64,000 bases of DNA from a virus. Below are positions 1-64,000 of this stretch, piece after piece. The stretch lies in the IMG/VR virus record IMGVR_UViG_3300010354_000069, positions 1 to 64,000 of that record. One strand, given 5' to 3'. The translations under genes were made by a program, and so were the position numbers. The notes under the pieces are model-generated. The model saw only the letters and a program-made list of their open reading frames with translations. It did no database searches and was not told where the DNA came from. Position 1 is the stretch's first letter. Each line of letters opens with the position of its first letter.

Positions 1-1
1 C

Positions 2-853
2 ACTGCAAGCACATCACCAACAAATGCTTTGGTCGCACCCGCTTCTCTTCCAGCAGGTACGCAGACAAAAGCTACCGGCTTCTTTATGGCTGGTTCTGGC
101 GTGCTCAAGATGTTTTCTGGGTCTGCCGAGCGTATTCGAGTAGACTCTTCTGGTCGCGTAGGTATCGGTGAATCCGCCCCTTCGGCAAGACTGCATCTGT
201 CTGCAGGTACAACCACCGTTGCTCCGCTTAAGTTGAGCACCGGAACTAACCTTACAACCCCCGCAGCAGGATCTTTTGAATTTGATGGTAATAACCTGTA
301 CTTTACGCCGGCTAGTACACGTAAGAGTATTGCTTACCTAGACAGTAGTATTACTGGTACAGCAGCTAATATTAGTGGAACACTTGCCATTGCTAATGGC
401 GGAACAGGGCTAACTTCTGCTGGTTCGGCTAATAGTATCTTGGGTGTCGTATCCGGTGGATCCACCCTAGAGTACAAAACTCTTTTAGCTGGTACAGGTA
501 TCAGCATCACGAACAGCGGTTCTACAATCACCATCGAAAATACCGGATCAGGTACTGGAGGCGGGGGTGGTAGCAGCGGGGCTGTTACTTTTACTACTTA
601 CCAAGTAACGTTGACAAGCACCACTACTGCGCAGCGTATTGACGATGCTCAGAACCTGGCTAGCCGTATCTACGCAGTTGAAAACATCGGGTACTTTGGG
701 GTATATATTGGGTCAGATAGTAGCGTAACTGCCTCTACAGGTTTCAAGCTAGAACCTGGTGACATCTTCGAAACTGAACTCACGAGCACTGGTTCGATCT
801 GGGGTGTTACAGAGTTCGGTAACGTACGTCTATCTGTCATGCGAGGCCAGTAA
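2..853 (+). CDS. Tail fibre / appendage protein, C-terminal part (5' end outside window)
   Basis: The reading frame is open from the first complete codon of the window, so this is the C-terminal 283 residues of a longer gene. The sequence is low-complexity, rich in Gly, Ser and Thr. It carries the RIRVDSSGRVGIG and ARLHLSAGT-type segments that recur in phage tail fibres and neck appendages, then a (G)n-SSG linker near nt 560-580 and a compact C-terminal domain. The likely role is host adhesion as part of a trimeric fibre, inferred from composition and from neighbouring virion-type genes. A TTG at 29 is not a credible start because coding character continues upstream. The stop overlaps the next ATG (TAATG). 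Confidence 0.7.
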   Translation, partial: TASTSPTNALVAPASLPAGTQTKATGFFMAGSGVLKMFSGSAERIRVDSSGRVGIGESAPSARLHLSAGTTTVAPLKLSTGTNLTTPAAGSFEFDGNNLYFTPASTRKSIAYLDSSITGTAANISGTLAIANGGTGLTSAGSANSILGVVSGGSTLEYKTLLAGTGISITNSGSTITIENTGSGTGGGGGSSGAVTFTTYQVTLTSTTTAQRIDDAQNLASRIYAVENIGYFGVYIGSDSSVTASTGFKLEPGDIFETELTSTGSIWGVTEFGNVRLSVMRGQ

Positions 854-1008
854 TGAAGTACACTGTCACTACAACGGATCAGTACCACGAAGTGCTGTTT
901 GATCTAGACAGTTACAAGATTTTGCAGCAGTTTGCAAAAAGTCTTACTGCTGAACAGCTTGAAGAAGAAATTAAAGTCTTTCAGCAAAACTTGATGGGTA
1001 ATGAGTAA
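853..1008 (+). CDS. Small hypothetical protein (51 aa)
   Basis: A 51-residue open frame starts at the ATG overlapping the fibre stop codon (TAATG) and ends with a stop that overlaps the ATG of the next gene in the same way. This one-base overlap on both sides is the strongest sign that it is translated. The protein is acidic and probably helical, with a KSLTAEQLEEEIKVFQQN segment in its C-terminal half. I do not recognise a family. Lying between a fibre gene and virion-type paralogs, it could be a small accessory of tail assembly, but nothing in the sequence proves this. Confidence 0.6.
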   Translation: MKYTVTTTDQYHEVLFDLDSYKILQQFAKSLTAEQLEEEIKVFQQNLMGNE

Positions 1009-1898
1009 TGCCTGTCGCTACAGCAAAAATTGTTTGGAACCAAAGTACGTCAAATAAAACGTACACTCGGTTTCTGCAGTTAATTCGAGACTTTCTTACT
1101 GGTAACGGTTGGACAGTACTAACAGACAAAACTGCAGACGTTGCTGCTTATTACTTTGTAGTTACGTATAACCGTAATACTGGCTATACAGGCGACAATC
1201 CAATTGTACAAATTGCTCTATCTACAACAGGTACACCTGCAAATCCAAGAATCATACAAACTGCCTATGAGTCTTGGAATACAGGTACGGCAACAGGTAC
1301 AAACGCTTCAGTAAATGCAGATAGATATGCCCCCGGGTTAAGCTTGACAGATAACTTCACATTTTATATTTCGTGTGACAGTACTTTCATTCTTACGTCT
1401 TCTTCAGTTCGTACAGCAGTATCTTCCGCATTTACCTATAAAGCGGCTTACGGGCTCGTATGTCTAGAACGCAGAGCAGGTGATGCTGACACAGGTACAT
1501 TCTACGGAATAGTAACAGATGAGGCGTGGACTAATACACAAAGAATATACGTACCAAAACTTTGGAATGGCTCTACAGGGGCTACAGCTTACTTCGAAAC
1601 AAGAACAAAACTAGGTAACCCTACTACTGCTACTTCAACTTACCTTACAGGTCTATATGACTTAGATGAATCGAATAAGCACGTTGTTTTTAATCTCTAC
1701 GCTAGTCGTGCTGCAAGTGGTAAACTTAAAGGAAAAGTTTATGGATTTGGAGTTACTACCTTCAATCGACGCTTAGGGCATTTTACTCTTTTACCGAGTA
1801 GCAGCTCACCCGAGTGGTTAGCAACAAAGAATATTAGTTACGACATTAGGTATACAGTAGCCATGCAAGTAGCTAATTCTATTAGTACGCTGAGTTAA
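1008..1898 (+). CDS. Putative virion protein, paralog family copy 1
   Basis: First of three tandem paralogs (with 1910-2809 and 3014-3871). Shared landmarks are a LIRDF...GNGWT segment near residues 25-37, TYNRNTGYTGDNPI near 66-79, AYESWNTGT near 100, SCDSTFIL near 124, a C-x-ER...GD-x-D-x-GTFYG block and a C-terminal GKLKGKVYG-type segment. The family is Thr/Ser/Tyr rich and predicted beta-rich, with no signal peptide or membrane helix. The gene sits directly after a tail fibre and is AT-richer than the replication genes. A receptor-binding or capsid/tail decoration role is inferred only from position. I do not recognise a named domain. Confidence 0.65.
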   Translation: MPVATAKIVWNQSTSNKTYTRFLQLIRDFLTGNGWTVLTDKTADVAAYYFVVTYNRNTGYTGDNPIVQIALSTTGTPANPRIIQTAYESWNTGTATGTNASVNADRYAPGLSLTDNFTFYISCDSTFILTSSSVRTAVSSAFTYKAAYGLVCLERRAGDADTGTFYGIVTDEAWTNTQRIYVPKLWNGSTGATAYFETRTKLGNPTTATSTYLTGLYDLDESNKHVVFNLYASRAASGKLKGKVYGFGVTTFNRRLGHFTLLPSSSSPEWLATKNISYDIRYTVAMQVANSISTLS

Positions 1899-1909
1899 GG
1901 AAAAGTACT

Positions 1910-2809
1910 ATGCCAGTTGCTACCGCAAAAATATATTGGCCAACTTACGTTGCCAATCGAACAGTAACAAGACTGTTTCAGCTGATTAGAGATTTCGTTA
2001 CTCTAAACGGCTGGACTCTACTTACTGATGATTCAGGAGCAGCAACACCAGCTATTACCGTAACTTACAATAGAGACACTGGCTATACTGGTGACAACCC
2101 TATTGTTCAGCTAATTAGCGGAACGAGTGGGTCAAACTACACTATTACTGCGCGTGCTTATGAGTCTTGGAATACAGGCACTAAAACAGGAACAAACCTG
2201 GCTTATTCAAACGGTTTGGTTACATATAGCCTTACGTACGACAGTGAAATTTGGATATCCTGCGCGCCCGAATTTATACTTCTTTCTGCTTTGTACCAAG
2301 ATGGTGCAGGTAGCGGAAATTCAATGCTAGCCGGAGTAACTTGTATTGAGCGTTTGGTAGGAGACACAGATAGTGGAACCTTCTTTGGCGCTGTGAGCAG
2401 CGCACTTCAGTATGACAGTGCAGCCGGAACAATAGCAGGTCCTAAACTTTGGGTTCCTAAGCTATGGAACGGCTCTACAGGAATCAATGCTTACTACAAT
2501 GTGTACAGCGAACTTGGGCTCTCTACCGTCAATTCAAACTTTTTAAGTGGAGGTCTAGCGTTTCCTGATGAAAATGAGCGTCACGTCATCTTCAAGCTTG
2601 GTGCACACTTCCAGAGTTACGGCAGACTTAAAGGACAACTTTACGGCTTAGCTACTACAACGGGCGCAGGAGATTCAATTCCTGCAGAACTTCCTGTTGG
2701 TGTTTATCTACCAAACGCTACAAACCCTGAATGGCTCCTCGCTAGAACAAGCTACAACGCCTACTCATTTTTGATGCAAGTGTCGTCGCCAGTTACGAGT
2801 TTGACTTAA
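1910..2809 (+). CDS. Putative virion protein, paralog family copy 2
   Basis: This 299-residue protein starts at an ATG preceded by AAGGAAAA at good spacing. It is clearly homologous to the proteins at 1008 and 3014: its first residues (MPVATAKI) are identical to copy 1, and it keeps the LIRDF, TYNRDTGYTGDNPI, AYESWNTGT, SCAPEFIL, C-x-ER...GDTDSGTFFG, LWNGSTG and YGRLKGQLYG blocks. Divergence is highest between these blocks, as expected for surface loops of duplicated exposed virion proteins. The exact function is unknown. Confidence 0.65.
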   Translation: MPVATAKIYWPTYVANRTVTRLFQLIRDFVTLNGWTLLTDDSGAATPAITVTYNRDTGYTGDNPIVQLISGTSGSNYTITARAYESWNTGTKTGTNLAYSNGLVTYSLTYDSEIWISCAPEFILLSALYQDGAGSGNSMLAGVTCIERLVGDTDSGTFFGAVSSALQYDSAAGTIAGPKLWVPKLWNGSTGINAYYNVYSELGLSTVNSNFLSGGLAFPDENERHVIFKLGAHFQSYGRLKGQLYGLATTTGAGDSIPAELPVGVYLPNATNPEWLLARTSYNAYSFLMQVSSPVTSLT

Positions 2810-2819
2810 GGAGCAGTAC

Positions 2820-3014
2820 ATGCCATTTACTGCTGCACCTTCTAACAGCACCCACGCAAACTTTTCGGATAACTTCAACACCACAACTGTTCAGGTTCAG
2901 TCCGCCGGGTATGAAAAGTTGAACGATACTCAAACGAGTTTCAATACAAAAATCTACTATGGTCCAGGTATTGCCCGTACTCCCAAAGTCATAACTTTCA
3001 AGAATCAATCATAA
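2820..3014 (+). CDS. Small hypothetical protein (64 aa) between paralogs
   Basis: The ATG at 2820 follows AAGGAGCAGTAC, a good ribosome binding site, and the TAA stop overlaps the ATG of the third paralog. The 64-residue product is polar, rich in Thr, Asn and Ser, without Cys or hydrophobic helices. It is inserted between copies 2 and 3 of the tandem family. It is probably a small virion or chaperone partner of those proteins; no family was recognised. Confidence 0.6.
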   Translation: MPFTAAPSNSTHANFSDNFNTTTVQVQSAGYEKLNDTQTSFNTKIYYGPGIARTPKVITFKNQS

Positions 3015-3871
3015 TGGCTGTAAGTACTTTACTCGTACAGTGGACCGCTTCTACTACCACACGTACTGCTACAAAGCTTACGCAGGTCATTCGAGATTTC
3101 CTTCAAACAAACGGTTGGACAATCGTTGATGATATGTCTTCAACCGCTTGGAACTACGGCGGTCAAAATAGACCAAGTATCGTAGTTACCTACAATAGAA
3201 ATACTGGTTTTACTGGAGATAACCCTTTAATTCTAATCAGTACTTATGTGCAGTCTAGTGTAAATTACTTGTACTTCTACGCTATTGAATCTTGGAATAC
3301 AAGTACAAAAACCTTTACAGGGATGACTTCAAGTCCCTACGCTTTTACAGTTATTAGCTACACTTCAAATATGGACTTGCTAATTTCTTGTGACAGTACG
3401 TTCATTGTAGCTACTTGCAAAGTAGGTGGCGTCCGGCAGTCAAACCAGCTGTTTGGGGTTTGTTGCTACGAACGTTATAGCGGTGACCAAGATTTAGGGT
3501 CATTCTACGGTAGTGTTGTCTTTACTACAAGTGGAATAGGTATACCAAGAATCTGGCATAACACTACTGCCTTTGGAAGTAACTCTACTAGCTCTGCACA
3601 AATGAATATAGGAACTATTGTAGGTAACAACTGGTCAGCACTTAGCACAGTTGACGAAGGCGGAAATGATGTAATCTTCCCGGTCTATGTACACAACTAC
3701 GCATATGGTAGGCACAAGGGGCTTCTATATGGTATGAGAGTTACTACAAACAGTGCTACTGTTACAGATGGTACAATAACAGGAGCTGTAGACGGTAACG
3801 CTTGGTATATCGTGAAGTCCGGTACAGCAAGCGGTTGCATGCCTTATGCAACGCCTACTGTAGTAACTTAG
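3014..3871 (+). CDS. Putative virion protein, paralog family copy 3
   Basis: This 285-residue third member of the tandem family is the most divergent copy. It still carries VIRDF...TNGWT, TYNRNTGFTGDNPL, AIESWNTST, LLISCDSTFIV, C-x-ER...GDQDLGSFYG and YGRHKGLLYG at matching positions. It begins at an ATG overlapping the preceding stop. Conservation of cysteines in the SCDSTF and CCYER segments suggests a common fold. Function is inferred as virion surface or adhesion from the fibre neighbour only. Confidence 0.65.
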   Translation: MAVSTLLVQWTASTTTRTATKLTQVIRDFLQTNGWTIVDDMSSTAWNYGGQNRPSIVVTYNRNTGFTGDNPLILISTYVQSSVNYLYFYAIESWNTSTKTFTGMTSSPYAFTVISYTSNMDLLISCDSTFIVATCKVGGVRQSNQLFGVCCYERYSGDQDLGSFYGSVVFTTSGIGIPRIWHNTTAFGSNSTSSAQMNIGTIVGNNWSALSTVDEGGNDVIFPVYVHNYAYGRHKGLLYGMRVTTNSATVTDGTITGAVDGNAWYIVKSGTASGCMPYATPTVVT

Positions 3872-3883
3872 GGTAAGTAACTC

Positions 3884-4234
3884 ATGGACTCTGAAAAAGA
3901 AACTCCTGAGACCTTCAACAAAAAACTTCTTCTGCTATTTGCAACGATCACGGCCGTCATCACAACTCTGCTCGCATCAATTGTTGTACTTCTTGAGTGG
4001 CATTGGAGCATTGCCTTGGGTATTGGGCTTCTGGTTGGTATAACAATGTCTCGAGCCCATAACTGGCTCATTGAAAAGCTTGCTTTCAAGTACAAGTTTG
4101 ACGTTGCTCCAAACCCACTTGAGCGCTTGTTCAAACCAGAACCAAAACCAAGAACAGACCTGATTGTCTATGTAGAGCCAGAGCCGGATAAGGACCCTTG
4201 GATCCATAAGGACAACCCTGAAGACTTCAAATAG
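3884..4234 (+). CDS. Membrane protein with two transmembrane helices, holin candidate
   Basis: This 116-residue protein has two strong hydrophobic helices, roughly residues 13-37 and 41-57, separated by a very short turn (EWHW). A polar, Pro- and acid-rich C-terminal tail follows. Size and hairpin topology would suit a class II holin or a small phage membrane protein, and it directly follows tail genes, where lysis genes are common. However, a second holin-like gene exists at 63249-63647 beside a spanning coiled coil and near the amidase. The holin call here is therefore only one option. Confidence 0.5.
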   Translation: MDSEKETPETFNKKLLLLFATITAVITTLLASIVVLLEWHWSIALGIGLLVGITMSRAHNWLIEKLAFKYKFDVAPNPLERLFKPEPKPRTDLIVYVEPEPDKDPWIHKDNPEDFK

Positions 4235-4266
4235 ACAGAAGCGCAAAAAGTAAGTAGTATGCTTCT

Positions 4267-4785
4267 ATGAACGACGAACTCAAGCAACTGAGCATGGTCT
4301 TGTCTTCAGGAACAACCGTGCCCACAGTTACTCTCGGTGTGTACAAGCACCCTGATTACCCGTATGCGCAGCTTCCCACGCAGCAGCACGAGGGTGATAT
4401 TGGGTTTGACCTGTACGCCTGTGAAGACAGCAAGGTTCCTCTGAACCGCTCGGCTATCATCGAGACTGGTCTGATCCTTGATATTCCACGAGGCTACGGT
4501 GTGCTCATGAGCGGCCGCTCTTCTTCATTTGCAAAGCGTGGAATCCTCGTGCACGAAGGTTGGATTGACCAACAGTACGGAGAGACCATCAAGGTTCTCG
4601 CCTACGGACTTCAAGGTTCTCTTGAAAACTACTACTTCGACCGTGGCATGGGTTACTACCAACTGGTAAAAGCGGGTGAGCGTATTGCCCAGCTGCGCGT
4701 AGTTCGAACTCTACCTACTCAAATCGTTGGGTTGGATAATCGCCCTGACAAGAAGCGACAGGGTATAGGGTCTACAGGAGTCTGA
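4267..4785 (+). CDS. dut: dUTPase (deoxyuridine 5'-triphosphate nucleotidohydrolase)
   Basis: Hydrolyses dUTP to dUMP and pyrophosphate, keeping uracil out of phage DNA and feeding dTMP synthesis. All five trimeric dUTPase motifs are visible: GDIGFDLYA (residues 43-51), GRSS (83-86), GWIDQQYGETIKV (98-110, catalytic Asp101), AGERIAQL (136-143) and the C-terminal RQGIGSTG arm (164-171). Length (172) is normal with a modest N-terminal extension. It fits with the phage uracil-DNA glycosylase at 17166 and ribonucleotide reductase at 33216. Motif 3 is slightly unusual, with Tyr-Gly-Glu rather than Tyr-x-Gly-Glu. A dCTP deaminase is a less likely alternative. Confidence 0.93.
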   Translation: MNDELKQLSMVLSSGTTVPTVTLGVYKHPDYPYAQLPTQQHEGDIGFDLYACEDSKVPLNRSAIIETGLILDIPRGYGVLMSGRSSSFAKRGILVHEGWIDQQYGETIKVLAYGLQGSLENYYFDRGMGYYQLVKAGERIAQLRVVRTLPTQIVGLDNRPDKKRQGIGSTGV

Positions 4786-4786
4786 C

Positions 4787-5218
4787 ATGCACAATATCTT
4801 CATCCGCCTGCACGTGCAGGCTGACAGCGCAAAGTTTGACAAGGCAGCGCACCCAGGTGCAGTCTGTCTGGAAGCTCTACGCAGTCTGCTGAAGAGCATG
4901 CCCGGTGTAGCGGTTCCTGCAGCTTCTTGGGGTATTACCGAGCGTGATGCAGATTCGCAGGAAGTAAAAGAGCTGCGCCACACGGTACGCAAGCTTGAGG
5001 AGCGTGTGAAGGAGCTTACGCAGCTACTGACACCGCCCGCGCCTGTTGAAGAACCCCCCGCTATCGAAGAGCCCAACAATGAAACTGTTCTTGAAGAAGT
5101 CGTGGCTGAAGCTGAAGTTGTTGCTGACGCTGAGCAATTTGATGGAGCACCTGAACCAGATATTGCTGAATCCGAAGCGGGTGAAGCAAAGCAGCGTAAC
5201 CGCCGTCGAGTGCGATAA
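4787..5218 (+). CDS. Hypothetical protein with coiled coil and acidic tail
   Basis: This 143-residue protein starts at an ATG six bases after AGGAG. The N-terminal ~60 residues look globular. Residues ~60-82 form a heptad-like coiled coil (KELRHTVRKLEERVKELTQL). The remainder is a strongly acidic, Pro/Glu/Ala-rich tail ending in a basic NRRRVR cluster. I recognise no family. The gene lies between dUTPase and a probable nucleotide-metabolism gene. Oligomerisation through the coiled coil is the only structural feature that can be read. Confidence 0.6.
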   Translation: MHNIFIRLHVQADSAKFDKAAHPGAVCLEALRSLLKSMPGVAVPAASWGITERDADSQEVKELRHTVRKLEERVKELTQLLTPPAPVEEPPAIEEPNNETVLEEVVAEAEVVADAEQFDGAPEPDIAESEAGEAKQRNRRRVR

Positions 5219-5297
5219 CTGCCTCAAACTTGAAGCTCAACTAGAAGAAAGCCTGAGAGAGTGGACACGACTGCAGAGCTGCGAGGACGTGCTGTGA
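5142..5297 (+). CDS. Small overlapping ORF (51 aa), putative
   Basis: An open frame from ATG 5142 overlaps the end of the 4787 gene and ends in TGA at 5295-5297. That stop overlaps a GTG start of the next gene (GTGA), an arrangement typical of translational coupling in this genome. The C-terminal half (CDNCLKLEAQLEESLREWTR) has a Cys pair followed by an amphipathic helix and looks protein-like. The N-terminal half lies out of frame within the previous gene and may not be used. No family recognised; expression is uncertain. Confidence 0.35.
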   Translation: MEHLNQILLNPKRVKQSSVTAVECDNCLKLEAQLEESLREWTRLQSCEDVL

Positions 5298-5581
5298 ACG
5301 TAGAAGCGCCTTACAAGTTCATTGCTGAAGAAGTAGCGCGACTAGTAGAGCAGAAGAATGCAGCTTACGGCAGCGCTTTTGCCAAGTCCGGTGAAATTCT
5401 CAAGCATCTCTATCCAGACGGAGTCAAGCCTGGACAGTACACAGACATGCTGGCCGTGATCAGGATTCTGGACAAGCTGTTTCGCATTGCTTCGCAAAAG
5501 GAAGCCTTTGAAGAATCACCTTATCGAGACATCATTGGCTATGGAATTTTGGGCGTGGCCAAGGACGAATATGGTGAATAA
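5294..5581 (+). CDS. Nucleotide-modification-associated (Nmad1/DUF1599-like) protein
   Basis: About 95 residues, all-helical, resembling the small phage family called Nmad1/DUF1599 (MazG-like fold). It has an N-terminal helix EEVARLVEQKNAAYGSAF, then a D-x4-IRILDKLFRIA helix and a closing DIIGYGILG segment. Asp/Glu-rich helices of this family could bind metal and nucleotide. I prefer GTG 5294 (GTGA overlap with the small ORF stop, GAGG upstream); GTG 5261 would add 11 residues. Its position beside dUTPase supports a role in nucleotide pool handling or base modification. Exact chemistry is unknown. Confidence 0.55.
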   Translation: MNVEAPYKFIAEEVARLVEQKNAAYGSAFAKSGEILKHLYPDGVKPGQYTDMLAVIRILDKLFRIASQKEAFEESPYRDIIGYGILGVAKDEYGE

Positions 5582-5756
5582 CAACAGGATGGACTCTTCT
5601 GAACACTTCCTTATGGAAGTTGTCAAACAACAAGCTGACAGAGTTCGCTGGCTTGAACGGCTACAAAGCTACGTACGTCACAGAGAGCACTGTGAGCCGT
5701 CTGATGACGGCAGCACATGCTCTTGTGGTCTTCTTCGACTATTGAACGACGAGTAG
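5571..5756 (+). CDS. Small Cys/His protein (61 aa), probable zinc binder
   Basis: Start ATG 5571 lies inside the end of the previous gene and is preceded by AAGGA at 5561-5565. ATG 5589 is an alternative. The C-terminus carries an H-x3-C ... C-x-CGL pattern (HREHC ... CSCGLL), a short metal-binding-like motif common in small phage proteins of unknown function. The N-terminal part is helical. Its stop (TAG, 5754-5756) abuts the stop of the convergent gene on the other strand with no base between them. Confidence 0.55.
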   Translation: MVNNNRMDSSEHFLMEVVKQQADRVRWLERLQSYVRHREHCEPSDDGSTCSCGLLRLLNDE

Positions 5757-6113
5757 CTACTGCCCAGCAAATTGGACTACAAGGTCTACGTTTGCTGTAC
5801 CGGCAGCCGCTACGGTAATGTTGGTAGGTCGGCTATTCAAGTTGAGCAGCAGAAGGTCTTCCAAAGTCATGATGCTGCCATCATCAATCTGCACAGTAAA
5901 CGGGTTTGGTGTGTAAGGATCAGCCGATGCTGCAGTGCTAGTCATGAACATCATGAAAGAGCCAACAGCAAAAGCTTGAGTAAGATCCAGAACCTTAGGT
6001 GAGCCCGGTTGTAGAGCAATGTGCATTGTCACGTGGTGCGGGTACGACTTGGGCTTTTCATAAGCTTCACGCGCCCGGTCAAAGTGCAGCTGAACGCCCT
6101 GGAAGTGGAACAT
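5757..6113 (-). CDS. Putative virion/baseplate-associated protein
   Basis: This 118-residue protein starts at the ATG at 6113, seven bases after the stop of the PAAR-like gene, with GAGG at proper spacing. A longer frame from 6239 exists, but its first 42 residues overlap the PAAR gene in another frame and look like a shadow. The protein mixes polar strands with a hydrophobic stretch around AFAVGSFMMFMTS. The C-terminus is Thr/Asn/Val rich with no named domain. It is last in a leftward five-gene structural block, suggesting a spike or baseplate component, by context only. Confidence 0.6.
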   Translation of the reverse strand: MFHFQGVQLHFDRAREAYEKPKSYPHHVTMHIALQPGSPKVLDLTQAFAVGSFMMFMTSTAASADPYTPNPFTVQIDDGSIMTLEDLLLLNLNSRPTNITVAAAGTANVDLVVQFAGQ

Positions 6114-6120
6114 GTTTGCC

Positions 6121-6462
6121 TCAACAGAATGTGTTCGGTGAACCGAATGGGAGTACTTGGCCTTTGGAGCCAAACGGTGGCGCTGAGCCGCAATGGTTGG
6201 TGGGATCGCCAATACGAACGACCTTGTAGTCTTCAGCATAGACTTTGGATTGGCCAGATTCTAGGGTGAATTTGTTTTCATCCGGACAAGCCACGTGCGT
6301 GTGCTTGGTGCTGTCAGCAATCGCGGTTTCCAAGTCGTTAGTAAAAACTGTTCCAGCACCAGATTCAATTACACCCGAGACTGGCACAACTACCTGCCCG
6401 TTGAAATGAGCATCAGTCGCATTGAAGACCGGTGTGCCCTTGAAAGCGATATTCTTGCTCAT
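6121..6462 (-). CDS. PAAR-like spike-tip protein
   Basis: This 113-residue protein shows PAAR-type features: repeated GS/GxxxVF strands, an early SGAGTVFTND segment, HVAC and GDPTNHCG (candidate metal ligands His and Cys), and a final GSPNTF strand. In PAAR proteins these form a cone that caps the central spike of contractile tails and secretion systems and sharpens the membrane-piercing tip. The gene overlaps the upstream 364-residue gene by four bases (ATGA). It ends abruptly after GSPNTFC, shorter than many PAAR proteins. If the call is right, the phage probably has a contractile tail or a spiked baseplate. Confidence 0.6.
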   Translation of the reverse strand: MSKNIAFKGTPVFNATDAHFNGQVVVPVSGVIESGAGTVFTNDLETAIADSTKHTHVACPDENKFTLESGQSKVYAEDYKVVRIGDPTNHCGSAPPFGSKGQVLPFGSPNTFC

Positions 6463-7553
6463 GAATACGCGGGGCCCATGGAATAGGCATACTCTACAAC
6501 AACAGAACTACCGGCCGCAAAAGGCTTGTTTACAAGCAACCTACTGCGTCCGTCGGCCGTTTGTACATTAAAGTCATTCTGGCCCAAAAGCGTCGTAGTG
6601 GTTCCCGTGAATTCATAGCTAGCTCCGGCAGATATCCCAGCGGGTGGTGTGACGCTTGTTGCATAGACAGCGTAGTCGTCCGGCGAAATGAAATTCCACG
6701 ATTTGCTGTCCTTGGTGCCCACTACCGACGTTGACTGAAGTATATCTTGGTAACCTACTGGCAGATTGTCTGTGGTTCCCGCGCCTCTAGTGACATCAAC
6801 AACAGTAAGTTGGGTGTAAGACAAGCTGTAAGTAAACGGCTCCGTAGTGCCGGAAGCAATAAGCTCCCCCGTTAGAGGACGTTGGGCTTCCGGAATCAAC
6901 CAAGTAAAGACGCCAGCAACTATGTCCCAATCAGTACCCTTGGTGTAGCTCTTGCCCGTGGGTGTGTCATCCGGGAGCTTTGTAATCAAAGTAGCAACTC
7001 TGGTTGTAGGTGGTCGCAGCGCCGTAGTCCACTTGACCTTGTTGTTGACGCTGTAGACGATGCCGTCAGACACAGAGGTATCCGAAGTCACCATCCACTC
7101 ACCTACTTCTTGGTTGTTGATTACTGCGGTCCTGCGGTAGGTAGTAACCGAGACTGTAGGCAGAGTCGGGTGGGCTACCGGAAGATTCGTAAACGTGTAG
7201 CTCTGTACCTGATCCGTGTACAGCGCACTCAGGTTGTTGCCGGTAAAAGTATCTTCATCGCTCCCACCTCGATTGACTACAGTAGTAGCAGTGCGTTCCA
7301 GCACAACTTTATATGTACCCTGCGGCTGGTTACCCACCCACTCGATAACCCAACCACCCAGATTGAAACTGGAGTTCATGGGTTTGCAGGTCACAGTATC
7401 TGTTGCACCCGCTCCTCTTACCAACGTCTCGGCCAAGTCAAGTTTCATGGTCACCTTTTTGACCTGCTCTTTGGTTGTTTCGTACTCAAGCTGAAGCTCC
7501 GCGGCCGCCTGTATAACTTCTATTGTCACCGCATCCAGTGTTGGCTTAGCCAT
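6459..7553 (-). CDS. Putative structural protein (364 aa)
   Basis: The N-terminal 45 residues are helical, with a coiled-coil-like EYETTKEQVKKVTMKLDLAE segment. The rest is a series of Thr/Val/Tyr-rich beta strands, including two RGAG(A/G)T-D motifs (near residues 46-52 and 258-263) that may mark repeated domains. It lies in a leftward run with the PAAR-like gene, joined by 4- to 8-base overlaps, so it is probably co-translated with it. The composition suits a baseplate or tail protein. No specific family was recognised. Confidence 0.6.
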   Translation of the reverse strand: MAKPTLDAVTIEVIQAAAELQLEYETTKEQVKKVTMKLDLAETLVRGAGATDTVTCKPMNSSFNLGGWVIEWVGNQPQGTYKVVLERTATTVVNRGGSDEDTFTGNNLSALYTDQVQSYTFTNLPVAHPTLPTVSVTTYRRTAVINNQEVGEWMVTSDTSVSDGIVYSVNNKVKWTTALRPPTTRVATLITKLPDDTPTGKSYTKGTDWDIVAGVFTWLIPEAQRPLTGELIASGTTEPFTYSLSYTQLTVVDVTRGAGTTDNLPVGYQDILQSTSVVGTKDSKSWNFISPDDYAVYATSVTPPAGISAGASYEFTGTTTTLLGQNDFNVQTADGRSRLLVNKPFAAGSSVVVEYAYSMGPAYS

Positions 7554-8163
7554 CTTGGTTCTCTTGTGATGTAGCAGGAACCACGTTTGCCGAAATGATT
7601 ATCTTGCCCTGCGGGCCGGTGTCGGACTTTAGGGGAATCACTGTTTTGTGCAGTCCGGTAACCCCAGTAGGTACGACAATAAACTGCAGCTTGTACTGAG
7701 ACCCCGGTGTAGAAAAGCAGTCCAACACCGTGGTGGGAATACTGGTAAACATCGTACCCATGCCTGGTGGCGGCAAGCCGACTACTCGAGCAGCGCCAAT
7801 TACTGTTACTCCTTTGGTTGCCGCAAGTGCAATATCAGCAACGGCTGGCAGGAATATCAGACCCAAACCCGGAGGTGGTGGAAAAGGTAGGTAAGGTAAA
7901 CCGGTTTCCATGGGGATGGGCATCATCAAACCACTTTTCATGGTTGTACCCAGCACCAGCATGGTGATGCTGGCCCAGCCCGGATTGGTCGTGGTTATAC
8001 CGCCAAGATCCAAAGCCAGATTCATTATTGGTGGCATTCCTGCCTGCATGATACTGACGCTCTGGCTTACGGGTTTTGGAATGATAACCGTGCCCAAATG
8101 CAGGGTACCGACATTGTCGCTGCCTGGTACCATAGGACTGAGTTTAAGTATGCCGTTCGGCAT
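7546..8163 (-). CDS. Putative structural protein, Gly/Pro/Met-rich (205 aa)
   Basis: This 205-residue protein is unusually rich in Gly, Pro, Met and aliphatic residues. It has a polyproline patch (PFPPPPGLGL) near the middle and a beta-rich C-terminus. No clear signal peptide is present; the hydrophobic stretches are broken by prolines and are unlikely to be membrane helices. The gene overlaps the downstream 364-residue gene by eight bases. Context puts it in the same structural operon as the PAAR-like protein. I do not recognise a domain. Confidence 0.55.
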   Translation of the reverse strand: MPNGILKLSPMVPGSDNVGTLHLGTVIIPKPVSQSVSIMQAGMPPIMNLALDLGGITTTNPGWASITMLVLGTTMKSGLMMPIPMETGLPYLPFPPPPGLGLIFLPAVADIALAATKGVTVIGAARVVGLPPPGMGTMFTSIPTTVLDCFSTPGSQYKLQFIVVPTGVTGLHKTVIPLKSDTGPQGKIIISANVVPATSQENQDG

Positions 8164-8452
8164 GAACGTGTCTTTCTACTGATGACATGCGATCAAAGTT
8201 ATCAGAACAGTTCATGAGAATGTGCTCACGTGTCCGTTGGTTGAGGTTGCGTGCAGCATAGACGTCAACATTGCCGTCGGCGCGATACCGCACGTAAGTG
8301 CCAGTTTGTCTGTGCGTGACAGTAACCGTACCGTCGCTATCAACTTGGTAGAACATGTACTTCAAAGAGCGTACAAAATTGACGAAGTTCTGTACCAGCA
8401 GAAACCATTCCGGAACTGCGCTGCGGACTAAAGGTTTTGCGTTATCCAGCAT
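8144..8452 (-). CDS. Hypothetical protein, first gene of leftward structural operon
   Basis: The frame runs to 8144 and overlaps the next gene by 20 bases. Two starts are possible: TTG 8485, giving an N-terminal CAEC pair, or ATG 8452 (102 aa). Neither has a Shine-Dalgarno site. A promoter-like sequence spans 8459-8485 and would place the transcript start close to ATG 8452, so I chose that start, possibly leaderless. The sequence includes a strand-turn-strand DSDGTVTVTHRQTGTYVRY and a C-terminal His-rich tail. Function unknown; a virion role is inferred from the operon. Confidence 0.5.
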   Translation of the reverse strand: MLDNAKPLVRSAVPEWFLLVQNFVNFVRSLKYMFYQVDSDGTVTVTHRQTGTYVRYRADGNVDVYAARNLNQRTREHILMNCSDNFDRMSSVERHVHAERHT

Positions 8453-8458
8453 AAAGCG

Positions 8459-8485
8459 AGTATAGCACTCTGCACAGATTTTCAA
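8459..8485 (-). promoter_or_regulatory. Candidate sigma70-type promoter for the leftward structural operon
   Basis: On the minus strand TTGAAA (8485-8480) and TATACT (8464-8459), with an extended TGC just before the -10 box, are separated by 15 bases. The boxes match consensus well but the spacer is shorter than the usual 17. Its position just upstream of the first gene of the leftward block supports a function. This is inference from the sequence only. Confidence 0.35.
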
Positions 8486-8535
8486 ATACTACATACGCAC
8501 ACTGATAAAAGCGCCGCGCCAAGAAAGGTTGGTTT

Positions 8536-8721
8536 TTGTCCGTGAGTGAGCAGCCTGAAAAGCAGCAGTTTGAAGATCGTGCCCTGAAGTGCCGTGACTG
8601 CAAAGTTGAGTTCAAGTTTGGAGTAAAGGATCAGGAGTTTTACCAGAAAATGGGGTTCAAGGAGCCAAAGCGTTGCCGCCCCTGCCGTGAAGCTCTGAAA
8701 GCTGTACGCGAAGGCAAGTAA
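8536..8721 (+). CDS. Zinc-ribbon protein (zf-trcl type)
   Basis: This 61-residue protein matches the small zinc-ribbon family with the signature CxxC ... DQEFYxxxGF ... P-x-RCxxCR: here CRDC, DQEFYQKMGFKEPKRC and CREA. Four cysteines (CRDC and CRPC pairs) should bind one zinc. Function in phages is unknown; it may bind nucleic acid or protein. Start TTG 8536 has AAAGG seven bases upstream; GTG 8542 is an alternative. It opens the long rightward gene series, divergent from the structural block. Confidence 0.75.
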   Translation: MSVSEQPEKQQFEDRALKCRDCKVEFKFGVKDQEFYQKMGFKEPKRCRPCREALKAVREGK

Positions 8722-8739
8722 CCAATCGAGTAGTCCCCC

Positions 8740-8768
8740 GAGCCGGTGCCCCACAAGGGTGCCGGCTC
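8740..8768 (+). other. Intergenic hairpin without U-tract
   Basis: A 12-bp stem (8740-8751 with 8757-8768, two G-U pairs, loop CACAA) lies between the zinc-ribbon gene and the VWA gene. It is very stable but is followed by AAAGCG rather than T residues. A processing or mRNA-stability element is therefore more likely than an intrinsic terminator. Confidence 0.55.
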
Positions 8769-8785
8769 AAAGCGTTTGGTAGGAT

Positions 8786-10048
8786 ATGACTGTGAAAGCA
8801 GTAGAACTAAAAAACCAAGCTGTCCTTACACTGCTTCGCCGGCAACCCTTCATGTTTCACCTGATCACTCAGCTACGCTATGAAGAGACTGACAGTGTAC
8901 CTACGGCTGCCGTCGTGTTTGACGGCCTGAATAACGAGAGCTGGTTGAAGGTAAACCCAGACTTTGTAGAAAAGTTGTCTGCTCTCGAGCTTGAGGGCTT
9001 GCTGGCCCATGAACTCTTGCACGTGATGCACGAGCACACCCACTCACCGCACGTCCGTGAATGGGCTTGGAACATTGCAACTGATCTTGCAGTAAACACG
9101 GTTTTGCTCAAGCAGGGTTACGTGTTGCCGAGCGGTGGGCTTACCCCGCAAGGTGTTGCAGACAAACTCGCAGAGGATTCGGGACACCCGGTGGAAACCC
9201 CGCCCGAGCTGATGTCGGCTTACTGGTACTATCGCTGGCTTCAAGAGAATGCCAAGACCAACGAAGATAGCAAGGATAGTTGCGGTGGCGGCAAGTCAGA
9301 AACAGACGATACGCGGGACAACCAAGAGCAGGGTAACAATCAGTCTGGATCTTCACTGCAAGACCAAGCTGACCCACACGGTCACTGGTCTGACAGTGAA
9401 GGACAGCAGTCGCCCGAAGCTCGGGAACTTACCAAGCGCATGGTTGCCCAGCATGTGCAAAAGGCTAGCGAGAGCACTGCAGGTCGTCTTCCCGGTTATC
9501 TGGATTCTTTGGTCAATGAACTTTTGCGGGTGTTGGAAGAACCGTCCATGCGGTGGAACCAAGCCCTCAAGAAGTTCGTGGGTTTTAGAGCTGGCGTAAG
9601 TCTGAAGGCTAGCTGTGCCCGTACAAACAAGTACGGACAGATTCCCAAGATCCTGTTCAAGCCGTCTACCAAGTTCATGGTGTTCATTGATGTATCGGGT
9701 TCAGTTGACGACCAGCTGGCAGCAAAGTTCTTCAGTGAACTGGAAGGCTTGGCAAAGCAAGGCAATGAATTTGACTTGGCACAGTTTTCGATAGATGTCG
9801 TACCAATGGGAAGGTTTACCAAAAAACCTTATTACTCTCGCTTCATGAAAGGCGGCACTGACTTCAGTGCGCCATTCAAATTCATGCTGAAGAACAGGTT
9901 GTATAACAAGTACGACGGTGTAATAGTACTTACGGACGGAGAAGCTCCATGGCCAATGCCGGACGAACTTCTGCTACCATCCCTGTGGGTACTGAGCGCA
10001 GAACAGACTACCCCTGCACACATCAACACTATCGTCATCAAGGACTGA
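8786..10048 (+). CDS. VWA-domain protein with N-terminal metallopeptidase-like motif
   Basis: This 420-residue, two-part protein has an N-terminal domain with an HELLHVMHEH motif (HExxH at residues 75-79), as in the DUF2201-type metallopeptidase-like family. A polar, acidic Gln/Ser-rich linker follows (~160-215). The C-terminal von Willebrand A-like domain has the MIDAS pieces DVSGS (~304), GGTDFS and LTDGE. Families of this type pair with MoxR AAA ATPases, and such a gene follows at 10265. Together they may form a chaperone that remodels a target protein. ATG 8786 has AGGA only one base away; GTG 8792 has better spacing and may be the true start. Confidence 0.8.
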   Translation: MTVKAVELKNQAVLTLLRRQPFMFHLITQLRYEETDSVPTAAVVFDGLNNESWLKVNPDFVEKLSALELEGLLAHELLHVMHEHTHSPHVREWAWNIATDLAVNTVLLKQGYVLPSGGLTPQGVADKLAEDSGHPVETPPELMSAYWYYRWLQENAKTNEDSKDSCGGGKSETDDTRDNQEQGNNQSGSSLQDQADPHGHWSDSEGQQSPEARELTKRMVAQHVQKASESTAGRLPGYLDSLVNELLRVLEEPSMRWNQALKKFVGFRAGVSLKASCARTNKYGQIPKILFKPSTKFMVFIDVSGSVDDQLAAKFFSELEGLAKQGNEFDLAQFSIDVVPMGRFTKKPYYSRFMKGGTDFSAPFKFMLKNRLYNKYDGVIVLTDGEAPWPMPDELLLPSLWVLSAEQTTPAHINTIVIKD

Positions 10049-10059
10049 CAAATAACACC

Positions 10060-10323
10060 ATGCGGCGCTACACATTTGAATACGAAGTAACCACCGGTAT
10101 CGATGACAGTTTTTTGTCTGGCGGTACGGTAATTGTAGAAGCAACAAACCAAAACAACGCCGAGGTTCTTGGTCGCCGCAGAGTCCAAGAAACGGACAGG
10201 TATTGCGACTCGAGCATGGACCCTGTAATCACACTTACTCTGGAATCGGTAGAGGAAACGATAGATGTCTCAGCAGAGCCCGGCTCGAGTCTGCAAGCAA
10301 GCCAAGGAGTTGTATCCTACTGA
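10060..10323 (+). CDS. Hypothetical protein between VWA and MoxR genes
   Basis: This 87-residue protein starts at ATG 10060, 11 bases after the VWA stop, and overlaps the MoxR-type gene by 59 bases. It begins MRRYTFEYEV and continues with beta strands and an acidic C-terminal region. It resembles small phage proteins with a ferredoxin-like strand-helix pattern, but I recognise no family. Its position inside the VWA/AAA pair suggests it may be a partner or substrate adaptor. The long overlap leaves its last 20 residues constrained by the next gene. Confidence 0.55.
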   Translation: MRRYTFEYEVTTGIDDSFLSGGTVIVEATNQNNAEVLGRRRVQETDRYCDSSMDPVITLTLESVEETIDVSAEPGSSLQASQGVVSY

Positions 10324-11434
10324 TACGCTCCTAAGGACGCTGCTTTACAGCAGAGCCTGCACCATAAAGAACCTGGATAATCCGGCAATCAACCCGGCCA
10401 GTATTGTAGTCAATGTCCAAGGTCACGCCGGCGTCGGCAAGACTGCCATGATTCAGCAGTTAGCGCGAGACCTCAGAATTGGTTACGAAATTCTAAATGT
10501 CGGCGGCGTCACTGACGTCGCCGAAATCTTTGGTATCAGCCACGTGAACCAGCTCACCGGGCGAACCGAAGCTACTCCGCCAGCTTGGTGGCCTCTGGAC
10601 GAGCACAGCGAAGGTATCATCAACATCGATGACCTGACTCGTGCGCTTCCCCACGTCATTCAAGCGCTGCAGCAGTTCATCAACACGAGAAAGTTTCACA
10701 ATCTGGTGCTGCCCAAGGGTTGGACCATTGCGGTCACCACCAACCCGGACGACGGCGACTACAACGTGACGTCGGTGGACAACGCCTACGAGACGCGACT
10801 GGTCACCCTCGTCTACAACAGACCAGAAGAAGTGTTTCTCGAGCAACTCGAGAAGCAGGGCGTAGACGACATGGTCGCCAACTTCTGGCAGGTGCACCGT
10901 GAGCAACTCCGCATGCCCAGGTTGGAGCAAAAAGCACCGAAGGCCAACGACCGTACGCGCATGATCTTCAACCACCTGTACCCGTATTTGGCTAACGACC
11001 AAGATGCGCTGATTGCTACGGGTTCTGCGCTATTTGGCTACGAGTGGACTCAGGTGTTTCTGAGCTTTCAGAAGAACGATGACCAGCCGTTGAACCCCGA
11101 CGAGATTCTGGAAATCTATGTCAATGACAGCAGCCTGAAGCAAACCACCGAAAGGTACTTTGCTCAGGGCCGAAACGATTTGCTCAAGGTAAGTACTGAA
11201 AGATTGGTCCACCGCATGCGACAGGTCGTTGCTCTTACCAGTAACAACTGGAAGAATATCTCTGCATTTCTGACAGATTTGCCACAGGATCTAGGATTTC
11301 ATATGTATATGTCTTTGGTTCAGACAGGACAGCCGTCAGCTGATTTGTTCAGAGCCAAGCTTATGGAATTCCCCGAACTTGCCACAAACTTTGTCAAACT
11401 TGCTGAAAGTATTCCAAAGGTAAGAAAGGAATAG
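10265..11434 (+). CDS. MoxR-type AAA+ ATPase
   Basis: This 389-residue AAA+ protein has Walker A GHAGVGKT (residues 53-60), a Walker B-like IINIDDL, and a sensor 1-type VTTNPDDGDYNV segment, then an Asp/Ala helical lid. This order is typical of MoxR/RavA ATPases that work with VWA proteins such as the one at 8786. The start is clear: GAGGAAACGATAG precedes ATG 10265. Likely role: ATP-driven remodelling or metal loading of a partner, perhaps a host protein or the phage replisome. That is inferred from the pair, not shown. Confidence 0.8.
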   Translation: MSQQSPARVCKQAKELYPTDTLLRTLLYSRACTIKNLDNPAINPASIVVNVQGHAGVGKTAMIQQLARDLRIGYEILNVGGVTDVAEIFGISHVNQLTGRTEATPPAWWPLDEHSEGIINIDDLTRALPHVIQALQQFINTRKFHNLVLPKGWTIAVTTNPDDGDYNVTSVDNAYETRLVTLVYNRPEEVFLEQLEKQGVDDMVANFWQVHREQLRMPRLEQKAPKANDRTRMIFNHLYPYLANDQDALIATGSALFGYEWTQVFLSFQKNDDQPLNPDEILEIYVNDSSLKQTTERYFAQGRNDLLKVSTERLVHRMRQVVALTSNNWKNISAFLTDLPQDLGFHMYMSLVQTGQPSADLFRAKLMEFPELATNFVKLAESIPKVRKE

Positions 11435-11444
11435 GAGACCAGTC

Positions 11445-11666
11445 GTGTCTGAGTGGAACCGTAATCGTTATGAGATGCAGCCTCATAATTTCAACGAAAA
11501 GTTCGGACCAAAGACCGCCGGCCACCCTACAGTAGGGCATCCCTGTGCCAAGTGCCGAGTACCGCTGGAATCCGGTGACTACACTACGCTGAACCCGGTG
11601 GACAACTACTCTGTAGAAGTCCACTGGGACTGCATCAACCCGAAGATGAAAAAGAAGAAGCAATGA
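11445..11666 (+). CDS. Small zinc-binding-like protein (73 aa)
   Basis: GTG 11445 follows GGAGACC. The protein has an HPCAKC pair and a later HWDC pair, forming a likely four-ligand zinc site (Cys, Cys, His, Cys), and a strongly basic KMKKKKQ tail. The gene overlaps the next small gene by ATGA. Family not recognised; nucleic-acid binding is plausible given the basic tail. It follows the MoxR-type ATPase by ten bases and is probably in the same transcript. Confidence 0.6.
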   Translation: MSEWNRNRYEMQPHNFNEKFGPKTAGHPTVGHPCAKCRVPLESGDYTTLNPVDNYSVEVHWDCINPKMKKKKQ

Positions 11667-11839
11667 CTCTGTTCGAAGACCTTTGTGAGCAACCAGATCC
11701 AATAGGTGTTTTGGCACGGGCTTGCAGTACCCTTGAAGAGCTTTATGAGCACTTGGACATACTGCTTATCAACGAGCCCAATCATCCACACTACATCGAA
11801 CTGCTTATGCTCAAGACTGACATCGAGCGGACCTTGTAG
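11663..11839 (+). CDS. Small hypothetical protein (58 aa)
   Basis: The ATG at 11663 overlaps the preceding stop (ATGA). The frame encodes 58 residues, acidic and helical, beginning MTLFEDLCEQPDPIGVLARA and ending DIERTL before TAG at 11839. Start/stop overlap and even amino-acid use support translation. It is the last gene before the 520-base non-coding structured region. No family recognised. Confidence 0.5.
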   Translation: MTLFEDLCEQPDPIGVLARACSTLEELYEHLDILLINEPNHPHYIELLMLKTDIERTL

Positions 11840-11863
11840 CGTCCTCGCGCGCACGCGCGCGGT

Positions 11864-12071
11864 CCAGCTATTGGTGAACTTCCCCCTAACTACTGCGTCC
11901 CCTCTCCCTCCTCTCCCCCAAAGCGGCGTTTCATAGGCAAGTAGCCATGCAGCGGCCAACCTTGGCGCACTTTACGTGCACGGAACAAGGGTAGAGGGGA
12001 CGCAGAGCCGGTGCGGCCGCACCGGGGAGGAGTTGGATTTCCAGCTATTGGAGCCACTTCCACTACTGCGT
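11864..12071 (+). repeat. Imperfect direct repeat pair
   Basis: CCAGCTATTGG occurs at 11864-11874 and 12041-12051. Each copy is followed, 25 and 21 bases later by start-to-start spacing, by ACTACTGCGT (11889-11898 and 12062-12071). Both copies then run into a CGTCCCC-type segment. This looks like a duplicated module flanking the palindrome at 12008-12025, as seen in iteron-like or duplicated regulatory regions. Confidence 0.6.
12008..12025. repeat. 18-base perfect palindrome
   Basis: CCGGTGCGGCCGCACCGG is a perfect inverted repeat with no spacer. It could be a dimeric protein binding site or a DNA cruciform. It is centred between the two direct-repeat copies. Confidence 0.7.
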
Positions 12072-12150
12072 TCTCTGCGTCCCCACGCCTTAACGCAGCA
12101 GCATGCATGACAATAGCATGCTCATTGCTCCTGTCAAGTCAAAAAAAAAA

Positions 12151-12259
12151 GAAGCCGGAAGCTCAACCAATGTGGGGACACAGAGCTGGTAGTTATTAGA
12201 CCACCAGAGCGGGGAGCTTCCGACTTCTCTTGTTGGAACCTTGTGAGGGCGTCCAACAA
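12151..12259 (+). ncRNA. Candidate structured RNA (three-way junction plus hairpin)
   Basis: As RNA, a 14-base stem (12151-12164 with 12214-12227, 13 of 14 paired) closes a junction. Inside it are a TGTG-GGGA-CACA hairpin with a GNRA-type tetraloop (12171-12182) and a CTGGT/ACCAG hairpin (12186-12190, 12203-12207). A second strong hairpin follows at once (12230-12237 with 12252-12259, extended by CCT/AGG). It is not a tRNA: there is no T-loop motif and the geometry is wrong. It could be a small RNA, a leader regulating the DNA polymerase operon, or part of an origin. There is no covariation evidence, so this remains a prediction. Confidence 0.35.
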
Positions 12260-12363
12260 CTAAATCCTACACAGTAGCCTAGAGTCTGTCAACGCGTCTC
12301 GGTCGGTCATGGTTGCAGGTGGTTGGGAATGTTGCCGCCGTTGCTTGAAAAGGAGTCCAGCTA

Positions 12364-12681
12364 GTGGGTGGTGAAGAGTTGGGTGAGGCGGTTGGCAAAG
12401 TGCTGGACCAACTGGCTTCCGTTCTGGCAGACTATCTGCATGTTGAAAGCAAGCTTCAGGTGCACGCCCTCACGTGGACACCGGAAGCAACGTCAATTTA
12501 CATTGACGATCCTCAGTTGGCCGGACACATCACACGTCGAGTCACTACCGAACTTGGTGACATTCAGGTAGTTGTGGACCACGCAACCCGCGGCCCCGTA
12601 TCAGTGGAACTTATCCAATGCCCAATATCGAATACACGCTCGTCAGCGATAACGACATTGAAGACGTTGTCCAGTACCTGA
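12364..12681 (+). CDS. Hypothetical protein upstream of DNA polymerase
   Basis: GTG 12364 follows AAAAGGAG at good spacing. The 105-residue product has an N-terminal amphipathic helical half (EELGEAVGKVLDQLASVLAD) and a mixed beta half (SIYIDDPQLAGHITRRVTTE). The last 21 residues overlap the polymerase gene in another frame. No family recognised. Its strong ribosome binding site and overlap suggest it drives coupled translation of the polymerase, whose own ribosome binding site is weak. Confidence 0.6.
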   Translation: MGGEELGEAVGKVLDQLASVLADYLHVESKLQVHALTWTPEATSIYIDDPQLAGHITRRVTTELGDIQVVVDHATRGPVSVELIQCPISNTRSSAITTLKTLSST

Positions 12682-14642
12682 GCGGGGAATCGCTGCTGGC
12701 GCTGGATACGGAAACGTACAGAACGACCAAACCCTATCCCAGAGCCTACGACCTGAAGACGGAAAACCGCTTGTGGATTTCCGATCCTTTCATCAACAAC
12801 ATTCGGCTGGTACAGATTCGGTCACGTGACAGCGAAAGCTTCATCTTTGACCTGATGGAGCTTTCTGGCGCAAGCACTGAACGGCTTCAGTGGTTGCTGG
12901 GGCAAAAGCACATTACTTGGTTGGGGCACAACCTCAAATTCGATTGGCGCATGATTGCCGTCAACCTGGAAGTCGAACTTGAGAAGGTTTGGGACACCAT
13001 GCTGGCAGCGATCACCATCGGCTACGCAATTGGCGACGGTGCCATGTGGTCAAGAGGTGTTGGCCTCAAAGATGTCTGTCGCGACTTTCTTGACGTCAAA
13101 CTGGACAAGACGGAGCAGAACAGTAACTGGGGCGCCAAGGAACTGACAGCAAATCAGTACCAGTACGCAGCAAACGACTTGCTTTACCTGTTCAAGCTCT
13201 ATGACGTACTGATCAAGGCAATCGAAGAAGAGTATGACATGCTTGGTGGAGTGCAGTTGGAAATGGAGCTGCTTCCGGCAGTAGCAGCAATGGAAATTGC
13301 CGGAATCGATTTTGATCTTGATCTGTACTACCGAGTGCAGAAAGCTGCCAAAGCTTATATTCCCAAGCTGGAAGAAGAGCTTTGCAAGTTTATCGGATGG
13401 CCCATGATTGCAGTACCGCCTCTTGAGCGGATAAAGACTGGGCGTAACTGGAAACCAAACCCAAAAAGCTTTGACGGTGAAGCAAAGAGTCCTCTGGATT
13501 CAAACCCTTTCATGCTCAAAGCGTTTCGGGATAAAGGTGTGGAAGTCGAGAACTTGCAGGGAAAGCACTTGGAAGAGTTGTCGGACAAGTACCCAATCCT
13601 GAAAAAGTTCAGTGACTACAAGGATCTTACCAAGCAGCTTGGGATAGCCTACGATGCTTGGGTACACCCACTTACGGGCCGTATTCATCCCGAATTCAAC
13701 CAGTCAGGCGCCGCCACCGGTCGTTTCAGCTGCAATAACCCCAACTTGCAGCAGGTTCCAAAAACGGAAATCACGGACCCTCAGACGGGTGACAAACTCT
13801 GCTACCGCTACTGCTTCATTGCTCCTGATGGCCAAGAACTGGCTTCAGCCGACTACTCGGGACAAGAGCTACGCGTCATGGCAGTACTGTCCGGCGATCC
13901 CAACCTGATTCACATCCACAAGAACGAACCCGACTACGTCGAGGATCCAACGGGCAAGCTGGATGAATATGGCAAACCGGCCATGGTGAAGAACATGGGT
14001 GCAGATGTCCACGCAATGAGTTGCGAGCTGGTGTATGGTTCAGCAGGTATTACCAGATGGAATGCAAAGACTACGCCCTACCCGGGACTATCGGGCAAGA
14101 CGTACAGAGACGTCATCAAGACCGTTGTCTACGGGCTGGCCTACGGCAAGACTGCACCTGGTCTGTCAAAAGACATGGGTATCAGCATCGATGAAGCGGA
14201 AAACATCATCGAGTCCTTTTTCAGACCCTACCGTGTCCTTCACCAGTGGTTGGAAAAGGTCGGCAAAGCTGCCGACGATACGAGATTAAGCCGATACGGT
14301 ATACCAGAAGCTGGTATTACTCGTTGGCGAATGGTAAACTCGGACAGGCACGAAGACAAAGGTGCTTTGAATCGAGCCGGCAAGAACACCCCCATTCAAG
14401 GATGCAGCGCACTCATGATGAAGAAAGCTTTGTGCAGCCTGAGAACGGTTGTACGAGAAGCTGGTGGAACAGTATGCGCTACGATTCACGACGAAGTTCT
14501 CGTCAGATATCCTATCGAACTACGGGACCAAGTGATGGCAGCAATCGACAAGGGCATGACCGAAGGATCCAACGTATTCCTCCGAAATGTTGTCAACGAT
14601 AAGTACGGTGTCGGCTGCGCCAAACACTGGTCAAAGGATTAA
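12618..14642 (+). CDS. polA: DNA polymerase, family A, with 3'-5' exonuclease domain
   Basis: Replicative DNA polymerase of the Pol I/T7 type. The exonuclease domain has DTE (LALDTETY, ~residue 36), GHNLKFD and the YxxxD motif (YAANDLLYL). The polymerase domain has GAATGRFSCNNPNLQQVP, motif A DYSGQELR, motif B with Arg497, Lys501 and Tyr505, and motif C HDEV. There is no 5'-3' exonuclease domain; at 674 residues it is of T7 size. Tyr505 sits where E. coli Pol I has Phe762 and T7 has Tyr526, a position that controls dideoxynucleotide discrimination. The beta clamp gene follows 12 bases later. ATG 12618 lies inside the previous gene. Confidence 0.95.
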   Translation: MPNIEYTLVSDNDIEDVVQYLSGESLLALDTETYRTTKPYPRAYDLKTENRLWISDPFINNIRLVQIRSRDSESFIFDLMELSGASTERLQWLLGQKHITWLGHNLKFDWRMIAVNLEVELEKVWDTMLAAITIGYAIGDGAMWSRGVGLKDVCRDFLDVKLDKTEQNSNWGAKELTANQYQYAANDLLYLFKLYDVLIKAIEEEYDMLGGVQLEMELLPAVAAMEIAGIDFDLDLYYRVQKAAKAYIPKLEEELCKFIGWPMIAVPPLERIKTGRNWKPNPKSFDGEAKSPLDSNPFMLKAFRDKGVEVENLQGKHLEELSDKYPILKKFSDYKDLTKQLGIAYDAWVHPLTGRIHPEFNQSGAATGRFSCNNPNLQQVPKTEITDPQTGDKLCYRYCFIAPDGQELASADYSGQELRVMAVLSGDPNLIHIHKNEPDYVEDPTGKLDEYGKPAMVKNMGADVHAMSCELVYGSAGITRWNAKTTPYPGLSGKTYRDVIKTVVYGLAYGKTAPGLSKDMGISIDEAENIIESFFRPYRVLHQWLEKVGKAADDTRLSRYGIPEAGITRWRMVNSDRHEDKGALNRAGKNTPIQGCSALMMKKALCSLRTVVREAGGTVCATIHDEVLVRYPIELRDQVMAAIDKGMTEGSNVFLRNVVNDKYGVGCAKHWSKD

Positions 14643-14654
14643 GGAACAAAACCG

Positions 14655-15767
14655 ATGTACATCAATGTAGCCAGCGCCAGTGCTTTCGGAAAGAAGCTGG
14701 CGCTGGCCAACGCTTCGCTGAACGCAAAAGGCGAAACCAATCCCATCTGCGGAAGCATGATGCTGTCTACCGGTGCTGATGGCTTGGCGGTTACAGTTGC
14801 AAACACCAGCTCGCATCAGCTGAAACTGCACGCTCCAGCCCACGTCAACATTCCGGGTTCGGTGCTTATTCCTGGCGATCACTTCACCAAAATCATCAAC
14901 CGGCTTGGGGATCGTAGCGCGTCTTTAAAGGTCGAGAACAACCAGCTGGTTGCCATCACGTCTGACAACGACGTCTACAAGTTCGACCTGTTCCAAGGCG
15001 AAGCTGAAGACTTTCCGGTGGACAGTGACATTCCGCCGGTAGGTGCCGTAGTGGACGCAGACGGTTTCTCGGAAGCCTTGAAATCCGTACTCACAGCGGC
15101 GCTGGACGCCGAGCAGGACATCATCTTCAAGGCCGAGAACAACACGCTGTCCATCTACACCTCGGATTATCTGACTACTAAAAGCCGCACTCAACTGGTA
15201 AGTCAGAACTTTCCTTTCAGCTTCAGCGTACCGCGCAGTACTGTGGCAGCCGGGCGCATTCCTGACTGGTCCGGACCGGTTCAGATTCACGTGCGGTCTG
15301 ATAAGGTGGTGCTTTCCCAAGGCGAAGAACATCTGATGATTCGTCGCGTGGGTCAGGCGGGGGACATCCAAACGATTGAAGAAGTACTTGGAGTTCAAGC
15401 TATTGGCCGTCTTGTTGTCAGTAGGCAGCAGCTTCAGTCAAAAGTCCACATCGTGGCCATTGGCAAGCAAACGTGTACGCTACAAGTCAAAGGCAAGAGC
15501 GAGAAGAACCTTCTGATTGAAGCGGAAAACGCCGGTGTTGGTGGGCACAAACAGGTAATTGCCATTCAAGGCAGCATTACTGGTGTGACAAGCAGCGTCA
15601 AAGTCGATGTCTCGCTGCTTGAAAAGGCGCTTAAGACTGTAGATGGCGATGACTTGCTAGTCGACTATGTAGACTACACGGGAGATGGCAGCAGCATCAG
15701 CTTGCGGTTGGCTAATGACGCCAATCCTGAAAAGAAGCAAACGTTGTTGTTGCCTCTTCAGAGCTAG
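14655..15767 (+). CDS. dnaN: DNA polymerase sliding clamp (beta subunit-like)
   Basis: This 370-residue protein has the length and rhythm of bacterial DnaN: three repeated domains of about 120 residues. It shows PGSVLIPGDHFTKIINRLGD and LKVENNQLVAITSDNDVYKFDL...EDFP in the first domain, followed by FSFSVPRSTVAAGRIPDW and LLPL near the C-terminus, similar to the usual MPM(R/K)L-type end. It would form a ring on DNA that tethers the polymerase. Its partners are the DnaX protein (20520) and probable delta (23232). It follows AAGGAACAAAACCG and lies directly downstream of the polymerase. Confidence 0.85.
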   Translation: MYINVASASAFGKKLALANASLNAKGETNPICGSMMLSTGADGLAVTVANTSSHQLKLHAPAHVNIPGSVLIPGDHFTKIINRLGDRSASLKVENNQLVAITSDNDVYKFDLFQGEAEDFPVDSDIPPVGAVVDADGFSEALKSVLTAALDAEQDIIFKAENNTLSIYTSDYLTTKSRTQLVSQNFPFSFSVPRSTVAAGRIPDWSGPVQIHVRSDKVVLSQGEEHLMIRRVGQAGDIQTIEEVLGVQAIGRLVVSRQQLQSKVHIVAIGKQTCTLQVKGKSEKNLLIEAENAGVGGHKQVIAIQGSITGVTSSVKVDVSLLEKALKTVDGDDLLVDYVDYTGDGSSISLRLANDANPEKKQTLLLPLQS

Positions 15768-15780
15768 GAGGTAACCGGCT

Positions 15781-17166
15781 GTGTTGCCGGACAACTGGTT
15801 GGTAAACCCACGTGTCAGAAAGCTTCGACAGAAGTTTCTGACCGTACCAAGGACGAGATTCCTTGACCTTGCCGAGCACATGTTCGGTACGGTAGACTTG
15901 GATCGACAGCAGCTGGGCGCACTCGTCCAGCTGCTCACCGACTCGGAACATTGGCCCTCCATCCAGAGGGCCCAAATGACCACCAGCAGTATCGAACAAG
16001 CAGAACTTGGCGAAGCACTGCTTGATGCGCCAAAAGATGAGTGGCTTCCAGAAATATTGCCGCTACTGCTGGAGCTGCAGCCAGGTTCCAGCATGCTGGA
16101 CTTAGGTTGTCATCAGGGACACGGTGCACAAGTACTGACCGGAGTCAGTTTCTACGAAGGTCACGACCTGAACGCCAAGCGGGTTCAAGTTGCCAAGCGC
16201 CTGTTTCCGGAGCAGCAGTTCCAAGTCACGGATGTAGCCCGGTGGCTGGCTTACGAACCAAGATCCAGCTATTCGCTGGTTTTGGTCCATCTGCCGGCAG
16301 ATCACTACACAGTGCATGGACCTTGTCTGGAAACCCAGCGTGGTCCGGACATCACCTTGGACACCGCAATGCTCGAGTGGGGTGCAAAGTGTTGCACGCG
16401 TGGCGGCATTCTGGTGGGGCTGGTCAGCCGCGAAAGCAACTTGGAGCCTATCAGCCAGTGGTTACGGAACAACGGCACTCCGCTGATGGTTTCTGCTGTA
16501 GGAAACACCACGCTTGTTGTCTACAGGCACGGTATTCGCATGCGCGACTACCCGACTATAGATAATGCGTTTGCCAACTACGAAGAACTTACTGAATTTC
16601 TCATGGCCAAAGGATACCTAGCAAGAACACCTGTTTGCGCTGATGATCCTCGACCTTTGGAAATCTCTGACTGGGGTATCGAACTCGTAGCACAAAGTAC
16701 CGAAGAGTTTTCTGGTACAGCAGAGACATTGCTCTATAAGAGCAAGCATGCTGCCCGCATTCGTTGGCAGAATGACCGAGCTGCGCTCGGCTGGGCTATG
16801 CATCAAGCTTTCAAAGCTACGCGCGAAGAGAGCTGGAATAAAACCGTTGAACGCTTTAACCAACGTTTGGGCATCAACGACTATCTGCAGTATCGGTCAA
16901 ACAGTCTTCACGACTTGCTCAACCTATCCCAAGAGTTTGCAGTAGCGGAAACCCCGGAGTTGAAGGGCCATGCCAGCAAATTGACCAAGCGGTATCACAG
17001 GTTACGGACACCGTACCCGGAGCGGGCTACTGTAGAAAATCGCTACTATAGTTTGGGCCCTGGCGACAAACTACAGCGTAATCAAGAACTCTGGTCGGTG
17101 CAGTTTTCGGAACCAGACTTCTCGGGCAAGAACCCGCCAAAGCTTCATCTCAGTAAGGTCGAATAA
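15781..17166 (+). CDS. SAM-dependent methyltransferase-like protein
   Basis: GTG 15781 follows a full AGGAGGTAA site, predicting strong translation. The 461-residue protein has a ~100-residue N-terminal helical part, then a Rossmann methyltransferase core: motif I MLDLGCHQGHG (~105-115), an acidic end to the next strand (YEGHDLNAKRVQVAKRLFP), TDVA, and LVHLPADH in the motif IV position. It lacks the usual (N/D)PP(Y/F). The C-terminal ~150 residues are of unknown fold. The substrate could be DNA, nucleotide or protein. The next gene begins at its stop codon. Confidence 0.6.
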   Translation: MLPDNWLVNPRVRKLRQKFLTVPRTRFLDLAEHMFGTVDLDRQQLGALVQLLTDSEHWPSIQRAQMTTSSIEQAELGEALLDAPKDEWLPEILPLLLELQPGSSMLDLGCHQGHGAQVLTGVSFYEGHDLNAKRVQVAKRLFPEQQFQVTDVARWLAYEPRSSYSLVLVHLPADHYTVHGPCLETQRGPDITLDTAMLEWGAKCCTRGGILVGLVSRESNLEPISQWLRNNGTPLMVSAVGNTTLVVYRHGIRMRDYPTIDNAFANYEELTEFLMAKGYLARTPVCADDPRPLEISDWGIELVAQSTEEFSGTAETLLYKSKHAARIRWQNDRAALGWAMHQAFKATREESWNKTVERFNQRLGINDYLQYRSNSLHDLLNLSQEFAVAETPELKGHASKLTKRYHRLRTPYPERATVENRYYSLGPGDKLQRNQELWSVQFSEPDFSGKNPPKLHLSKVE

Positions 17167-17789
17167 TGGACAGGAACTGCAAAGCCTGCAAGTTGGGGTG
17201 TGGAAGGGCTGTGCCTAGTCACGGTCCTTCTACCCCCAAGCTGTTGGTCATATCTGATTATCCCGGTGCAAAAGAGACCGAGCTGGGTCTGAACATGATG
17301 GGGCGCGCGGGGCAGCTACTTCGAGATGCTCTGCAAAACATTGTAGGGTTGGATCCAGAGCGGGATGTGTACTATGCAAACGTCATCAGATGTGAGCCCA
17401 CCGACGGTGCCAAGAGCATCGGCAAGGCTGAGATCAATGCCTGCAAGAAGTTCACTCTTGAAGACATTCGCACGGTCAATCCCGCTGCAATTCTGATTGC
17501 CGGTAACTTGGCTTTTCAGACAGTACTGTCTCAGATCTACGCCATGGAAAAAGACAGCGAGTCAGGCTTTAGCCTTAGTAAAGCCCACGGTTCGGTCTAT
17601 GAGTACCTCGGCAAGAAGTACTTGGTTACTTGGAACCCGGCGCACGTTGAGCAGTACAAGTTCAAGCAGAGAGTAGGCGGAACTGATCGCCGACCTCTTT
17701 ACGAGGACTGGTATCCTACTGGGTCAGAGCCTTGGATGTTCATACGGGACATGCAAAAACTGAAGGCTCTACTGGATGCAGAAACGTGA
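17166..17789 (+). CDS. Uracil-DNA glycosylase superfamily protein (family 4-like)
   Basis: Would remove uracil from DNA, or act as the UDG-like module of SPO1-type polymerases. The N-terminus has C5-x2-C8 and C12, as in iron-sulfur family 4 enzymes. Then come LLVISDYPGAKETELG (motif A, altered from the usual GEAPG-x-x-E), GRAGQLLRDAL, YYANVIRCEPT and the C-terminal TWNPAH (motif B, usually HP). The Pro-His order in NPAH and the missing acidic residue after GAKE make activity uncertain. It starts at the stop of the methyltransferase gene. A phage carrying both dUTPase and UDG controls uracil at two levels. Confidence 0.75.
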   Translation: MDRNCKACKLGCGRAVPSHGPSTPKLLVISDYPGAKETELGLNMMGRAGQLLRDALQNIVGLDPERDVYYANVIRCEPTDGAKSIGKAEINACKKFTLEDIRTVNPAAILIAGNLAFQTVLSQIYAMEKDSESGFSLSKAHGSVYEYLGKKYLVTWNPAHVEQYKFKQRVGGTDRRPLYEDWYPTGSEPWMFIRDMQKLKALLDAET

Positions 17790-18100
17790 AGGGGTATCAA
17801 GGGTGGAGTGGGCGGCCCAGAGAGTACAAGACAATCCGGGTCAGTCAGCTTCCCGAGCACATCTATAAAAAGTGCAAGCAGTACTTAAACGGTCGTAGGT
17901 GGACTACTGAAGAAGAAATCAACCGACTGCTTGCCCTAGAGAAGTTCGAAAGGAACGATCATGTCACAAAGTACCGATCTTCCTCTGGAACTGTTTCCAG
18001 AGAAGATTCACCAGCTCCGTACGGAGATGATGCAAGTAGAAAGGGAACTGAGTCAGCTGAAAGGGATTCGAGCGGAACGCAAGAATACACTGAAGAGTAG
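17786..18100 (+). CDS. Hypothetical basic protein (105 aa)
   Basis: GTG 17786 overlaps the UDG stop (GTGA). The first ~55 residues look well ordered (basic, YKTIRVSQLPEHIYKKCKQY and RRWTTEEEINRLLALEKFE), with an HTH-like or ribbon-helix-like pattern. The last 46 residues overlap the next gene over 140 bases in another frame and are polar and low in order. The gene may truly have this long overlap, or the functional protein may be only the N-terminal half. Family not recognised; DNA binding is possible. Confidence 0.5.
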   Translation: MKGYQGWSGRPREYKTIRVSQLPEHIYKKCKQYLNGRRWTTEEEINRLLALEKFERNDHVTKYRSSSGTVSREDSPAPYGDDASRKGTESAERDSSGTQEYTEE

Positions 18101-18419
18101 TGAATGGCAAAGTCTTGGTAGCAACGACAAGATTCGTGACGCTAACTTCGAGCTGATACTTGTAAAAGACGAAGTCTACAAGACTACTAACCAGGATATA
18201 GAAAAGCTGGAGTGGGACTTGAACGAAGCCCAGTTCAACCTTGAAAAGTATGAAAACCTTTTCTCGGTAAAAAAGTTACGCCTTAGAGAACACATTGCTG
18301 GTATGGAGCTACAAGCTGCTACGGGTATCAAACAAGTAACTCCGGAACCAGCTGAAGTCGGTCTGCCTGCGGTACCCCCGGCGCCCCCACCACTCAAAGC
18401 AGGTAAGTTTCCATTCTGA
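17961..18419 (+). CDS. Coiled-coil hypothetical protein (152 aa)
   Basis: ATG 17961 is preceded by GAAAGGAACG, a good ribosome binding site. Residues ~14-105 form long heptad-type helices (EKIHQLRTEMMQVERELSQL and a second stretch with Leu/Glu/Lys), predicting an antiparallel or dimeric coiled coil. The C-terminus is Pro/Ala rich (PAVPPAPPPLKAG) and ends in KFPF. No family recognised. The helicase gene follows ten bases later. It may be an oligomeric partner of the helicase or a structural DNA-metabolism protein. Confidence 0.65.
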   Translation: MSQSTDLPLELFPEKIHQLRTEMMQVERELSQLKGIRAERKNTLKSSEWQSLGSNDKIRDANFELILVKDEVYKTTNQDIEKLEWDLNEAQFNLEKYENLFSVKKLRLREHIAGMELQAATGIKQVTPEPAEVGLPAVPPAPPPLKAGKFPF

Positions 18420-18429
18420 AGGAATGCAC

Positions 18430-20244
18430 ATGGAGAAGTTGATTCTGACGTCACCTGCCGAGTTGCAGGAAGAAGGATTTGAGGTAGTTCCTGCAGAAAC
18501 TCTGCTGGACACTCAGTTGTTCAAAGCCGCACGCAGTCGTATCGAACGAATTATTGACGGTACGCCTGAGCTAGCCCGGCGGGAAAAGCGTGAGTATCAG
18601 CTTCGCTATGCTGCCATGGGCTATTGTCGTGATCGTAATCTGTGGGCACACGAGCAGGGTTTGGGAAAGACCTATGAAACGATCCTGCTGATTCTGCTGA
18701 AGTACGGCGAGCAGCTCAAGGGCCGCGGTCACAAACCGCTGCGTCGGGGCACAATTCAAATTGTCGCCCCTAGGCACACTCTCAAGTTGGCTTGGTTGCA
18801 GGAGTTGAAAACCTGTGGCTTGGGTGACATGGTTGATGTCGTCCTTAACGAGCAAGACGCAGATCGCGCAACAAAGCCTATTTGGCTTCTGTACTTTGAC
18901 CTGTTCAAACAGCAGAGCAAGCACGGTCAAAACCTCAAGAAAAAGGGCAAGATGCGCAAGCGCTGGCTCAAGAACAAGGAGACCGAGCTATATTTTCTTG
19001 GCCGGCCAATGTGGCGCAAGCTGCGGCAGAAGGCCAAACCGCACATGCTGGTACTTGACGAAGTACACAACCTGAGGGAAGGTTCCGAGCGTACGGAAAC
19101 CATGCTGCGTTACGCACGCGGTATTCGTAACATCTTGGCGCTGACAGGCACACCGATTGACGGTTGGGTCAGCCACCTAGCCACGATTCTGGGGTTGGTG
19201 TACGGCGACAACTCGCAGGTCTTTCCTTGGTCAAGTACCGCTTTCACCAAGCGTTTTACCAGAGAACGCGTAGTTGACATGGACTATGCTACCGGTGAAG
19301 TCGGCGCCGACGCCAAGAAACGTGCCGCACCCGGCATCAATCCAGATCAAATTCCGGAATTCAGGCGGGCTACGATTCATCTAATGCACCGATTGATCAT
19401 TAGAGATCCGGAAGTAACTGGCGTGAAGTTCCCTCCCGTAAACTACCACTTGGTCAGCTGTCCCATGGACCCCGACCACATGGAGTATTACTACCGAGCG
19501 CAAACCAATGCACTGGTTGACATTCAGAACAACCTCAACGCTATGGGCAACAACCGAAATTCGTTTCGCTTGCGGCAGAATGTGCTTGGTAGCATTCAAA
19601 CCCTGAGACGGGCGGCTAGTTGCCCTTGGTCCATTGAAATGGCTCCCTACGGTTCTCGAGAAACTGCAAAGATTACTGAGACCGTAAACATATGCAGGCA
19701 GATGGCCGAGCAAGGCCGTAAGGTCATTGTCTTCACCAACTTCATAGGAACGGGGAAACCCCTTGTAGATGCATTGCGCATCGCCGGACTGGAAGTAACC
19801 CGTATCTATGCCGAAGACAAAGCCGAACGACCTGCTCTGCTTACGCAGGAAGCTCGGGAAGAGCGTATTGAGGACTTTCTTGAAGATCCTCGGATCAACG
19901 TATTGGTGGGGAACCTCACGCTGCTGTCCACTGGCTTGACCATGGTGCAAGCATCAGTAATCATCAACCACGACCATGACTGGCGGGCAAATACCTACAG
20001 ACAGGGTATCTCGCGTGTCGTTCGCCCTGGGCAGGTTCATAGTCATGTAGATGTGTACGACCTAGTTACCGAACGCTCGGTAGATGTCTACATTCATGCA
20101 GCACTCATGCGCAAGCTCGAAGCCACGGCGCAGGTGGTTGACGGCCAGTTTGTACTGGCAGATGATCCTGACAAGCTTGACGTTGATCCACTGTCCGTAG
20201 CCAAAGCCCTGATATCCGGAGATTTTGCAATTGAGTCACGATGA
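18430..20244 (+). CDS. SNF2/DEAD-like superfamily 2 helicase
   Basis: This ~604-residue helicase has motif I EQGLGKTYET (~residue 75-84), motif II LDEVHN, motif III LTGTPIDG and a C-terminal helicase domain. That domain includes KVIVFTNF, a TGLTMVQAS (motif V) segment and motif VI-type YRQGISRVVRPGQ. The QGLGKT and RxxRxGQ signatures fit SNF2-type translocases that remodel DNA-protein complexes or branched DNA. GAAGGA (18418-18423) is six bases before ATG 18430, so I prefer that to ATG 18424. It is one of three superfamily 1/2 helicases in this replication block. Confidence 0.85.
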   Translation: MEKLILTSPAELQEEGFEVVPAETLLDTQLFKAARSRIERIIDGTPELARREKREYQLRYAAMGYCRDRNLWAHEQGLGKTYETILLILLKYGEQLKGRGHKPLRRGTIQIVAPRHTLKLAWLQELKTCGLGDMVDVVLNEQDADRATKPIWLLYFDLFKQQSKHGQNLKKKGKMRKRWLKNKETELYFLGRPMWRKLRQKAKPHMLVLDEVHNLREGSERTETMLRYARGIRNILALTGTPIDGWVSHLATILGLVYGDNSQVFPWSSTAFTKRFTRERVVDMDYATGEVGADAKKRAAPGINPDQIPEFRRATIHLMHRLIIRDPEVTGVKFPPVNYHLVSCPMDPDHMEYYYRAQTNALVDIQNNLNAMGNNRNSFRLRQNVLGSIQTLRRAASCPWSIEMAPYGSRETAKITETVNICRQMAEQGRKVIVFTNFIGTGKPLVDALRIAGLEVTRIYAEDKAERPALLTQEAREERIEDFLEDPRINVLVGNLTLLSTGLTMVQASVIINHDHDWRANTYRQGISRVVRPGQVHSHVDVYDLVTERSVDVYIHAALMRKLEATAQVVDGQFVLADDPDKLDVDPLSVAKALISGDFAIESR

Positions 20245-20515
20245 ATACGATGAGCTAAGCTACAACACCGACTTTTCTCTGGATGAGCAAGAAGCCGAAG
20301 AGCGAAGCATTTCAGCAAAGCTACAGGACGAAGCAGATCTTGATGAAGAGTTTGCAGACGCGCTAGCCAGAAGTATCCTCAAGGACATCCTGATCAAGTT
20401 CCGTCCGGACTTGTTCAGCACGTTCTCCGTCTGCCTAGTCTGCAACTGCTACTGGAACGGCACCCCTGATATCTGCGGCAACTGCGGCAAACGCCCGCAG
20501 CCCGCTATGCCCTGA
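20231..20515 (+). CDS. Acidic protein with C-terminal zinc ribbon
   Basis: The N-terminal two thirds are acidic and helical. The C-terminus has CLVCN ... CGNCGK, a four-cysteine zinc ribbon like those that bind nucleic acid. The frame overlaps the end of the helicase gene. TTG 20231, eight bases after GGAGA, is the better start; TTG 20225 would sit two bases after it. DnaX follows four bases later, so the protein probably belongs to the replication complex. Family not recognised. Confidence 0.6.
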   Translation: MSHDEYDELSYNTDFSLDEQEAEERSISAKLQDEADLDEEFADALARSILKDILIKFRPDLFSTFSVCLVCNCYWNGTPDICGNCGKRPQPAMP

Positions 20516-20519
20516 GACC

Positions 20520-21608
20520 ATGACATCAACACTAGCCCTTGAAAGCCGACCAGTCAGCTGGTCAACTCTGGTTGGACAAGACATTCCTCGCAAGGTCTTG
20601 TCCAACTCCATCATCAGCAATGACATTAAACCCGGCTACTTGTTTAAGGGGGCAAGCGGCTGCGGCAAAACGTCAGCAGCCTTGCTGTTTGCAAAACGGC
20701 TGAATTGCCTGCAGCCAGATGGCGCGGACCCCTGCAACGCGTGTACTTCGTGTGCGAGCATCGACAAAAACCTGAGTCATGACGTGAAGTACGTAGACGG
20801 AGCTGCCGACCGCTCAGTGATGTTTGTTAGAGATGTGCTTAGACCATTCCTGACAACGACACCAATCGGCGGCAAGCACAGAATCGCTATAATCGATGAG
20901 GCGCACTTGTACAAGCAGGATTCCATCAGTGCATTTCTGACACTGCTGGAACAACTGCCAAAAATGGCACCAAAATCATTGGTAATTCTCTGCACTACCG
21001 AAGGTGACCAGATTCCCGTTGCGATTCAAAACCGCTGTCTCTCACTGAACTTTGCTCCCATCAGCACAGAGACCTTGGTTGATGCCATGCACAAGTTTAC
21101 CGGTGAAGACAAAGCGGCACTAAAGGAACTGGCGGCTGCCTCTTGTGGCAGCTTTAGGACCATGTGGTCTTTCATGGAAGTCTGGGAACATACCGGTGAA
21201 CCCTTGACCGAAGATCTTGTTATGCGAATGCTTGGTGGAATTACCAAGTCAGAGCGTAACAACCTTTGGCGTTTGCTGAAAAACCGAAGGCTAGACCAAA
21301 TACTCAGTCTGTGGCAAGCCTGGATGAAGCGAGGAGTAAATCCTACGGTTCTTGGTGCTTATATGTTGAAGGACCTTATTCACATGGCAGCAGCAGCGCC
21401 TGAAGCTGCAAACTGGTCTACAGCAATAGGAGCACTGAGTGCTGTACAAGTAAGTGGCACAGAATCCGCGTGGTTGCCCGCACTATACACATTATGCGGG
21501 CTGCCACTGGACTGCGAGAATGCCCAAAGGGTTGCACCAGAGGAACGGCAGCCCGTTTCACAAAGTACTGACAAGTTGCTGACCCGCTTGGCCTTCTTTG
21601 GTGCTTGA
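20520..21608 (+). CDS. dnaX: Clamp loader ATPase subunit (DnaX gamma/tau-like)
   Basis: Loads the sliding clamp onto primed DNA using ATP. This 362-residue protein opens with the DnaX hallmark RPVSWSTLVGQD. Walker A GASGCGKT is at 44-51. A four-cysteine zinc module (C63, C72, C75, C78) is spaced as in bacterial DnaX. Walker B IIDEAH, sensor 1 ILCTTEGDQIP and the arginine-finger IQNRC (usually SRC) follow, then a helical collar domain. It lacks the long tau extension. With the beta-like clamp (14655) and probable delta (23232) it forms a phage-borne bacterial-style clamp-loading set. An intrinsic terminator follows directly. Confidence 0.93.
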   Translation: MTSTLALESRPVSWSTLVGQDIPRKVLSNSIISNDIKPGYLFKGASGCGKTSAALLFAKRLNCLQPDGADPCNACTSCASIDKNLSHDVKYVDGAADRSVMFVRDVLRPFLTTTPIGGKHRIAIIDEAHLYKQDSISAFLTLLEQLPKMAPKSLVILCTTEGDQIPVAIQNRCLSLNFAPISTETLVDAMHKFTGEDKAALKELAAASCGSFRTMWSFMEVWEHTGEPLTEDLVMRMLGGITKSERNNLWRLLKNRRLDQILSLWQAWMKRGVNPTVLGAYMLKDLIHMAAAAPEAANWSTAIGALSAVQVSGTESAWLPALYTLCGLPLDCENAQRVAPEERQPVSQSTDKLLTRLAFFGA

Positions 21609-21649
21609 CACTCCCATCATTCAGAAGGATGATGGGAGTGCTTTTCTTT
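21609..21649 (+). terminator. Intrinsic terminator after dnaX
   Basis: A 12-bp perfect stem CACTCCCATCAT / ATGATGGGAGTG (21609-21620, 21629-21640), with an 8-base loop, is followed by CTTTTCTTT. The stem begins inside the dnaX stop region. The U-rich tail overlaps the ribosome binding site of the next gene, so some read-through must serve it unless a promoter is hidden nearby. Confidence 0.85.
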
Positions 21650-21659
21650 GGAGGCTACC

Positions 21660-21854
21660 GTGGCACAGCTACAGACAATTCTGACCAACTGGAAGAATGC
21701 CGCAACCCCGGTTTCGATTGTTCTTGCAGGTAATGTCGGCGTTTATGGAACTATCACGGATGACGGCGTTGGGCAGGATAGCATCGTGGTAAATCACGCT
21801 AATGCAGATACCGTCATTCCAAAGGCAGCAATTGCTTACCTAGCTAAGCGCTGA
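21660..21854 (+). CDS. Small Hfq/Sm-like protein (candidate)
   Basis: GTG 21660 follows GGAGG at five bases; TTG 21648 lies before the site and is unlikely. The 64-residue product has a short N-terminal helix, then a five-strand pattern like Hfq: PVSIVLAGNVGVYGTITDD resembles Sm1 (PVSIFLVNG...GxI). VIPKAAIAYL resembles the Sm2 (V-Y-KHAIS-x-V) segment. If so it would form an RNA-binding ring and could affect phage or host mRNA. Similarity is by eye and the KH pair of Sm2 is replaced by KA. Another small beta-barrel is possible. Confidence 0.45.
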   Translation: MAQLQTILTNWKNAATPVSIVLAGNVGVYGTITDDGVGQDSIVVNHANADTVIPKAAIAYLAKR

Positions 21855-22081
21855 TGTCTCAGGGCTTCAACTTTCAGCGGCGCAAGCGTACCGCCGTCAG
21901 TTGTAGAAAGTGCGGTGAACACGTATGGATTTTTATCACAGACTCGGAACTGTATAGAGACCGGTTCAGGCAGTGCGCCACCTGTGGAAAGATCTATCGA
22001 ATGGACATGACGCCGTTAGACTTGAACTATGCTTGGCGGGACGGCATACCAATGCCGTTTGAAGTGAGGGAAGACCAGTGA
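21854..22081 (+). CDS. Zinc-ribbon protein (75 aa)
   Basis: The start overlaps the previous stop (TGATG). The protein has CRKCGEHVW and CATCGKIYR, two CxxCG knuckles about 28 residues apart, typical of a four-cysteine zinc ribbon, and a basic N-terminal region (QRRKRTAVS). It probably binds nucleic acid or a replication protein. It overlaps the next gene by four bases (GTGA), so the three small genes here are likely co-translated. No named family. Confidence 0.6.
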   Translation: MSQGFNFQRRKRTAVSCRKCGEHVWIFITDSELYRDRFRQCATCGKIYRMDMTPLDLNYAWRDGIPMPFEVREDQ

Positions 22082-22410
22082 CTGTAGTAACCAATGAACT
22101 GATGGCTGCCTATGCAAATGAGCTGGTCATCGACCTTGAGCGTATTTCGCGCTACAGGTTTGCTGCCTATTTGGTTTCGCCCCTGCGCACTACAGTTGCA
22201 GCTCACTTCGTTCGTCTTTATCAGCAAGAAAAGATCGAGTTCGAGCAAGCGCTCAACTACGTCGACATCCTTGAAGGCGAAACATCCTCTATTTCCATTC
22301 AACTGCGTCTGCCCAACCGCGCCGCAGTTACTAGCATCATTGCAAGCGCACTGATCAAGAGCGGATTCCGCCAAGCTGAAAGCGGCGACACGCTTGTGCT
22401 CGTTCTATGA
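22078..22410 (+). CDS. Hypothetical protein (110 aa)
   Basis: GTG 22078 overlaps the preceding TGA. The protein is predicted alpha/beta with an N-terminal helical half (ERISRYRFAAYLVSPLRTTV) and a strand-helix C-terminal half ending DTLVLVL. There is no cysteine or membrane segment. Not recognised. It sits between two zinc-ribbon or membrane microproteins and a methyltransferase in a tightly overlapped series. Confidence 0.55.
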   Translation: MTVVTNELMAAYANELVIDLERISRYRFAAYLVSPLRTTVAAHFVRLYQQEKIEFEQALNYVDILEGETSSISIQLRLPNRAAVTSIIASALIKSGFRQAESGDTLVLVL

Positions 22411-22523
22411 AGATTGACGAGGACCACGTTGAAGTAAGTATTACTGAAGAAGTAGTACTCGTTCTATTTGGTCTTTTACTTGCAAGTACTCTTGTACTAT
22501 ACTTGACAGTATATGGGGCTTGA
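22407..22523 (+). CDS. Single-pass membrane microprotein (38 aa)
   Basis: ATG 22407 overlaps the previous stop (ATGA). It encodes 38 residues: an acidic N-terminus (MKIDEDHVEVSITEE) and one hydrophobic helix of about 20 residues (VVLVLFGLLLASTLVLYLTV). It ends in TGA at 22523, overlapping the next gene. The overlap pattern and clear helix support translation. Function unknown; it could be a small membrane effector. Confidence 0.5.
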   Translation: MKIDEDHVEVSITEEVVLVLFGLLLASTLVLYLTVYGA

Positions 22524-23235
22524 CCTTAGTAACTGGCGGCAATACCTAGGTGTGCTGCACGTGGGCACATTGTGGAATATTCAGCGCCGTGGTGCTGGTG
22601 GCAGCTCTAAGTACCCTGGAAACTTCGTTCCTGAAATTCCGCGCAACCTCATGCTGCGCTTTACAGAGGAACAAGACACGGTAGTAGATCTGTTTGCCGG
22701 ATCGGAAACCACGGCTGATGTCTGTGCCGAGTTGAACAGGCACTACGAAGGATGCGACCTACGGCCGTATAGTCCTCGTACAGCGCAAGGCGATGCCAGA
22801 TCTTGGCAGCCTCAGCAGAAAGCACAGCTTGTAATTCTGCATCCGCCATACGCCAATATCATCAACTACAACGATAAGCTGCAACCCAACAGCATGGATT
22901 TGTCATTGGAGCCGGAAGACTTTCTTGACGCGTTTAGCCATGTTGTCTACAACGCAGTCAGCATGACTAAACCCGGTGGTTACATTGCCCTTGTCATGGG
23001 AGACCTGTACAAAAGCGGCGAGTACTACCCACTTGGTTTCAAGTCCATGGAATTGCTACGACTACACCCAGAACTACTGTTGAAGGGTACGGTCGTAAAA
23101 AACTTTGGTGACGAAGTAAAGAACAAAGGTCGCTTCAAAAACCTTTGGTTCTACCGAGCGCTAAAAAACCGCTTGTTCGTTCTCGAGCACGAATACGTGT
23201 TCGTATTCAAGAAGAAAGACTACAAACGCAAGTGA
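22513..23235 (+). CDS. DNA methyltransferase-like protein
   Basis: This 240-residue protein has the order of an amino-methyltransferase: FVPEIPRNLMLRF (motif X-like), VVDLFAGSETTADVC (motif I), HYEGCDL (motif II), LVILHPPYANII (motif IV, PPY catalytic) and GGYIALVMGDLY. PPY points to N6-adenine or N4-cytosine methylation of DNA. No target recognition domain or restriction enzyme is visible, so it may be a solitary protective methyltransferase or act on nucleotides. The start overlaps the membrane microprotein. Confidence 0.7.
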   Translation: MGLDLSNWRQYLGVLHVGTLWNIQRRGAGGSSKYPGNFVPEIPRNLMLRFTEEQDTVVDLFAGSETTADVCAELNRHYEGCDLRPYSPRTAQGDARSWQPQQKAQLVILHPPYANIINYNDKLQPNSMDLSLEPEDFLDAFSHVVYNAVSMTKPGGYIALVMGDLYKSGEYYPLGFKSMELLRLHPELLLKGTVVKNFGDEVKNKGRFKNLWFYRALKNRLFVLEHEYVFVFKKKDYKRK

Positions 23236-24044
23236 CCCAAATGCTTCACGGTAATCGTGAGCTGATGGTTGCAAGCACGGGCGGCGCAAAGCTGCTGGTT
23301 ATGTCAGACGGTGAAATTCCGGAAACGGAGTTCATCGGCCTGTGGCATCGACGCAAGCTAAAACCCGAACCTATTGCAATCCTCAACCCACCCACCAAAC
23401 CCTCCAAGGATTTCAAACCTGTTGCTGGTCATTTCCTGCTGTTTGATCAGGAACACAAACCGTACAAGGACGGCCTTACCAAGGAATGGTCAGCTTGGGC
23501 TCGCTCTAACAAAGTAGTTGTAACTACACTGCGAGAAGTACGCCCTGAACTGATCTATCAGTCTTTGATCGGCGGCGTTTTTGACATCACGTTCAGCGAA
23601 GAAGCAGCTGAATGGTACGTCCGCGTAGTAGGCACCAGCCTGATGCGGCAGCAGTGCGAAATGGACAAGCTGCAAATGTGCGGTATTGACCAAGTTGACC
23701 TTGAAACTGCAGTGCGCGTTATCGGCGGTGCCGAAGACGTCAAAGCCGAGCGCATTCTCAAAGCACTGGGTACGGCAAAAGCCTGTGCGCTGGTGCTGGA
23801 TGTGACGGCAAACAACGCCTACAGGTTGTTTACCTACTTAGAGATTCCTCTGCGCAACCGCAAGAGTCCATGGCTGATCGCCTTGCTGGCCTTGCGGCGC
23901 GCAATGGAAATCAAGACTCTGGATTCGCAAAGTGCGCTGCAACTGTTTGTACAGTACTGCTACCAAGCAAAGCGCAAAGGAGATGACTTAGGCCCTATGA
24001 CAGACATACTGCGAATCGCCCGCTTGGATACTAGCCGTGGATAA
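23232..24044 (+). CDS. Probable clamp loader delta-like subunit (HolA-like)
   Basis: GTG 23232 overlaps the methyltransferase stop (GTGA). The protein begins with a Rossmann-like half (LMVASTGGAKLLVM, GHFLLFDQ, VVVTTLREV). It is followed by helices matching the delta pattern: an EEAAEWYVRVVGTSLMRQQ helix, CEMDKLQMCG, DLETAVRVIGGAEDVKAERI, ALGTAKACALVLD and RLFTYLE, plus an LIALLALRRAMEIK collar. Delta opens the beta ring and has no functional P-loop; none is seen here. Sequence identity to HolA is low, but dnaN and dnaX in the same block make the role likely. Confidence 0.5.
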   Translation: MTQMLHGNRELMVASTGGAKLLVMSDGEIPETEFIGLWHRRKLKPEPIAILNPPTKPSKDFKPVAGHFLLFDQEHKPYKDGLTKEWSAWARSNKVVVTTLREVRPELIYQSLIGGVFDITFSEEAAEWYVRVVGTSLMRQQCEMDKLQMCGIDQVDLETAVRVIGGAEDVKAERILKALGTAKACALVLDVTANNAYRLFTYLEIPLRNRKSPWLIALLALRRAMEIKTLDSQSALQLFVQYCYQAKRKGDDLGPMTDILRIARLDTSRG

Positions 24045-24516
24045 TATTGAACTTGACCTTGAAGGTGGGATTATCACCTTTCACGGTACGTACAAGCCTA
24101 CTGCAGGACCACTGCCAACCCTGACTTACACTTTGCGTGGGCTTTGGTTGCACGAAGAGATGCCAATCAGCATTGTCTTTGAAGCAACCAAAGTACCCAC
24201 TCATGGGGGTGAGTTGATTTTCCACAAGTACGAGGGGGCATCCGTTGTACATCCCGGTCAAGCCAAGTACCGCTACTTTACGGTTGCTGGACTGGCGGGT
24301 ATGATACTCTCACCGGAACACCTCAAACAAGCAGGTAACATCGACATGTTCTGGTACTTGGCTCCCGGCGCCAACCAACGGTTGGTAGCGGAAAAGTATC
24401 CGAACCACCCCTGGGTAGACGTTTCCGACGTCTTGAACAACTACCCACCCATGACGCTGGTACTCGCGTCTCCTGACCCCCTACCCGATGATTCACAAGG
24501 AGTCTCCACCCCGTGA
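24037..24516 (+). CDS. Hypothetical protein (159 aa)
   Basis: GTG 24037 overlaps the previous gene by eight bases. The protein is beta-rich (IELDLEGGIITFHGTY and similar strands), with no cysteines, membrane segment or nucleotide-binding motif, and ends in a Pro/Asp-rich tail. An AAGGAG site in its 3' end (24498-24503) serves the following gene. No family recognised. The tight overlap with delta-like and ssDNA-binding-like genes suggests a replication role. Confidence 0.55.
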   Translation: MDNIELDLEGGIITFHGTYKPTAGPLPTLTYTLRGLWLHEEMPISIVFEATKVPTHGGELIFHKYEGASVVHPGQAKYRYFTVAGLAGMILSPEHLKQAGNIDMFWYLAPGANQRLVAEKYPNHPWVDVSDVLNNYPPMTLVLASPDPLPDDSQGVSTP

Positions 24517-25475
24517 GCAATGAAAACGCTCTCACGACCAATGGCGGTAACGTACCGCTCGACGTTGTAACCAGCAAGAGGGTTGACCTCAGCCGCATTT
24601 ACGCACAGATGCAGGCCATGGAAGCCGCCAGCCGCGGCGGTGGCGGCGGTGGCGGCGGTCAGTACAGCATGGTCGGCAAGACCAAAATCGAAGTCAACAA
24701 GAACGGCTCGTTCCTGTTTACCGACCCCTTCAGCGGCCGTAGCGTGGGGCACAAGAACATCACCATCGTCCCGGTCGAAGTAAAGTTCCAGCTGCAGCGC
24801 TGGCTTGCCGACGGTGAAGAGATTCCCGGCATTAACCCGGATAATATCAAGGGACCACTTTGCCGCACTGCCAGCTTTACGGATCCAGTCGAAAAGACTA
24901 CGAACACCGAAGGTTGGTTCCCGTTTCCGGCAATGTCACCTTTCCACGCGACGAAGATGCTACCGGACATCAGCGGCACCAACGGTCCCGACGGCCAGTC
25001 CGGCGAGACCAAGTGCTCCACCTGCCAGTACGCCCGCCAAGGCGTCAAAGGCGAGGAAGCTCGGTGCAAGCCCACCGGCATGCTGGAGTGCGTGGTGTTC
25101 AAGGTTGGTGACGACTGGCTGGTCGACGCCGAGGGCAACCCGCAGCCTATCTACGGTGTGGTCAAGCTGTCGCAGGTCAACATCATCTCCTTCAGTGAGT
25201 ATCTTGATCAGCTGAAGAAGGTGCACAAGGTGAACCTGCCGCAGATTGCCATTTGCATGATGGAGTCCAACAAGGTCAGCCAGGGTGGTAGGACTTACGC
25301 TCGCGTGAACTTCCACCCCGTTGGCCGTGTCACGGAAGAGATTACGGCTATGGTTGACAAGGCCATCGAGAAGACCGAGGCCATTCTCAACGAAGCTCGC
25401 AACAAGGAAGACGACAACGACGGCGCAATCGTCGAAGCCTCTGCCTCGTCGCGGAAGTCCGGCAACCCCTTCTAA
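24513..25475 (+). CDS. Candidate single-stranded DNA-binding protein
   Basis: This 320-residue protein has an N-terminal polyglycine run (eight Gly near 42-49), a central domain with a Cys cluster (CSTC ... RC ... C, ~168-193) and an acidic C-terminal region ending GNPF. A disordered tail ending in Pro-Phe is characteristic of SSB proteins that recruit partners, and a zinc-containing core recalls T4 gp32-like proteins. The gene is markedly GC-rich compared with its neighbours, with a strong AAGGAG site, consistent with high expression. No SSB is otherwise visible in the block. This is an inference; a recombination mediator is an alternative. Confidence 0.45.
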   Translation: MSNENALTTNGGNVPLDVVTSKRVDLSRIYAQMQAMEAASRGGGGGGGGQYSMVGKTKIEVNKNGSFLFTDPFSGRSVGHKNITIVPVEVKFQLQRWLADGEEIPGINPDNIKGPLCRTASFTDPVEKTTNTEGWFPFPAMSPFHATKMLPDISGTNGPDGQSGETKCSTCQYARQGVKGEEARCKPTGMLECVVFKVGDDWLVDAEGNPQPIYGVVKLSQVNIISFSEYLDQLKKVHKVNLPQIAICMMESNKVSQGGRTYARVNFHPVGRVTEEITAMVDKAIEKTEAILNEARNKEDDNDGAIVEASASSRKSGNPF

Positions 25476-25486
25476 GGAGATCAGGA

Positions 25487-25512
25487 CAGGGCAGGTAGCA
25501 ATACCTGCCCTG
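25487..25512 (+). other. Intergenic hairpin with GCAA tetraloop
   Basis: An 11-bp perfect stem CAGGGCAGGTA / TACCTGCCCTG (25487-25497, 25502-25512) closes on a GCAA (GNRA-type) loop. It is followed by CTTGCTAC, not by a T-run. It lies after the putative SSB gene and may limit or protect that abundant mRNA rather than end it. Confidence 0.65.
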
Positions 25513-25526
25513 CTTGCTACAACACC

Positions 25527-26156
25527 ATGAACATCGTCTACTTCGATCACGAAACGTCTGGTCTCAGCCCTCTTGAAGGAGCTGAGCCCATCGAAATCGC
25601 CGCTATCATGTTGGACCCGGATCTAACTGAGATCAGCCGATTTGGTCCCCGCCTCATGCGCTGCAACAAGCCCGAGCTAGCCAACCACAAGGCCATTGCT
25701 GTCAGTGGACACACGCTGGACGAGATTCAAGCGATTGGCGAAGACCCCGCGCTAGTGTACGTCGAGTTCGTGACTTGGGTAATCGAGAACAGTAATGGTG
25801 CCAAAGTGTTGCCGGCGGGACACAATGTTCAGTTTGACATCCAGTTCCTTCGCTGGGCTTTCAAGGAGTACCTGCCTGATCTGGATTACGAAAAGGTCTT
25901 TGACTACCACAGCATCTGCACGTTCGTAGTCAGTTACTTCAAGAAGGTAATTTGCGAGCGCACCACCAAATCGGACGGTAGCAAGCTGAAGTGCAATCTT
26001 ACAGCACTTGGCAAGTACTACCGTCTTGAGCATGACGCACACCAAGCCATGGGCGACGTTGAAGTCGGCGTGCAATTGATGCGTATCCTCAAAGATGAAA
26101 TGCTCGGTTTGTCTGGCGTTCAGGTTGCTGGCAGCTTGCCTTCCAACTCAATGTAA
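25527..26156 (+). CDS. DEDDh-family 3'-5' exonuclease (DnaQ-like)
   Basis: This 209-residue protein has exo I FDHETSGL (Asp7 and Glu9), exo II GHNVQFDIQFL with a catalytic Asp, and exo III HQAMGDVEVG (His-x4-Asp). These form the DEDDh active site of proofreading and RNase T-like exonucleases. The phage polymerase already has its own exonuclease, so this may act in repair, recombination or on RNA. ATG 25527 has no clear ribosome binding site after the upstream hairpin. Glu9 sits in D-H-E rather than the common D-x-E-T; the T also follows here, so the site appears intact. Confidence 0.88.
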   Translation: MNIVYFDHETSGLSPLEGAEPIEIAAIMLDPDLTEISRFGPRLMRCNKPELANHKAIAVSGHTLDEIQAIGEDPALVYVEFVTWVIENSNGAKVLPAGHNVQFDIQFLRWAFKEYLPDLDYEKVFDYHSICTFVVSYFKKVICERTTKSDGSKLKCNLTALGKYYRLEHDAHQAMGDVEVGVQLMRILKDEMLGLSGVQVAGSLPSNSM

Positions 26157-26168
26157 TGAGGTACCTAC

Positions 26169-27686
26169 ATGTATACGGTCCGTTACGACGGGCACGTAGC
26201 CGAGATTGTTCCTAAGCTTCCGGATATTATTGCGGAAGCTCTCAGCAACAAGCTTTGCTATGAACCCAAAGGGGCGGAGTTTTCGCCCAATCACAAGTCT
26301 CGTCGTTGGCGTATGGTCAACGGCAAACGGGTCTTCAACAATCGCGCCACCTGGGACGGCAAAATTCGCTTGTTCAAGAAGGGTCAGCGCAACAATAGCT
26401 TTCCCAGCGGTCTGCTGGTCGAAGCGTTGACTACACTTGGCCCTCTCAAGCTGAACATGAACGTCGTAATGCAGCAACTGACCGCACCCGCGGCACAGAC
26501 TCTGGACGGTCGTCAAATCACGCTAAAGGGCAAAAGTTTTGCAATTCAACTGCGCGACTACCAAAAGGAAGTAGTAGACGCTTTGATCAACGCCCCGTTC
26601 GGCCGCGCTATGGCTGAGTCACCTACGGGATCTGGCAAAAGTGTAATCATTGGGGAGCTCTGCACAAAGTTTCCGGCCATGCACACTCTGATCACTGTGC
26701 CTAGCAAAAGCCTGATGTACCAGACCTCAAGCGATCTGGAAGCCATGCTGGGTGAACCTGTTGGTCGTTATGGCGACGGCATTTTTGAGCTTCACCGTGT
26801 GACCGTAGCCATCATCGACAGTTTGCGCGAAGGGGCAGATACCCCCAAAGCCAAGAGCTGGCTTGAAAGCATCGGTTTGTGGATCATTGATGAAAGCCAT
26901 ATGTCCGCTGCTGACAGCTATTTGCACGTGTCAGGCTTTCTACCCAACACTGAGCGTCGCTTCGGAGTTTCGGCAACAATCTACCGCGAAGACGGTGCCG
27001 AGATGGTGTTTCACGGATTGGTAGGCCCGCTTGCTATCAAGATAGATCCAATGCGCTTGATTGATGCTGGTTATTTGGCACGACCAAATATTGAGATGCA
27101 CATCATCGATCACGACACACAGTCGAGTAGCAGGACCAAGCCAAAGTACGACACCGTATACAAGAATCAGGTAGTCAACAACAGTGACCGTAACGACCTG
27201 ATCTTTGCCCAAGCCCAGCGTTGTCTGGAAGAGAATCTGACTCCGTGTCTGATTCTTATCAAAGACTTGGAACACGGACAGACACTACAAGACATGATTT
27301 CCCACTTGGGTCCTACAGCTTATCTGCAGGGACAGGATTCGCAAACCACGCGGGAAACGGTTGTTCACCAGTTTCAGTCCGGGACCATTCCGTTCTTGGT
27401 TGCCAGCACCATCTTTGACGTTGGTGTGGACCTTCCGGAAGTTCGCTCCGTCATTCTTGCCGGTGCGGGCAAATCAGCTGCGCGTGCAATTCAGCGGGTA
27501 GGGCGTGGTCTTCGCAAGACCAGTCAGAAGAGTGAAGTACTCGTCGTTGACTTCGAAGATCGAGAAGCACATTTTCTGCTGATGCACAGCAATGAGCGTA
27601 TGTGGTGGTATCGTGAGTATTACCCCGGCTGTGTCACTCGCGTACGCAATGGCGTACCGCTAAGGGATCTTGGCCTAGGTTTCTGA
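26169..27686 (+). CDS. Superfamily 2 DNA helicase (UvsW/RecG-like DEAD box)
   Basis: This 505-residue helicase has an N-terminal domain of ~125 residues, then IQLRDYQKEVVDAL (Q-like), motif I SPTGSGKS, motif Ia TVPSKSL and motif II IIDESHM. Motif III VSATIYRED and a second domain with TIFDVGVDLPEVRSVIL (V) and QRVGRGLRK (VI) follow. The layout resembles T4 UvsW, which handles branched DNA and R-loops. It follows GAGGTACCTAC at good distance. With the SNF2-type and UvrD-type proteins it provides DNA unwinding, as no DnaB-type helicase is visible in the window. Confidence 0.85.
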   Translation: MYTVRYDGHVAEIVPKLPDIIAEALSNKLCYEPKGAEFSPNHKSRRWRMVNGKRVFNNRATWDGKIRLFKKGQRNNSFPSGLLVEALTTLGPLKLNMNVVMQQLTAPAAQTLDGRQITLKGKSFAIQLRDYQKEVVDALINAPFGRAMAESPTGSGKSVIIGELCTKFPAMHTLITVPSKSLMYQTSSDLEAMLGEPVGRYGDGIFELHRVTVAIIDSLREGADTPKAKSWLESIGLWIIDESHMSAADSYLHVSGFLPNTERRFGVSATIYREDGAEMVFHGLVGPLAIKIDPMRLIDAGYLARPNIEMHIIDHDTQSSSRTKPKYDTVYKNQVVNNSDRNDLIFAQAQRCLEENLTPCLILIKDLEHGQTLQDMISHLGPTAYLQGQDSQTTRETVVHQFQSGTIPFLVASTIFDVGVDLPEVRSVILAGAGKSAARAIQRVGRGLRKTSQKSEVLVVDFEDREAHFLLMHSNERMWWYREYYPGCVTRVRNGVPLRDLGLGF

Positions 27687-27695
27687 GGTAGAGAC

Positions 27696-28943
27696 ATGGA
27701 AAGCGTATGGAAAGACCTGCGCGATGAAATTGAGTCCAGCATCAGCATCGGTATGCTGGCCAAAACGAACCGTACGCGAATTCCTTGCCCTTTCCACAAT
27801 AGCGTTGCACCAGACATGCAAATCCTGCACCACGAGAACAAGTGGCGGTGTTGGGGCAAGTGCTCGTCTACGCATCCTGGAAAGCGCAGTATCTTTGATT
27901 GGGTGATGCTGGAACAAGGAGTAGACTTTGGTGCTGCTTTCAAAATTCTTGCTGAAGAAGCTGGAATCTCAGTAGCACCGAACAAAGAGCGCACCAAGAT
28001 TCTGTCAGAGGTGCAGGACTTTTACTACGAGGAGCTACAAACCAACGACAAGGCAAAGGCATACCTTACACGAAGGGGCTTTGGTGACCAGCTGATCTTT
28101 CAGCGACGTCTGGGGTTTGCCAGCTCTGACTCCATGCCCCCAGTAAGTATTCGTGATCTGGACCGAGTGGGTTTAATGGTCCCGGGAATGTATGGCCCAT
28201 ACCTGCATTTTCAGGACCGTCTGGTCTACCCGGTCTACGACATGAAGTACAACCTGGTTCAGATGCAAGGTAGGCTTATTGCACCGGCGCGCAACGAGAG
28301 TACACCCAAGTACAAGGCTCTGCCTGAAGACAAGGTGGAGTTGCGCGGTCGCAGCATTTACCAGTGTCTTGCCGGGGAAGAGCTACTCAAGCGCACGGAC
28401 ATCAAAGACATCATTCTTTGTGAAGGGTGGCCTGACAGGGAAACCTTATTTGCTTGGGGTTTCAACAGCGTATCCCTATTTGGCAACAAAGGTATTAGCA
28501 GGCACGCGCACAAATTCAAGAATGTGGAGCGTATTCACGTAATTCTTGATCCTGATGAGGCCAGCCAAAGCCATGTCTTGAACGAGCTTTACACATTGCA
28601 GTGTCGCCTCCCTGAAGTTGATATTCGCAATGTGAAGTTGGATACCGATGGCATGGACCTGAATGACTGGGCCGTTTCCGGCAGAGTAGGCCAACCATTG
28701 GGACGCTTTGGCAATACGGACAAGATCGAACAGCTGCAGATAATGCTGAACAACAGCAAACCGTTGCTGGAAGATCTTGTCGATACTTGGGCAAGTAACA
28801 GGAGTTACTGGCAGATGCTGCTGTCCGCCATCAGCTGTAGCCCTGACAGCGAACGATATGTTGCGCAGTTTGCCACAGCGGTAAATGAAAGCACGCATAC
28901 TGTAAAGTTTGCCATGAACATGGTCGCGGGAGACAATCAATGA
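27696..28943 (+). CDS. dnaG: DnaG-type primase
   Basis: Synthesises RNA primers for replication. An N-terminal zinc-binding domain has CPFHN ... WRCWGKC (Cys-x2-His ... Cys-x3-Cys, ~29-57). It is followed by the catalytic core with RLGFASSD, QDRLVYPVYD, and TOPRIM motifs ILCEGWPDRETLFAWG (catalytic Glu) and HVILDPDEAS (DxD). Length (415) is short: the helicase-interaction domain of DnaG is reduced. The gene lies between the UvsW-like helicase and small genes, ending in an ATGA overlap. Confidence 0.9.
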   Translation: MESVWKDLRDEIESSISIGMLAKTNRTRIPCPFHNSVAPDMQILHHENKWRCWGKCSSTHPGKRSIFDWVMLEQGVDFGAAFKILAEEAGISVAPNKERTKILSEVQDFYYEELQTNDKAKAYLTRRGFGDQLIFQRRLGFASSDSMPPVSIRDLDRVGLMVPGMYGPYLHFQDRLVYPVYDMKYNLVQMQGRLIAPARNESTPKYKALPEDKVELRGRSIYQCLAGEELLKRTDIKDIILCEGWPDRETLFAWGFNSVSLFGNKGISRHAHKFKNVERIHVILDPDEASQSHVLNELYTLQCRLPEVDIRNVKLDTDGMDLNDWAVSGRVGQPLGRFGNTDKIEQLQIMLNNSKPLLEDLVDTWASNRSYWQMLLSAISCSPDSERYVAQFATAVNESTHTVKFAMNMVAGDNQ

Positions 28944-29209
28944 TCATTCGCCCTGGACAAGGTCCTGCACCAGACCCCTTTCGGGCGACGGTGGACCCTC
29001 TCAACGGTACTACTCGAATTGAACATGACTCTGGAGTGGAAGTCATGATCACGTCAAAAGGTACTGTCCACCTGCGGGATGGTCAGGGTGTGGTAATACA
29101 GACCAAACCCGGAGCAATCTTGGAGATTGCAGCCAAGGAATTGCATTTCTATACTGAAGAACAGCCAAAGTTCTTCAAGGTAGAAACAGTGAAACAGAAT
29201 GAGCAGTAA
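28940..29209 (+). CDS. Small beta-rich protein (89 aa)
   Basis: ATG 28940 overlaps the primase stop. The protein is almost entirely short beta strands with Gly turns (DSGVEVMITSKGTVHLRDGQGVVIQTKP and similar), a pattern seen in the triple-stranded spike helix of tail proteins such as gp5. The charged Lys/Glu C-terminal tail is unlike a spike. A structural role would be out of place in a replication block, so the function is uncertain. Confidence 0.5.
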   Translation: MIIRPGQGPAPDPFRATVDPLNGTTRIEHDSGVEVMITSKGTVHLRDGQGVVIQTKPGAILEIAAKELHFYTEEQPKFFKVETVKQNEQ

Positions 29210-29855
29210 CTACAAGACCAATGCCAAGCTCTTGGGAGCGGGTGCACTGGTTAGTGCAGTAGTAGTAGCGGTCACGCTGTTGTATGCAAAAAGTTGCGGG
29301 CACGAACAAGCTTTTGTGCCTGTGGCAACACCGCAACCACGGGTAACCACTACTTCAACTGCTACTGCTAGTACGGCAGTTGCACAGACCGTCACCGTAC
29401 GAATAAAAAGACCAAAGAAGGTTATCGCTAAAAGCAGTGCTGATACCAAACCGGAGCCCGCGGAGGGGCTATCAGAAGAAGAGATAGTGGTAGAGGTGAC
29501 GCAGCACGCCACTGCTTCGGCAATGGCTGCTGCCACCTCTTCTGTTACGCAAGAGCCCGAGGAGACCTCAGTAGCTTCAGGAAGACAAGACAGTGACCTG
29601 ACCGATGCCAGTCGATGGGGCTTTGGAGCAGGTTTGGTACAGGGCACCGTGTTTGTTGACTATCAGCTGATCAGACAGCGCATATTGAACCAAGAACTTT
29701 CTCTGGATGTTCAAGCAAACCACGTACAGGCCGGCGCTGGTCTGGCAATTACAGTGACCGGCCCAGTGTTCGTGGAAACTGGTTTGAGTTTCCCATACAC
29801 AAGTACGGCGCAACCTGTTCCCTATTTGGGAGCAGGTCTTCGGCTGAGGTTTTGA
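29199..29855 (+). CDS. Membrane-anchored protein with beta C-terminal domain
   Basis: This 218-residue protein has one N-terminal hydrophobic helix (about residues 11-30, GAGALVSAVVVAVTLLY) after a short basic start. A long Thr/Ser/Ala- and Pro-rich linker follows (~40-130). The C-terminal ~80 residues alternate hydrophobic residues and end in Phe (LGAGLRLRF). It resembles an anchored outer-face protein, possibly porin-like at the C-terminus. That would suit a Gram-negative host, though the similarity is weak. Function unknown. It starts inside the previous gene by an 11-base overlap. Confidence 0.5.
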   Translation: MSSNYKTNAKLLGAGALVSAVVVAVTLLYAKSCGHEQAFVPVATPQPRVTTTSTATASTAVAQTVTVRIKRPKKVIAKSSADTKPEPAEGLSEEEIVVEVTQHATASAMAAATSSVTQEPEETSVASGRQDSDLTDASRWGFGAGLVQGTVFVDYQLIRQRILNQELSLDVQANHVQAGAGLAITVTGPVFVETGLSFPYTSTAQPVPYLGAGLRLRF

Positions 29856-29857
29856 TT

Positions 29858-30046
29858 GTGACAGAAAACGAGTACTGGCAACCTGCCAGACGCGGTGAGG
29901 TAGCGTGTACTCACGGTGTAGGACACCCACTACCAAGGCAACGCGATCCAGTACACGGCTGTGACGGTTGTTGCAGCCGTGAAGATTTTCCGGGACGAAG
30001 AGATGAGCAACCCACCAAAAACAAAGAAACTGATAGGTCTGGATGA
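29858..30046 (+). CDS. Small Cys/His protein (HGCDGCC type)
   Basis: GTG 29858 lies eight bases after GAGG; the frame ends inside the RNase HII gene. The 62-residue product has CTHGVGHP and HGCDGCC, a short metal-binding-like arrangement that I know from many small actinophage proteins of unknown function. The C-terminal basic part (RRDEQPTKNKETDRSG) overlaps the next gene and may not matter. It is probably a zinc-binding microprotein. It is the best single hint of an actinobacterial host, though weak. Confidence 0.5.
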   Translation: MTENEYWQPARRGEVACTHGVGHPLPRQRDPVHGCDGCCSREDFPGRRDEQPTKNKETDRSG

Positions 30047-30761
30047 AGTAGGTTGGGGTGCCGTAGCGGGTCCGATGGTAATCTGTGCTACCTACGTTCC
30101 TACTGAGCATTGGGACCTTCTTCGGTCTTGGGGCTTTCGAGACACAAAAAGACTTGGCAGCAAGCTGAAGTTTACAAACCACAAGCGTCTGCGCGTGTCC
30201 GATCACATAGGCGAAGCCTTGGCACACCGCCTGGACGACACGGAAGAAAGCCTGGCAAGCTGGTGCATTGTGCCGGTTGACCCAATTACCATTGATTTGC
30301 TAACACCAGCCGTTGCCAAGAACCGCGCGTACAGACGAGCAGTAATGATGATGCTGGCTGCAAATGGTTGGGGCATGGATGAAGTTGAAGTCTTGGTTGA
30401 CGGCAAGTTTCCTGCAAAGTTACTGCCTAAAGAAATAGAGCAGGACACTATCCCTACGGCCGATGCGCTAGTACTGCCCGCAGCGGTAGCCAGCGTGCTA
30501 GCCAAAGCTTATCGAGACCCGTACATGCGCAAGCTCGGCACACTGTACCCCGCGTTTGGTTTTGACAAGAACAAAGGCTACCCCACCAAGGAACACATGG
30601 ATATCTTGCTCAGGCATGGTCCAATCAAGGGAATTCACCGAACCCACTACCTCAAGAAATGGCTGATGAACTACTATGCTCGTACAGCCCCTAGCAAGAA
30701 ACCCCCACTACCCCGTTGGCTGCACGAGTCCGGATTTCTGTCCGAAGGCTATGGCGCCTGA
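30003..30761 (+). CDS. rnhB: Ribonuclease HII
   Basis: Cleaves the RNA strand of RNA-DNA hybrids, for example primers and misincorporated ribonucleotides. GLDEVGWGAVAGPMV (Asp14, Glu15) is the RNase HII signature. A third acidic residue sits in VLVDGKF and a fourth in ASVLAKAYRD. The usual GSGYPTD/KGY is represented by KNKGYPTKEH, and IHRTHYLKKW is near the C-terminus. Length 252. ATG 30003 fits the homologous start; GTG 29961 would add 14 residues. It can remove primers made by the phage primase, as the polymerase lacks a 5'-3' exonuclease. Confidence 0.92.
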   Translation: MSNPPKTKKLIGLDEVGWGAVAGPMVICATYVPTEHWDLLRSWGFRDTKRLGSKLKFTNHKRLRVSDHIGEALAHRLDDTEESLASWCIVPVDPITIDLLTPAVAKNRAYRRAVMMMLAANGWGMDEVEVLVDGKFPAKLLPKEIEQDTIPTADALVLPAAVASVLAKAYRDPYMRKLGTLYPAFGFDKNKGYPTKEHMDILLRHGPIKGIHRTHYLKKWLMNYYARTAPSKKPPLPRWLHESGFLSEGYGA

Positions 30762-30779
30762 TCATAAGGATTGATACGC

Positions 30780-32771
30780 ATGACGCTACAGGAAGGCTTT
30801 GGTATTGGGGCTTTCAAGAACAAGCCGACCCAAGTAACGCTGGCTGACGGATTTGCCGGCATTGCAACCAACATCCCCTCATTTCTCAACGATCAGCAGC
30901 GTGCTGTTGTAGAGTCTTCGATTGATGGAGTGAAACTGGTAATTGCCGGTGCCGGCACTGGCAAAACTACCGGCTGTATTCTTGCGCGAGCCGATTACCT
31001 GTATGCCAAGCGTCCGGGCAAGATCGCGATTCTGGCTTTCAACAAAAGCGTGCAGCTTGAGCTTGAAGACAAGGTACAGACTGCGCTATCACCTATTGCC
31101 GCTGCCAACACAAGTGTCTTTACCAACCACAGCATTGCTTACCGGCTAGTCATGAAGAATCTTGGTGTTCTGAAACTTCCAGCCAAGACCGAAGTCGTGG
31201 ACAAAGACTGGAAGATGATTGCTTGGCTAAAAGAGCAGCGCACGGCAGAAATGGGCAAGAGTCCGAGTGAGCGACTGCCTGGATTCGAGCCAGCATTTCT
31301 CAAGTTCACCGACCCGCAGATGCGCGCCTTGCTCATGTGCGAAGAGTTGAGCAGTGCTAGAGGGTTGCCGTCGGGTTTGGCCAAGAACGAGTTTCGTGTA
31401 CTGCGAGACACCACTACCGAATACGTGGATGGTTTTCTTCGCTGGGCAAGACTCAATCGCTGTCTCTACGGCAAACTGATGTTTCGCGACCTACTGCCAT
31501 TGGCGGCAAGGTTGCCCATCGAGGCTTACGAAAGCTTTGGGTTCAAGCACGTACTGGTAGATGAAGCACAGGACTTGAACACCGACCAACACGAAGTAGT
31601 TGGTAAATTTGCCGAAGTGGTGGAAAGCCTGCTGCTCGTAGGTGACCCTTCCCAGTGCATCTACAAGTTCAACGGCTCACGACCGGACATGTTCACTGGT
31701 ATTGCAACCAGGTACAAGAACGTTGAGACGTTTCATCTCAGCATCAACTACCGCTCAAATGAACCAATCCTCAACATGGCAAACAGTCTTCTGGAAAACC
31801 AGCTGCGTAGTCCGATCAGACTGCAGCCAAGTACCAGCAAGCCTGGAACTCCAGTAGTCAATCTCTCAGATCCCAAGAGCCTGGTACCTTGGATTCGTTC
31901 AGCATTGAACAGCGGCACCAAGCCGTCAGAAATTGCTGTACTGTACCGAGTGAACGCCCACTCACTAAAAGTAGAAATAGCTCTGACGCAGGCAGGTATT
32001 CCCTACCAGTCTCGCTCAGGTTCATTTTTTGAGCACCAAGCCGTGCAGGACATCTTTGCCTATCTACGCTTCCTTCACCCAGCGTCTCAGCGGGAGCAGG
32101 AGGATTGGGAAACGATTGTCAGTCACGCCAAGTACTTGGGGCAGAAGACAGCCGATGCCGCTTGGGCAGAGTCCAAAGGCAAGCCTCTGTCGTTGCGGCT
32201 GCCCCCAAGCTCTATCAAGACACGTGGGCAGAAAGAGGCGTGGCACCAGCTGGTCCACAATTGCGAAGTCATCTGTGACTCCATGCTGGGCAGTAGAAAC
32301 AACCCCAGCGTCGATATCGACAACCTCGTCACCCGTTACGTGAAACCTGCGTGGGAAGACCGTTGGGCAGACGACCCAGAAAGACTGGGCGAAGCGGAAA
32401 TGATTGCTGGCGCGCTCATTGAGTGGGCAGCCGGTTACAAAGACATTCCTGAACTACTCAAGTTTGCCAAGGAAATGTCCGTGCAGGACCCTCACGGTGT
32501 AGTGCTCAGTACAGTGCACAAAGCCAAAGGTCTTGAGTGGCCAGTGGTCGCACTGTGGAACCTTGGTGATGGCACCTTTCCCTTGTCGCACAGTCGTGTC
32601 GACTACGAGGAAGAAATGTGCATTCTCTACGTGGCAGTAACTCGAGCCAAAACCAACCTAGTCTTGGTCAAGTCCGAGAACACCAGCCACAACAGCAGCC
32701 TGCTGCACAGATTGTCCGAAGAGCAAAGCAAGCAGTTCCAAGAATTGCTTGACTTGTTTGATGGATTCTGA
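30780..32771 (+). CDS. uvrD: UvrD/Rep-type superfamily 1 helicase
   Basis: This 663-residue helicase has motif Q-like LNDQQRAVVES, Walker A AGAGTGKTT (56-64), motif II VDEAQDLNTD and GDPSQCIYKFNGSRPD (III). It also has INYRSNEPI (IV), STVHKAKGLEW (V) and YVAVTRAK (VI), in the UvrD/PcrA order. It unwinds DNA 3'-5' in repair and replication restart. AAGGA (30766-30770) is nine bases before ATG 30780, so TTG 30771 is rejected. A strong hairpin follows the gene. Confidence 0.93.
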   Translation: MTLQEGFGIGAFKNKPTQVTLADGFAGIATNIPSFLNDQQRAVVESSIDGVKLVIAGAGTGKTTGCILARADYLYAKRPGKIAILAFNKSVQLELEDKVQTALSPIAAANTSVFTNHSIAYRLVMKNLGVLKLPAKTEVVDKDWKMIAWLKEQRTAEMGKSPSERLPGFEPAFLKFTDPQMRALLMCEELSSARGLPSGLAKNEFRVLRDTTTEYVDGFLRWARLNRCLYGKLMFRDLLPLAARLPIEAYESFGFKHVLVDEAQDLNTDQHEVVGKFAEVVESLLLVGDPSQCIYKFNGSRPDMFTGIATRYKNVETFHLSINYRSNEPILNMANSLLENQLRSPIRLQPSTSKPGTPVVNLSDPKSLVPWIRSALNSGTKPSEIAVLYRVNAHSLKVEIALTQAGIPYQSRSGSFFEHQAVQDIFAYLRFLHPASQREQEDWETIVSHAKYLGQKTADAAWAESKGKPLSLRLPPSSIKTRGQKEAWHQLVHNCEVICDSMLGSRNNPSVDIDNLVTRYVKPAWEDRWADDPERLGEAEMIAGALIEWAAGYKDIPELLKFAKEMSVQDPHGVVLSTVHKAKGLEWPVVALWNLGDGTFPLSHSRVDYEEEMCILYVAVTRAKTNLVLVKSENTSHNSSLLHRLSEEQSKQFQELLDLFDGF

Positions 32772-32793
32772 CGAGCAGGGGTAAACAATCAGA

Positions 32794-32816
32794 GGGCGGG
32801 TCGCAGAGACCCGCCC
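32794..32816 (+). other. Intergenic hairpin immediately before a ribosome binding site
   Basis: A 9-bp stem GGGCGGGTC / GACCCGCCC (32794-32802, 32808-32816) has loop GCAGA. It is followed directly by CAAGGAG, the ribosome binding site of the next gene, and has no T-run. It may be an RNA processing or stability element. Confidence 0.6.
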
Positions 32817-32829
32817 CAAGGAGTTTGTC

Positions 32830-33213
32830 ATGCAAATCAATCCGGATGCACGCGTGCATGCTATTATGCTCTCCTACATGAAAAGCTCCGACGGGCTAAA
32901 CAGTGTAGAGGCTCTGAAGCAAATTGATGCTCAGACCGTGCCAGTGTTGATGGATACTCTGGGAATCCTACCAGTGACCAGACAGACAATGGACAGGTTC
33001 ATAGAGTTCATGGAAGCACTTGACAGAGAGTTGGCAAACCAAGGACTTGCTGAATTCAAGGACCACCCTAGACTTAAAGCTGCGGTTGCATACTTCAAGG
33101 AAACCAACCCAGCGGAAGTCACTTGGCGGGGCGAGGCAAATCAAGAGTCACCCTTGGATTTGTACGCAACAGTGCGCAGAGATATTTGGAACTCCCTTTC
33201 AGGAAAGGAATAA
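32830..33213 (+). CDS. Hypothetical helical protein (127 aa)
   Basis: ATG 32830 follows AAGGAGTTTGTC. The protein is mainly helical and neutral (DRFIEFMEALDRELANQGLAEF in two pieces), with no cysteine, signal or recognised motif. It ends two bases before the ribonucleotide reductase start codon, whose GGAAAGGA site lies inside this gene, so the two are probably co-translated. It may be linked to nucleotide metabolism but nothing proves it. Confidence 0.6.
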   Translation: MQINPDARVHAIMLSYMKSSDGLNSVEALKQIDAQTVPVLMDTLGILPVTRQTMDRFIEFMEALDRELANQGLAEFKDHPRLKAAVAYFKETNPAEVTWRGEANQESPLDLYATVRRDIWNSLSGKE

Positions 33214-33215
33214 TC

Positions 33216-35738
33216 ATGCAGACCTTACCGGGTCACATTGCTGAACTTGCAGCCACTTTGCCGGCTCTGTCCGCAAACGCTACCACAGTGCTTCAGAAGC
33301 GCTACCTTGACCGTGACGAGCGGGGCAACCCGCACGAGACCGTGGACGGCTTGTTCTGGCGCGTAGCCAGCACTCTTGCTGCCGTCGATGCTAAGTACGG
33401 CAACGAAGACGAGCAGCACGTCAGTGCTGAAGAGTTCTTCAGTATGATGCGGGGCAGCGAGTTTCTCCCGAACAGCCCGACCTTGGCAAATGCGGGTACT
33501 CGAACCGGACAGCTCTCTGCTTGCTTCGTTCTGCCAGTTGCTGACGCACTTAGCAACGGTGTAAACGGTATCTACGATACCCTGCGTGAAGCGCAGTTGA
33601 TCTTTCAGACCGGCGGCGGCGTTGGCTACAGCTTCAGCCGCTTGCGCGGTAAGGGCAAGATTGTAGAAACCACACGCGGGTTCAGCTCCGGACCTGTTAG
33701 CTTCATGGACGTCTACAACACGTCTTGCGGCTCGATTGCGCAAGGCGGAATTCGTCGCGGTGCGCAGATGGGCATCCTTCGCGTCGATCATCCGGATATC
33801 ATGGAGTTCATTCGGTACAAGGAAGACTTGACCAAGCTGACCAACTTCAACGTGTCAGTTGCTGTAACCGAAGAGTTTCTCAAAGCGCTGAAGAACAGTG
33901 AGCAGTATCAACTGGTTGATCCCAACAGCGGACCTACCGGTGAGTTTCTTGAAGCCCGTGAAGTCTGGAATGAAATTATTCAGCGTGCTTGGTCTACTGG
34001 TGAGCCTGGCCTGTTCTTCATTGATCGGGCTAATGCTGAGCACCCTACTCCAAAGCTCGGCGCCTATGAAGCTACAAACCCATGCGGTGAACAGCCTCTG
34101 GCACCCTACGAGTCTTGCAACTTGGGATCTCTCACTCTGGATACCTTCGTAGAAAACGGCAAGCTTGACTGGAAGCGGCTCGAAAGAGCCACCCACCGGG
34201 CTATTCACCTGATGGACAACGTGGTTGATGCCAACGCCTACGTTCCCGCTCGTGGTGAAAACCCCGGTGTTCCCAAGATTCGGGAAATCACGCTTCAGAC
34301 GCGTAAGCTCGGTCTTGGTGTCATGGGTTTGGCTCGTATGCTGTTCAAGCTGGGCCTTGGCTACGACACGGAAGAAGGCCGTGACGTAGCTGCGCGTGTC
34401 TACGCGTTTATCGATGCTCACAGCAAGATTGCTTCCTGCAACCTGGCTGCCAAGCGCGGTGCTTTCCCGTACTTCCAGGCAAACAAAGCAGAGGCAGAAA
34501 CGTTCTTCAAGCGTTACTGGACCAAGCGAGCAGAAACCGCGAGATACGAGGGCTGGGAAGACATTGCCAGTCTTTACGAGAAGGCTGTGCAGCTGATGCA
34601 AACGCACGGTGTTCGCAACAGCACGACAACCACCGTAGCGCCTACCGGCACGCTATCTATTCTGCACGATACCTCTGGCGGCTGTGAGCCGGAGTTTGCG
34701 CTCGTAATCAGTCGTTGGCAAGCCGATACCGAAATGTTCGAGGCAAACCCCGTGTTTGCTGCAGAGCTGAAAAGCGCGGGCCTCACCTCAGAAGAAGTGG
34801 AAGCTGTCTACAAGGCACTCGGTGGAAGTCGTGGATCCCTTCAGGAGGCTCTTGCCAAGGGCAAGCTAGACAGTCTCATGGAACCCGCACTAAGCGTTCT
34901 CAAGCGGCTCAGTAATACGTACGCCGTTGCCGGTGACATTGCTCCACGGGATCACGTGCTTATGCAGGCAGCCCTGCAGAAGCACTGTGACAGCGCAATC
35001 AGCAAGACCATCAACTTCCCCAACGAAGCTACCGTTGAGGAAGTCGAGGCCGCTTACTGGCTGGCAATCGAAGCCGGCTGCAAGGGCATCACGGTGTATC
35101 GTGACGGCTCGCGTATGTTCCAGCCACTGACTGCAGGGGACAAGAAAACCGAGAAGAAAGATAAGCAGGCTACAAAAGAGGTAGAAACTCTAGTTAGCCA
35201 GCCCAGACCTCGTCCGGACACCCTTATCGGTTTGACAAAGATGCAGCACACCGGCGACGGCAAACTGTACGTCACCATGAACTATGACGAGGAAGGCTTG
35301 CGTGAAGTATTTCCTGTGGTAGGACGTTCCGGTGGCACGATCTTCTCGCTGACCGAGGCCATTGGCAGGTTGATTAGCTTGGCTCTGCAGTACCACGTAC
35401 CCGTTAGGGAAATCGTACACAAGCTGATCGGCATCCGCTCGGCTAATGTCTTTGGTATTGGACCCAAGCAGGTACTTAGCATTCCTGATGCGATTGGCAA
35501 GGTCATGAACCAGAGTCAGAACGGGAGTCTCAAATCCGAGATTACCAGTATCGAGCAGTACATTCCGGAAGCAGTGACAGCGCTGACGGAGACTTCGCAA
35601 GAAGTATCCTCTAGGTTGCAGGCTTTGGAGCACGGCGAAAGTCCTGAGTGCCCTAACTGCGGGGCACCCATGAAGTTCGGCGAAGGTTGCCGCGGCGGTA
35701 GCTGTACTAATCTTGAGTGCGGCTACGCAAAGTGCTGA
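33216..35738 (+). CDS. nrdJ: Adenosylcobalamin-dependent ribonucleotide reductase (class II)
   Basis: Makes deoxyribonucleotides from ribonucleotides using a B12 radical; no beta subunit gene is needed and none is near. Key features are PNSPTLANAG, LSACFVLPV (reducing Cys), TGGGVGYSFSRLR, GGIRRGAQMG, NPCGEQPL...ESCNLGS (catalytic Cys290) and NSTTTTVAPTGT. A C-terminal region has QAALQKHCDSAISKTIN, then a four-cysteine zinc ribbon (CPNCG ... CTNLECGYAKC) typical of NrdJ. ATG 33216 has GGAAAGGA upstream; the longer frame is rejected. A strong terminator follows. It supplies precursors alongside dUTPase. Confidence 0.94.
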   Translation: MQTLPGHIAELAATLPALSANATTVLQKRYLDRDERGNPHETVDGLFWRVASTLAAVDAKYGNEDEQHVSAEEFFSMMRGSEFLPNSPTLANAGTRTGQLSACFVLPVADALSNGVNGIYDTLREAQLIFQTGGGVGYSFSRLRGKGKIVETTRGFSSGPVSFMDVYNTSCGSIAQGGIRRGAQMGILRVDHPDIMEFIRYKEDLTKLTNFNVSVAVTEEFLKALKNSEQYQLVDPNSGPTGEFLEAREVWNEIIQRAWSTGEPGLFFIDRANAEHPTPKLGAYEATNPCGEQPLAPYESCNLGSLTLDTFVENGKLDWKRLERATHRAIHLMDNVVDANAYVPARGENPGVPKIREITLQTRKLGLGVMGLARMLFKLGLGYDTEEGRDVAARVYAFIDAHSKIASCNLAAKRGAFPYFQANKAEAETFFKRYWTKRAETARYEGWEDIASLYEKAVQLMQTHGVRNSTTTTVAPTGTLSILHDTSGGCEPEFALVISRWQADTEMFEANPVFAAELKSAGLTSEEVEAVYKALGGSRGSLQEALAKGKLDSLMEPALSVLKRLSNTYAVAGDIAPRDHVLMQAALQKHCDSAISKTINFPNEATVEEVEAAYWLAIEAGCKGITVYRDGSRMFQPLTAGDKKTEKKDKQATKEVETLVSQPRPRPDTLIGLTKMQHTGDGKLYVTMNYDEEGLREVFPVVGRSGGTIFSLTEAIGRLISLALQYHVPVREIVHKLIGIRSANVFGIGPKQVLSIPDAIGKVMNQSQNGSLKSEITSIEQYIPEAVTALTETSQEVSSRLQALEHGESPECPNCGAPMKFGEGCRGGSCTNLECGYAKC

Positions 35739-35748
35739 GGTAGAAACG

Positions 35749-35783
35749 GGGGAGTCCGGCAAATGCCGGACTCCCCTTTTTTA
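35749..35783 (+). terminator. Intrinsic terminator after ribonucleotide reductase
   Basis: A 12-bp GC-rich stem GGGGAGTCCGGC / GCCGGACTCCCC (35749-35760, 35765-35776), with AAAT loop, is followed by TTTTTTATT. This is a textbook rho-independent terminator. Confidence 0.95.
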
Positions 35784-35853
35784 TTGCGTCACGCCGTAGT
35801 ACGTACAGCCAACTTGGGGTACACTCAAAGCACCGAAAGGATGAGTGTAGCCC

Positions 35854-36306
35854 GTGGAACCCGTTTACATCTTTACCGTCGAACAATTCAAGGAAGAGCT
35901 TGAGGAAAAACTCAAGAACGTAACACACGTAGCGGTCATGCCCGCGCGTAGTGAAATCTATGGTGTGGGTGAAGGGCTGTCTTTTGACGGTTTTACCATG
36001 CCTATCGTCGGTCTTACACTTAACACTGTTGCAGGGCTGAATGGCATGATTTCCCACATGCTCAGGCAAAGTGACAATCAGTTTGAACCGTACTGCGCAG
36101 ATGAAAAGTTCATTGAAGCAGCACAGAAGCGTCTTGACGCAGAGCGGGCAGCGCTAGAAAATCGTCAAGCAGCTGAGCAAGCTAGAAATGCTGAGCTTGC
36201 TTCAATTGCCAGCAAGCTAGCTTCCCCATACATTGATGCGGGACACCAGCTTGAGAGCGCGCTCCCCCTGATTCTGGAGGCCATCGAACAACATGAAAAT
36301 CGCTGA
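35854..36306 (+). CDS. Hypothetical protein (150 aa)
   Basis: This is the first gene after the strong terminator. GTG 35854 is the first start after an in-frame TAG; AAAGG lies 13 bases upstream, inside a small ACACTC/GAGTGT stem. The N-terminal half is alpha/beta (PVYIFTVEQFKEELEEKLKN). The C-terminal half is a long Ala/Glu/Gln-rich helix (AQKRLDAERAALENRQAAEQ) that may form a coiled coil. No family recognised. Overlaps the next gene by 14 bases. Confidence 0.6.
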   Translation: MEPVYIFTVEQFKEELEEKLKNVTHVAVMPARSEIYGVGEGLSFDGFTMPIVGLTLNTVAGLNGMISHMLRQSDNQFEPYCADEKFIEAAQKRLDAERAALENRQAAEQARNAELASIASKLASPYIDAGHQLESALPLILEAIEQHENR

Positions 36307-36691
36307 TTCCGAAATGAAAATTGACGGACCGGATGAGATTATGGTCATGAGCATGGAACGCTTTTTGCAGACCGTGAAGCTTCAGTTCGGAAACATGCCG
36401 TTTGTTGCACTGAACGTAACTCGTAGCTGTACTAGCGACGACGAAGTTCGCGATCATGGCCCGCGTGGTCTTGTAGCAATGGTTGCTGTGGGGTTTGAAC
36501 CTGAGTACACCGACATGTTTCCCGCTGTCATGACAGCCGTCACAAATGAAGGCAACATGCGTGTAGTCACTGACGAAGAAGCTGTAGCTGCCTTGCTGAG
36601 GGATAACCTCACAGTGGAAGAAGAAGAAGAAGAACCCACAAGCAAAACCGTTACGGTAGCCAAAAACGAAGAGAGTGCACTGGAGTTCTAA
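36293..36691 (+). CDS. Hypothetical acidic protein (132 aa)
   Basis: ATG 36293 lies within the end of the previous gene. The N-terminal ~100 residues appear alpha/beta (MPFVALNVTRSCTSDDEVR, GLVAMVAVGFEPEY), followed by a run of Glu (VEEEEEEPTS) and a final ESALEF. No family recognised. The two-gene unit 35854-36691 is bounded by intrinsic terminators on both sides, so it is probably a separate transcription unit with its own promoter, which I could not identify. Confidence 0.6.
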   Translation: MKIADSEMKIDGPDEIMVMSMERFLQTVKLQFGNMPFVALNVTRSCTSDDEVRDHGPRGLVAMVAVGFEPEYTDMFPAVMTAVTNEGNMRVVTDEEAVAALLRDNLTVEEEEEEPTSKTVTVAKNEESALEF

Positions 36692-36703
36692 GACAAAATA
36701 AAG

Positions 36704-36737
36704 AGCGGGTACCCTCGGGTGCCCGCTTTTGCTTTTA
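36704..36737 (+). terminator. Intrinsic terminator
   Basis: An 11-bp stem AGCGGGTACCC / GGGTGCCCGCT with one G-U pair and a TC loop (36704-36727) is followed by TTTGCTTTT. It closes the two-gene unit 35854-36691. Confidence 0.85.
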
Positions 36738-36773
36738 TTGACGCTATCGGCTTTATATGGCAATTATGGAGCA

Positions 36774-37469
36774 ATGGCACACAAGACTCCCTCCGGTAAG
36801 ACCAGCGGTGCATGGCGCGACCTAGAACGTCGTGTTGAAGCGCTCTTTCGTGCTGCCGGATTCACGAGTGCCAAACGAATCACCCGTGCTAGCGACTTTG
36901 GTGAAGAACGCCCTGACGTAGACGTTCCGGAAATCAAAGGTCTAGCCGTTGATACAAAGTACAGAAACGGTGGATTTTCCCACCACAGCTTGTTCCTTAC
37001 CGAAGTAGACAAGTACGTTGGCGTAAAACGAATGGGCGAAGACCAAGCGTATGACTGGTCCATAATGCCCACCCGCGCCGGGGGTTCCAAAGACATTCTT
37101 GTCACGCTGCGCTTGGACAAGTTCCTTGAAGTTCTGGCACAGGCCTTCCTTCGCAAAGGACATCAATCAAACGGAGGTTGGTCGTGTCCGCGTTGTCCAG
37201 GAAGTCTGTCAAAGGTGGGTGAGCTACTTGGATTGCATCAGTACACTTGCCAGACCTGTAGTCTGGTACTACTATCACAGGAGGAAGCGATCGAAGTAGA
37301 ACAACCAGAGCCGGTAAGGAAGAAACGCACTCGAGAGCAAGTGGTCAAAGACCAGAGTTCCGATTCGTTCCAACCACTCCCAGGACAGATGAAACTTCGC
37401 GACTTGATCGCTCAAAAGACAGCCCCATCCTCAGGGCGAAAGAAACGCTTACCAAAGGGTACCAAATGA
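36774..37469 (+). CDS. Nuclease-like protein (PD-(D/E)XK type) with zinc ribbon
   Basis: ATG 36774 (231 aa) is chosen over an earlier frame that begins within the terminator. The N-terminal domain has RRVEALFRAAGF, RPDVDVPEIKG and VDTKYR, a possible PD-(D/E)XK arrangement (Asp ... Asp-x-Lys). It resembles Holliday-junction resolvase or restriction-type folds. The middle has CPRCPG ... YTCQTC, a four-cysteine zinc ribbon, and the C-terminus is strongly basic (RKKRLPKGTK). A TTGACG/AATTAT pair (36738, 36762) may be a weak promoter. It overlaps the next nuclease gene by four bases (ATGA). Confidence 0.6.
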   Translation: MAHKTPSGKTSGAWRDLERRVEALFRAAGFTSAKRITRASDFGEERPDVDVPEIKGLAVDTKYRNGGFSHHSLFLTEVDKYVGVKRMGEDQAYDWSIMPTRAGGSKDILVTLRLDKFLEVLAQAFLRKGHQSNGGWSCPRCPGSLSKVGELLGLHQYTCQTCSLVLLSQEEAIEVEQPEPVRKKRTREQVVKDQSSDSFQPLPGQMKLRDLIAQKTAPSSGRKKRLPKGTK

Positions 37470-38539
37470 ATCTGAACGAAATCGAAACCACGTCGCACTC
37501 GCGGCTGGGCGTTTTCGAGAAGTGCGGAAAGATGTACGAGTTTCAGTACATCAAAAAGGAAGCGGTCTTCGAAAACGCGGATCACTTCATTATCGGTGAA
37601 ATCTGCCACGGTACTCTTGAAGACTACTATAACGATGTCTACAAGACGGTAGATGAAGCCTTGGCTAATCGTTGGCAGGCGTGGCTAGCGGAGCGCAATT
37701 TGATTCCTCTACTTGGTGAGTTGCAGGATTATGCAAGGGATGTACAGCATCTGTACCGACGGGCCAGCGCAAGTTATACCGGCAAGGACAAAATCCGCAA
37801 GCGGGACGGTAGCGTGGCGGACAATCCGCAACTTACCACTGACTGGAAGCGCTCGGTAGAGGAGCTGCAGCTGGGTGATCGTGCACACAATATTGACCTA
37901 GCCGGAGTCACCACACTCGGCCCTTCGCACGCTTCTGTGTCGTTGAGCAACTGCTACAGCGAGACATTGGAAATCATGCGAGACTACCGTGAACCCTCTG
38001 CTCTGCAGTCTGTTGATTGGTTGGAGTTTCCTATTAGCCACCGCGTGAGGGAAAACAACGAGGTCAAAGACCTCTGGAACCCTGTGAAGCTGCCTCGCAC
38101 CGGCGTCTACCTCAACGGCTACATAGACTTGGTAGGTCGTATGCGCGAAGAGCACGGCGGTGGTGTTGTTCTGCTGGATCACAAAACCACTCAAGGTGGA
38201 CCACCCAGCGACCTTGAGGTCAGTCATCATGAGCAGCTACTCAAGTATGCTTGGGCTTGGCATCAACTTACGGGTGAGTGGCCCACGCATATTGGTGTAA
38301 ACCATCTTCGTAGTAAGTCAGCGGTAATTGTTTCACTTGACCCAGAAGAAGCACTTGCAGCAATCGATCGCACGGAACAGCTGATCGAAGCTCAGCGGTT
38401 GGGTAACTACATCAAGAAAGATCCGTTTGCCTACGGATCTCCGTGCATCCGTATGCGAGACCACCAAGTAGAGCGACATTGTCCGTATCTGGCGAAGTGC
38501 CACCCCAGTGTGGCAAAGAAACTGGGCTTGGAAGTCTAA
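37466..38539 (+). CDS. RecB/Cas4-like PD-(D/E)XK exonuclease
   Basis: This 357-residue protein has an N-terminal SHSRLGVFEKCGKMYEF, the S-x2-(R/L)-x3-C pattern of RecB-family nucleases. It then has GEICHGTLEDYY, NGYIDLV, LLDHKTTQG (D-x-K catalytic pair) and EQLLKYAWAW (QxxxY). C-terminal CIRMRDHQVERHCPYLAKC has cysteines that, with the N-terminal one, may bind a 4Fe-4S cluster. It would resect DNA ends in phage recombination. ATG 37466 overlaps the previous stop. A strong promoter follows for the HU gene. Confidence 0.85.
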   Translation: MNLNEIETTSHSRLGVFEKCGKMYEFQYIKKEAVFENADHFIIGEICHGTLEDYYNDVYKTVDEALANRWQAWLAERNLIPLLGELQDYARDVQHLYRRASASYTGKDKIRKRDGSVADNPQLTTDWKRSVEELQLGDRAHNIDLAGVTTLGPSHASVSLSNCYSETLEIMRDYREPSALQSVDWLEFPISHRVRENNEVKDLWNPVKLPRTGVYLNGYIDLVGRMREEHGGGVVLLDHKTTQGGPPSDLEVSHHEQLLKYAWAWHQLTGEWPTHIGVNHLRSKSAVIVSLDPEEALAAIDRTEQLIEAQRLGNYIKKDPFAYGSPCIRMRDHQVERHCPYLAKCHPSVAKKLGLEV

Positions 38540-38546
38540 CAGCCCA

Positions 38547-38575
38547 TTGACCACCCACCACGCTGCTTATAGAAT
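38547..38575 (+). promoter_or_regulatory. Sigma70-type promoter upstream of HU gene
   Basis: TTGACC (38547-38552) and TAGAAT (38570-38575), each 5 of 6 to consensus, are separated by exactly 17 bases and lie 36 bases before the HU-like start. It is the best promoter match I found in the window, and it implies use of host RNA polymerase with a housekeeping sigma factor. Confidence 0.75.
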
Positions 38576-38610
38576 AAGAGCGTGTACTAAACACAGGAGA
38601 AACTCGAAAC

Positions 38611-38901
38611 ATGAACGGTTCCGATCTTGTACTTGAAGTCCGTAAGAACATGCCTTCACTTACAGCGGCTGAGGCTGCTGGTGCGGTTGATGCCGTATTT
38701 GATGCTATCCGCAAGGAACTGCTATCCGGCGGTAACGTGGTAATTCGCGGCTTCGGTCGTTTTGGTTCCAAGGTTGTTGATGCTCGTGAATATCGCAACC
38801 CGCTTAACGGTGCCAAGATTCTCAAGCCGGCCCGGCGTCGCCCTGACTTTGACTTTGCAAAGTCTCTGCAGGACGAAGTCTCTGCAACGCCTCTGAATTA
38901 A
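38611..38901 (+). CDS. hup: HU/IHF-family DNA-binding protein
   Basis: This 96-residue histone-like protein has an N-terminal helical pair (LVLEVRKNMPSLTAAEAAGAV), the central GGNVVIRGFGRF signature (HU consensus G..V.l.gFG.F) and beta arms with AREYRNPLNGAKILKPAR. HU usually has RNP near the arm tip; RNPLNG fits. It bends and compacts DNA, and could organise the phage genome or origin. AGGAGAAACTCGAAAC precedes ATG 38611, and a strong promoter lies upstream. Confidence 0.93.
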   Translation: MNGSDLVLEVRKNMPSLTAAEAAGAVDAVFDAIRKELLSGGNVVIRGFGRFGSKVVDAREYRNPLNGAKILKPARRRPDFDFAKSLQDEVSATPLN

Positions 38902-38909
38902 GCTGCTAA

Positions 38910-39224
38910 ATGCCAAAGCCACACCCAATTCGGGACAAGTTCCTGAAGTACTTGCGCTCAGACATGGCTCACGACAAGCCATGGGTAGACGCTTCGGGTG
39001 TGTACACTTCCAATGAAGTGCGAGATGCGGTGAAGCGAATTTCCAAAACGGATCCTCTGCTTCACCGCATCATCGACTACTACATTCGCACCCGCATGCC
39101 TCGCATGAGAATTGCTGAGGCGGTTCACTACGATAGCAGCACTGTAAAGCGCAAACTCGACGACGCGGTCGATATCGTACTGCAACAACTCAAGCTGGGT
39201 GTCACCGGTGAACAAGAAGCCTAG
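38910..39224 (+). CDS. Helix-turn-helix protein (104 aa)
   Basis: This basic, helical protein has a central MRIAEAVHYDSSTVKRKLDDAVDIVLQQL segment that fits a sigma region 4 or MarR-like helix-turn-helix (helix, turn at HYDS, recognition helix). It may regulate phage transcription. It follows HU by eight bases, so it probably shares the HU promoter, and overlaps the next HTH-type gene by 26 bases. Family not specified. Confidence 0.65.
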   Translation: MPKPHPIRDKFLKYLRSDMAHDKPWVDASGVYTSNEVRDAVKRISKTDPLLHRIIDYYIRTRMPRMRIAEAVHYDSSTVKRKLDDAVDIVLQQLKLGVTGEQEA

Positions 39225-39807
39225 AAGACTGCGGGTAAAAGGATTCTTCAAGAATCGCCGCAACCGGCTGCCAAAATCTGACGGCCACACCATCGCTGCA
39301 GCGCTGAACGAGCTGGAAATGCCGGATCGCGTACCAACAGGCTTGGTGGAAAAACTTGGGCTGGGTCCCGAAATCGTGCGCATGCGCAAGTCAGGCCTTA
39401 CCTACCAAGAAATTGCTACACAGCTGTCGCTGGACGTAAACCACGTGAGCAACTTTGCCGCCCGCTACAGAAACATGACTGAAGCTCAGCGGGTAGACGT
39501 GCATAAACGCTCGGTCTTCGATGTAGCGCAACGACTGCAAGAAGTTTTTGAAGACGTCACCGAGGTGCTGTCTCGTGTACGCAGCAACAACGCCGACCTT
39601 GAAATCAAAGCAGCAGACAAACTGCTGAAGTGTCTGGCCATGGCAGGGGATCTCATGGAAAAGGTGCAGATCTACGAAGAGAACAAGCGTTTTCGAGAGA
39701 TCGTGCTGGACCTCTTGGATCAAGAAGCACCGGGTATCAAAGCAAAAGCATTGCGCAGGTTAGCGGAGTACAAGTCGGAGCATCTCTCGCTGCTGAGGCC
39801 CCTGTAG
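39199..39807 (+). CDS. Helix-turn-helix protein, possible small terminase subunit
   Basis: The 202-residue protein has a basic N-terminus (KKPRRLRVKGFFKNRRNR), an HTH segment MRKSGLTYQEIATQLSLDVN (~64-83) and a C-terminal helical oligomerisation part (VRSNNADLEIKAADKLLKCL). HTH plus an oligomerising helical region is the design of small terminase subunits, and the large subunit is otherwise the only terminase gene here. However, it lies 18 kb away on the other strand, so a plain regulator is equally possible. GTG 39199 is used; GTG 39208 is an alternative. Confidence 0.55.
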   Translation: MSPVNKKPRRLRVKGFFKNRRNRLPKSDGHTIAAALNELEMPDRVPTGLVEKLGLGPEIVRMRKSGLTYQEIATQLSLDVNHVSNFAARYRNMTEAQRVDVHKRSVFDVAQRLQEVFEDVTEVLSRVRSNNADLEIKAADKLLKCLAMAGDLMEKVQIYEENKRFREIVLDLLDQEAPGIKAKALRRLAEYKSEHLSLLRPL

Positions 39808-40064
39808 TGCGGGGTAGAGTAGACCGGCTGATTGCACTGTCTAGGTTTGTAGCAGCAGCACTTCTAGACTACCGCACTCGAATGGCTTGGACAAAAACCG
39901 CATTGAGTGTGCCTGGTATACCCGAATCGTATCGCAAAAACATTGTAAAAGTACTGGACATGCAGCTACTTAAACTTCAAGAAGTACTGCAAGAAATGGC
40001 CAAACACGTAGACGCCGAATCCGAAGAGCTTGAAGAGCAACTGGGTTTGACAAAGAAGGATTGA
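39807..40064 (+). CDS. Hypothetical helical protein (85 aa)
   Basis: GTG 39807 overlaps the previous TAG by one base with GAGG eight bases upstream. A longer frame upstream is a shadow of the HTH gene. The product is entirely helical, basic at its N-terminus and acidic at its C-terminus (VDAESEELEEQLG). No family recognised. It is likely part of the HU-HTH transcription unit. Confidence 0.6.
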   Translation: MRGRVDRLIALSRFVAAALLDYRTRMAWTKTALSVPGIPESYRKNIVKVLDMQLLKLQEVLQEMAKHVDAESEELEEQLGLTKKD

Positions 40065-40556
40065 ATGCAGTTTTACGTCAGCGCTTTAGGACCTATAGAC
40101 ACAGGCCGCCCGCTTCACGCCGACGCCGGCAAAACCTTCAACCACGTAGGCATTCCTATCTGGTTTACTAGGGGTAGTTTGCACCGTGCTGTACACGTTC
40201 TAAATGGACCCTACCACGAACCTACTGGACTTTTCGTGGTGCAACCTAACGAAGTGCTGGTGTACTTTGAGGTAAAGCAGCCCCCAGCAGGTTCTTTGCA
40301 AGAGCAGACCATGGGACTGCGCCCGGTTACCTACGCAATTCTTAGTGTCGACCGCAACTTCGTGCATAGCAACAGTTTGCTGTATCAATCAGTAGATCCT
40401 GATGCAGACTTTGAAAAAGACGACGATATCGCCGTCTGGTTTGGAATGACCTTTCCGGCAACTATAGTAGGTAGATTCAGAAAGCCAACGGATACTTTTC
40501 AGCCTCCTAAAGAAACTCGTGGCCACATGTTGAAGGACTCCAACCTCTACAACTAG
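40065..40556 (+). CDS. Hypothetical protein (163 aa), end of rightward block
   Basis: ATG 40065 directly follows the previous TGA. The protein is alpha/beta with a GKTFNHVGIPIWF segment and a C-terminal basic stretch. It contains no nucleotide-binding loop or cysteine cluster. Its TAG stop (40554-40556) overlaps the TAG of the giant gene on the other strand (CTAG), so transcripts from both sides run into each other. Function unknown. Confidence 0.6.
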   Translation: MQFYVSALGPIDTGRPLHADAGKTFNHVGIPIWFTRGSLHRAVHVLNGPYHEPTGLFVVQPNEVLVYFEVKQPPAGSLQEQTMGLRPVTYAILSVDRNFVHSNSLLYQSVDPDADFEKDDDIAVWFGMTFPATIVGRFRKPTDTFQPPKETRGHMLKDSNLYN

Positions 40557-43500
40557 TTGGCTCGCTTTCGAGCAGCACTAGGAATATCTCTACTACCGCT
40601 GCGACCCTGTCTGTGATAGTCACGGTCCAGCGTGTCATCCTTGCCCTTCTTGCCAGCATGCTCTTGATGGATGACCACCTTCTTGCCCTGTGGGTCAACC
40701 TCTACCTTAGAAGTACGGCGCTGAGAGTGGTCTTTAGTGCTACCCGTCGGCACATCCTTTGCCCCGCTCTTGACACCACCGTGATTAGCCTTGGTATCGA
40801 CAACAACAGTTGCATTCTTTGACTTGGCGGGGGCTTCTTTACCATAGAACACGTTTTGAATGAACTCATCAACGTTTTCAATAACGTCATCGAGCACGTT
40901 ACGTTCATACTTGTCGGATACCACCGCTTCGACTTCGATTGAACCGCTTGAAGAAACGGTACCAGGTAGCGCTTGTTTGCTTGTGCTTGAAACACGTGCA
41001 AGCTCTTTAGTGCTACGAACGCTTAGTTCAGCAGCGGATTTTCCAACACGATACTTGGCGTCAATATGAGCATCAACAGATTTTACAAGGTGCTCGTTAA
41101 TTTTTCCGTAAGCCCAAATATTTGCAAGAACAATACCAATACCTGCAAAGGTTCCTGCGATAGCTCCAGGAAGAGCACCAACACCCCCAGCTAGTGTACC
41201 GGCGGCAGCGCCTGTCAAAGCCGTCTTTACAACGAAACCAGCAGCGGCACTAGCCAAGCCAAGAATGCCTATAGTGCTAAGACCGGCCACACCGTGCCCC
41301 AAAGCACGCTCTCTAGCAACTCTGTCAGTACCCGCCTCCCTGTATTCAACAAAGGTCTTGGATGACTCTACGACCACCATCAAAGGCAACGCAGCTTTGC
41401 TAGCTACTGCGGCAAGTTTCGGTGCCCACGTTGTAGCACCAAATCGCTTTGTAACAAGAGGAACCATGCGTCCGTAGCCTTCAAGTGCTGCTTGTACAGC
41501 AAACAATCCAGTGCTTGCCTTAAAGAAGACTTCCTGCTCAAAAGGCATTTCGTACCCTTGTTTATGCAGCTTTGCCTTTTGGTCTTCAAAATCCATCCAA
41601 CTTTTTACAGACATGGCAAGCATGAATAGAGGATTGCCAAGCTGTTGGCTGAACTCATAACTCTTCATGATCGATGTGTTGGCTAGCCGTTGTTGGTAGA
41701 TATCTCTGCGGATTCGAGCCTCTGCCTGTTCTTGGCGCGCCATAGGACGCTCTCTGGAAGTCTTGTCCAACCTTGAACGAATCTCTTCCTTGCGCTCCAC
41801 TGTACGTTGAATTCGCTCTTCAGCCTCCTGCAACCGCTCAAGAGGTTTGCCGGCAGTACCCAAGCGTGCCCAAATATCTTGCTTCAATTGTTTTTGACGG
41901 TTTATTTCTTCCTCACGCTCAATCAGGGTTTGCAAAGGACGCTCACCCCGTGTTGCCTCCGTACGGCTACGAACTTCTTCGCGTCTAGCTTCTGCTACCG
42001 ACTCGACTGCTCTGCGCTGCTTACGGGCGGCAATGAGCTCGCGCTGCCTATTTGCCAGAGTTTCTTGGTCAAGGCTATTCAAGCTGCGAGGCGTGGGGTT
42101 CTTGCGGAAGTCCCTGACAGCCCTACCCAGAACTAAGCGGCTTTCTTCATCCGCGGGTACGAAAGTACGCTTGGTGTAGCTAAAAGCTTGTGGAGTCTTT
42201 ACTGGCTCGTCCGTCACGCTACGCTGAGCGCTCACAACGGGATTGATGCTTGAAGCAGCAATGTCTTTTGATAGACGTGCTACTACTGCAACAAGCGATC
42301 TACCAGCTTTCAAGTATCTGTGTACGGCTTTTTCAACCAACTCGTCTGGATTTACAACGATTAGCTGGTCTACGTTACGCTCAACAGCACGCCAGCCTCT
42401 ACCCAGTAACATAGAATAGCCGGCATAACCAAGACTGGCAATTGTGCGTGCAAACAATCTGTCAGTAAAGAGGTAAATGTCCCTAGCACCTGTAGATGCA
42501 GCCCTGTAAGCAGCTTCTCTAGCTACGATGTATGTCCTACCGTCACGTTCAATAGTGGTATTGCCAAGGTGCTTAAGAGCGTCACCGTTATCAAACATGC
42601 TAGGCTTGTTATACTTGTCGACAAGCAATTCAGCCGCTATGCCCGCAAATAGCTCTCTAATACCTGTGGACATGAGCTCATGAATAGTAAAAGAAGTAAT
42701 ACCTGGTTTTTCTGATCTACGTCGTACTTCCTCAAGAGTACGCTCTGCGTTAGAGCGCAGTTCTAGGTAGGTCTGCTCTGCAAGTTTTCCGTTAGGGTCT
42801 TGAACACCCATTTCCCTGTACATGGACTTGATGATTTCTCGCCACTCCTGCTCATAAACTTCAGGAGCTGCCCTGAAATCCATGATTCTTGCGCCTGGCT
42901 TAAAACCGAAAGTCTGAACGTAGTGTGCGCTGCTGTAGTGCCCCCAACCGCTAGGTTTAATTCCTCGAACACCAGAGTAATCTGTGGCATCGTTTCTGGA
43001 AGGTGTCACGTAGAACCCGGCCCCTTCGGCCCAAGTGCCAGATACGTCCAACTCTGGAATTCCGTAAGGACGATAGTCCTGACCGTGGTAGTAAGCCCTG
43101 CTTGTAAGCCTGTCGGATATAGCTTGCTTTTCCGCAGTAAAATCAACTACACCAGAGCGGGTTGTGTGTGCATCGCGCGCAAGTGTTGAAGTTTCTGGCG
43201 CCGCTGTACGAAGCTCCATGTCAAGTAGTTCGTGCGGTAGCAGATTTGAAGCACTTTCAGTCTTTGGCAAAGACCTCCACTCGTATTTGGCCCTCTGTTC
43301 AGCCGCTCGAGTATCTGCCCGCATTTTCAGCATCAGCCTTAGCATGCGAGCTTCTTTTTGAGCAAACCTGATGAGACTGCTGATAGCTCCAGGTTGACTG
43401 CTTGCTCTTTGCAACCGGTCTCTGTACGTCTGGTAAGCAAGACGGCCAAGAACCGGTGCGGTTGCAAGTAGACTAGTGGCCAGAGTAGCAAAGTGCTCGG

Positions 43501-46500
43501 GCGTAATCAGAGTGCCAAAACCACTGGAAGCTTCTGCGGGCATTGTAGCGGCTGCAACCAAACCCAAGCCAGTAAAAGCAATGGACATTAGTCGTCCGGA
43601 GCGCCCGCCAAGAATGCCTTTACGCTCTGCCGCTCGTTTAGCCAAACGGCTTACACGGTCTGCGGTACTAGCAGCAACGTGTGAGTAAGGCTCTATATTC
43701 CTTGAATACTCGGCGGGTATTACTTCTGGTAGGCTGGTCTCAGAAATATTGAGAACCTTCGCTATCTTAGTTTTATAGATGTTTATAAGCTCTACAGCTT
43801 TGTCCATCTCAACAGAATCTTGTTTAGGAGCAAATTCTTGAACTAACCGCTTGGTATAAAAGTCAAGTCGTAAATCCATATCTCTGGTAATGTTACCAGC
43901 TGCATGCTTGCGTAGAATAGCATTTTTAATAAGGTCAACGCGCCTGTCTGTAAAGTATATCTGTTCGTCAGTAAGTCCAGCTGCATCCCTGAGGAAGTTG
44001 TACATAGTACGCTGTTCTGGATAAGCAGAGAAAACACTAGTAGTAGAGTTTACGTTAATACGCAACCTGCGGATAAGCTCTGGCATTACATTTATTGCTC
44101 TAGTTTCTACAGCAGCTTCTTCAAGGGCTAGTTCAGGCGCCGTAGCGTAATGCCCTTTTATATCGTAATCAAAGCCGAATCTAGCTAGAGCGCGCCTACG
44201 CGGGCTGTACTCGTGATGCACTTCGTGAGAAAGGATATGAAGAGTCGTTAACAAGCGTTCCAAAGACTTTTCTCTATATTCAAATGAAGCTACGCCAAGT
44301 TTATTTCTACTCTGACGTGCGATATCTAGTAGATACGGAGTATACTTATTTCTAACATTGATGTAAGCCATCATACCGCGCGGAGTGTGCATACCATCCC
44401 AGCTAAAAGGCATATTGGTCACTCCAATATCATTCAGCAGAATAACAGGAAGGGGTAGGATTCCTCTTCTTTGTTCTCTAGGTAAAGTACTTCTAACAGC
44501 CTTTGCAGTTTCGTACAAAGCAAATTGCATAGCAGTAAGTTGTTTTGCAGTATCAACAAAGTGTCTTAGGCTTGCAACCGATCTTGCACTTATAGTTTTC
44601 AAAAAATCTATTGTTTGTCTAGGTTTCAACACAAGGCTCGCAGTAAGCGCAGTAGCGGTAGCCCCAAAAACACCAGCTGCAGCAAATTTCAGGTAAGGTA
44701 CTAAAGTGTTAATCAGACTAGGGTAATGCGTAGTAATTTTACTAAGGTCGGGCTCCACCACAGTTTCAATCCTGAAGTGGGTTGCCGCTTCTGCAGGCAT
44801 TCCAGCGGCTAGTGCAAGGCCTACACCAAGTAACCCTAGTGCCAAAGGCTTGGCACCACGCTTGAGGCTTTGACGAGCCTTCTCAAGAAGCTTTGGTTGT
44901 AGAGCTTTGAGTGTGCTGCGAACGTAAGTGAAACCTCTTGCTACACTGACAGAAGATTTGTCTATGGTAGTAGTAAACAAATGGTGCGGTTTACGAGCAG
45001 AAGCAATAATGTCAGAAGAAGCTCTGTACCTGAGTAGCTGTACTGTGTATTCACTTAAATTTGCTAAGTTCAAAGCCCCCAACCGCTTTATACGTTTACC
45101 TGGAACAACAGCATAAACAGTTGTTTCTCTCGCTTCTTTGGAGTCCATTAATACAAGCTGACCATTTTCGTTGAAAATGGTATTACGTACTCCCGCGTAT
45201 CCTTGGCTTACAATACTGTCTCTAAGAGCTGTATGAACTGCAACCTCAGAGTTGAAGTTTGGTGGTAGACCTTCAGCAGCAGTAAAACGAGATGTCATAA
45301 ACTCTACTGCGCTCTTATAAAAGTATTCTACATTGTGTTTGTTGTCGGGAGTATCAAGAGCGTTAAGCAGACGCAGGAGCTCCGCATTGAACTTACTGCT
45401 AGTTTTTTCACTATCATTTACGTGAAGCAGCATAGTCTCAAAAGTGTGCTGCAACATTGTGCGTACTTCAGTCTTGTACACTTCAGCAGGCTGAGCAAAG
45501 TCTATAAACTGTGCAGTAGGGTTTAGCCTTACTTTTTGAACGATACCAAACTGCTTTTTGGCCTTTGTTACAAGGGCTCGTACAGTCTTGCCTGCTGAGT
45601 TTACAGTAAGACCCGCGTAGTCAAGGGCTTGGCCAACCGTTTCAGCCATGTAGTAACCACGGCCGCCCCACCAAGAGCCGTGTAAAGAGGCTTCAGGAAT
45701 ACCAGAAGGTGCATGAGTTTGACCGTGGTAGTACGTACGGTTGGTAATCTGCCTTGAGATATCTTTCTTCAAAGTGGTGAAATCCAAAGCGGTGCGCGTA
45801 GGCTCGGCCTCGGAAGCGGGAACAACACTGGACAGAGGTTGATTCTTATTGTTACCCCCAAAAAGCTTCTTGACTCCTTCCCAGCCAAGAATTCCGGCTG
45901 CAGAGAAACCAAGCTGACTCATCAGCAAAGCGTTGTCTGCGAGCGATGTGACGTGATGCCCAAACGGTAGCGTAGCTGCTTCAGCGGGCATTCCAGCGGC
46001 TAGAGCCAGACCTGTTCCTACCAGCAGGCCGAAGATACCGGAAGTGCGCTGCCCCCGCTCCCGCCTAGCTTTCTCTAGCTCAGCATCAATAACCGTCACC
46101 ATAGAACTATCGTTTAAAATTTCGAAAGAAGGTAAGTCACGTCGTGCAATAGAGCTCAAAGACCTGTGTAGCCTATCAAGAGCTTTTAAACTTTGTTTAT
46201 AGCTGCCTACAGGACGTCTAATGCTAAATCTGCTGCTATAGGAAGAAGGTACAAACACGTTTACAGCGTAGTTATTGATAACCTTTCTTATTCTTGTAGC
46301 TTGGCTCCGGTTAAGGCGAAACTTCTCTGCAATTTTTTCACTTAGTAGTTTTACACGATCCTCTTCGACATACAAAGTATCGCTTGTAATATCTGTAAGT
46401 GAAAGCAAGGCCCTTGTAAACATTCTTTGAAACTTATAGGTAGCGACTAAAGGAGCGGTACTTACAGTATGTCCAGTTAGCCTTCCTACAAATTCCCTAA

Positions 46501-49500
46501 GATGCTCTACGCTACCAATCTCAACAGTAGCTTCTTCTAAGGCATATAGCATAAGCTTGTTTTGTTTACTACCGTAATAGTAAGCTTTTACTATACTTGG
46601 TGCGTGCACTAGAGCACCTAGTAAACCAGCACGCTTAATGGCAGACCTTACCTTTTTCATGTAATAGTCTTTAGCAACAGACGGATTATACTGAGTAGCT
46701 ATAGTATTGCTAGCGCTATGTCTCAACTCGTGCAGTAGAGTTGAATAGCTATCACTTTCAGAAGCGGATAAAACTTTAGGTTGCTTATTAAAAGATCTTT
46801 CTAAGTCTTTTATGGCTTTATGCGATAAAACTATAAATCCACGATCCCTGCGTGGGTATCTGGTGTAATAAGCACCAGAAGCGCTACCAAGCCTTGTATA
46901 ATGTAGCCTTTGCGCTTCTTCGGGCGTTAAAAGATATTGAGCACCGGATGTAGCAGCACCAGGAAACATTTGAGCAAGTGTAGTCTTAGCTTTTCTTAGT
47001 AAGTTCTGTCTGTCTATAAAGTTTGGATCACTAGAAAGCGCTATTAGTTCTTTGTTATACGCATTTTCTAGAGCTTGCGGGCCAGAAAGCTTTCTGTTAG
47101 CAACAACCCTTAGTCTACGGTCTACTAAAAACAGTAAACCTGCACCTAGCGTTCCAGCCACCATCGTAGCAAAAACGGACAAACCACCCCCAGAAGCTGC
47201 GTGGTGTGCAATCCGCGTAGCGGCTTCTGCAGGTGCGCCCAGCAGTGCGATGCTACCCAGCGTAATTGCGGGAAGAATACTGCGCTTTGCAAGCTTTAAA
47301 GCAGTGCTCTTGACCTTGTAGTACAGATGACTGAGCTTTGGCAGAATACCTGGCGGGAGCGGTAGCTTTCCGGTTTTCTTGCCATAAACATTGGGATTGA
47401 GTCCACCGGTAAAAGAGGGCGGCGTCAAGTTTCCGGTGCTTGGGTTTAGCGGACTTGTACGTGAAGAAGTAAGCTCGCCCGTACCTCGAGAACCCGCTTG
47501 GCTACCACCCAATTCGCCAGAGTCACCAGTACCGCCGCTCAGTCCATCAGAGCCGGTACCTCCCTGCCCAAAAGGCAGAGACTGCTGACCGTTGCGCCCG
47601 GAGGGTGCGGTACCTCTAGGGCTTGGAGTATTGACCAAGAAAAAGATATTTTCCAAAGTACGGTTTACTAGGTCTTGTGTAGTTTTCTCAACGTCGATGT
47701 TGACTTCTTGGCTGGAACCCTTACGGCCAATTGTGACTCGGTCTCCAATCTTGTTAGTTTTTGCCAAGAGGCCACGACCGCGTCTACGGCCAGGTTTAAC
47801 GTTACGCGGAGCTTGTACAGGACCCCCTGAACCAAACTTCACGATATCCGTAAACATCTGTACGAGCTCTTCAGTCACCTGATTGACAATGGCCGTGCGG
47901 TCAACACCTTCCTTCAGGCCCGTACCTTCAATGAGGGCTTCTGCCAGGAACTGCAGTTGGTCGGTAGCACTGCCTTGGTGAGAAGCCAAACGAGCGAGTA
48001 AATTTGCCCTACGCTCTCCGTAATTGATACGCTTCCTGCCTGTGTCAGGGTCTTGGTCAAAACGACGATTGATGTGTTCAGCAACCTTTGCCAAGTGTTG
48101 CATTGCAGCAACACCTTGCTGCAGCCTACCTTCAGCCAAACCTGTGCGATCTTCACCAAAACCAAACGGCAGGCGTAAGAAATTCAACTGGGAAGCGCCA
48201 CGCATGACCCTTGCGCGCATGTTAAGTGCAGCACTGCGAAGTATAGATGCCTTTACAAGAGTTTCTACAGATGGAGCTGCGGATGTAAAAGTTTTACCGT
48301 CTTTTGTATGCCTATGCTTGGCAAAATCAAGAATTCCGCCGCTTTCCTTATCAAGTAGAAAAGTACTAGAAAGTAGATGCTCCAGCGCCTGTATAACGGA
48401 GTTGTTGATCTTGTTTAGGTCAGTGCCAATGTCTTTTGTACGCTCCTCCTCAATAAGACTGATCTGTTCAGTAACTTCGTGTAGACGAGCAGTATCCTCT
48501 GGGGTAAAGTTCTCAGTGTCTTTTTCAAGCTTACGCTCAAGCTTTTTCCTGATAAGCTCAAGTGTGCGTAGTATTTCTTTTCTTCCCGTAGTTTCGTCAT
48601 AGGTACGAATATTATCGTAGGCTTCTATGAATTCAGGAGAAACAAGAACGGCAGTAGTGGGATTTTTAGCTCCTGTCGCAACTACACCAACAACAGATAG
48701 CGGTGAAATAGTTCTATCCGCCGTTTCCGCAGCAAGAGTATGCCCGGCCAAATGTAATGAAACAGACCCTGCTGAATCTTCAAGAAGTATCCTTGAAGCT
48801 ACTGAATCAGGCCCAGCTGCAAGCTTTTCAAGAGTGCTGTTAAAACTTTTGACAAGACTATCAACACCTTTAACTGCATCGTGATCTTCAGGCTTGGGTA
48901 CATCAAGCACTGAAGAGGGCTTTCTCACTTTTTTCCAGATACGCCAAACCATAAAGGCTGTAAATGCACCGCTAATCAATCCAGAAATTGTACCGTAGGT
49001 AGTATCGTTATCATCATCTTCATCGTACCTATGCTTGCCGTCCTCATTGGCGTTCTTGTTTATATCTTGATAGTTACGCTTTTCATTACGCTCACCGGTG
49101 TCAGTGTACGCGTTTGGATTCAAAGTAATCCTTAATGGTTCAGTAGAGCCAGGTAGAAGCGCACCACGCCTTGTAAACTCTTGGTTGTACAGGGTCTCGG
49201 CAGACTTTGCTATGTTTTCTGCAAAACCAAAGGATTTCCACATTTTGGTGTAGGCGCCGGGCAAGCTATGCGCAGCATCCTTGTTCTTGCTGAGATACTC
49301 TTCAATTTGAGCCGCAGTAGGAACTTGAGTACTGCCCGTAGGCGTGGCAGTAGGCGTGTGCATAGGGTCAAGTACAGTACCTCCAGCACGTACTTCATAG
49401 TGTACGTGCGGGCCAGTCGAATGTCCGGTGCTACCTTGAATACCGATGCGCTGCCCGCGCACCAGAATGTCTCCTACGCTTACGCCGACTTCGTTGGCCG

Positions 49501-52500
49501 CATCATCTGCCAAGTGCCCGTACAGGATATCAACTGGCTTACCCTTGACTTTTAGTTCGGTCCGGACGATTACTACGTTGCCGTAACCACCCTTGACGCC
49601 CTTTTCAATAACTCGACCACCCACGAAAGCTACTACAGGAACATTAGTAGAGCCAGTCTTGGTGTCGTAGAACTGTATGTCTACACCTTGGTGCAGGTGT
49701 GTTCCACGGTCTCTTAGATAAGGGCTGGTGACGTTGTAGCTAATGCCGCGCTCCGTTGCCACAGGAAAACCGGTAAGGCTAGGAGTAGAGCGCAGAATAG
49801 CGGTGTGCAGCAGCTCAGCGCGCTGTTTTCTAGTAGGTGCGTACCCCAGAAAGTGACTAACTTGGTTGTAGGTTTCAGGATCGTCATAGGGCAGGTATTG
49901 CCCTCCTCTTGCCATTTGAGTTCTAACGCGCTGTGCAACATCCCTTGCTTCTGCCTTTGGCATCTTCAAGTTCTTGCTGATGTAAGCAGCAAGATCCGTT
50001 GTATTCTCGATGCCCTTGAGAGAGCCAAAGTGCTCGTTGATGTACTTGTAGTACTCTACCTGTTTGATGTAGCGCTGTGTTTCCAGCGGGAGTTTGCCAC
50101 CAGGCCTCAAAGAACGCATGAAGCCAGTAACACCAGCGTTGTACGCAGCGGCTACCTCAAGATCCGTAGGAGCGCGACCTAGCTTTTTGACTAGCTCACG
50201 ACGGAACTGAGCGAGAATATTGGCACCGGTGACAATACTGGTGCGGGGGTCAAAGAGGTTGAGCTTGCCCGTTGGGTCATGAGCTTCCGGAACAATTTGC
50301 ATCAAGCCCCTGGCATTCTTGGGGGAAACCATGCGCTCGTTGTAGTCACCGCCGGTTTCAGCCTGCATGATAGACCTGATAAAGCTCTCGGCCTCACCAG
50401 AGCGTTTGCTGGCTTCCGTGATAAAAGCCGAGTACTTCTCAGGAACCGGGCCAGCACTGCCTGTGCGTACTGGTCCACCGGTTACTTCTGCAAGAGTAGA
50501 CAGAATAGTACGTCTGCCAGGAACCGCACCTTCAGCTCTTTCGGCAGCACTTGTTCTGCTGCGAACTTCAAATCCACTCCAACCACCGGTGAACATGTAG
50601 TTGTACATGGCGTTAGCACCACCCAGTACAGCCGTTTCATACATCAGAGCGCGGCGGTGCAGTTCACCCATGATAATCTGATCTACTGACGGTACGGGCG
50701 CAAACTTGAAAGCCCTCTTGGCAGACACATTCCCGCCACCGGTTCTGGGCCTAGCCATGTACATGGAGGCAAAAGACATGTTCAAGAGATTGTCGTTGGA
50801 ACTAGACATCAGTCCGGTGTTTGAAAAAGACTGAAGTACTTCAGGCGCAACTACGGTAAGTAGTGACGCGCCAATACCACGCTTTGTAAAACGGACCTGT
50901 TCGGCAATTTCTAGCTTGGCCGCGGTAGACATCCAAGCGCGCTCGGAAGCAACACCGTAGAAGATGGGAGAGTACGAACGCCACAGTGCGTGCCTGGCAG
51001 AAAAGCTTGTCTCTCCGGCATCGCCTGACTCCAGAAGTCCAGCTTTAATTTGGGTGTTTACAAAGGTATCTGCCCAGTAGTTAAGCAAACCAGCAGCAAA
51101 TTTTAGTGGCTTGTCAGAAACCTTCTTGTATTCCTTGTTCAGGGTCATGGACAGCAGGTAATCTGCCGACTGATTCAAGTAACCGGCTGCACCGACGTTA
51201 AACGTTCTAAATATCGCGGATACGCCGGTATTCAACTGTTTCAGGGCATCTACCTTATCAGCGTGTTCCTGCACCCAGCCAATACTGTCGATAAGACCGC
51301 CAATAAAGAACTTGTTTACACGGTCACCCCAGTTAAGTTCTTTACCCTCTTTCTCTTTTGTTAGTGCTTCTTCGTACTGAGACTTACCTACTGCACTGCT
51401 TAGTGAGAATGATGCCCAGCCTACAAGGCCACCAACAAGTAGACCCGCAAAGCCTGCAACCCGACCACCTTTTGCTGCCCCAAGCGCTATTGCTCCTGCA
51501 GCAGCTAACTCTGAGGTTTTCTTGGTTGCGAGCAGTGTACCGCCAAGAACAAAGGTTTTCCAAAGTTCAGAAGCACCTTCCTCACGAAACGTTTGTCTGG
51601 CCTCTCTAGAAATTGTTGGATCCGCAGCAATTGCAATGTTTGATACTGCACCGTAGGCACCGGAGAGGAGCATCGGCCTTACAATAGCTTTGTCAGCAAT
51701 CTTCATGATTCCAGAAATACCGCCTAATGCAAACGCACCAAGTCCAATACCATACAAGCCAAATGTCACGGAATTTTCATAAGATTCAGTTGTATCAAGT
51801 AGACTCTTGCTAAGAAGCGCCAAAGACGCTAGAAGAGCTGTTGCTCTAAATCCGTAACCCAGACCAGTCATAAAGCTGGAGAATCTTGTAATCCTAGTTG
51901 CGCTTTGAATGTTCTTCGACGCAATCCGCTCTTCCTGGGCGGTGCTAGCGGTGTGGTGGCTTGGATCTGCTGTGCCTATGGAGCCAGCACGAACCTCGTG
52001 TATACCGACGGCTGGAGGAGGTGGGGGAGGTGTACCACCAAGTTGCGGTTCGGGGACGTGAGCACCAACCGAACGAAGTTTCCAGAACGTGAAAGTCTTT
52101 CTGATGCTGCCAACAAACGTAGAAGCTCTCAAACCCGCGCGGTTCAAGAAGCCAGGCATATCTACAGGTTTAAGGCCCATGACGTCGTCAAAGTCACGGA
52201 ACACGCCAAAAACAGTACGCTCAAATAGGTTTATTTCCTTAGCAAAGTCACCACCCGCAGTTAGTCTTGTACGAATGCCCTGCAGTTCGTTCATGGCGGT
52301 GAGGTAGCGCTTACCTGGAGACCACCCAGGCGGTGGTGCTGGTGAACCAGGGCCGTGCCCGGCAAAAGATTCCAGAATAATTTCAAGGCGCCTGATAGTT
52401 CCCAGCGTTCTGGTTACATCCTTGGTTTCTGCAAGCGCTTTGATATCGCCATAAGTTTCAATGACAGCTCTAGCAATTTGTTGGTAGCCCAGAGCACGGG

Positions 52501-55500
52501 CTCGACCCGAAATGACACTACCTCTTGGCAATATTCCCTCGCCAAATGGCTCGCCGTTTGCCGCGCCAAGCATCGAGAAGCCCCCACCCGGTCTGGGCAT
52601 CCTCAGTACCGAAGCGTCGGAAGGGTTATACTCAAGAGTAAGGGGATCCAACACCTTGCCCGCTGACGTCACCTCTACAGCGCGCATCAAGCGACGGATG
52701 TCAAAACCCTTAAGGGGATCGTCTGCCTTAAGATTCTTCGTTACGTTGTAAGCCGCGCGCAAGGCAGGATCCCTACTAATAGTCAGCAAGGTCCTAGCGG
52801 CTGCAATCCCGTGGCCGGCAAACATTGCAGCTGTACCCAAAGCAAAACCAAGCCAGATGGCACCAATTCGAGTCTGCTGGTTACTGTTGACTTCGCTGTT
52901 GGAAAAGTTTAGCAAGAACTCTTCAGGACTACTGTTTCTACTTAACGGACGAAGAATTTTCTTGTTCATGCCAAAAGGCAATGTATCAAAAGTATCAGAA
53001 TCATCTTCCATCTCTGTGATAGGCATTCCAGCTGCCTGCTGTGCAGCCTTGTGCCCCTCTATGTAAGCCATGATGCCCCTGTAAGTAGGAGACTGCTCCA
53101 AGGTGGCTAAGAATTCTTGATCAATGCCATCAGGCAATTTAAACAGTTCCACCTCTTTGGCTTTTTCATAAAACCTGTTTGCGTACCCAGCGTATTCCTT
53201 GGCTAAAGCAGCAACATCGTAGGAATCGTACGGTTTCATTCCAGGTGCTGTACGAAGCGGGTTGACGATCAGTGGTCTAACGCCCTGAACCAAGTTGTTC
53301 TGAGTATCGTAGCGACCCATAGCATAGTGCGTGTAGTAAGCCTGTTTTGATAGGCGAGAGTATCCGCCTACATATGCTTTTTCACCACCCAAGTAGTCGT
53401 TCATCTCTGCTGGCCAAGCTACAAGTGCCGTTCGCGCAAGAGCCTGACGGTTGCGGAGTGCCAGTTTAAGACCCGGCGACAGGTTGTATACCGGCGACTC
53501 CGACGAGAACATGCGCCCCATGAACGCCGGCTTACGAGCAGGAGCAAATCCTGTCAGCATAGTGTAATCGCCGTAGGTTGCCATCGCCAGCGAGGTCCCG
53601 CCGAGTACTTTGTTCTGGGGATTCTGCGGGCGCACGGCTGCAATCTTGTTTGACGCAACAGTAAACAGATTACCGAAGCCCATCGAGAAGCGACCTTTGA
53701 TTCGTGTAAAGCCGGTGGTATCCTCATCGCGCTCGGTTTGCTGGGCTGCGGCATAACCATGCTGCATGGCCACGATTTCAGGCCCTTGAATAACACTCTC
53801 GCTGCTGAAAGCCGAAAGTACCTTTCGTATGCTCCAGTTGATTCGCTGTGCCAAGCCCTTCGGTGTGACAGGGAATTTGCCAACAATAGGGTTCATTTCT
53901 ATGGCAAATGAATCGGTTGGTCTTGAGATAATGATTGGCTGTACATCACTTATCTTGCGCTCGCCGCTATTGGCATTTACAAGAACACGAAACCCACTTT
54001 CCATAAACTTGTTGAAAGTGCTGGTAACAGCGCCTAACGGAGTATTCGGATCGTTGTAATCAATCTTGTACCGGTTTATCTGAGATTGTATGTAAGAACC
54101 CGGCGTACCCTCATAGTTACGCTGGTGCAGATTGTAAACAATACGTCCAGCCTCAAACACCATCAATGACAAACCAATAGTAGCCAAAGATTGACCTGCG
54201 CGTACTGGAGCCATGAAACCACTAGAGAACGACCCACCTAAAACCTTTGACGCGGTACCGGTAAGAACACCCACGGGTGCAGTCACGGGTAGAGTAACCA
54301 CCCGCATGAGCGCTCGCATGGCTACACCGGGTCCCCTGAGCAGAGTACCAACAACGCGGCGAGCGCTAATTCCGCTAGCACCGCTAGTAGTCTCTGAAGT
54401 AAGTATGTTGCCAATATTTGTTAGCGGATCAAGAGAAACTCTTGTATCCTGACCATACTTCAGGTACCCGGTTACGCGCTCGAACAGCGAGGAAGCGGGA
54501 GGCTTAACTCCAGTCAATAAAAGCTCTCGAGCCTGGTAGTGTTTCTTGGCAGCTAGGTTAGCCAGTGCAAACGTCGTTCCTACTGCAAGTGCAGTAAGGG
54601 TTGGCCCAGCAATAGCGGCAGCACCTACATTGAGCTGTGCCACTGCTTCCACAAGTGTCGATGGCTTGTAGCCTAAGGACATGATGTTCAGAGCAATTTT
54701 GGAAGCAAAGCTTGAAGCGCTATTTTCTTTATTACTTACTGCGTCGTACAGCAAACGATCAAAGTAGTTGTTGGATTCCTTTACGCCCCTTAGCCAGTAC
54801 TCTAGCTGCTTGTAGCCGCGCTTTTCCATTCGATAGAAAGGCATCGACATAGTGCCAGATCCTTGAAGGGGCAGCGGTGTGATGAAGGATATAGCGTAAC
54901 TGGTGCGACCGCCCTGTGTAGCTGCGCTAAGGAAAAGTGCCGGACCACCCATCCAGCCTATACGCAGGCCGTCAATAGACATCTGATTGATTTCAGACTT
55001 GTAGGCAGTAACCGAGAAGTTACGGAAAATGTCTAATGTCTTTTGAATTGTGCCTTGTACAGCCCCAGGATCACCGGTTATTTGCCCTCTAAAACCTTCG
55101 TTGTCCAATTGGCGCATGCGGTCACTAGCCGTCATTGCTGCTGCTTGCTGTTGCGTGACTACCTTCCAGCTGAAATTGTCTCTGTCAGCCTGAATCATCT
55201 TGACGGTGTTGCGGTACAAGGCAGTCGGCGTATTGGCAATGAACTCGGTTACAGACTTCAGCGCCCCGCGAACGCTATTGAATTGCCTGAAACCCTGCGA
55301 GTACATGAAGGTAAGAGCACCAACTTCCTCCTGGGTGCCATCAGCTTTGGTAACAACAACGTTTCTAGGAACATTGAACATCTTGTTGGCTTGTCTGAAG
55401 CTGGTAAAACCTCGTCCAGACAACAGCTCTGTCAGACCTCCCGCAACGCTGCCACCGACAATACCGGCAAGGAAGGTACCAAAACCTCTACCACGGGTTA

Positions 55501-58153
55501 CTGCCATACCAGCGCCAAAACCCAGCAGCGACGCAATCTTCGCGGAAGTGCCCTGATGCTGGAAGACTTGCATTGGGTAGCCAATACCCAAAGAGAAGTA
55601 TCCTAGAGCTGAGCTTGTGACTTCACCCAGGCTCTGAGGCAAGAGATAGCTAGGAGTGAGATAGGAGACCTCTCTTTTGTAAGTCTTTCCTTCATTGATT
55701 ACACGCTCTGCTGCAATCTGGTCACTAAGAAGAAGAGGCTTACTAGCTAGCATGTCGCCAATAAAACCACTTATGACCGTAGTAGCCGCAAAAGCTCGTA
55801 CAGCATTGCGGATGCCAACACGCTCGGGACTTACAGTACTGTAGCCGTAAGCACTTGCCCTAGCATTTGCAAAATACTGGTTGGCCTTTCTGAAGGAGTT
55901 AGCAGCCTGACGAAACCTGCCAGAAACCAAATGTTTTACAGCAAGAGTATTCTCGACTTGTCCTGCTCTGACGTACACATCATCGTGTACTGTAATGTCT
56001 TCCACAAACAGATTCATTAGCGGGATCTTGGAGCTTAGCTTCGAGTACGCTTGTGTTACTTTACTCAAGCTCATTCGGGCTGTAAGTTCTACGGCATCCG
56101 GTTTAGCCATTCGCGCCGCTCTGAGGGAAGGCTCGTCAAGAGCTTCCATTACAGCGTTGTAGTATGGTCTAGCCTCCTTGAGCCCGGTAAGGCTTTCGAC
56201 CATAGGATAAACCGTGTGCTGGAAAGTAAACCTGGCGACGGACATGGAAAGCTGTTTGAGCTTGCCAAAAGCCGACATTGTCCCGCTTACACCGCTCGCA
56301 TACAGCTTGTATCCCACACTGTTTGAAGTAGCGGCATTTGCCATTACCTTTGCCTGATACTGACGCGCGCTTGAGACAATGTAGTCTTCAGCACTTGCAC
56401 TAATCGAGTGCAGAAAGTGCGTCGAGTAGTACAGCATAAGAAACGAGCCCAAATTGCTGCCGGCATCAACCAAGTAACGGGCCATCTCTGCGTAGGGCTC
56501 GGTTTTCATGCTGGGAGCTTGAGGGCTGTAACCACCTGAATAGAGGAATGATTCCAACCCGGTCATGTAGCGGTGGTGGTCTAAGTAACGACCGGCATTC
56601 ACGATGGCGCTACCAAGAAGCCCGCGATTACCGCGCTGCTCGACCATATAGCTGGCCTCGGCGCCGTAAACTTTACCCACGTAAGCTTTGAGCATGTAGC
56701 CCGCTGTAGGAGCTTGCATCAGGTAGTCAAGAGCCCGCACCTCAAGAGGCATGGTGCTGTAGTCCATGCGTTCACCTGTAGAACGCTCATAGTTGCTTGC
56801 GTACAAGTGCGACAGAATGCCACCGCGGTCGCGCTTAGGTGAGTAAGTAACTCGCCCGCCATACCCAATGACGTCGTAATCAGTGTTACGCCGAGTCTTG
56901 ACCATGTCCCCGTAAAACTGACTGGTCGCCATGTACATGGCAAAGTGCATGAAATTTGCGTCGTACAGAACACGTGGGTCAATCGTGTATTGCCAGCGCT
57001 GACCGGCGCCCGGTTTGGGCATATCCGCTGCTCTGGGCATCAGCGCGTCAACCATGAAGTCGTAACGCCTAGAACTGGGTGGCCTGACGCCGCGCACCGC
57101 TTTGGACCGATCAGGTCTTGCTGCGAACTTCTTGAACTCGCCGTCTTTAGCAATTAGCTCGTGCACGTACTCGGCGTAGCCAGCATCCTCAAGCTTGGTT
57201 GAAATCATCGTGGAGTAGCCCCTAGGGTTACCCATACTCATGCTTTTGGAAGCTCGGGCATCGCCAAGAAAACTGACGGCGTTCTTGCCGTGACCGACAG
57301 CCATCTGATTACGGTGAGAAGGGTTTCTGGTAATTGCCACTTCCAACGAGGGATACTTTTTGGAAGCTTCTGTAAGCTGTTCTATGACGCGGGCTTGGGT
57401 ATTGATGTCGCTGTCGGCTGTACCACCTATGAGTACGTGCGTGCGAGCACCCAAACGGCTTCTGTTGATGATCCTGTTGACGACACCCTCGTCGCTCAGT
57501 GTCGTGTAGGTAAGCGAGATGTCCTCAGTAGTTTCCAGTTGACGGTAGATCTCGTTGAAGTAAGTTGAGCGGTCACCCGCAGAGATGACCTTGAAGTGCT
57601 TGGTAGAAACCAGCGGCAGAGCCCTTTGCTCGCTTAGAGCTCTCTCATTCGCATAACCCGGAATTCCTGCACGAGTAGCAAGAAATTTCCACTCGCGGAT
57701 CATTTCTTTGTTGTCCGTCAAGTAGTACTCGTTCTGCTGCAGTTGTCTGCCCGTTCCAAATAACTTGGATCCTTTTAGGCGGCTGCTGGCTTTTTCACCC
57801 ATGCCGCTGGCTGTCATGTTAGCCGTGCCGCCGTAAACCCACTCGTGCCCCTGCTGGTCTACAAGGATACCTTGCTTGTAGTGGGTAAAGTCCTCGTTGG
57901 CTTTCATGTCCAACTCGATAACTTGCCCAGGGTACCTGCGTACGGCCTCTGCAGTATTTGCAGAGTTGCTGGAACGACCCCTAGGAGCTACGTATAGTTT
58001 GCGCTCACCAGGTCCGCTGAGAAAGCTCTGCAACGTCTTGGAATCAGGATCTACGTCAAACGAAGTTCGTACGAACGAACGAGCAGTAGCAGCAAGCCTG
58101 CTGTGGCTTTGCTGGTTTTCCTGCCCGTAGTGCAGTAACGAGCTGCGATCCAA
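40553..58153 (-). CDS. Giant multidomain virion-type polyvalent protein (5,866 aa)
   Basis: One unbroken frame of 17.6 kb starts at TTG 58153, immediately after the terminase stop, with AGAAGGAC upstream. Domains in order: PLD-like phosphodiesterase (1-330; HYK...D and GTAN motif at 91-112, second HKD degenerate near 280), then long helical, Ala/Gly-rich, partly membrane-like regions. A soluble lytic transglycosylase follows (catalytic Glu2599), then an M23 endopeptidase (His2821, Asp2825, HxH 2916-2918). A Gly/Ser/Pro linker (~3500-3590) leads to a duplicated membrane-hairpin / HExxH peptidase / membrane-hairpin / ART-fold array (3610-5300). A charged coiled coil (~5330-5490) and basic tail close the protein. 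It is probably packaged in the virion and delivered into the host. A tape-measure role is possible. Confidence 0.85.
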   Translation of the reverse strand: MDRSSLLHYGQENQQSHSRLAATARSFVRTSFDVDPDSKTLQSFLSGPGERKLYVAPRGRSSNSANTAEAVRRYPGQVIELDMKANEDFTHYKQGILVDQQGHEWVYGGTANMTASGMGEKASSRLKGSKLFGTGRQLQQNEYYLTDNKEMIREWKFLATRAGIPGYANERALSEQRALPLVSTKHFKVISAGDRSTYFNEIYRQLETTEDISLTYTTLSDEGVVNRIINRSRLGARTHVLIGGTADSDINTQARVIEQLTEASKKYPSLEVAITRNPSHRNQMAVGHGKNAVSFLGDARASKSMSMGNPRGYSTMISTKLEDAGYAEYVHELIAKDGEFKKFAARPDRSKAVRGVRPPSSRRYDFMVDALMPRAADMPKPGAGQRWQYTIDPRVLYDANFMHFAMYMATSQFYGDMVKTRRNTDYDVIGYGGRVTYSPKRDRGGILSHLYASNYERSTGERMDYSTMPLEVRALDYLMQAPTAGYMLKAYVGKVYGAEASYMVEQRGNRGLLGSAIVNAGRYLDHHRYMTGLESFLYSGGYSPQAPSMKTEPYAEMARYLVDAGSNLGSFLMLYYSTHFLHSISASAEDYIVSSARQYQAKVMANAATSNSVGYKLYASGVSGTMSAFGKLKQLSMSVARFTFQHTVYPMVESLTGLKEARPYYNAVMEALDEPSLRAARMAKPDAVELTARMSLSKVTQAYSKLSSKIPLMNLFVEDITVHDDVYVRAGQVENTLAVKHLVSGRFRQAANSFRKANQYFANARASAYGYSTVSPERVGIRNAVRAFAATTVISGFIGDMLASKPLLLSDQIAAERVINEGKTYKREVSYLTPSYLLPQSLGEVTSSALGYFSLGIGYPMQVFQHQGTSAKIASLLGFGAGMAVTRGRGFGTFLAGIVGGSVAGGLTELLSGRGFTSFRQANKMFNVPRNVVVTKADGTQEEVGALTFMYSQGFRQFNSVRGALKSVTEFIANTPTALYRNTVKMIQADRDNFSWKVVTQQQAAAMTASDRMRQLDNEGFRGQITGDPGAVQGTIQKTLDIFRNFSVTAYKSEINQMSIDGLRIGWMGGPALFLSAATQGGRTSYAISFITPLPLQGSGTMSMPFYRMEKRGYKQLEYWLRGVKESNNYFDRLLYDAVSNKENSASSFASKIALNIMSLGYKPSTLVEAVAQLNVGAAAIAGPTLTALAVGTTFALANLAAKKHYQARELLLTGVKPPASSLFERVTGYLKYGQDTRVSLDPLTNIGNILTSETTSGASGISARRVVGTLLRGPGVAMRALMRVVTLPVTAPVGVLTGTASKVLGGSFSSGFMAPVRAGQSLATIGLSLMVFEAGRIVYNLHQRNYEGTPGSYIQSQINRYKIDYNDPNTPLGAVTSTFNKFMESGFRVLVNANSGERKISDVQPIIISRPTDSFAIEMNPIVGKFPVTPKGLAQRINWSIRKVLSAFSSESVIQGPEIVAMQHGYAAAQQTERDEDTTGFTRIKGRFSMGFGNLFTVASNKIAAVRPQNPQNKVLGGTSLAMATYGDYTMLTGFAPARKPAFMGRMFSSESPVYNLSPGLKLALRNRQALARTALVAWPAEMNDYLGGEKAYVGGYSRLSKQAYYTHYAMGRYDTQNNLVQGVRPLIVNPLRTAPGMKPYDSYDVAALAKEYAGYANRFYEKAKEVELFKLPDGIDQEFLATLEQSPTYRGIMAYIEGHKAAQQAAGMPITEMEDDSDTFDTLPFGMNKKILRPLSRNSSPEEFLLNFSNSEVNSNQQTRIGAIWLGFALGTAAMFAGHGIAAARTLLTISRDPALRAAYNVTKNLKADDPLKGFDIRRLMRAVEVTSAGKVLDPLTLEYNPSDASVLRMPRPGGGFSMLGAANGEPFGEGILPRGSVISGRARALGYQQIARAVIETYGDIKALAETKDVTRTLGTIRRLEIILESFAGHGPGSPAPPPGWSPGKRYLTAMNELQGIRTRLTAGGDFAKEINLFERTVFGVFRDFDDVMGLKPVDMPGFLNRAGLRASTFVGSIRKTFTFWKLRSVGAHVPEPQLGGTPPPPPPAVGIHEVRAGSIGTADPSHHTASTAQEERIASKNIQSATRITRFSSFMTGLGYGFRATALLASLALLSKSLLDTTESYENSVTFGLYGIGLGAFALGGISGIMKIADKAIVRPMLLSGAYGAVSNIAIAADPTISREARQTFREEGASELWKTFVLGGTLLATKKTSELAAAGAIALGAAKGGRVAGFAGLLVGGLVGWASFSLSSAVGKSQYEEALTKEKEGKELNWGDRVNKFFIGGLIDSIGWVQEHADKVDALKQLNTGVSAIFRTFNVGAAGYLNQSADYLLSMTLNKEYKKVSDKPLKFAAGLLNYWADTFVNTQIKAGLLESGDAGETSFSARHALWRSYSPIFYGVASERAWMSTAAKLEIAEQVRFTKRGIGASLLTVVAPEVLQSFSNTGLMSSSNDNLLNMSFASMYMARPRTGGGNVSAKRAFKFAPVPSVDQIIMGELHRRALMYETAVLGGANAMYNYMFTGGWSGFEVRSRTSAAERAEGAVPGRRTILSTLAEVTGGPVRTGSAGPVPEKYSAFITEASKRSGEAESFIRSIMQAETGGDYNERMVSPKNARGLMQIVPEAHDPTGKLNLFDPRTSIVTGANILAQFRRELVKKLGRAPTDLEVAAAYNAGVTGFMRSLRPGGKLPLETQRYIKQVEYYKYINEHFGSLKGIENTTDLAAYISKNLKMPKAEARDVAQRVRTQMARGGQYLPYDDPETYNQVSHFLGYAPTRKQRAELLHTAILRSTPSLTGFPVATERGISYNVTSPYLRDRGTHLHQGVDIQFYDTKTGSTNVPVVAFVGGRVIEKGVKGGYGNVVIVRTELKVKGKPVDILYGHLADDAANEVGVSVGDILVRGQRIGIQGSTGHSTGPHVHYEVRAGGTVLDPMHTPTATPTGSTQVPTAAQIEEYLSKNKDAAHSLPGAYTKMWKSFGFAENIAKSAETLYNQEFTRRGALLPGSTEPLRITLNPNAYTDTGERNEKRNYQDINKNANEDGKHRYDEDDDNDTTYGTISGLISGAFTAFMVWRIWKKVRKPSSVLDVPKPEDHDAVKGVDSLVKSFNSTLEKLAAGPDSVASRILLEDSAGSVSLHLAGHTLAAETADRTISPLSVVGVVATGAKNPTTAVLVSPEFIEAYDNIRTYDETTGRKEILRTLELIRKKLERKLEKDTENFTPEDTARLHEVTEQISLIEEERTKDIGTDLNKINNSVIQALEHLLSSTFLLDKESGGILDFAKHRHTKDGKTFTSAAPSVETLVKASILRSAALNMRARVMRGASQLNFLRLPFGFGEDRTGLAEGRLQQGVAAMQHLAKVAEHINRRFDQDPDTGRKRINYGERRANLLARLASHQGSATDQLQFLAEALIEGTGLKEGVDRTAIVNQVTEELVQMFTDIVKFGSGGPVQAPRNVKPGRRRGRGLLAKTNKIGDRVTIGRKGSSQEVNIDVEKTTQDLVNRTLENIFFLVNTPSPRGTAPSGRNGQQSLPFGQGGTGSDGLSGGTGDSGELGGSQAGSRGTGELTSSRTSPLNPSTGNLTPPSFTGGLNPNVYGKKTGKLPLPPGILPKLSHLYYKVKSTALKLAKRSILPAITLGSIALLGAPAEAATRIAHHAASGGGLSVFATMVAGTLGAGLLFLVDRRLRVVANRKLSGPQALENAYNKELIALSSDPNFIDRQNLLRKAKTTLAQMFPGAATSGAQYLLTPEEAQRLHYTRLGSASGAYYTRYPRRDRGFIVLSHKAIKDLERSFNKQPKVLSASESDSYSTLLHELRHSASNTIATQYNPSVAKDYYMKKVRSAIKRAGLLGALVHAPSIVKAYYYGSKQNKLMLYALEEATVEIGSVEHLREFVGRLTGHTVSTAPLVATYKFQRMFTRALLSLTDITSDTLYVEEDRVKLLSEKIAEKFRLNRSQATRIRKVINNYAVNVFVPSSYSSRFSIRRPVGSYKQSLKALDRLHRSLSSIARRDLPSFEILNDSSMVTVIDAELEKARRERGQRTSGIFGLLVGTGLALAAGMPAEAATLPFGHHVTSLADNALLMSQLGFSAAGILGWEGVKKLFGGNNKNQPLSSVVPASEAEPTRTALDFTTLKKDISRQITNRTYYHGQTHAPSGIPEASLHGSWWGGRGYYMAETVGQALDYAGLTVNSAGKTVRALVTKAKKQFGIVQKVRLNPTAQFIDFAQPAEVYKTEVRTMLQHTFETMLLHVNDSEKTSSKFNAELLRLLNALDTPDNKHNVEYFYKSAVEFMTSRFTAAEGLPPNFNSEVAVHTALRDSIVSQGYAGVRNTIFNENGQLVLMDSKEARETTVYAVVPGKRIKRLGALNLANLSEYTVQLLRYRASSDIIASARKPHHLFTTTIDKSSVSVARGFTYVRSTLKALQPKLLEKARQSLKRGAKPLALGLLGVGLALAAGMPAEAATHFRIETVVEPDLSKITTHYPSLINTLVPYLKFAAAGVFGATATALTASLVLKPRQTIDFLKTISARSVASLRHFVDTAKQLTAMQFALYETAKAVRSTLPREQRRGILPLPVILLNDIGVTNMPFSWDGMHTPRGMMAYINVRNKYTPYLLDIARQSRNKLGVASFEYREKSLERLLTTLHILSHEVHHEYSPRRRALARFGFDYDIKGHYATAPELALEEAAVETRAINVMPELIRRLRINVNSTTSVFSAYPEQRTMYNFLRDAAGLTDEQIYFTDRRVDLIKNAILRKHAAGNITRDMDLRLDFYTKRLVQEFAPKQDSVEMDKAVELINIYKTKIAKVLNISETSLPEVIPAEYSRNIEPYSHVAASTADRVSRLAKRAAERKGILGGRSGRLMSIAFTGLGLVAAATMPAEASSGFGTLITPEHFATLATSLLATAPVLGRLAYQTYRDRLQRASSQPGAISSLIRFAQKEARMLRLMLKMRADTRAAEQRAKYEWRSLPKTESASNLLPHELLDMELRTAAPETSTLARDAHTTRSGVVDFTAEKQAISDRLTSRAYYHGQDYRPYGIPELDVSGTWAEGAGFYVTPSRNDATDYSGVRGIKPSGWGHYSSAHYVQTFGFKPGARIMDFRAAPEVYEQEWREIIKSMYREMGVQDPNGKLAEQTYLELRSNAERTLEEVRRRSEKPGITSFTIHELMSTGIRELFAGIAAELLVDKYNKPSMFDNGDALKHLGNTTIERDGRTYIVAREAAYRAASTGARDIYLFTDRLFARTIASLGYAGYSMLLGRGWRAVERNVDQLIVVNPDELVEKAVHRYLKAGRSLVAVVARLSKDIAASSINPVVSAQRSVTDEPVKTPQAFSYTKRTFVPADEESRLVLGRAVRDFRKNPTPRSLNSLDQETLANRQRELIAARKQRRAVESVAEARREEVRSRTEATRGERPLQTLIEREEEINRQKQLKQDIWARLGTAGKPLERLQEAEERIQRTVERKEEIRSRLDKTSRERPMARQEQAEARIRRDIYQQRLANTSIMKSYEFSQQLGNPLFMLAMSVKSWMDFEDQKAKLHKQGYEMPFEQEVFFKASTGLFAVQAALEGYGRMVPLVTKRFGATTWAPKLAAVASKAALPLMVVVESSKTFVEYREAGTDRVARERALGHGVAGLSTIGILGLASAAAGFVVKTALTGAAAGTLAGGVGALPGAIAGTFAGIGIVLANIWAYGKINEHLVKSVDAHIDAKYRVGKSAAELSVRSTKELARVSSTSKQALPGTVSSSGSIEVEAVVSDKYERNVLDDVIENVDEFIQNVFYGKEAPAKSKNATVVVDTKANHGGVKSGAKDVPTGSTKDHSQRRTSKVEVDPQGKKVVIHQEHAGKKGKDDTLDRDYHRQGRSGSRDIPSAARKRAN
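42870..47300 (-). repeat. Internal duplication within giant gene: two [TM-peptidase-TM-ART] units
   Basis: Four membrane-hairpin segments with the motif (A)(G)(M)PAEA(A/S) lie near residues 3642, 4056, 4453 and 4873. They alternate with HELRH (3808) and HEVHH (4643) peptidase-like domains and two YYHGQ ART-like domains (His4143, His5023). Peptidase copies share ALEEA-x-VE downstream; ART copies share GIPE, G-x-GYY/FY, A-x-DY and GYAG blocks. DNA at the second and third hairpins is also similar (GCATTCCAGCGGCTAG at both). This region is AT-richer than the rest of the gene. Confidence 0.7.
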
Positions 58154-60133
58154 CTACCAGTCCTTCTGCGTAATCCTTGTATTACGCATTGAACCAGTGT
58201 CGGTGTTGCTACTTCTGCGCGGATCAACCAGTTTTGCACGATCTGCTAGCTGACGCTCCTCAGCAAAGAGATCGTTGATAGCGCGTGCGGTGTGAATCTG
58301 TCCGGAAGTCCTGATATTGTTGGAGCCGGTTTCAAAATAGCGGAACCTACGCTCATCCTGAGAAATTCTGTAGACAACGCAAGCCAAGCAGTCTGACAGA
58401 TCTTTCGAGCCCTTTGGTTTGGGGTGGTCGATACGACGCCCATTCATCAATTTGATTTCAGACAGTTCCTTGTGGAGCTTGGCTGCAGCAGGACTTTGGT
58501 CAGGTGGTGGAATGCGTACGCGGTCCTGATCAATCCACTCGCGCAGTACTTGGTATATCTTGCGCTGCTCGGTCTGGCTAAAGCTGGACTTCCACAGCTC
58601 GGTCGAAATGCCGGCAGAGTAGATACGCTGAATCATCATTGCACTATTCCAATGGTCGAAAGTCAGCTTCTTCAGGTGGATGGACTTGGATAACTTGATA
58701 ATCTCGTCGCAGACGTTTTCGTAGTCTACCAGGTAGATGTCGCCTCGACCCTTATCCACCGGACGCCACTCCAGCACAGCATTTACCTGTACGATCACGT
58801 TGCCCGTCAGCGGGTCTACGACAGGATGTGCCGAGAGAAAACCAAAGCTGTCGTGCTTGAGACCAGGATCGCAGTGACCAAAGCTGAACATCGCACCTTT
58901 AACGACTTCCTGTGGAGCAATGACTTCAATAGACGAAAACTTTCGCGGGCCGTCTGGTCCTTGCTGTACCGAGATCTTTGGAATGTAGTCGACCTGCAAC
59001 GGGTACTTCGAAGCGCGAGCCAGTGCGTGCTTGTGGAAGAAATTCTCTTCCGACCCAGGTCGTACGCCCGCGTAGTCTCGCATTGCCTCAACACCGCGAG
59101 TCAGGTATTCGGCCTTGATGCTGGGATGTTCCTCCTTGAGCAGAGCAAACTCCGGGTTCATATCCCAAGTTGCCAACCTGAATGCCAGAATGTGACTAGC
59201 TTCACCCTCAGCGTTGATGAACAGTCTATCCGTCAGGTCGCCCTCGCACCAAGCAGAGCTGATGACAATCTTTTTTGAGCCGAAGCGGGACAGCGTCAGG
59301 GTACCCTTGCCGACGTTGGCATAGAGATCGACGCCAGATTGACCAGAGCCGCCTTCAATACCAAAGCGGTTAGCCTCGTCCATCGCAAAGATCATCAACG
59401 TACGACCGACCAATCCCGAGCTGTTGCTATGACCGGCCCAGATCGTGATGTTCTTGGAAGGGTACTGAATATCCAGCGTGTTGATGATCAGCTTGCCTTG
59501 CTGCCGCAAGCCCTGAAAGTAAGGTGCCTGCTCAAGTCGGCCCTTGATGTTGGCAAACAGAGTATCCTTGGACTGCACTTCAGTTGTAGCAAGAACCAGC
59601 AAGTGAATGGGTGATCCGGCCATCAGACCAAATTCCTTGGCGGGATCCGGGTGCTGAATCAACTTGAAGTACTCGTAAGCACAGACAACGGAGATGATTG
59701 CGGTCTTCGAGCTTCTCATCCCCGCCTCAAGGCTGAGTTCTTGGTAGTGCTGGCCCTCAACCCAAGTGGTCTTGCCCTCGATGGCCCAGTTTTGCAGAAT
59801 CTCGCGCTCGTCCCAGTAGTCAGTAGCCTTCTTGCCGTACTTGGCGAGCTTGCCCTGAACCTCTTCCGGCCGTCCTTTGAACAGCGAACCCCACGTACCA
59901 CGCTCCAGCGGTAGTTGGTAGAGTGCTTTAAGAATGGCTCGCTGGCTAGGCCACAGTTCAATCTCAAGGATATCCGTCGCAAACTCGACAATATCCATCT
60001 CGAGCTTGGCCCGCTGCATCCCTTCGGAGATCAGCTCCGAGAGCAGCAGGTCGCTGGCGTTTACTGGTTTGCGGTTGCCTGGTGGCACTTGATTAATCCG
60101 TAAGAACGCCTCTGTACTGGAACTTGGCAGCAC
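58154..60133 (-). CDS. terL: Terminase large subunit
   Basis: The packaging motor of the tailed phage, cutting and translocating DNA into the capsid. The N-terminal ATPase has a Walker A-like LEAGMRSSKTA (134-145) and Walker B LMIFAMDEAN (Asp252, Glu253). The C-terminal nuclease has HCDPGLKHDSFGF, LTFDHWN and a final Asp-containing segment. Start GTG 60133 overlaps the amidase gene by 41 bases; GTG 60088, just after the amidase stop, is an alternative. The giant gene starts directly after the stop. Sequence is distant from T4 and lambda types. Confidence 0.9.
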   Translation of the reverse strand: MLPSSSTEAFLRINQVPPGNRKPVNASDLLLSELISEGMQRAKLEMDIVEFATDILEIELWPSQRAILKALYQLPLERGTWGSLFKGRPEEVQGKLAKYGKKATDYWDEREILQNWAIEGKTTWVEGQHYQELSLEAGMRSSKTAIISVVCAYEYFKLIQHPDPAKEFGLMAGSPIHLLVLATTEVQSKDTLFANIKGRLEQAPYFQGLRQQGKLIINTLDIQYPSKNITIWAGHSNSSGLVGRTLMIFAMDEANRFGIEGGSGQSGVDLYANVGKGTLTLSRFGSKKIVISSAWCEGDLTDRLFINAEGEASHILAFRLATWDMNPEFALLKEEHPSIKAEYLTRGVEAMRDYAGVRPGSEENFFHKHALARASKYPLQVDYIPKISVQQGPDGPRKFSSIEVIAPQEVVKGAMFSFGHCDPGLKHDSFGFLSAHPVVDPLTGNVIVQVNAVLEWRPVDKGRGDIYLVDYENVCDEIIKLSKSIHLKKLTFDHWNSAMMIQRIYSAGISTELWKSSFSQTEQRKIYQVLREWIDQDRVRIPPPDQSPAAAKLHKELSEIKLMNGRRIDHPKPKGSKDLSDCLACVVYRISQDERRFRYFETGSNNIRTSGQIHTARAINDLFAEERQLADRAKLVDPRRSSNTDTGSMRNTRITQKDW

Positions 60134-60665
60134 CAGACTTCAGGGCGTTGTACTTGACTTCAAGGAGCGCCTTGAATTCCTTCCAGTAGATCTTGATGTC
60201 CTGCTTTTCACTGCGGCCAACCTCAATGTCTACGTGGTAGTGGTCGGTAACCGCTTCAAGCGGCAGCTTGTGCCAAGCAACAAACTCGGCAACAAACTGG
60301 GCAGCAACTTCCAACTGGGCCTTTGTAATAGGTGCCTCGCCAAGATTGCTGGGCACGGCATTACGCATGCCGCAGAGACTTATCCCTACAGTGCCCGTGT
60401 TGGCTTTGAACGCATGACGGCCCTTCTCGGTAAGCTTCAGCAGTTTGACTACGTGCGCTTTGTCCTTGAGTTTATCGTAGGGAACGCAGTAGTGATAAAC
60501 GTCGTGTACCATACGGTAGGAACCACCGGTCCAGTGCATGATGATACGCTTTATCTTGCCTAGCTTCATGCTGCGCTGATCATTTTCTACCTCAAGCACA
60601 ACGTTCAGGCCATCTACATCGTGGTTGCCGTCACTGTGCTCGTCGGAAAGGTCAATGTAACCCAT
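60093..60665 (-). CDS. N-acetylmuramoyl-L-alanine amidase (endolysin)
   Basis: Cleaves the amide bond between sugar and peptide in peptidoglycan. ATG 60665 lies just past the upstream stop, with GGGAGAC before it; the longer frame is rejected. The 190-residue protein has RIIMHWTGGSY (zinc His44), YHYCVPYD, a GTVGISLCGM strand, DHYHVDI (His142 or 144) and KQD (Asp156) in the order of amidase_2 (T7 lysozyme-like) enzymes. There is no signal peptide or cell-wall-binding domain. It may be the lysis enzyme or a virion-associated hydrolase, as it lies beside terL. Confidence 0.85.
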   Translation of the reverse strand: MGYIDLSDEHSDGNHDVDGLNVVLEVENDQRSMKLGKIKRIIMHWTGGSYRMVHDVYHYCVPYDKLKDKAHVVKLLKLTEKGRHAFKANTGTVGISLCGMRNAVPSNLGEAPITKAQLEVAAQFVAEFVAWHKLPLEAVTDHYHVDIEVGRSEKQDIKIYWKEFKALLEVKYNALKSGAAKFQYRGVLTD

Positions 60666-60666
60666 T

Positions 60667-61128
60667 TCAGATGTCTCCCGTAACTGCAGGATGCAGTACA
60701 ACTACCAAGTAGAGTGTTGGAAGTAGTGTATCAGAGCTGTACCCGATATAAAAGAAGTCGCCGTGCTTGAGCTGCTGTAGCCACAAATTATCGTAGATGT
60801 GCGCGCCAAAGGTCATAGGGCGCAGATGCGGTACTGTGAGGTCGTCGTCAGGGTTGTCCACAAAATCTACCGAGACCGTGTAAACGGGCGTGAAGGTCTT
60901 GTCGTAGACCGTGTAGCCTTCAATATCAACGTTGTTCAGTCTTACGTAAAAATTAGCGGGTTCTACTATAACCACACTGTGCGGGTGCGTGATCATCTTT
61001 TCAATCAGTTCAGGCTCAAGTGCAGCAAGACTCCTGATGCCCTGTGGAGCTTTGCGTATGATTGGATTCAGGACGTCTAGAAGCTCAGGATCGTGTAGGT
61101 ATACTTGAGTAATACCATTAATTTTCAT
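60667..61128 (-). CDS. Hypothetical structural protein (153 aa)
   Basis: ATG 61128 overlaps the preceding gene by four bases (ATGA). The protein is alpha/beta, lacking cysteines, with strands HSVVIVEPANFYVRL and YTVSVDFVDNP, and ends just before the amidase start. The tight position between a structural-type protein and the endolysin suggests a virion component. No domain recognised. Confidence 0.55.
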   Translation of the reverse strand: MKINGITQVYLHDPELLDVLNPIIRKAPQGIRSLAALEPELIEKMITHPHSVVIVEPANFYVRLNNVDIEGYTVYDKTFTPVYTVSVDFVDNPDDDLTVPHLRPMTFGAHIYDNLWLQQLKHGDFFYIGYSSDTLLPTLYLVVVLHPAVTGDI

Positions 61129-63245
61129 GGTAATCCGTTTATTTTATTCTGTATAGCGGTAACTTTGTCGTGCAAACTCCCTACCATGGGCATAGCGCTA
61201 GGTATGCGTTTCTGATCTATGATAGCTTTAGAGCTCTCTACTTGGGTCTTTTTTTGGTAGAATAAATCAGAAATCCGTTCTGCTTCTTTTACCGAGTCCC
61301 TGTACATATTCAGAGCTGTGCCGAGGTCTATTATTGTTTGAGTTTTTTTGCGTGAATCCTCTACAGAGAGAGGTGCAGTGTTAGCTTTCCAAGTTGCTTC
61401 TAGACTATTCACTCTCTTTTCTAACACATTAAGATTTCTCATTATAGTAACGTACTTTCCTTTGAACGTATCACCTAACCTATAAAGGTCTTCTAGGGAT
61501 TGATCTAGTAGAGGTGCAAAAGGCTCATTGTTGGTTCCTGGCTCAACGCCTTCTATTCTTGCTGCTAGGTTCCTAAGCATACGATCAAGATTATTAACAT
61601 CATTCACTTGCTTAATTACATTTATACCTCGCTGATCTACTACACCGCTAAATACATCTTTGTCGTTAGTATTAGCTTCAGGAAGTCTACCAGGATTTCT
61701 GTATATTGCATCGACTTCGTCAAGGCTACGATCAAAAGATCTTTCAGCCACCTTTTTACGCTCAGCAAGCGCATTATATACTTCGGTAGTCGGTTTGGAC
61801 TTACTAAACCGGGCAGTTCTAATATCTTTTTCCAAGGGTTCAACCAGTCTCTTAAATTCGTCGTACACCCTAGCGTAAGCATCCCGACCCGCTTTAATTT
61901 TTTGAGCTAAAGCATTAGCAGCAGTAGACTCAACTTCCCCGCCGCCTTGCTTTTTATTGTCGTCAGCAGGAGCGATAGCAGGAGCGGTAGAAGCAGCCGC
62001 TGCTGCAGAAGAATCGAGGCGAGGTCCACTTTGGGCAGCCGCTTCTGCTCTATTGATATTATCTTGAGCTTTAGCTTTAGCTTTAATGTTACGCCTAGAA
62101 TTAGGCCCGGTGCTACCCTTTCTTTTTCTCTTGACTTCAGTGGAGCCTACAATCATGCCCTGAATCTTGTACCAAGTACGATCATCTCTCTGGTAGAGAC
62201 GTTCAAACCCGACAACAATCAGGTCGTACTTGATCGTGACAATTCCGGTGTTCAGAACAAATCGCAGGGGAACGCCGCGGCGAATCTGCATTTCAAACGC
62301 ACGTGAGATTGCCCAAGCTCCAAGATTGCCCATTCCGTAGGTTGGCGAGCCGCCCCTGTCTTTTGGATCCGTGCTCAAACCGTATTGATAGCCTAAGTAA
62401 CCGCGAGCATTTACCTGGTTTGCCTGAGGGCTGTTAGGAAGGTAGAAAGGGTCTGGTGAAAGCTCTGAGTAAACCTGACTTTCGCCAGGTTTCAACCCTG
62501 TCCTAGAAAGTAACTGCTGTTCCTCGTCTGTAAGCTTCCGGCTATTCCCGCTTTGTATCTGGTCGGTCGTAGGGCCAACAAAGTGTTTGTGCGCGTCAAA
62601 CTGGACCTTATGGTCAAACCCAAGAAACGCCCCTACAAACTCAAGCATTTGTCCCTGAATGCCTAGAGACTGGTAGAGGGGAACGCTACCTGGAATCAGC
62701 ATGGTAGAAAAGTTCTGAATGTGTCTGACAGTAATGCCCGGGCCTGCTCCCGGGGCAATCGTACCGGTTGCGCCGTGTACTGAAGCCACGGTAGACATGG
62801 CTGGTGGAACCTCAAACTCAAGCGGGCCTAGTAGTACTCGCGTGAATCCGGGGTACCCTTGGTTGGTTACTGCCTCAGCCGTCCTTCTGGAGTTAATACC
62901 AGTACCGTTATCATATTCTTCTGCCGCTTCATTAGCGGTGTCTGCCCCTTTGGGTTTTGACAAAAGACTCATTACACCGCCCAAACCCCAAACAGCGCCG
63001 GCTGTTGCAGTCTGCTGTAAAACGTCCTGCCACTTGCTAGGATCGTTTGCTATTTGGGTTATCCACGAGCTCGTCATGGTGCCCGGCAAAGAGTCAAAAA
63101 TAGCGGCAGTAGTGGGATTAGAGTGGGCCAAAGCTCCTATTCCCGCATTTGCAGCACCAGCTTTGCTTTCAAAGTCGGCGAGGTTGAGTTTTGCCCCGCC
63201 GACCTCAAGCTTTCCGCTTGTGATGTCCTGCCACCACTCAGCCAT
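61125..63245 (-). CDS. Putative tail/baseplate structural protein (706 aa)
   Basis: The N-terminal half (to ~residue 370) is globular. It includes a hydrophobic patch (GAVWGLGGVMSLL), LGPLEFEVPPAMS, and a FVLNTGIVTIKYDLIVVGFE strand cluster. The C-terminal half is a basic then Ala-rich linker followed by long helices (ALAQKIKAGRDAYARVYDEF, NLDRMLRNLAARIEGVEP), predicted coiled coil. The C-terminal half is AT-richer in DNA than the first, suggesting a separate origin. It lies between holin-like and small structural genes. Exact function unknown. Confidence 0.65.
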   Translation of the reverse strand: MAEWWQDITSGKLEVGGAKLNLADFESKAGAANAGIGALAHSNPTTAAIFDSLPGTMTSSWITQIANDPSKWQDVLQQTATAGAVWGLGGVMSLLSKPKGADTANEAAEEYDNGTGINSRRTAEAVTNQGYPGFTRVLLGPLEFEVPPAMSTVASVHGATGTIAPGAGPGITVRHIQNFSTMLIPGSVPLYQSLGIQGQMLEFVGAFLGFDHKVQFDAHKHFVGPTTDQIQSGNSRKLTDEEQQLLSRTGLKPGESQVYSELSPDPFYLPNSPQANQVNARGYLGYQYGLSTDPKDRGGSPTYGMGNLGAWAISRAFEMQIRRGVPLRFVLNTGIVTIKYDLIVVGFERLYQRDDRTWYKIQGMIVGSTEVKRKRKGSTGPNSRRNIKAKAKAQDNINRAEAAAQSGPRLDSSAAAAASTAPAIAPADDNKKQGGGEVESTAANALAQKIKAGRDAYARVYDEFKRLVEPLEKDIRTARFSKSKPTTEVYNALAERKKVAERSFDRSLDEVDAIYRNPGRLPEANTNDKDVFSGVVDQRGINVIKQVNDVNNLDRMLRNLAARIEGVEPGTNNEPFAPLLDQSLEDLYRLGDTFKGKYVTIMRNLNVLEKRVNSLEATWKANTAPLSVEDSRKKTQTIIDLGTALNMYRDSVKEAERISDLFYQKKTQVESSKAIIDQKRIPSAMPMVGSLHDKVTAIQNKINGLP

Positions 63246-63248
63246 GGT

Positions 63249-63647
63249 TTACTTACCGCTATACAACTGGGCAACTGCCGCCAGCAGGCCAAGTAATACA
63301 GACAATAGCGTGCCATAGGTAACCAGCGTGTTGTGCTGTAGCTCCTTTGCGGTAGCCAACTGGCGCTCCACCGCGGTGTCCTCAATTTTCTTGACGCTGG
63401 CTTCAATCAGCTCAAGGCGACGGTTCTGTACTTCCAGAATATGCTGGACTTCGCCACGTGAGATGTTGCCCTCGTTCAGCCTCTTGAGGTCACGCAAGTC
63501 GTTATGAATAGCGTCAATCTTGGCCAGTAGAGTGGCAATCTCACGCGAGTTGATGCCCGTCTGCACGGCCATGTCATCCAGCCTGCGGGATAGTTCGCCT
63601 ATACGCCTCTCAAGTTCGTCAGCGCGCAACTCAAAACCTTCATTCAT
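63249..63647 (-). CDS. Coiled-coil membrane protein, XhlA-like / holin-type candidate
   Basis: ATG 63647 follows GGAG at six bases; the TTG at 63653 is rejected. The 132-residue protein has a long heptad-rich coiled coil (ADELERRIGELSRRLDDM through QNRRLELIEASVKKIED). One C-terminal transmembrane helix follows (TLLSVLLGLLAAVAQLY) with a short SGK tail. This is the layout of XhlA-type haemolysin or holin accessory proteins. With the amidase downstream, a lysis role is plausible. Confidence 0.65.
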   Translation of the reverse strand: MNEGFELRADELERRIGELSRRLDDMAVQTGINSREIATLLAKIDAIHNDLRDLKRLNEGNISRGEVQHILEVQNRRLELIEASVKKIEDTAVERQLATAKELQHNTLVTYGTLLSVLLGLLAAVAQLYSGK

Positions 63648-63656
63648 CCCCAACTC

Positions 63657-63995
63657 CTACGCTTGGTGCAAGCTATCGATCACGCGAATCTTGAACTGCC
63701 CGGCAGTCTGGGGTTTGTTAGCTACGCCAAAGTAGACGACAATCTCTGCTTCGTACTCACCGGGTGTATCGGTATCACCGGGCTGCCACTCATAAACAGC
63801 TTTGCCCGTAGCAGCATCAGTTACGGTAAGTTCAGCTCCGCTGATCTTGTTCTGGGTAGGATCACCTGCGTCAAGCCCCATATAAAGCTTTACGGAAGCA
63901 ACACCAGTAAGATCCAACGGAATGTTCTGTCGATCGGCCAGCTCTACTTCTAGGTTAGGAAGCAAGTCGCCTTGGTACATGGTAATGGTTTGCAT
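63657..63995 (-). CDS. BppU N-terminal-like baseplate protein
   Basis: This 112-residue protein is dominated by beta strands: LEVELADRQNIPLDLTGVASVKLYM, then TDAATGKAVYEWQPGDTDTPGEYEAEI. The pattern (PLDLTGxxxV, TGxxxYxWxxxDTxxxGxYxxE) is that of the BppU N-terminal domain of Gram-positive phage baseplates, which joins receptor-binding arms to the tail. The ribosome binding site lies beyond the window edge; ATG 63980 is an alternative start. Confidence 0.65.
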   Translation of the reverse strand: MQTITMYQGDLLPNLEVELADRQNIPLDLTGVASVKLYMGLDAGDPTQNKISGAELTVTDAATGKAVYEWQPGDTDTPGEYEAEIVVYFGVANKPQTAGQFKIRVIDSLHQA

Positions 63996-64000
63996 CAGAG

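What the first reader, a model, noticed from the sequence alone, without database searches (positions are those of the whole stretch)
40553..58153. A 5,866-residue phage protein combining cell-wall enzymes with effector-like domains
One open frame of 17.6 kb carries a PLD-like domain, lytic transglycosylase, M23 endopeptidase, two HExxH-like domains, two ART-like domains and four membrane hairpins. Phage polyvalent proteins described by Iyer and colleagues carry ART, peptidase and nuclease domains injected with the genome. Here such an array appears fused to wall-penetrating enzymes. It would explain delivery and action within one polypeptide. The domain motifs are seen in the sequence; delivery is inferred.
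Basis: partly seen in the sequence, partly recalled or inferred. Interest (0 to 1): 0.92.

Follow-up and report, generated by a model that had tools for sequence, protein, structure and literature searches.

The report
Giant modular phage cell-entry protein
A large freshwater phage carries one 5,866-residue protein, next to its DNA-packaging gene, that joins a nuclease-like head, two wall-cutting enzymes and a duplicated set of membrane-anchored enzyme-like domains; relatives hold a giant protein in the same place with different enzymes swapped in, which suggests a rapidly changing tool for entering and subduing the host cell.

Summary
The 17.6-kb open frame is real. SLT and M23 domains are statistically certain and keep their active-site residues. 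The N-terminal PLD domain is confirmed through a relative. The two HExxH and two ART-like domains are visible as motifs in an internal duplication, [hairpin-HExxH-hairpin-ART]x2, but match no profile, and AlphaFold models were uninformative. The gene lies directly behind TerL and faces the replication cluster. A 205-kb relative (L060, TerL 53%, 28 syntenic genes, median about 41% identity) has a 3,973-aa giant in the same slot. Its PLD and core are homologous (E 7e-54), but its wall enzyme differs (glucosaminidase instead of SLT; no M23) and it lacks the HExxH/ART cassette. LMM01-type cyanophages carry 2.9-5.5-kaa giants there, headed by PLD or SNase. I read it as a virion-delivered entry protein of rapidly exchanged modules. 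Packaging and injection are inferred. Fusion of wall enzymes to ART/metallopeptidase arrays is not unprecedented: Iyer's polyvalent proteins already include it. What is new is the lineage-wide slot, the module swapping, and four signal-peptide-like hairpins (AxA motif, purifying selection) bracketing the putative effectors. New variant of a known kind.

The parts
40553..58153 (-). giant gene, 5,866 aa, TTG start
   Evidence: start supported by L060
57074..58153 (-). N-terminal PLD-family domain, aa 1-360; HKD1 H91xK, GGTANMTAS 108-116; second HKD degenerate or ambiguous
50594..57073 (-). conserved core, aa 361-2520, homologous to L060 giant; weak but above-control profile match to LMM01 gp120-type core
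50114..50476 (-). SLT lytic transglycosylase, aa 2560-2680
49349..49756 (-). M23 metallo-endopeptidase, aa 2800-2935
47099..47296 (-). membrane hairpin 1 with PAEA motif at aa 3641
46079..47086 (-). HExxH domain 1 (HELRH 3808, ALEEATVE 3871)
45869..46066 (-). membrane hairpin 2, PAEA aa 4056 (second helix marginal)
44879..45832 (-). ART-like domain 1 (YYHGQ 4141, GRGYYM 4164)
   Evidence: no profile match (48, 72)
44618..44866 (-). membrane hairpin 3, PAEA aa 4453
43619..44611 (-). HExxH domain 2 (HEVHH 4643, ALEEAAVE 4676)
43418..43606 (-). membrane hairpin 4, PAEA aa 4872 (second helix marginal)
42254..43201 (-). ART-like domain 2 (YYHGQ 5021, GAGFYV 5044)
   Evidence: no profile match (48, 72)
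41114..41446 (-). C-terminal hydrophobic region aa 5570-5680
58154..60133 (-). terminase large subunit, directly upstream
60093..60701 (-). endolysin-like gene upstream of TerL
37466..38539 (+). PD-(D/E)XK exonuclease of the facing replication cluster, conserved flank
38910..39224 (+). conserved small flank gene (67% identical in L060; homologue of LMM01 gp124)
39199..39807 (+). conserved flank gene (homologue of LMM01 gp123)
40065..40556 (+). flank gene converging on the giant (43% in L060)

Best explanation
It is the phage's version of a TerL-adjacent giant protein found in one lineage of large (about 150-250 kb) freshwater phages, best explained as a virion-packaged entry (ejection) protein. 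The conserved N-terminal half (nuclease-type PLD head plus a long core of about 2,100 residues) is the structural part. Two peptidoglycan enzymes behind it open the wall during DNA entry, and the four hydrophobic hairpins then seat the C-terminal part in the inner membrane. By the positive-inside rule this leaves the two HExxH and the two ART-like domains on the cytoplasmic face, where they would cleave or modify host proteins, the HExxH domains possibly also cutting the polyprotein. Shown: open frame, SLT, M23, PLD homology, core homology, conserved gene slot, module exchange, internal duplication, charge pattern. Inferred: packaging, injection, topology, and the activity and fold of the HExxH and ART-like domains.
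For: Both flanks are orthologous in LMM01 (gp118 TerL ... gp120 ... gp123-125), Microcoleus phage My-WqHQDG and other contigs. Closest relative L060 (205 kb): TerL 53%, 28 syntenic genes with median about 41% identity, a 3,973-aa giant at the same spot, own aa 2-1202 E 7e-54 and aa 2261-2792 E 6e-19, then PF01832 glucosaminidase (6e-21) in place of SLT and no HExxH/ART cassette. Heads or accessory domains differ across the slot: PLDc_2 (2e-9, 3e-21), SNase (2e-15, 2e-6, 1e-9), GDSL lipase (6e-23), two HExxH in the 5,486-aa L033 giant. Hairpin flanks carry 5/5/6/5 K+R before and 5/3/4/3 after, loops 1/0/3/0. PAEA motif copies 2 and 3: 8 synonymous, 0 nonsynonymous changes in 14 codons. Precedents: P23-45 5,002-aa tape measure with a fused RNA polymerase, full length in virions (PMC10770324); polyvalent proteins (PMC5512222).
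Against: No virion proteomics for any member was found. No profile supports ART or a zincin; PolyVal Pfam models do not match. Both AlphaFold jobs failed (pLDDT 33 and 32). Homology of the core to the LMM01 gp120 type is weak (hhalign 46.1 vs at most 28.5 in 20 shuffles, probability only 20%), and single-sequence tests were not above controls. The contig is a fragment, so the tail genes are not all seen.
Confidence: 0.6

Rival explanations
1. It is a giant tail tape-measure protein carrying wall enzymes and fused enzymatic domains, like P23-45 gp96, and is delivered because tape measures exit through the tail.
For: SLT and M23 with hydrophobic segments are common in tape measures; the best tblastn hits to the M23 region include Staphylococcus phage tape measures. 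A 5,002-aa tape measure with a fused enzyme exists (PMC10770324).
Against: Position next to TerL and the replication cluster, not in a tail operon. Proline 4.2% vs 1.3% in a cyanophage tape measure. Length is not kept between close relatives (5,866 vs 3,973 aa). The LMM01 group has a separate predicted tail-length protein and tails of only about 230-260 nm (PMC9927357).
Confidence: 0.15
2. It is a late, non-virion protein (host-wall degradation from inside, or host takeover) that is never injected.
For: An endolysin-like gene lies just upstream of TerL; no member is shown to be packaged.
Against: A separate endolysin exists; no protein of this size is needed for lysis; it is co-oriented with TerL and virion-type genes; wall enzymes plus membrane segments in one late protein are typical of virion-associated lysins (established knowledge).
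Confidence: 0.15
3. The C-terminal repeats are not enzymes: HExxH is fortuitous and the YYHGQ region is a structural or adaptor repeat, so only PLD, SLT and M23 are catalytic. (This can be true together with the best explanation's delivery part.)
For: No profile or PDB match; the ART strand-5 acidic position is not obvious in either copy.
Against: HExxH plus a downstream EEAxVE in both copies although the copies are only 26-30% identical elsewhere; HExxH also occurs twice in the independent L033 giant.
Confidence: 0.3

Closest known systems
Polyvalent proteins (Iyer et al. 2017, PMC5512222)
   Same: very large multi-enzyme polypeptides of phages; wall hydrolase, zincin-like and ART-type domains together, sometimes in several copies; late gene context
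   Different: the PolyVal ART and MPTase profiles do not match; SLT plus M23 rather than lysozyme; membrane hairpins bracket the domains; embedded in a conserved PLD-core giant
Ma-LMM01 gp120 / phrog_29513 and My-WqHQDG WOL31340 (unannotated giants)
   Same: same slot between TerL and the PD-(D/E)XK end of the replication cluster; nuclease-type head (PLD in WOL31340, HxK motif in gp120); giant size
   Different: 2,898-4,151 aa, no SLT/M23, no HExxH, no ART-like cassette; sequence similarity only at profile level
L060 giant, IMGVR_UViG_3300037466_003648 (3,973 aa)
   Same: clear orthologue: PLD head and core, same flanks
   Different: glucosaminidase instead of SLT, a cysteine-peptidase-like stretch (motif level only) instead of M23, no HExxH/ART cassette
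P23-45 gp96 tape measure with fused RNA polymerase (PMC10770324)
   Same: about 5,000-residue virion protein carrying an enzyme into the host
   Different: a tape measure; a single, unrelated enzyme

Membership tests
Iyer polyvalent proteins | several unrelated enzyme domains in one phage polypeptide | tested here: met
   PLD, SLT and M23 established
Iyer polyvalent proteins | MPTase-PolyVal (PF18818) zincin | tested here: not met
   no match at E<=10; HExxH + EEAxVE motifs only
Iyer polyvalent proteins | ART-PolyVal (PF18760) with H-Y-D site | tested here: not met
   no match at E<=10; H and Y motifs present, acidic residue not identified
Iyer polyvalent proteins | injected with the genome | not testable with these tools
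   needs virion proteomics
TerL-adjacent giant (LMM01 gp120 slot) | same flanking genes on both sides | tested here: met
   TerL; PD-(D/E)XK, 38910 and 39199 homologues
TerL-adjacent giant (LMM01 gp120 slot) | core sequence homology (phrog_29513) | tested here: inconclusive
   no PHROG hit; single sequence not above controls; own+L060 profile 46.1 vs <=28.5 in shuffles; L060g 92-445 vs L033 E 2e-7
L060-type giant (orthologue) | homologous PLD head and core in a syntenic genome | tested here: met
   E 7e-54 and 6e-19; 28 syntenic genes
PLD superfamily | HxKx4Dx6GSxN motifs, PLDc_2 profile | tested here: met
   HKD1 clear, HKD2 degenerate or ambiguous; profile via L060g; direct PLDc_2 search of own record negative
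SLT (PF01464) | profile and catalytic Glu | tested here: met
Peptidase M23 (PF01551) | profile and HxxxD/HxH | tested here: met
Tail tape-measure protein | length matched to the tail, in tail operon, helical low-Pro | tested here: inconclusive
   Pro 4.2%, not in a tail operon; tail length unknown, contig incomplete

The most novel reading that the evidence does not exclude
A phage-delivered polyprotein in which four internal signal-peptide-like hairpins (basic n-region, hydrophobic helix, A-x-A end) insert the array into the host inner membrane. Host signal peptidase I then cuts it into separate pieces, leaving two metallopeptidase and two ADP-ribosyltransferase modules anchored on the cytoplasmic face. 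Host secretion processing would thus replace a phage protease as the means of releasing injected effectors.
Probability: 0.15. Interest if true: 0.85.

Novelty: new variant of a known kind. Interest (0 to 1): 0.62.

Why it matters
It points to an unannotated slot for giant proteins in large freshwater phages, including culturable Microcystis phages. Between close relatives this is among the least conserved genes and the one whose wall enzymes and effector-like domains are exchanged, the pattern expected at the host-contact front. LMM01-type isolates make packaging directly testable, and the swaps list candidate host-takeover domains in phages of bloom-forming cyanobacteria.

Tried and rejected
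AlphaFold of aa 1-433 (single sequence, pLDDT 33) and of ART-like domain 2 with copy 1 as second row (pLDDT 32): unusable, so no fold search was run. Relatives of the C-terminal cassette: none in phages, plasmids, IMG/VR by pattern, or ten related virus records. PDB sequence searches: nothing credible (the 8t49 antibody hit is taken as chance). Direct single-sequence homology to the gp120 core looked suggestive but did not beat reversed or shuffled controls; it became supportable only with L060. Homology to the second LMM01 giant gp080: none. TerL search of bacterial genomes: none. Read-through of TerL's TAG (same frame, TAG-TTG) was considered and set aside: TerL is complete, a Shine-Dalgarno-like site is present, and L060 has its own ATG there. 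C-terminal homology of own 5500-5866 to L060g: not above controls.

Full report
Setting. The window is part of a 72,243-base IMG/VR virus record. DNA polymerase A, clamp, clamp loader, helicases, primase, ribonucleotide reductase and a PD-(D/E)XK exonuclease run on the + strand up to 40.5 kb. The giant gene, TerL, an endolysin-like gene and unknown, probably late genes run on the - strand. TerL is closest among isolates to freshwater cyanophages (Microcystis LMM01 group, Microcoleus My-WqHQDG; 31-33% identity), and the polymerase to My-WqHQDG and Pseudanabaena phages. A cyanobacterial host is therefore plausible, not shown; the relative L060 has 63-64% GC, so other hosts are possible.

The observation. 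The 5,866-codon frame is intact. It starts at TTG right after TerL's TAG, with GAAGGA upstream. Pfam gives SLT (4e-12) and M23 (1e-16) with canonical active-site residues. PLD is not found directly but is secured through the L060 giant. HExxH and ART-like domains have no profile support. Their best evidence is internal: the C-terminal part contains a duplication, [hairpin-HExxH-hairpin-ART-like]x2 (aa 4113-4182 vs 4992-5062, 44%, 7e-15; 3871-4076 vs 4676-4896, 26%, 4e-6), in which HExxH, ALEEAxVE, YYHGQxxxPxGIPE and GxG[YF]Y are kept while most else has changed.

The slot. In LMM01, TerL gp118 is followed by gp119 and gp120 (2,898 aa), then genes on the opposite strand. In My-WqHQDG, TerL is followed by two small genes and a 4,151-aa giant. 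Contigs L005, L034, L036 and L033 carry giants of 2,963, 3,215, 3,570 and 5,486 aa that are homologous to gp120 and WOL31340 directly or through one another. Own genes 37466, 38910 and 39199 have homologues on the far side of such giants, and TerL on the near side. So the own giant sits in the same slot.

The nearest relative. A broader TerL alignment found L058-L061 (53% TerL identity). The 205-kb record behind L060 is syntenic with the own phage over 28 genes (median about 41% identity). Its giant, 3,973 aa, starts right after TerL. It aligns with own aa 2-1202 (24%, 7e-54), 1412-1589 (1e-10) and 2261-2792 (6e-19). At about 24% over its longest aligned part it is less conserved than each of the 28 other compared genes (lowest 26.7%). 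Past the core the enzymes differ: PF01832 glucosaminidase (6e-21) stands where own has SLT. A linker around own aa 2690-2790 is still recognisable (hhalign score 36). The HExxH/ART cassette is absent from the L060 giant and not found anywhere in ten related virus records.

Link to the LMM01 type. Single-sequence comparison of own with gp120-type cores is not above shuffled controls, which I report as a negative. With L060 added, the profile score is 46.1 against at most 28.5 in 20 local shuffles, although hhalign's own probability is only 20%. L060g also hits the L033 PLD/core junction (2e-7). Positional orthology is strong; sequence homology to this wider set is moderate.

Modules across the slot. 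Heads: PLDc_2 in L033 (3e-21), My-WqHQDG (2e-9) and L060 (3e-6); SNase in L005 (2e-15), L036 (2e-6) and L062 (1e-9). L033 adds a GDSL lipase (6e-23) and two HExxH sites at its N-terminus. The own protein adds SLT, M23 and the duplicated cassette. A nuclease-type head is the recurring feature in the members with an identified head; wall, lipid and putative effector modules come and go.

Membrane hairpins. Each copy of the cassette is bracketed by hydrophobic helices ending in MPAEA[AS] or APAEAA. The 15 residues before carry 5-6 K+R, those after the second helix 3-5, and the loops 0-3, which predicts loops outside and domains inside. Between hairpins 2 and 3 the 14 codons of the motif differ by 8 synonymous and 0 nonsynonymous changes, so the peptide itself is constrained. 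A-x-A at the outer end of a helix with a basic start is the signal-peptidase I pattern (established knowledge); cleavage is speculation. Second helices of hairpins 2 and 4 are marginal (1.18 and 1.35 Kyte-Doolittle).

How it most likely works. Packaged with the genome (inferred from slot, size and precedents); PLD head and core as structural or nuclease part; wall enzymes cut peptidoglycan on entry; hairpins seat the C-terminal part in the inner membrane; HExxH and ART-like domains act at the cytoplasmic face. Precedents are polyvalent proteins (PMC5512222) and the P23-45 tape measure with RNA polymerase, found full length in virions (PMC10770324). The main rival is a tape measure; arguments against it are position, proline content and non-conserved length.

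Verdict. Observation largely right, ART and HExxH unproven; interpretation partly supported; novelty lies in the slot, the swapping and the hairpin-bracketed cassette, not in the mere fusion.

Noticed in passing
L053:3701-14389 (LMM01 gp080); L054:10618-20000 (continues beyond); L055:13003-19900 (continues in L056): A second, unrelated class of giant (3,562-4,839 aa), also with an N-terminal PLD motif, occurs in LMM01 (near the major head protein gene) and in two relatives; it is homologous among them but not to gp120 or the own giant.
   Followed up: partly
L036:2714-7735; L026:7124-11470: TerL lies in unusually long open frames (1,674 and 1,449 aa), suggesting an N-terminal fusion or an intein.
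   Followed up: no
window 8786-11434: A DUF2201 putative metallopeptidase/VWA-like gene next to an AAA_5 (MoxR-like) ATPase gene in a phage.
   Followed up: no
L059 and L060, giant region: Long antisense open frames (up to 2,071 aa) oppose the giant; probably a by-product of 63-64% GC.
   Followed up: no
window 58151-58156: TerL stop TAG is directly followed, in the same frame, by the giant's TTG start; read-through would fuse TerL to the giant but is not needed.
   Followed up: partly
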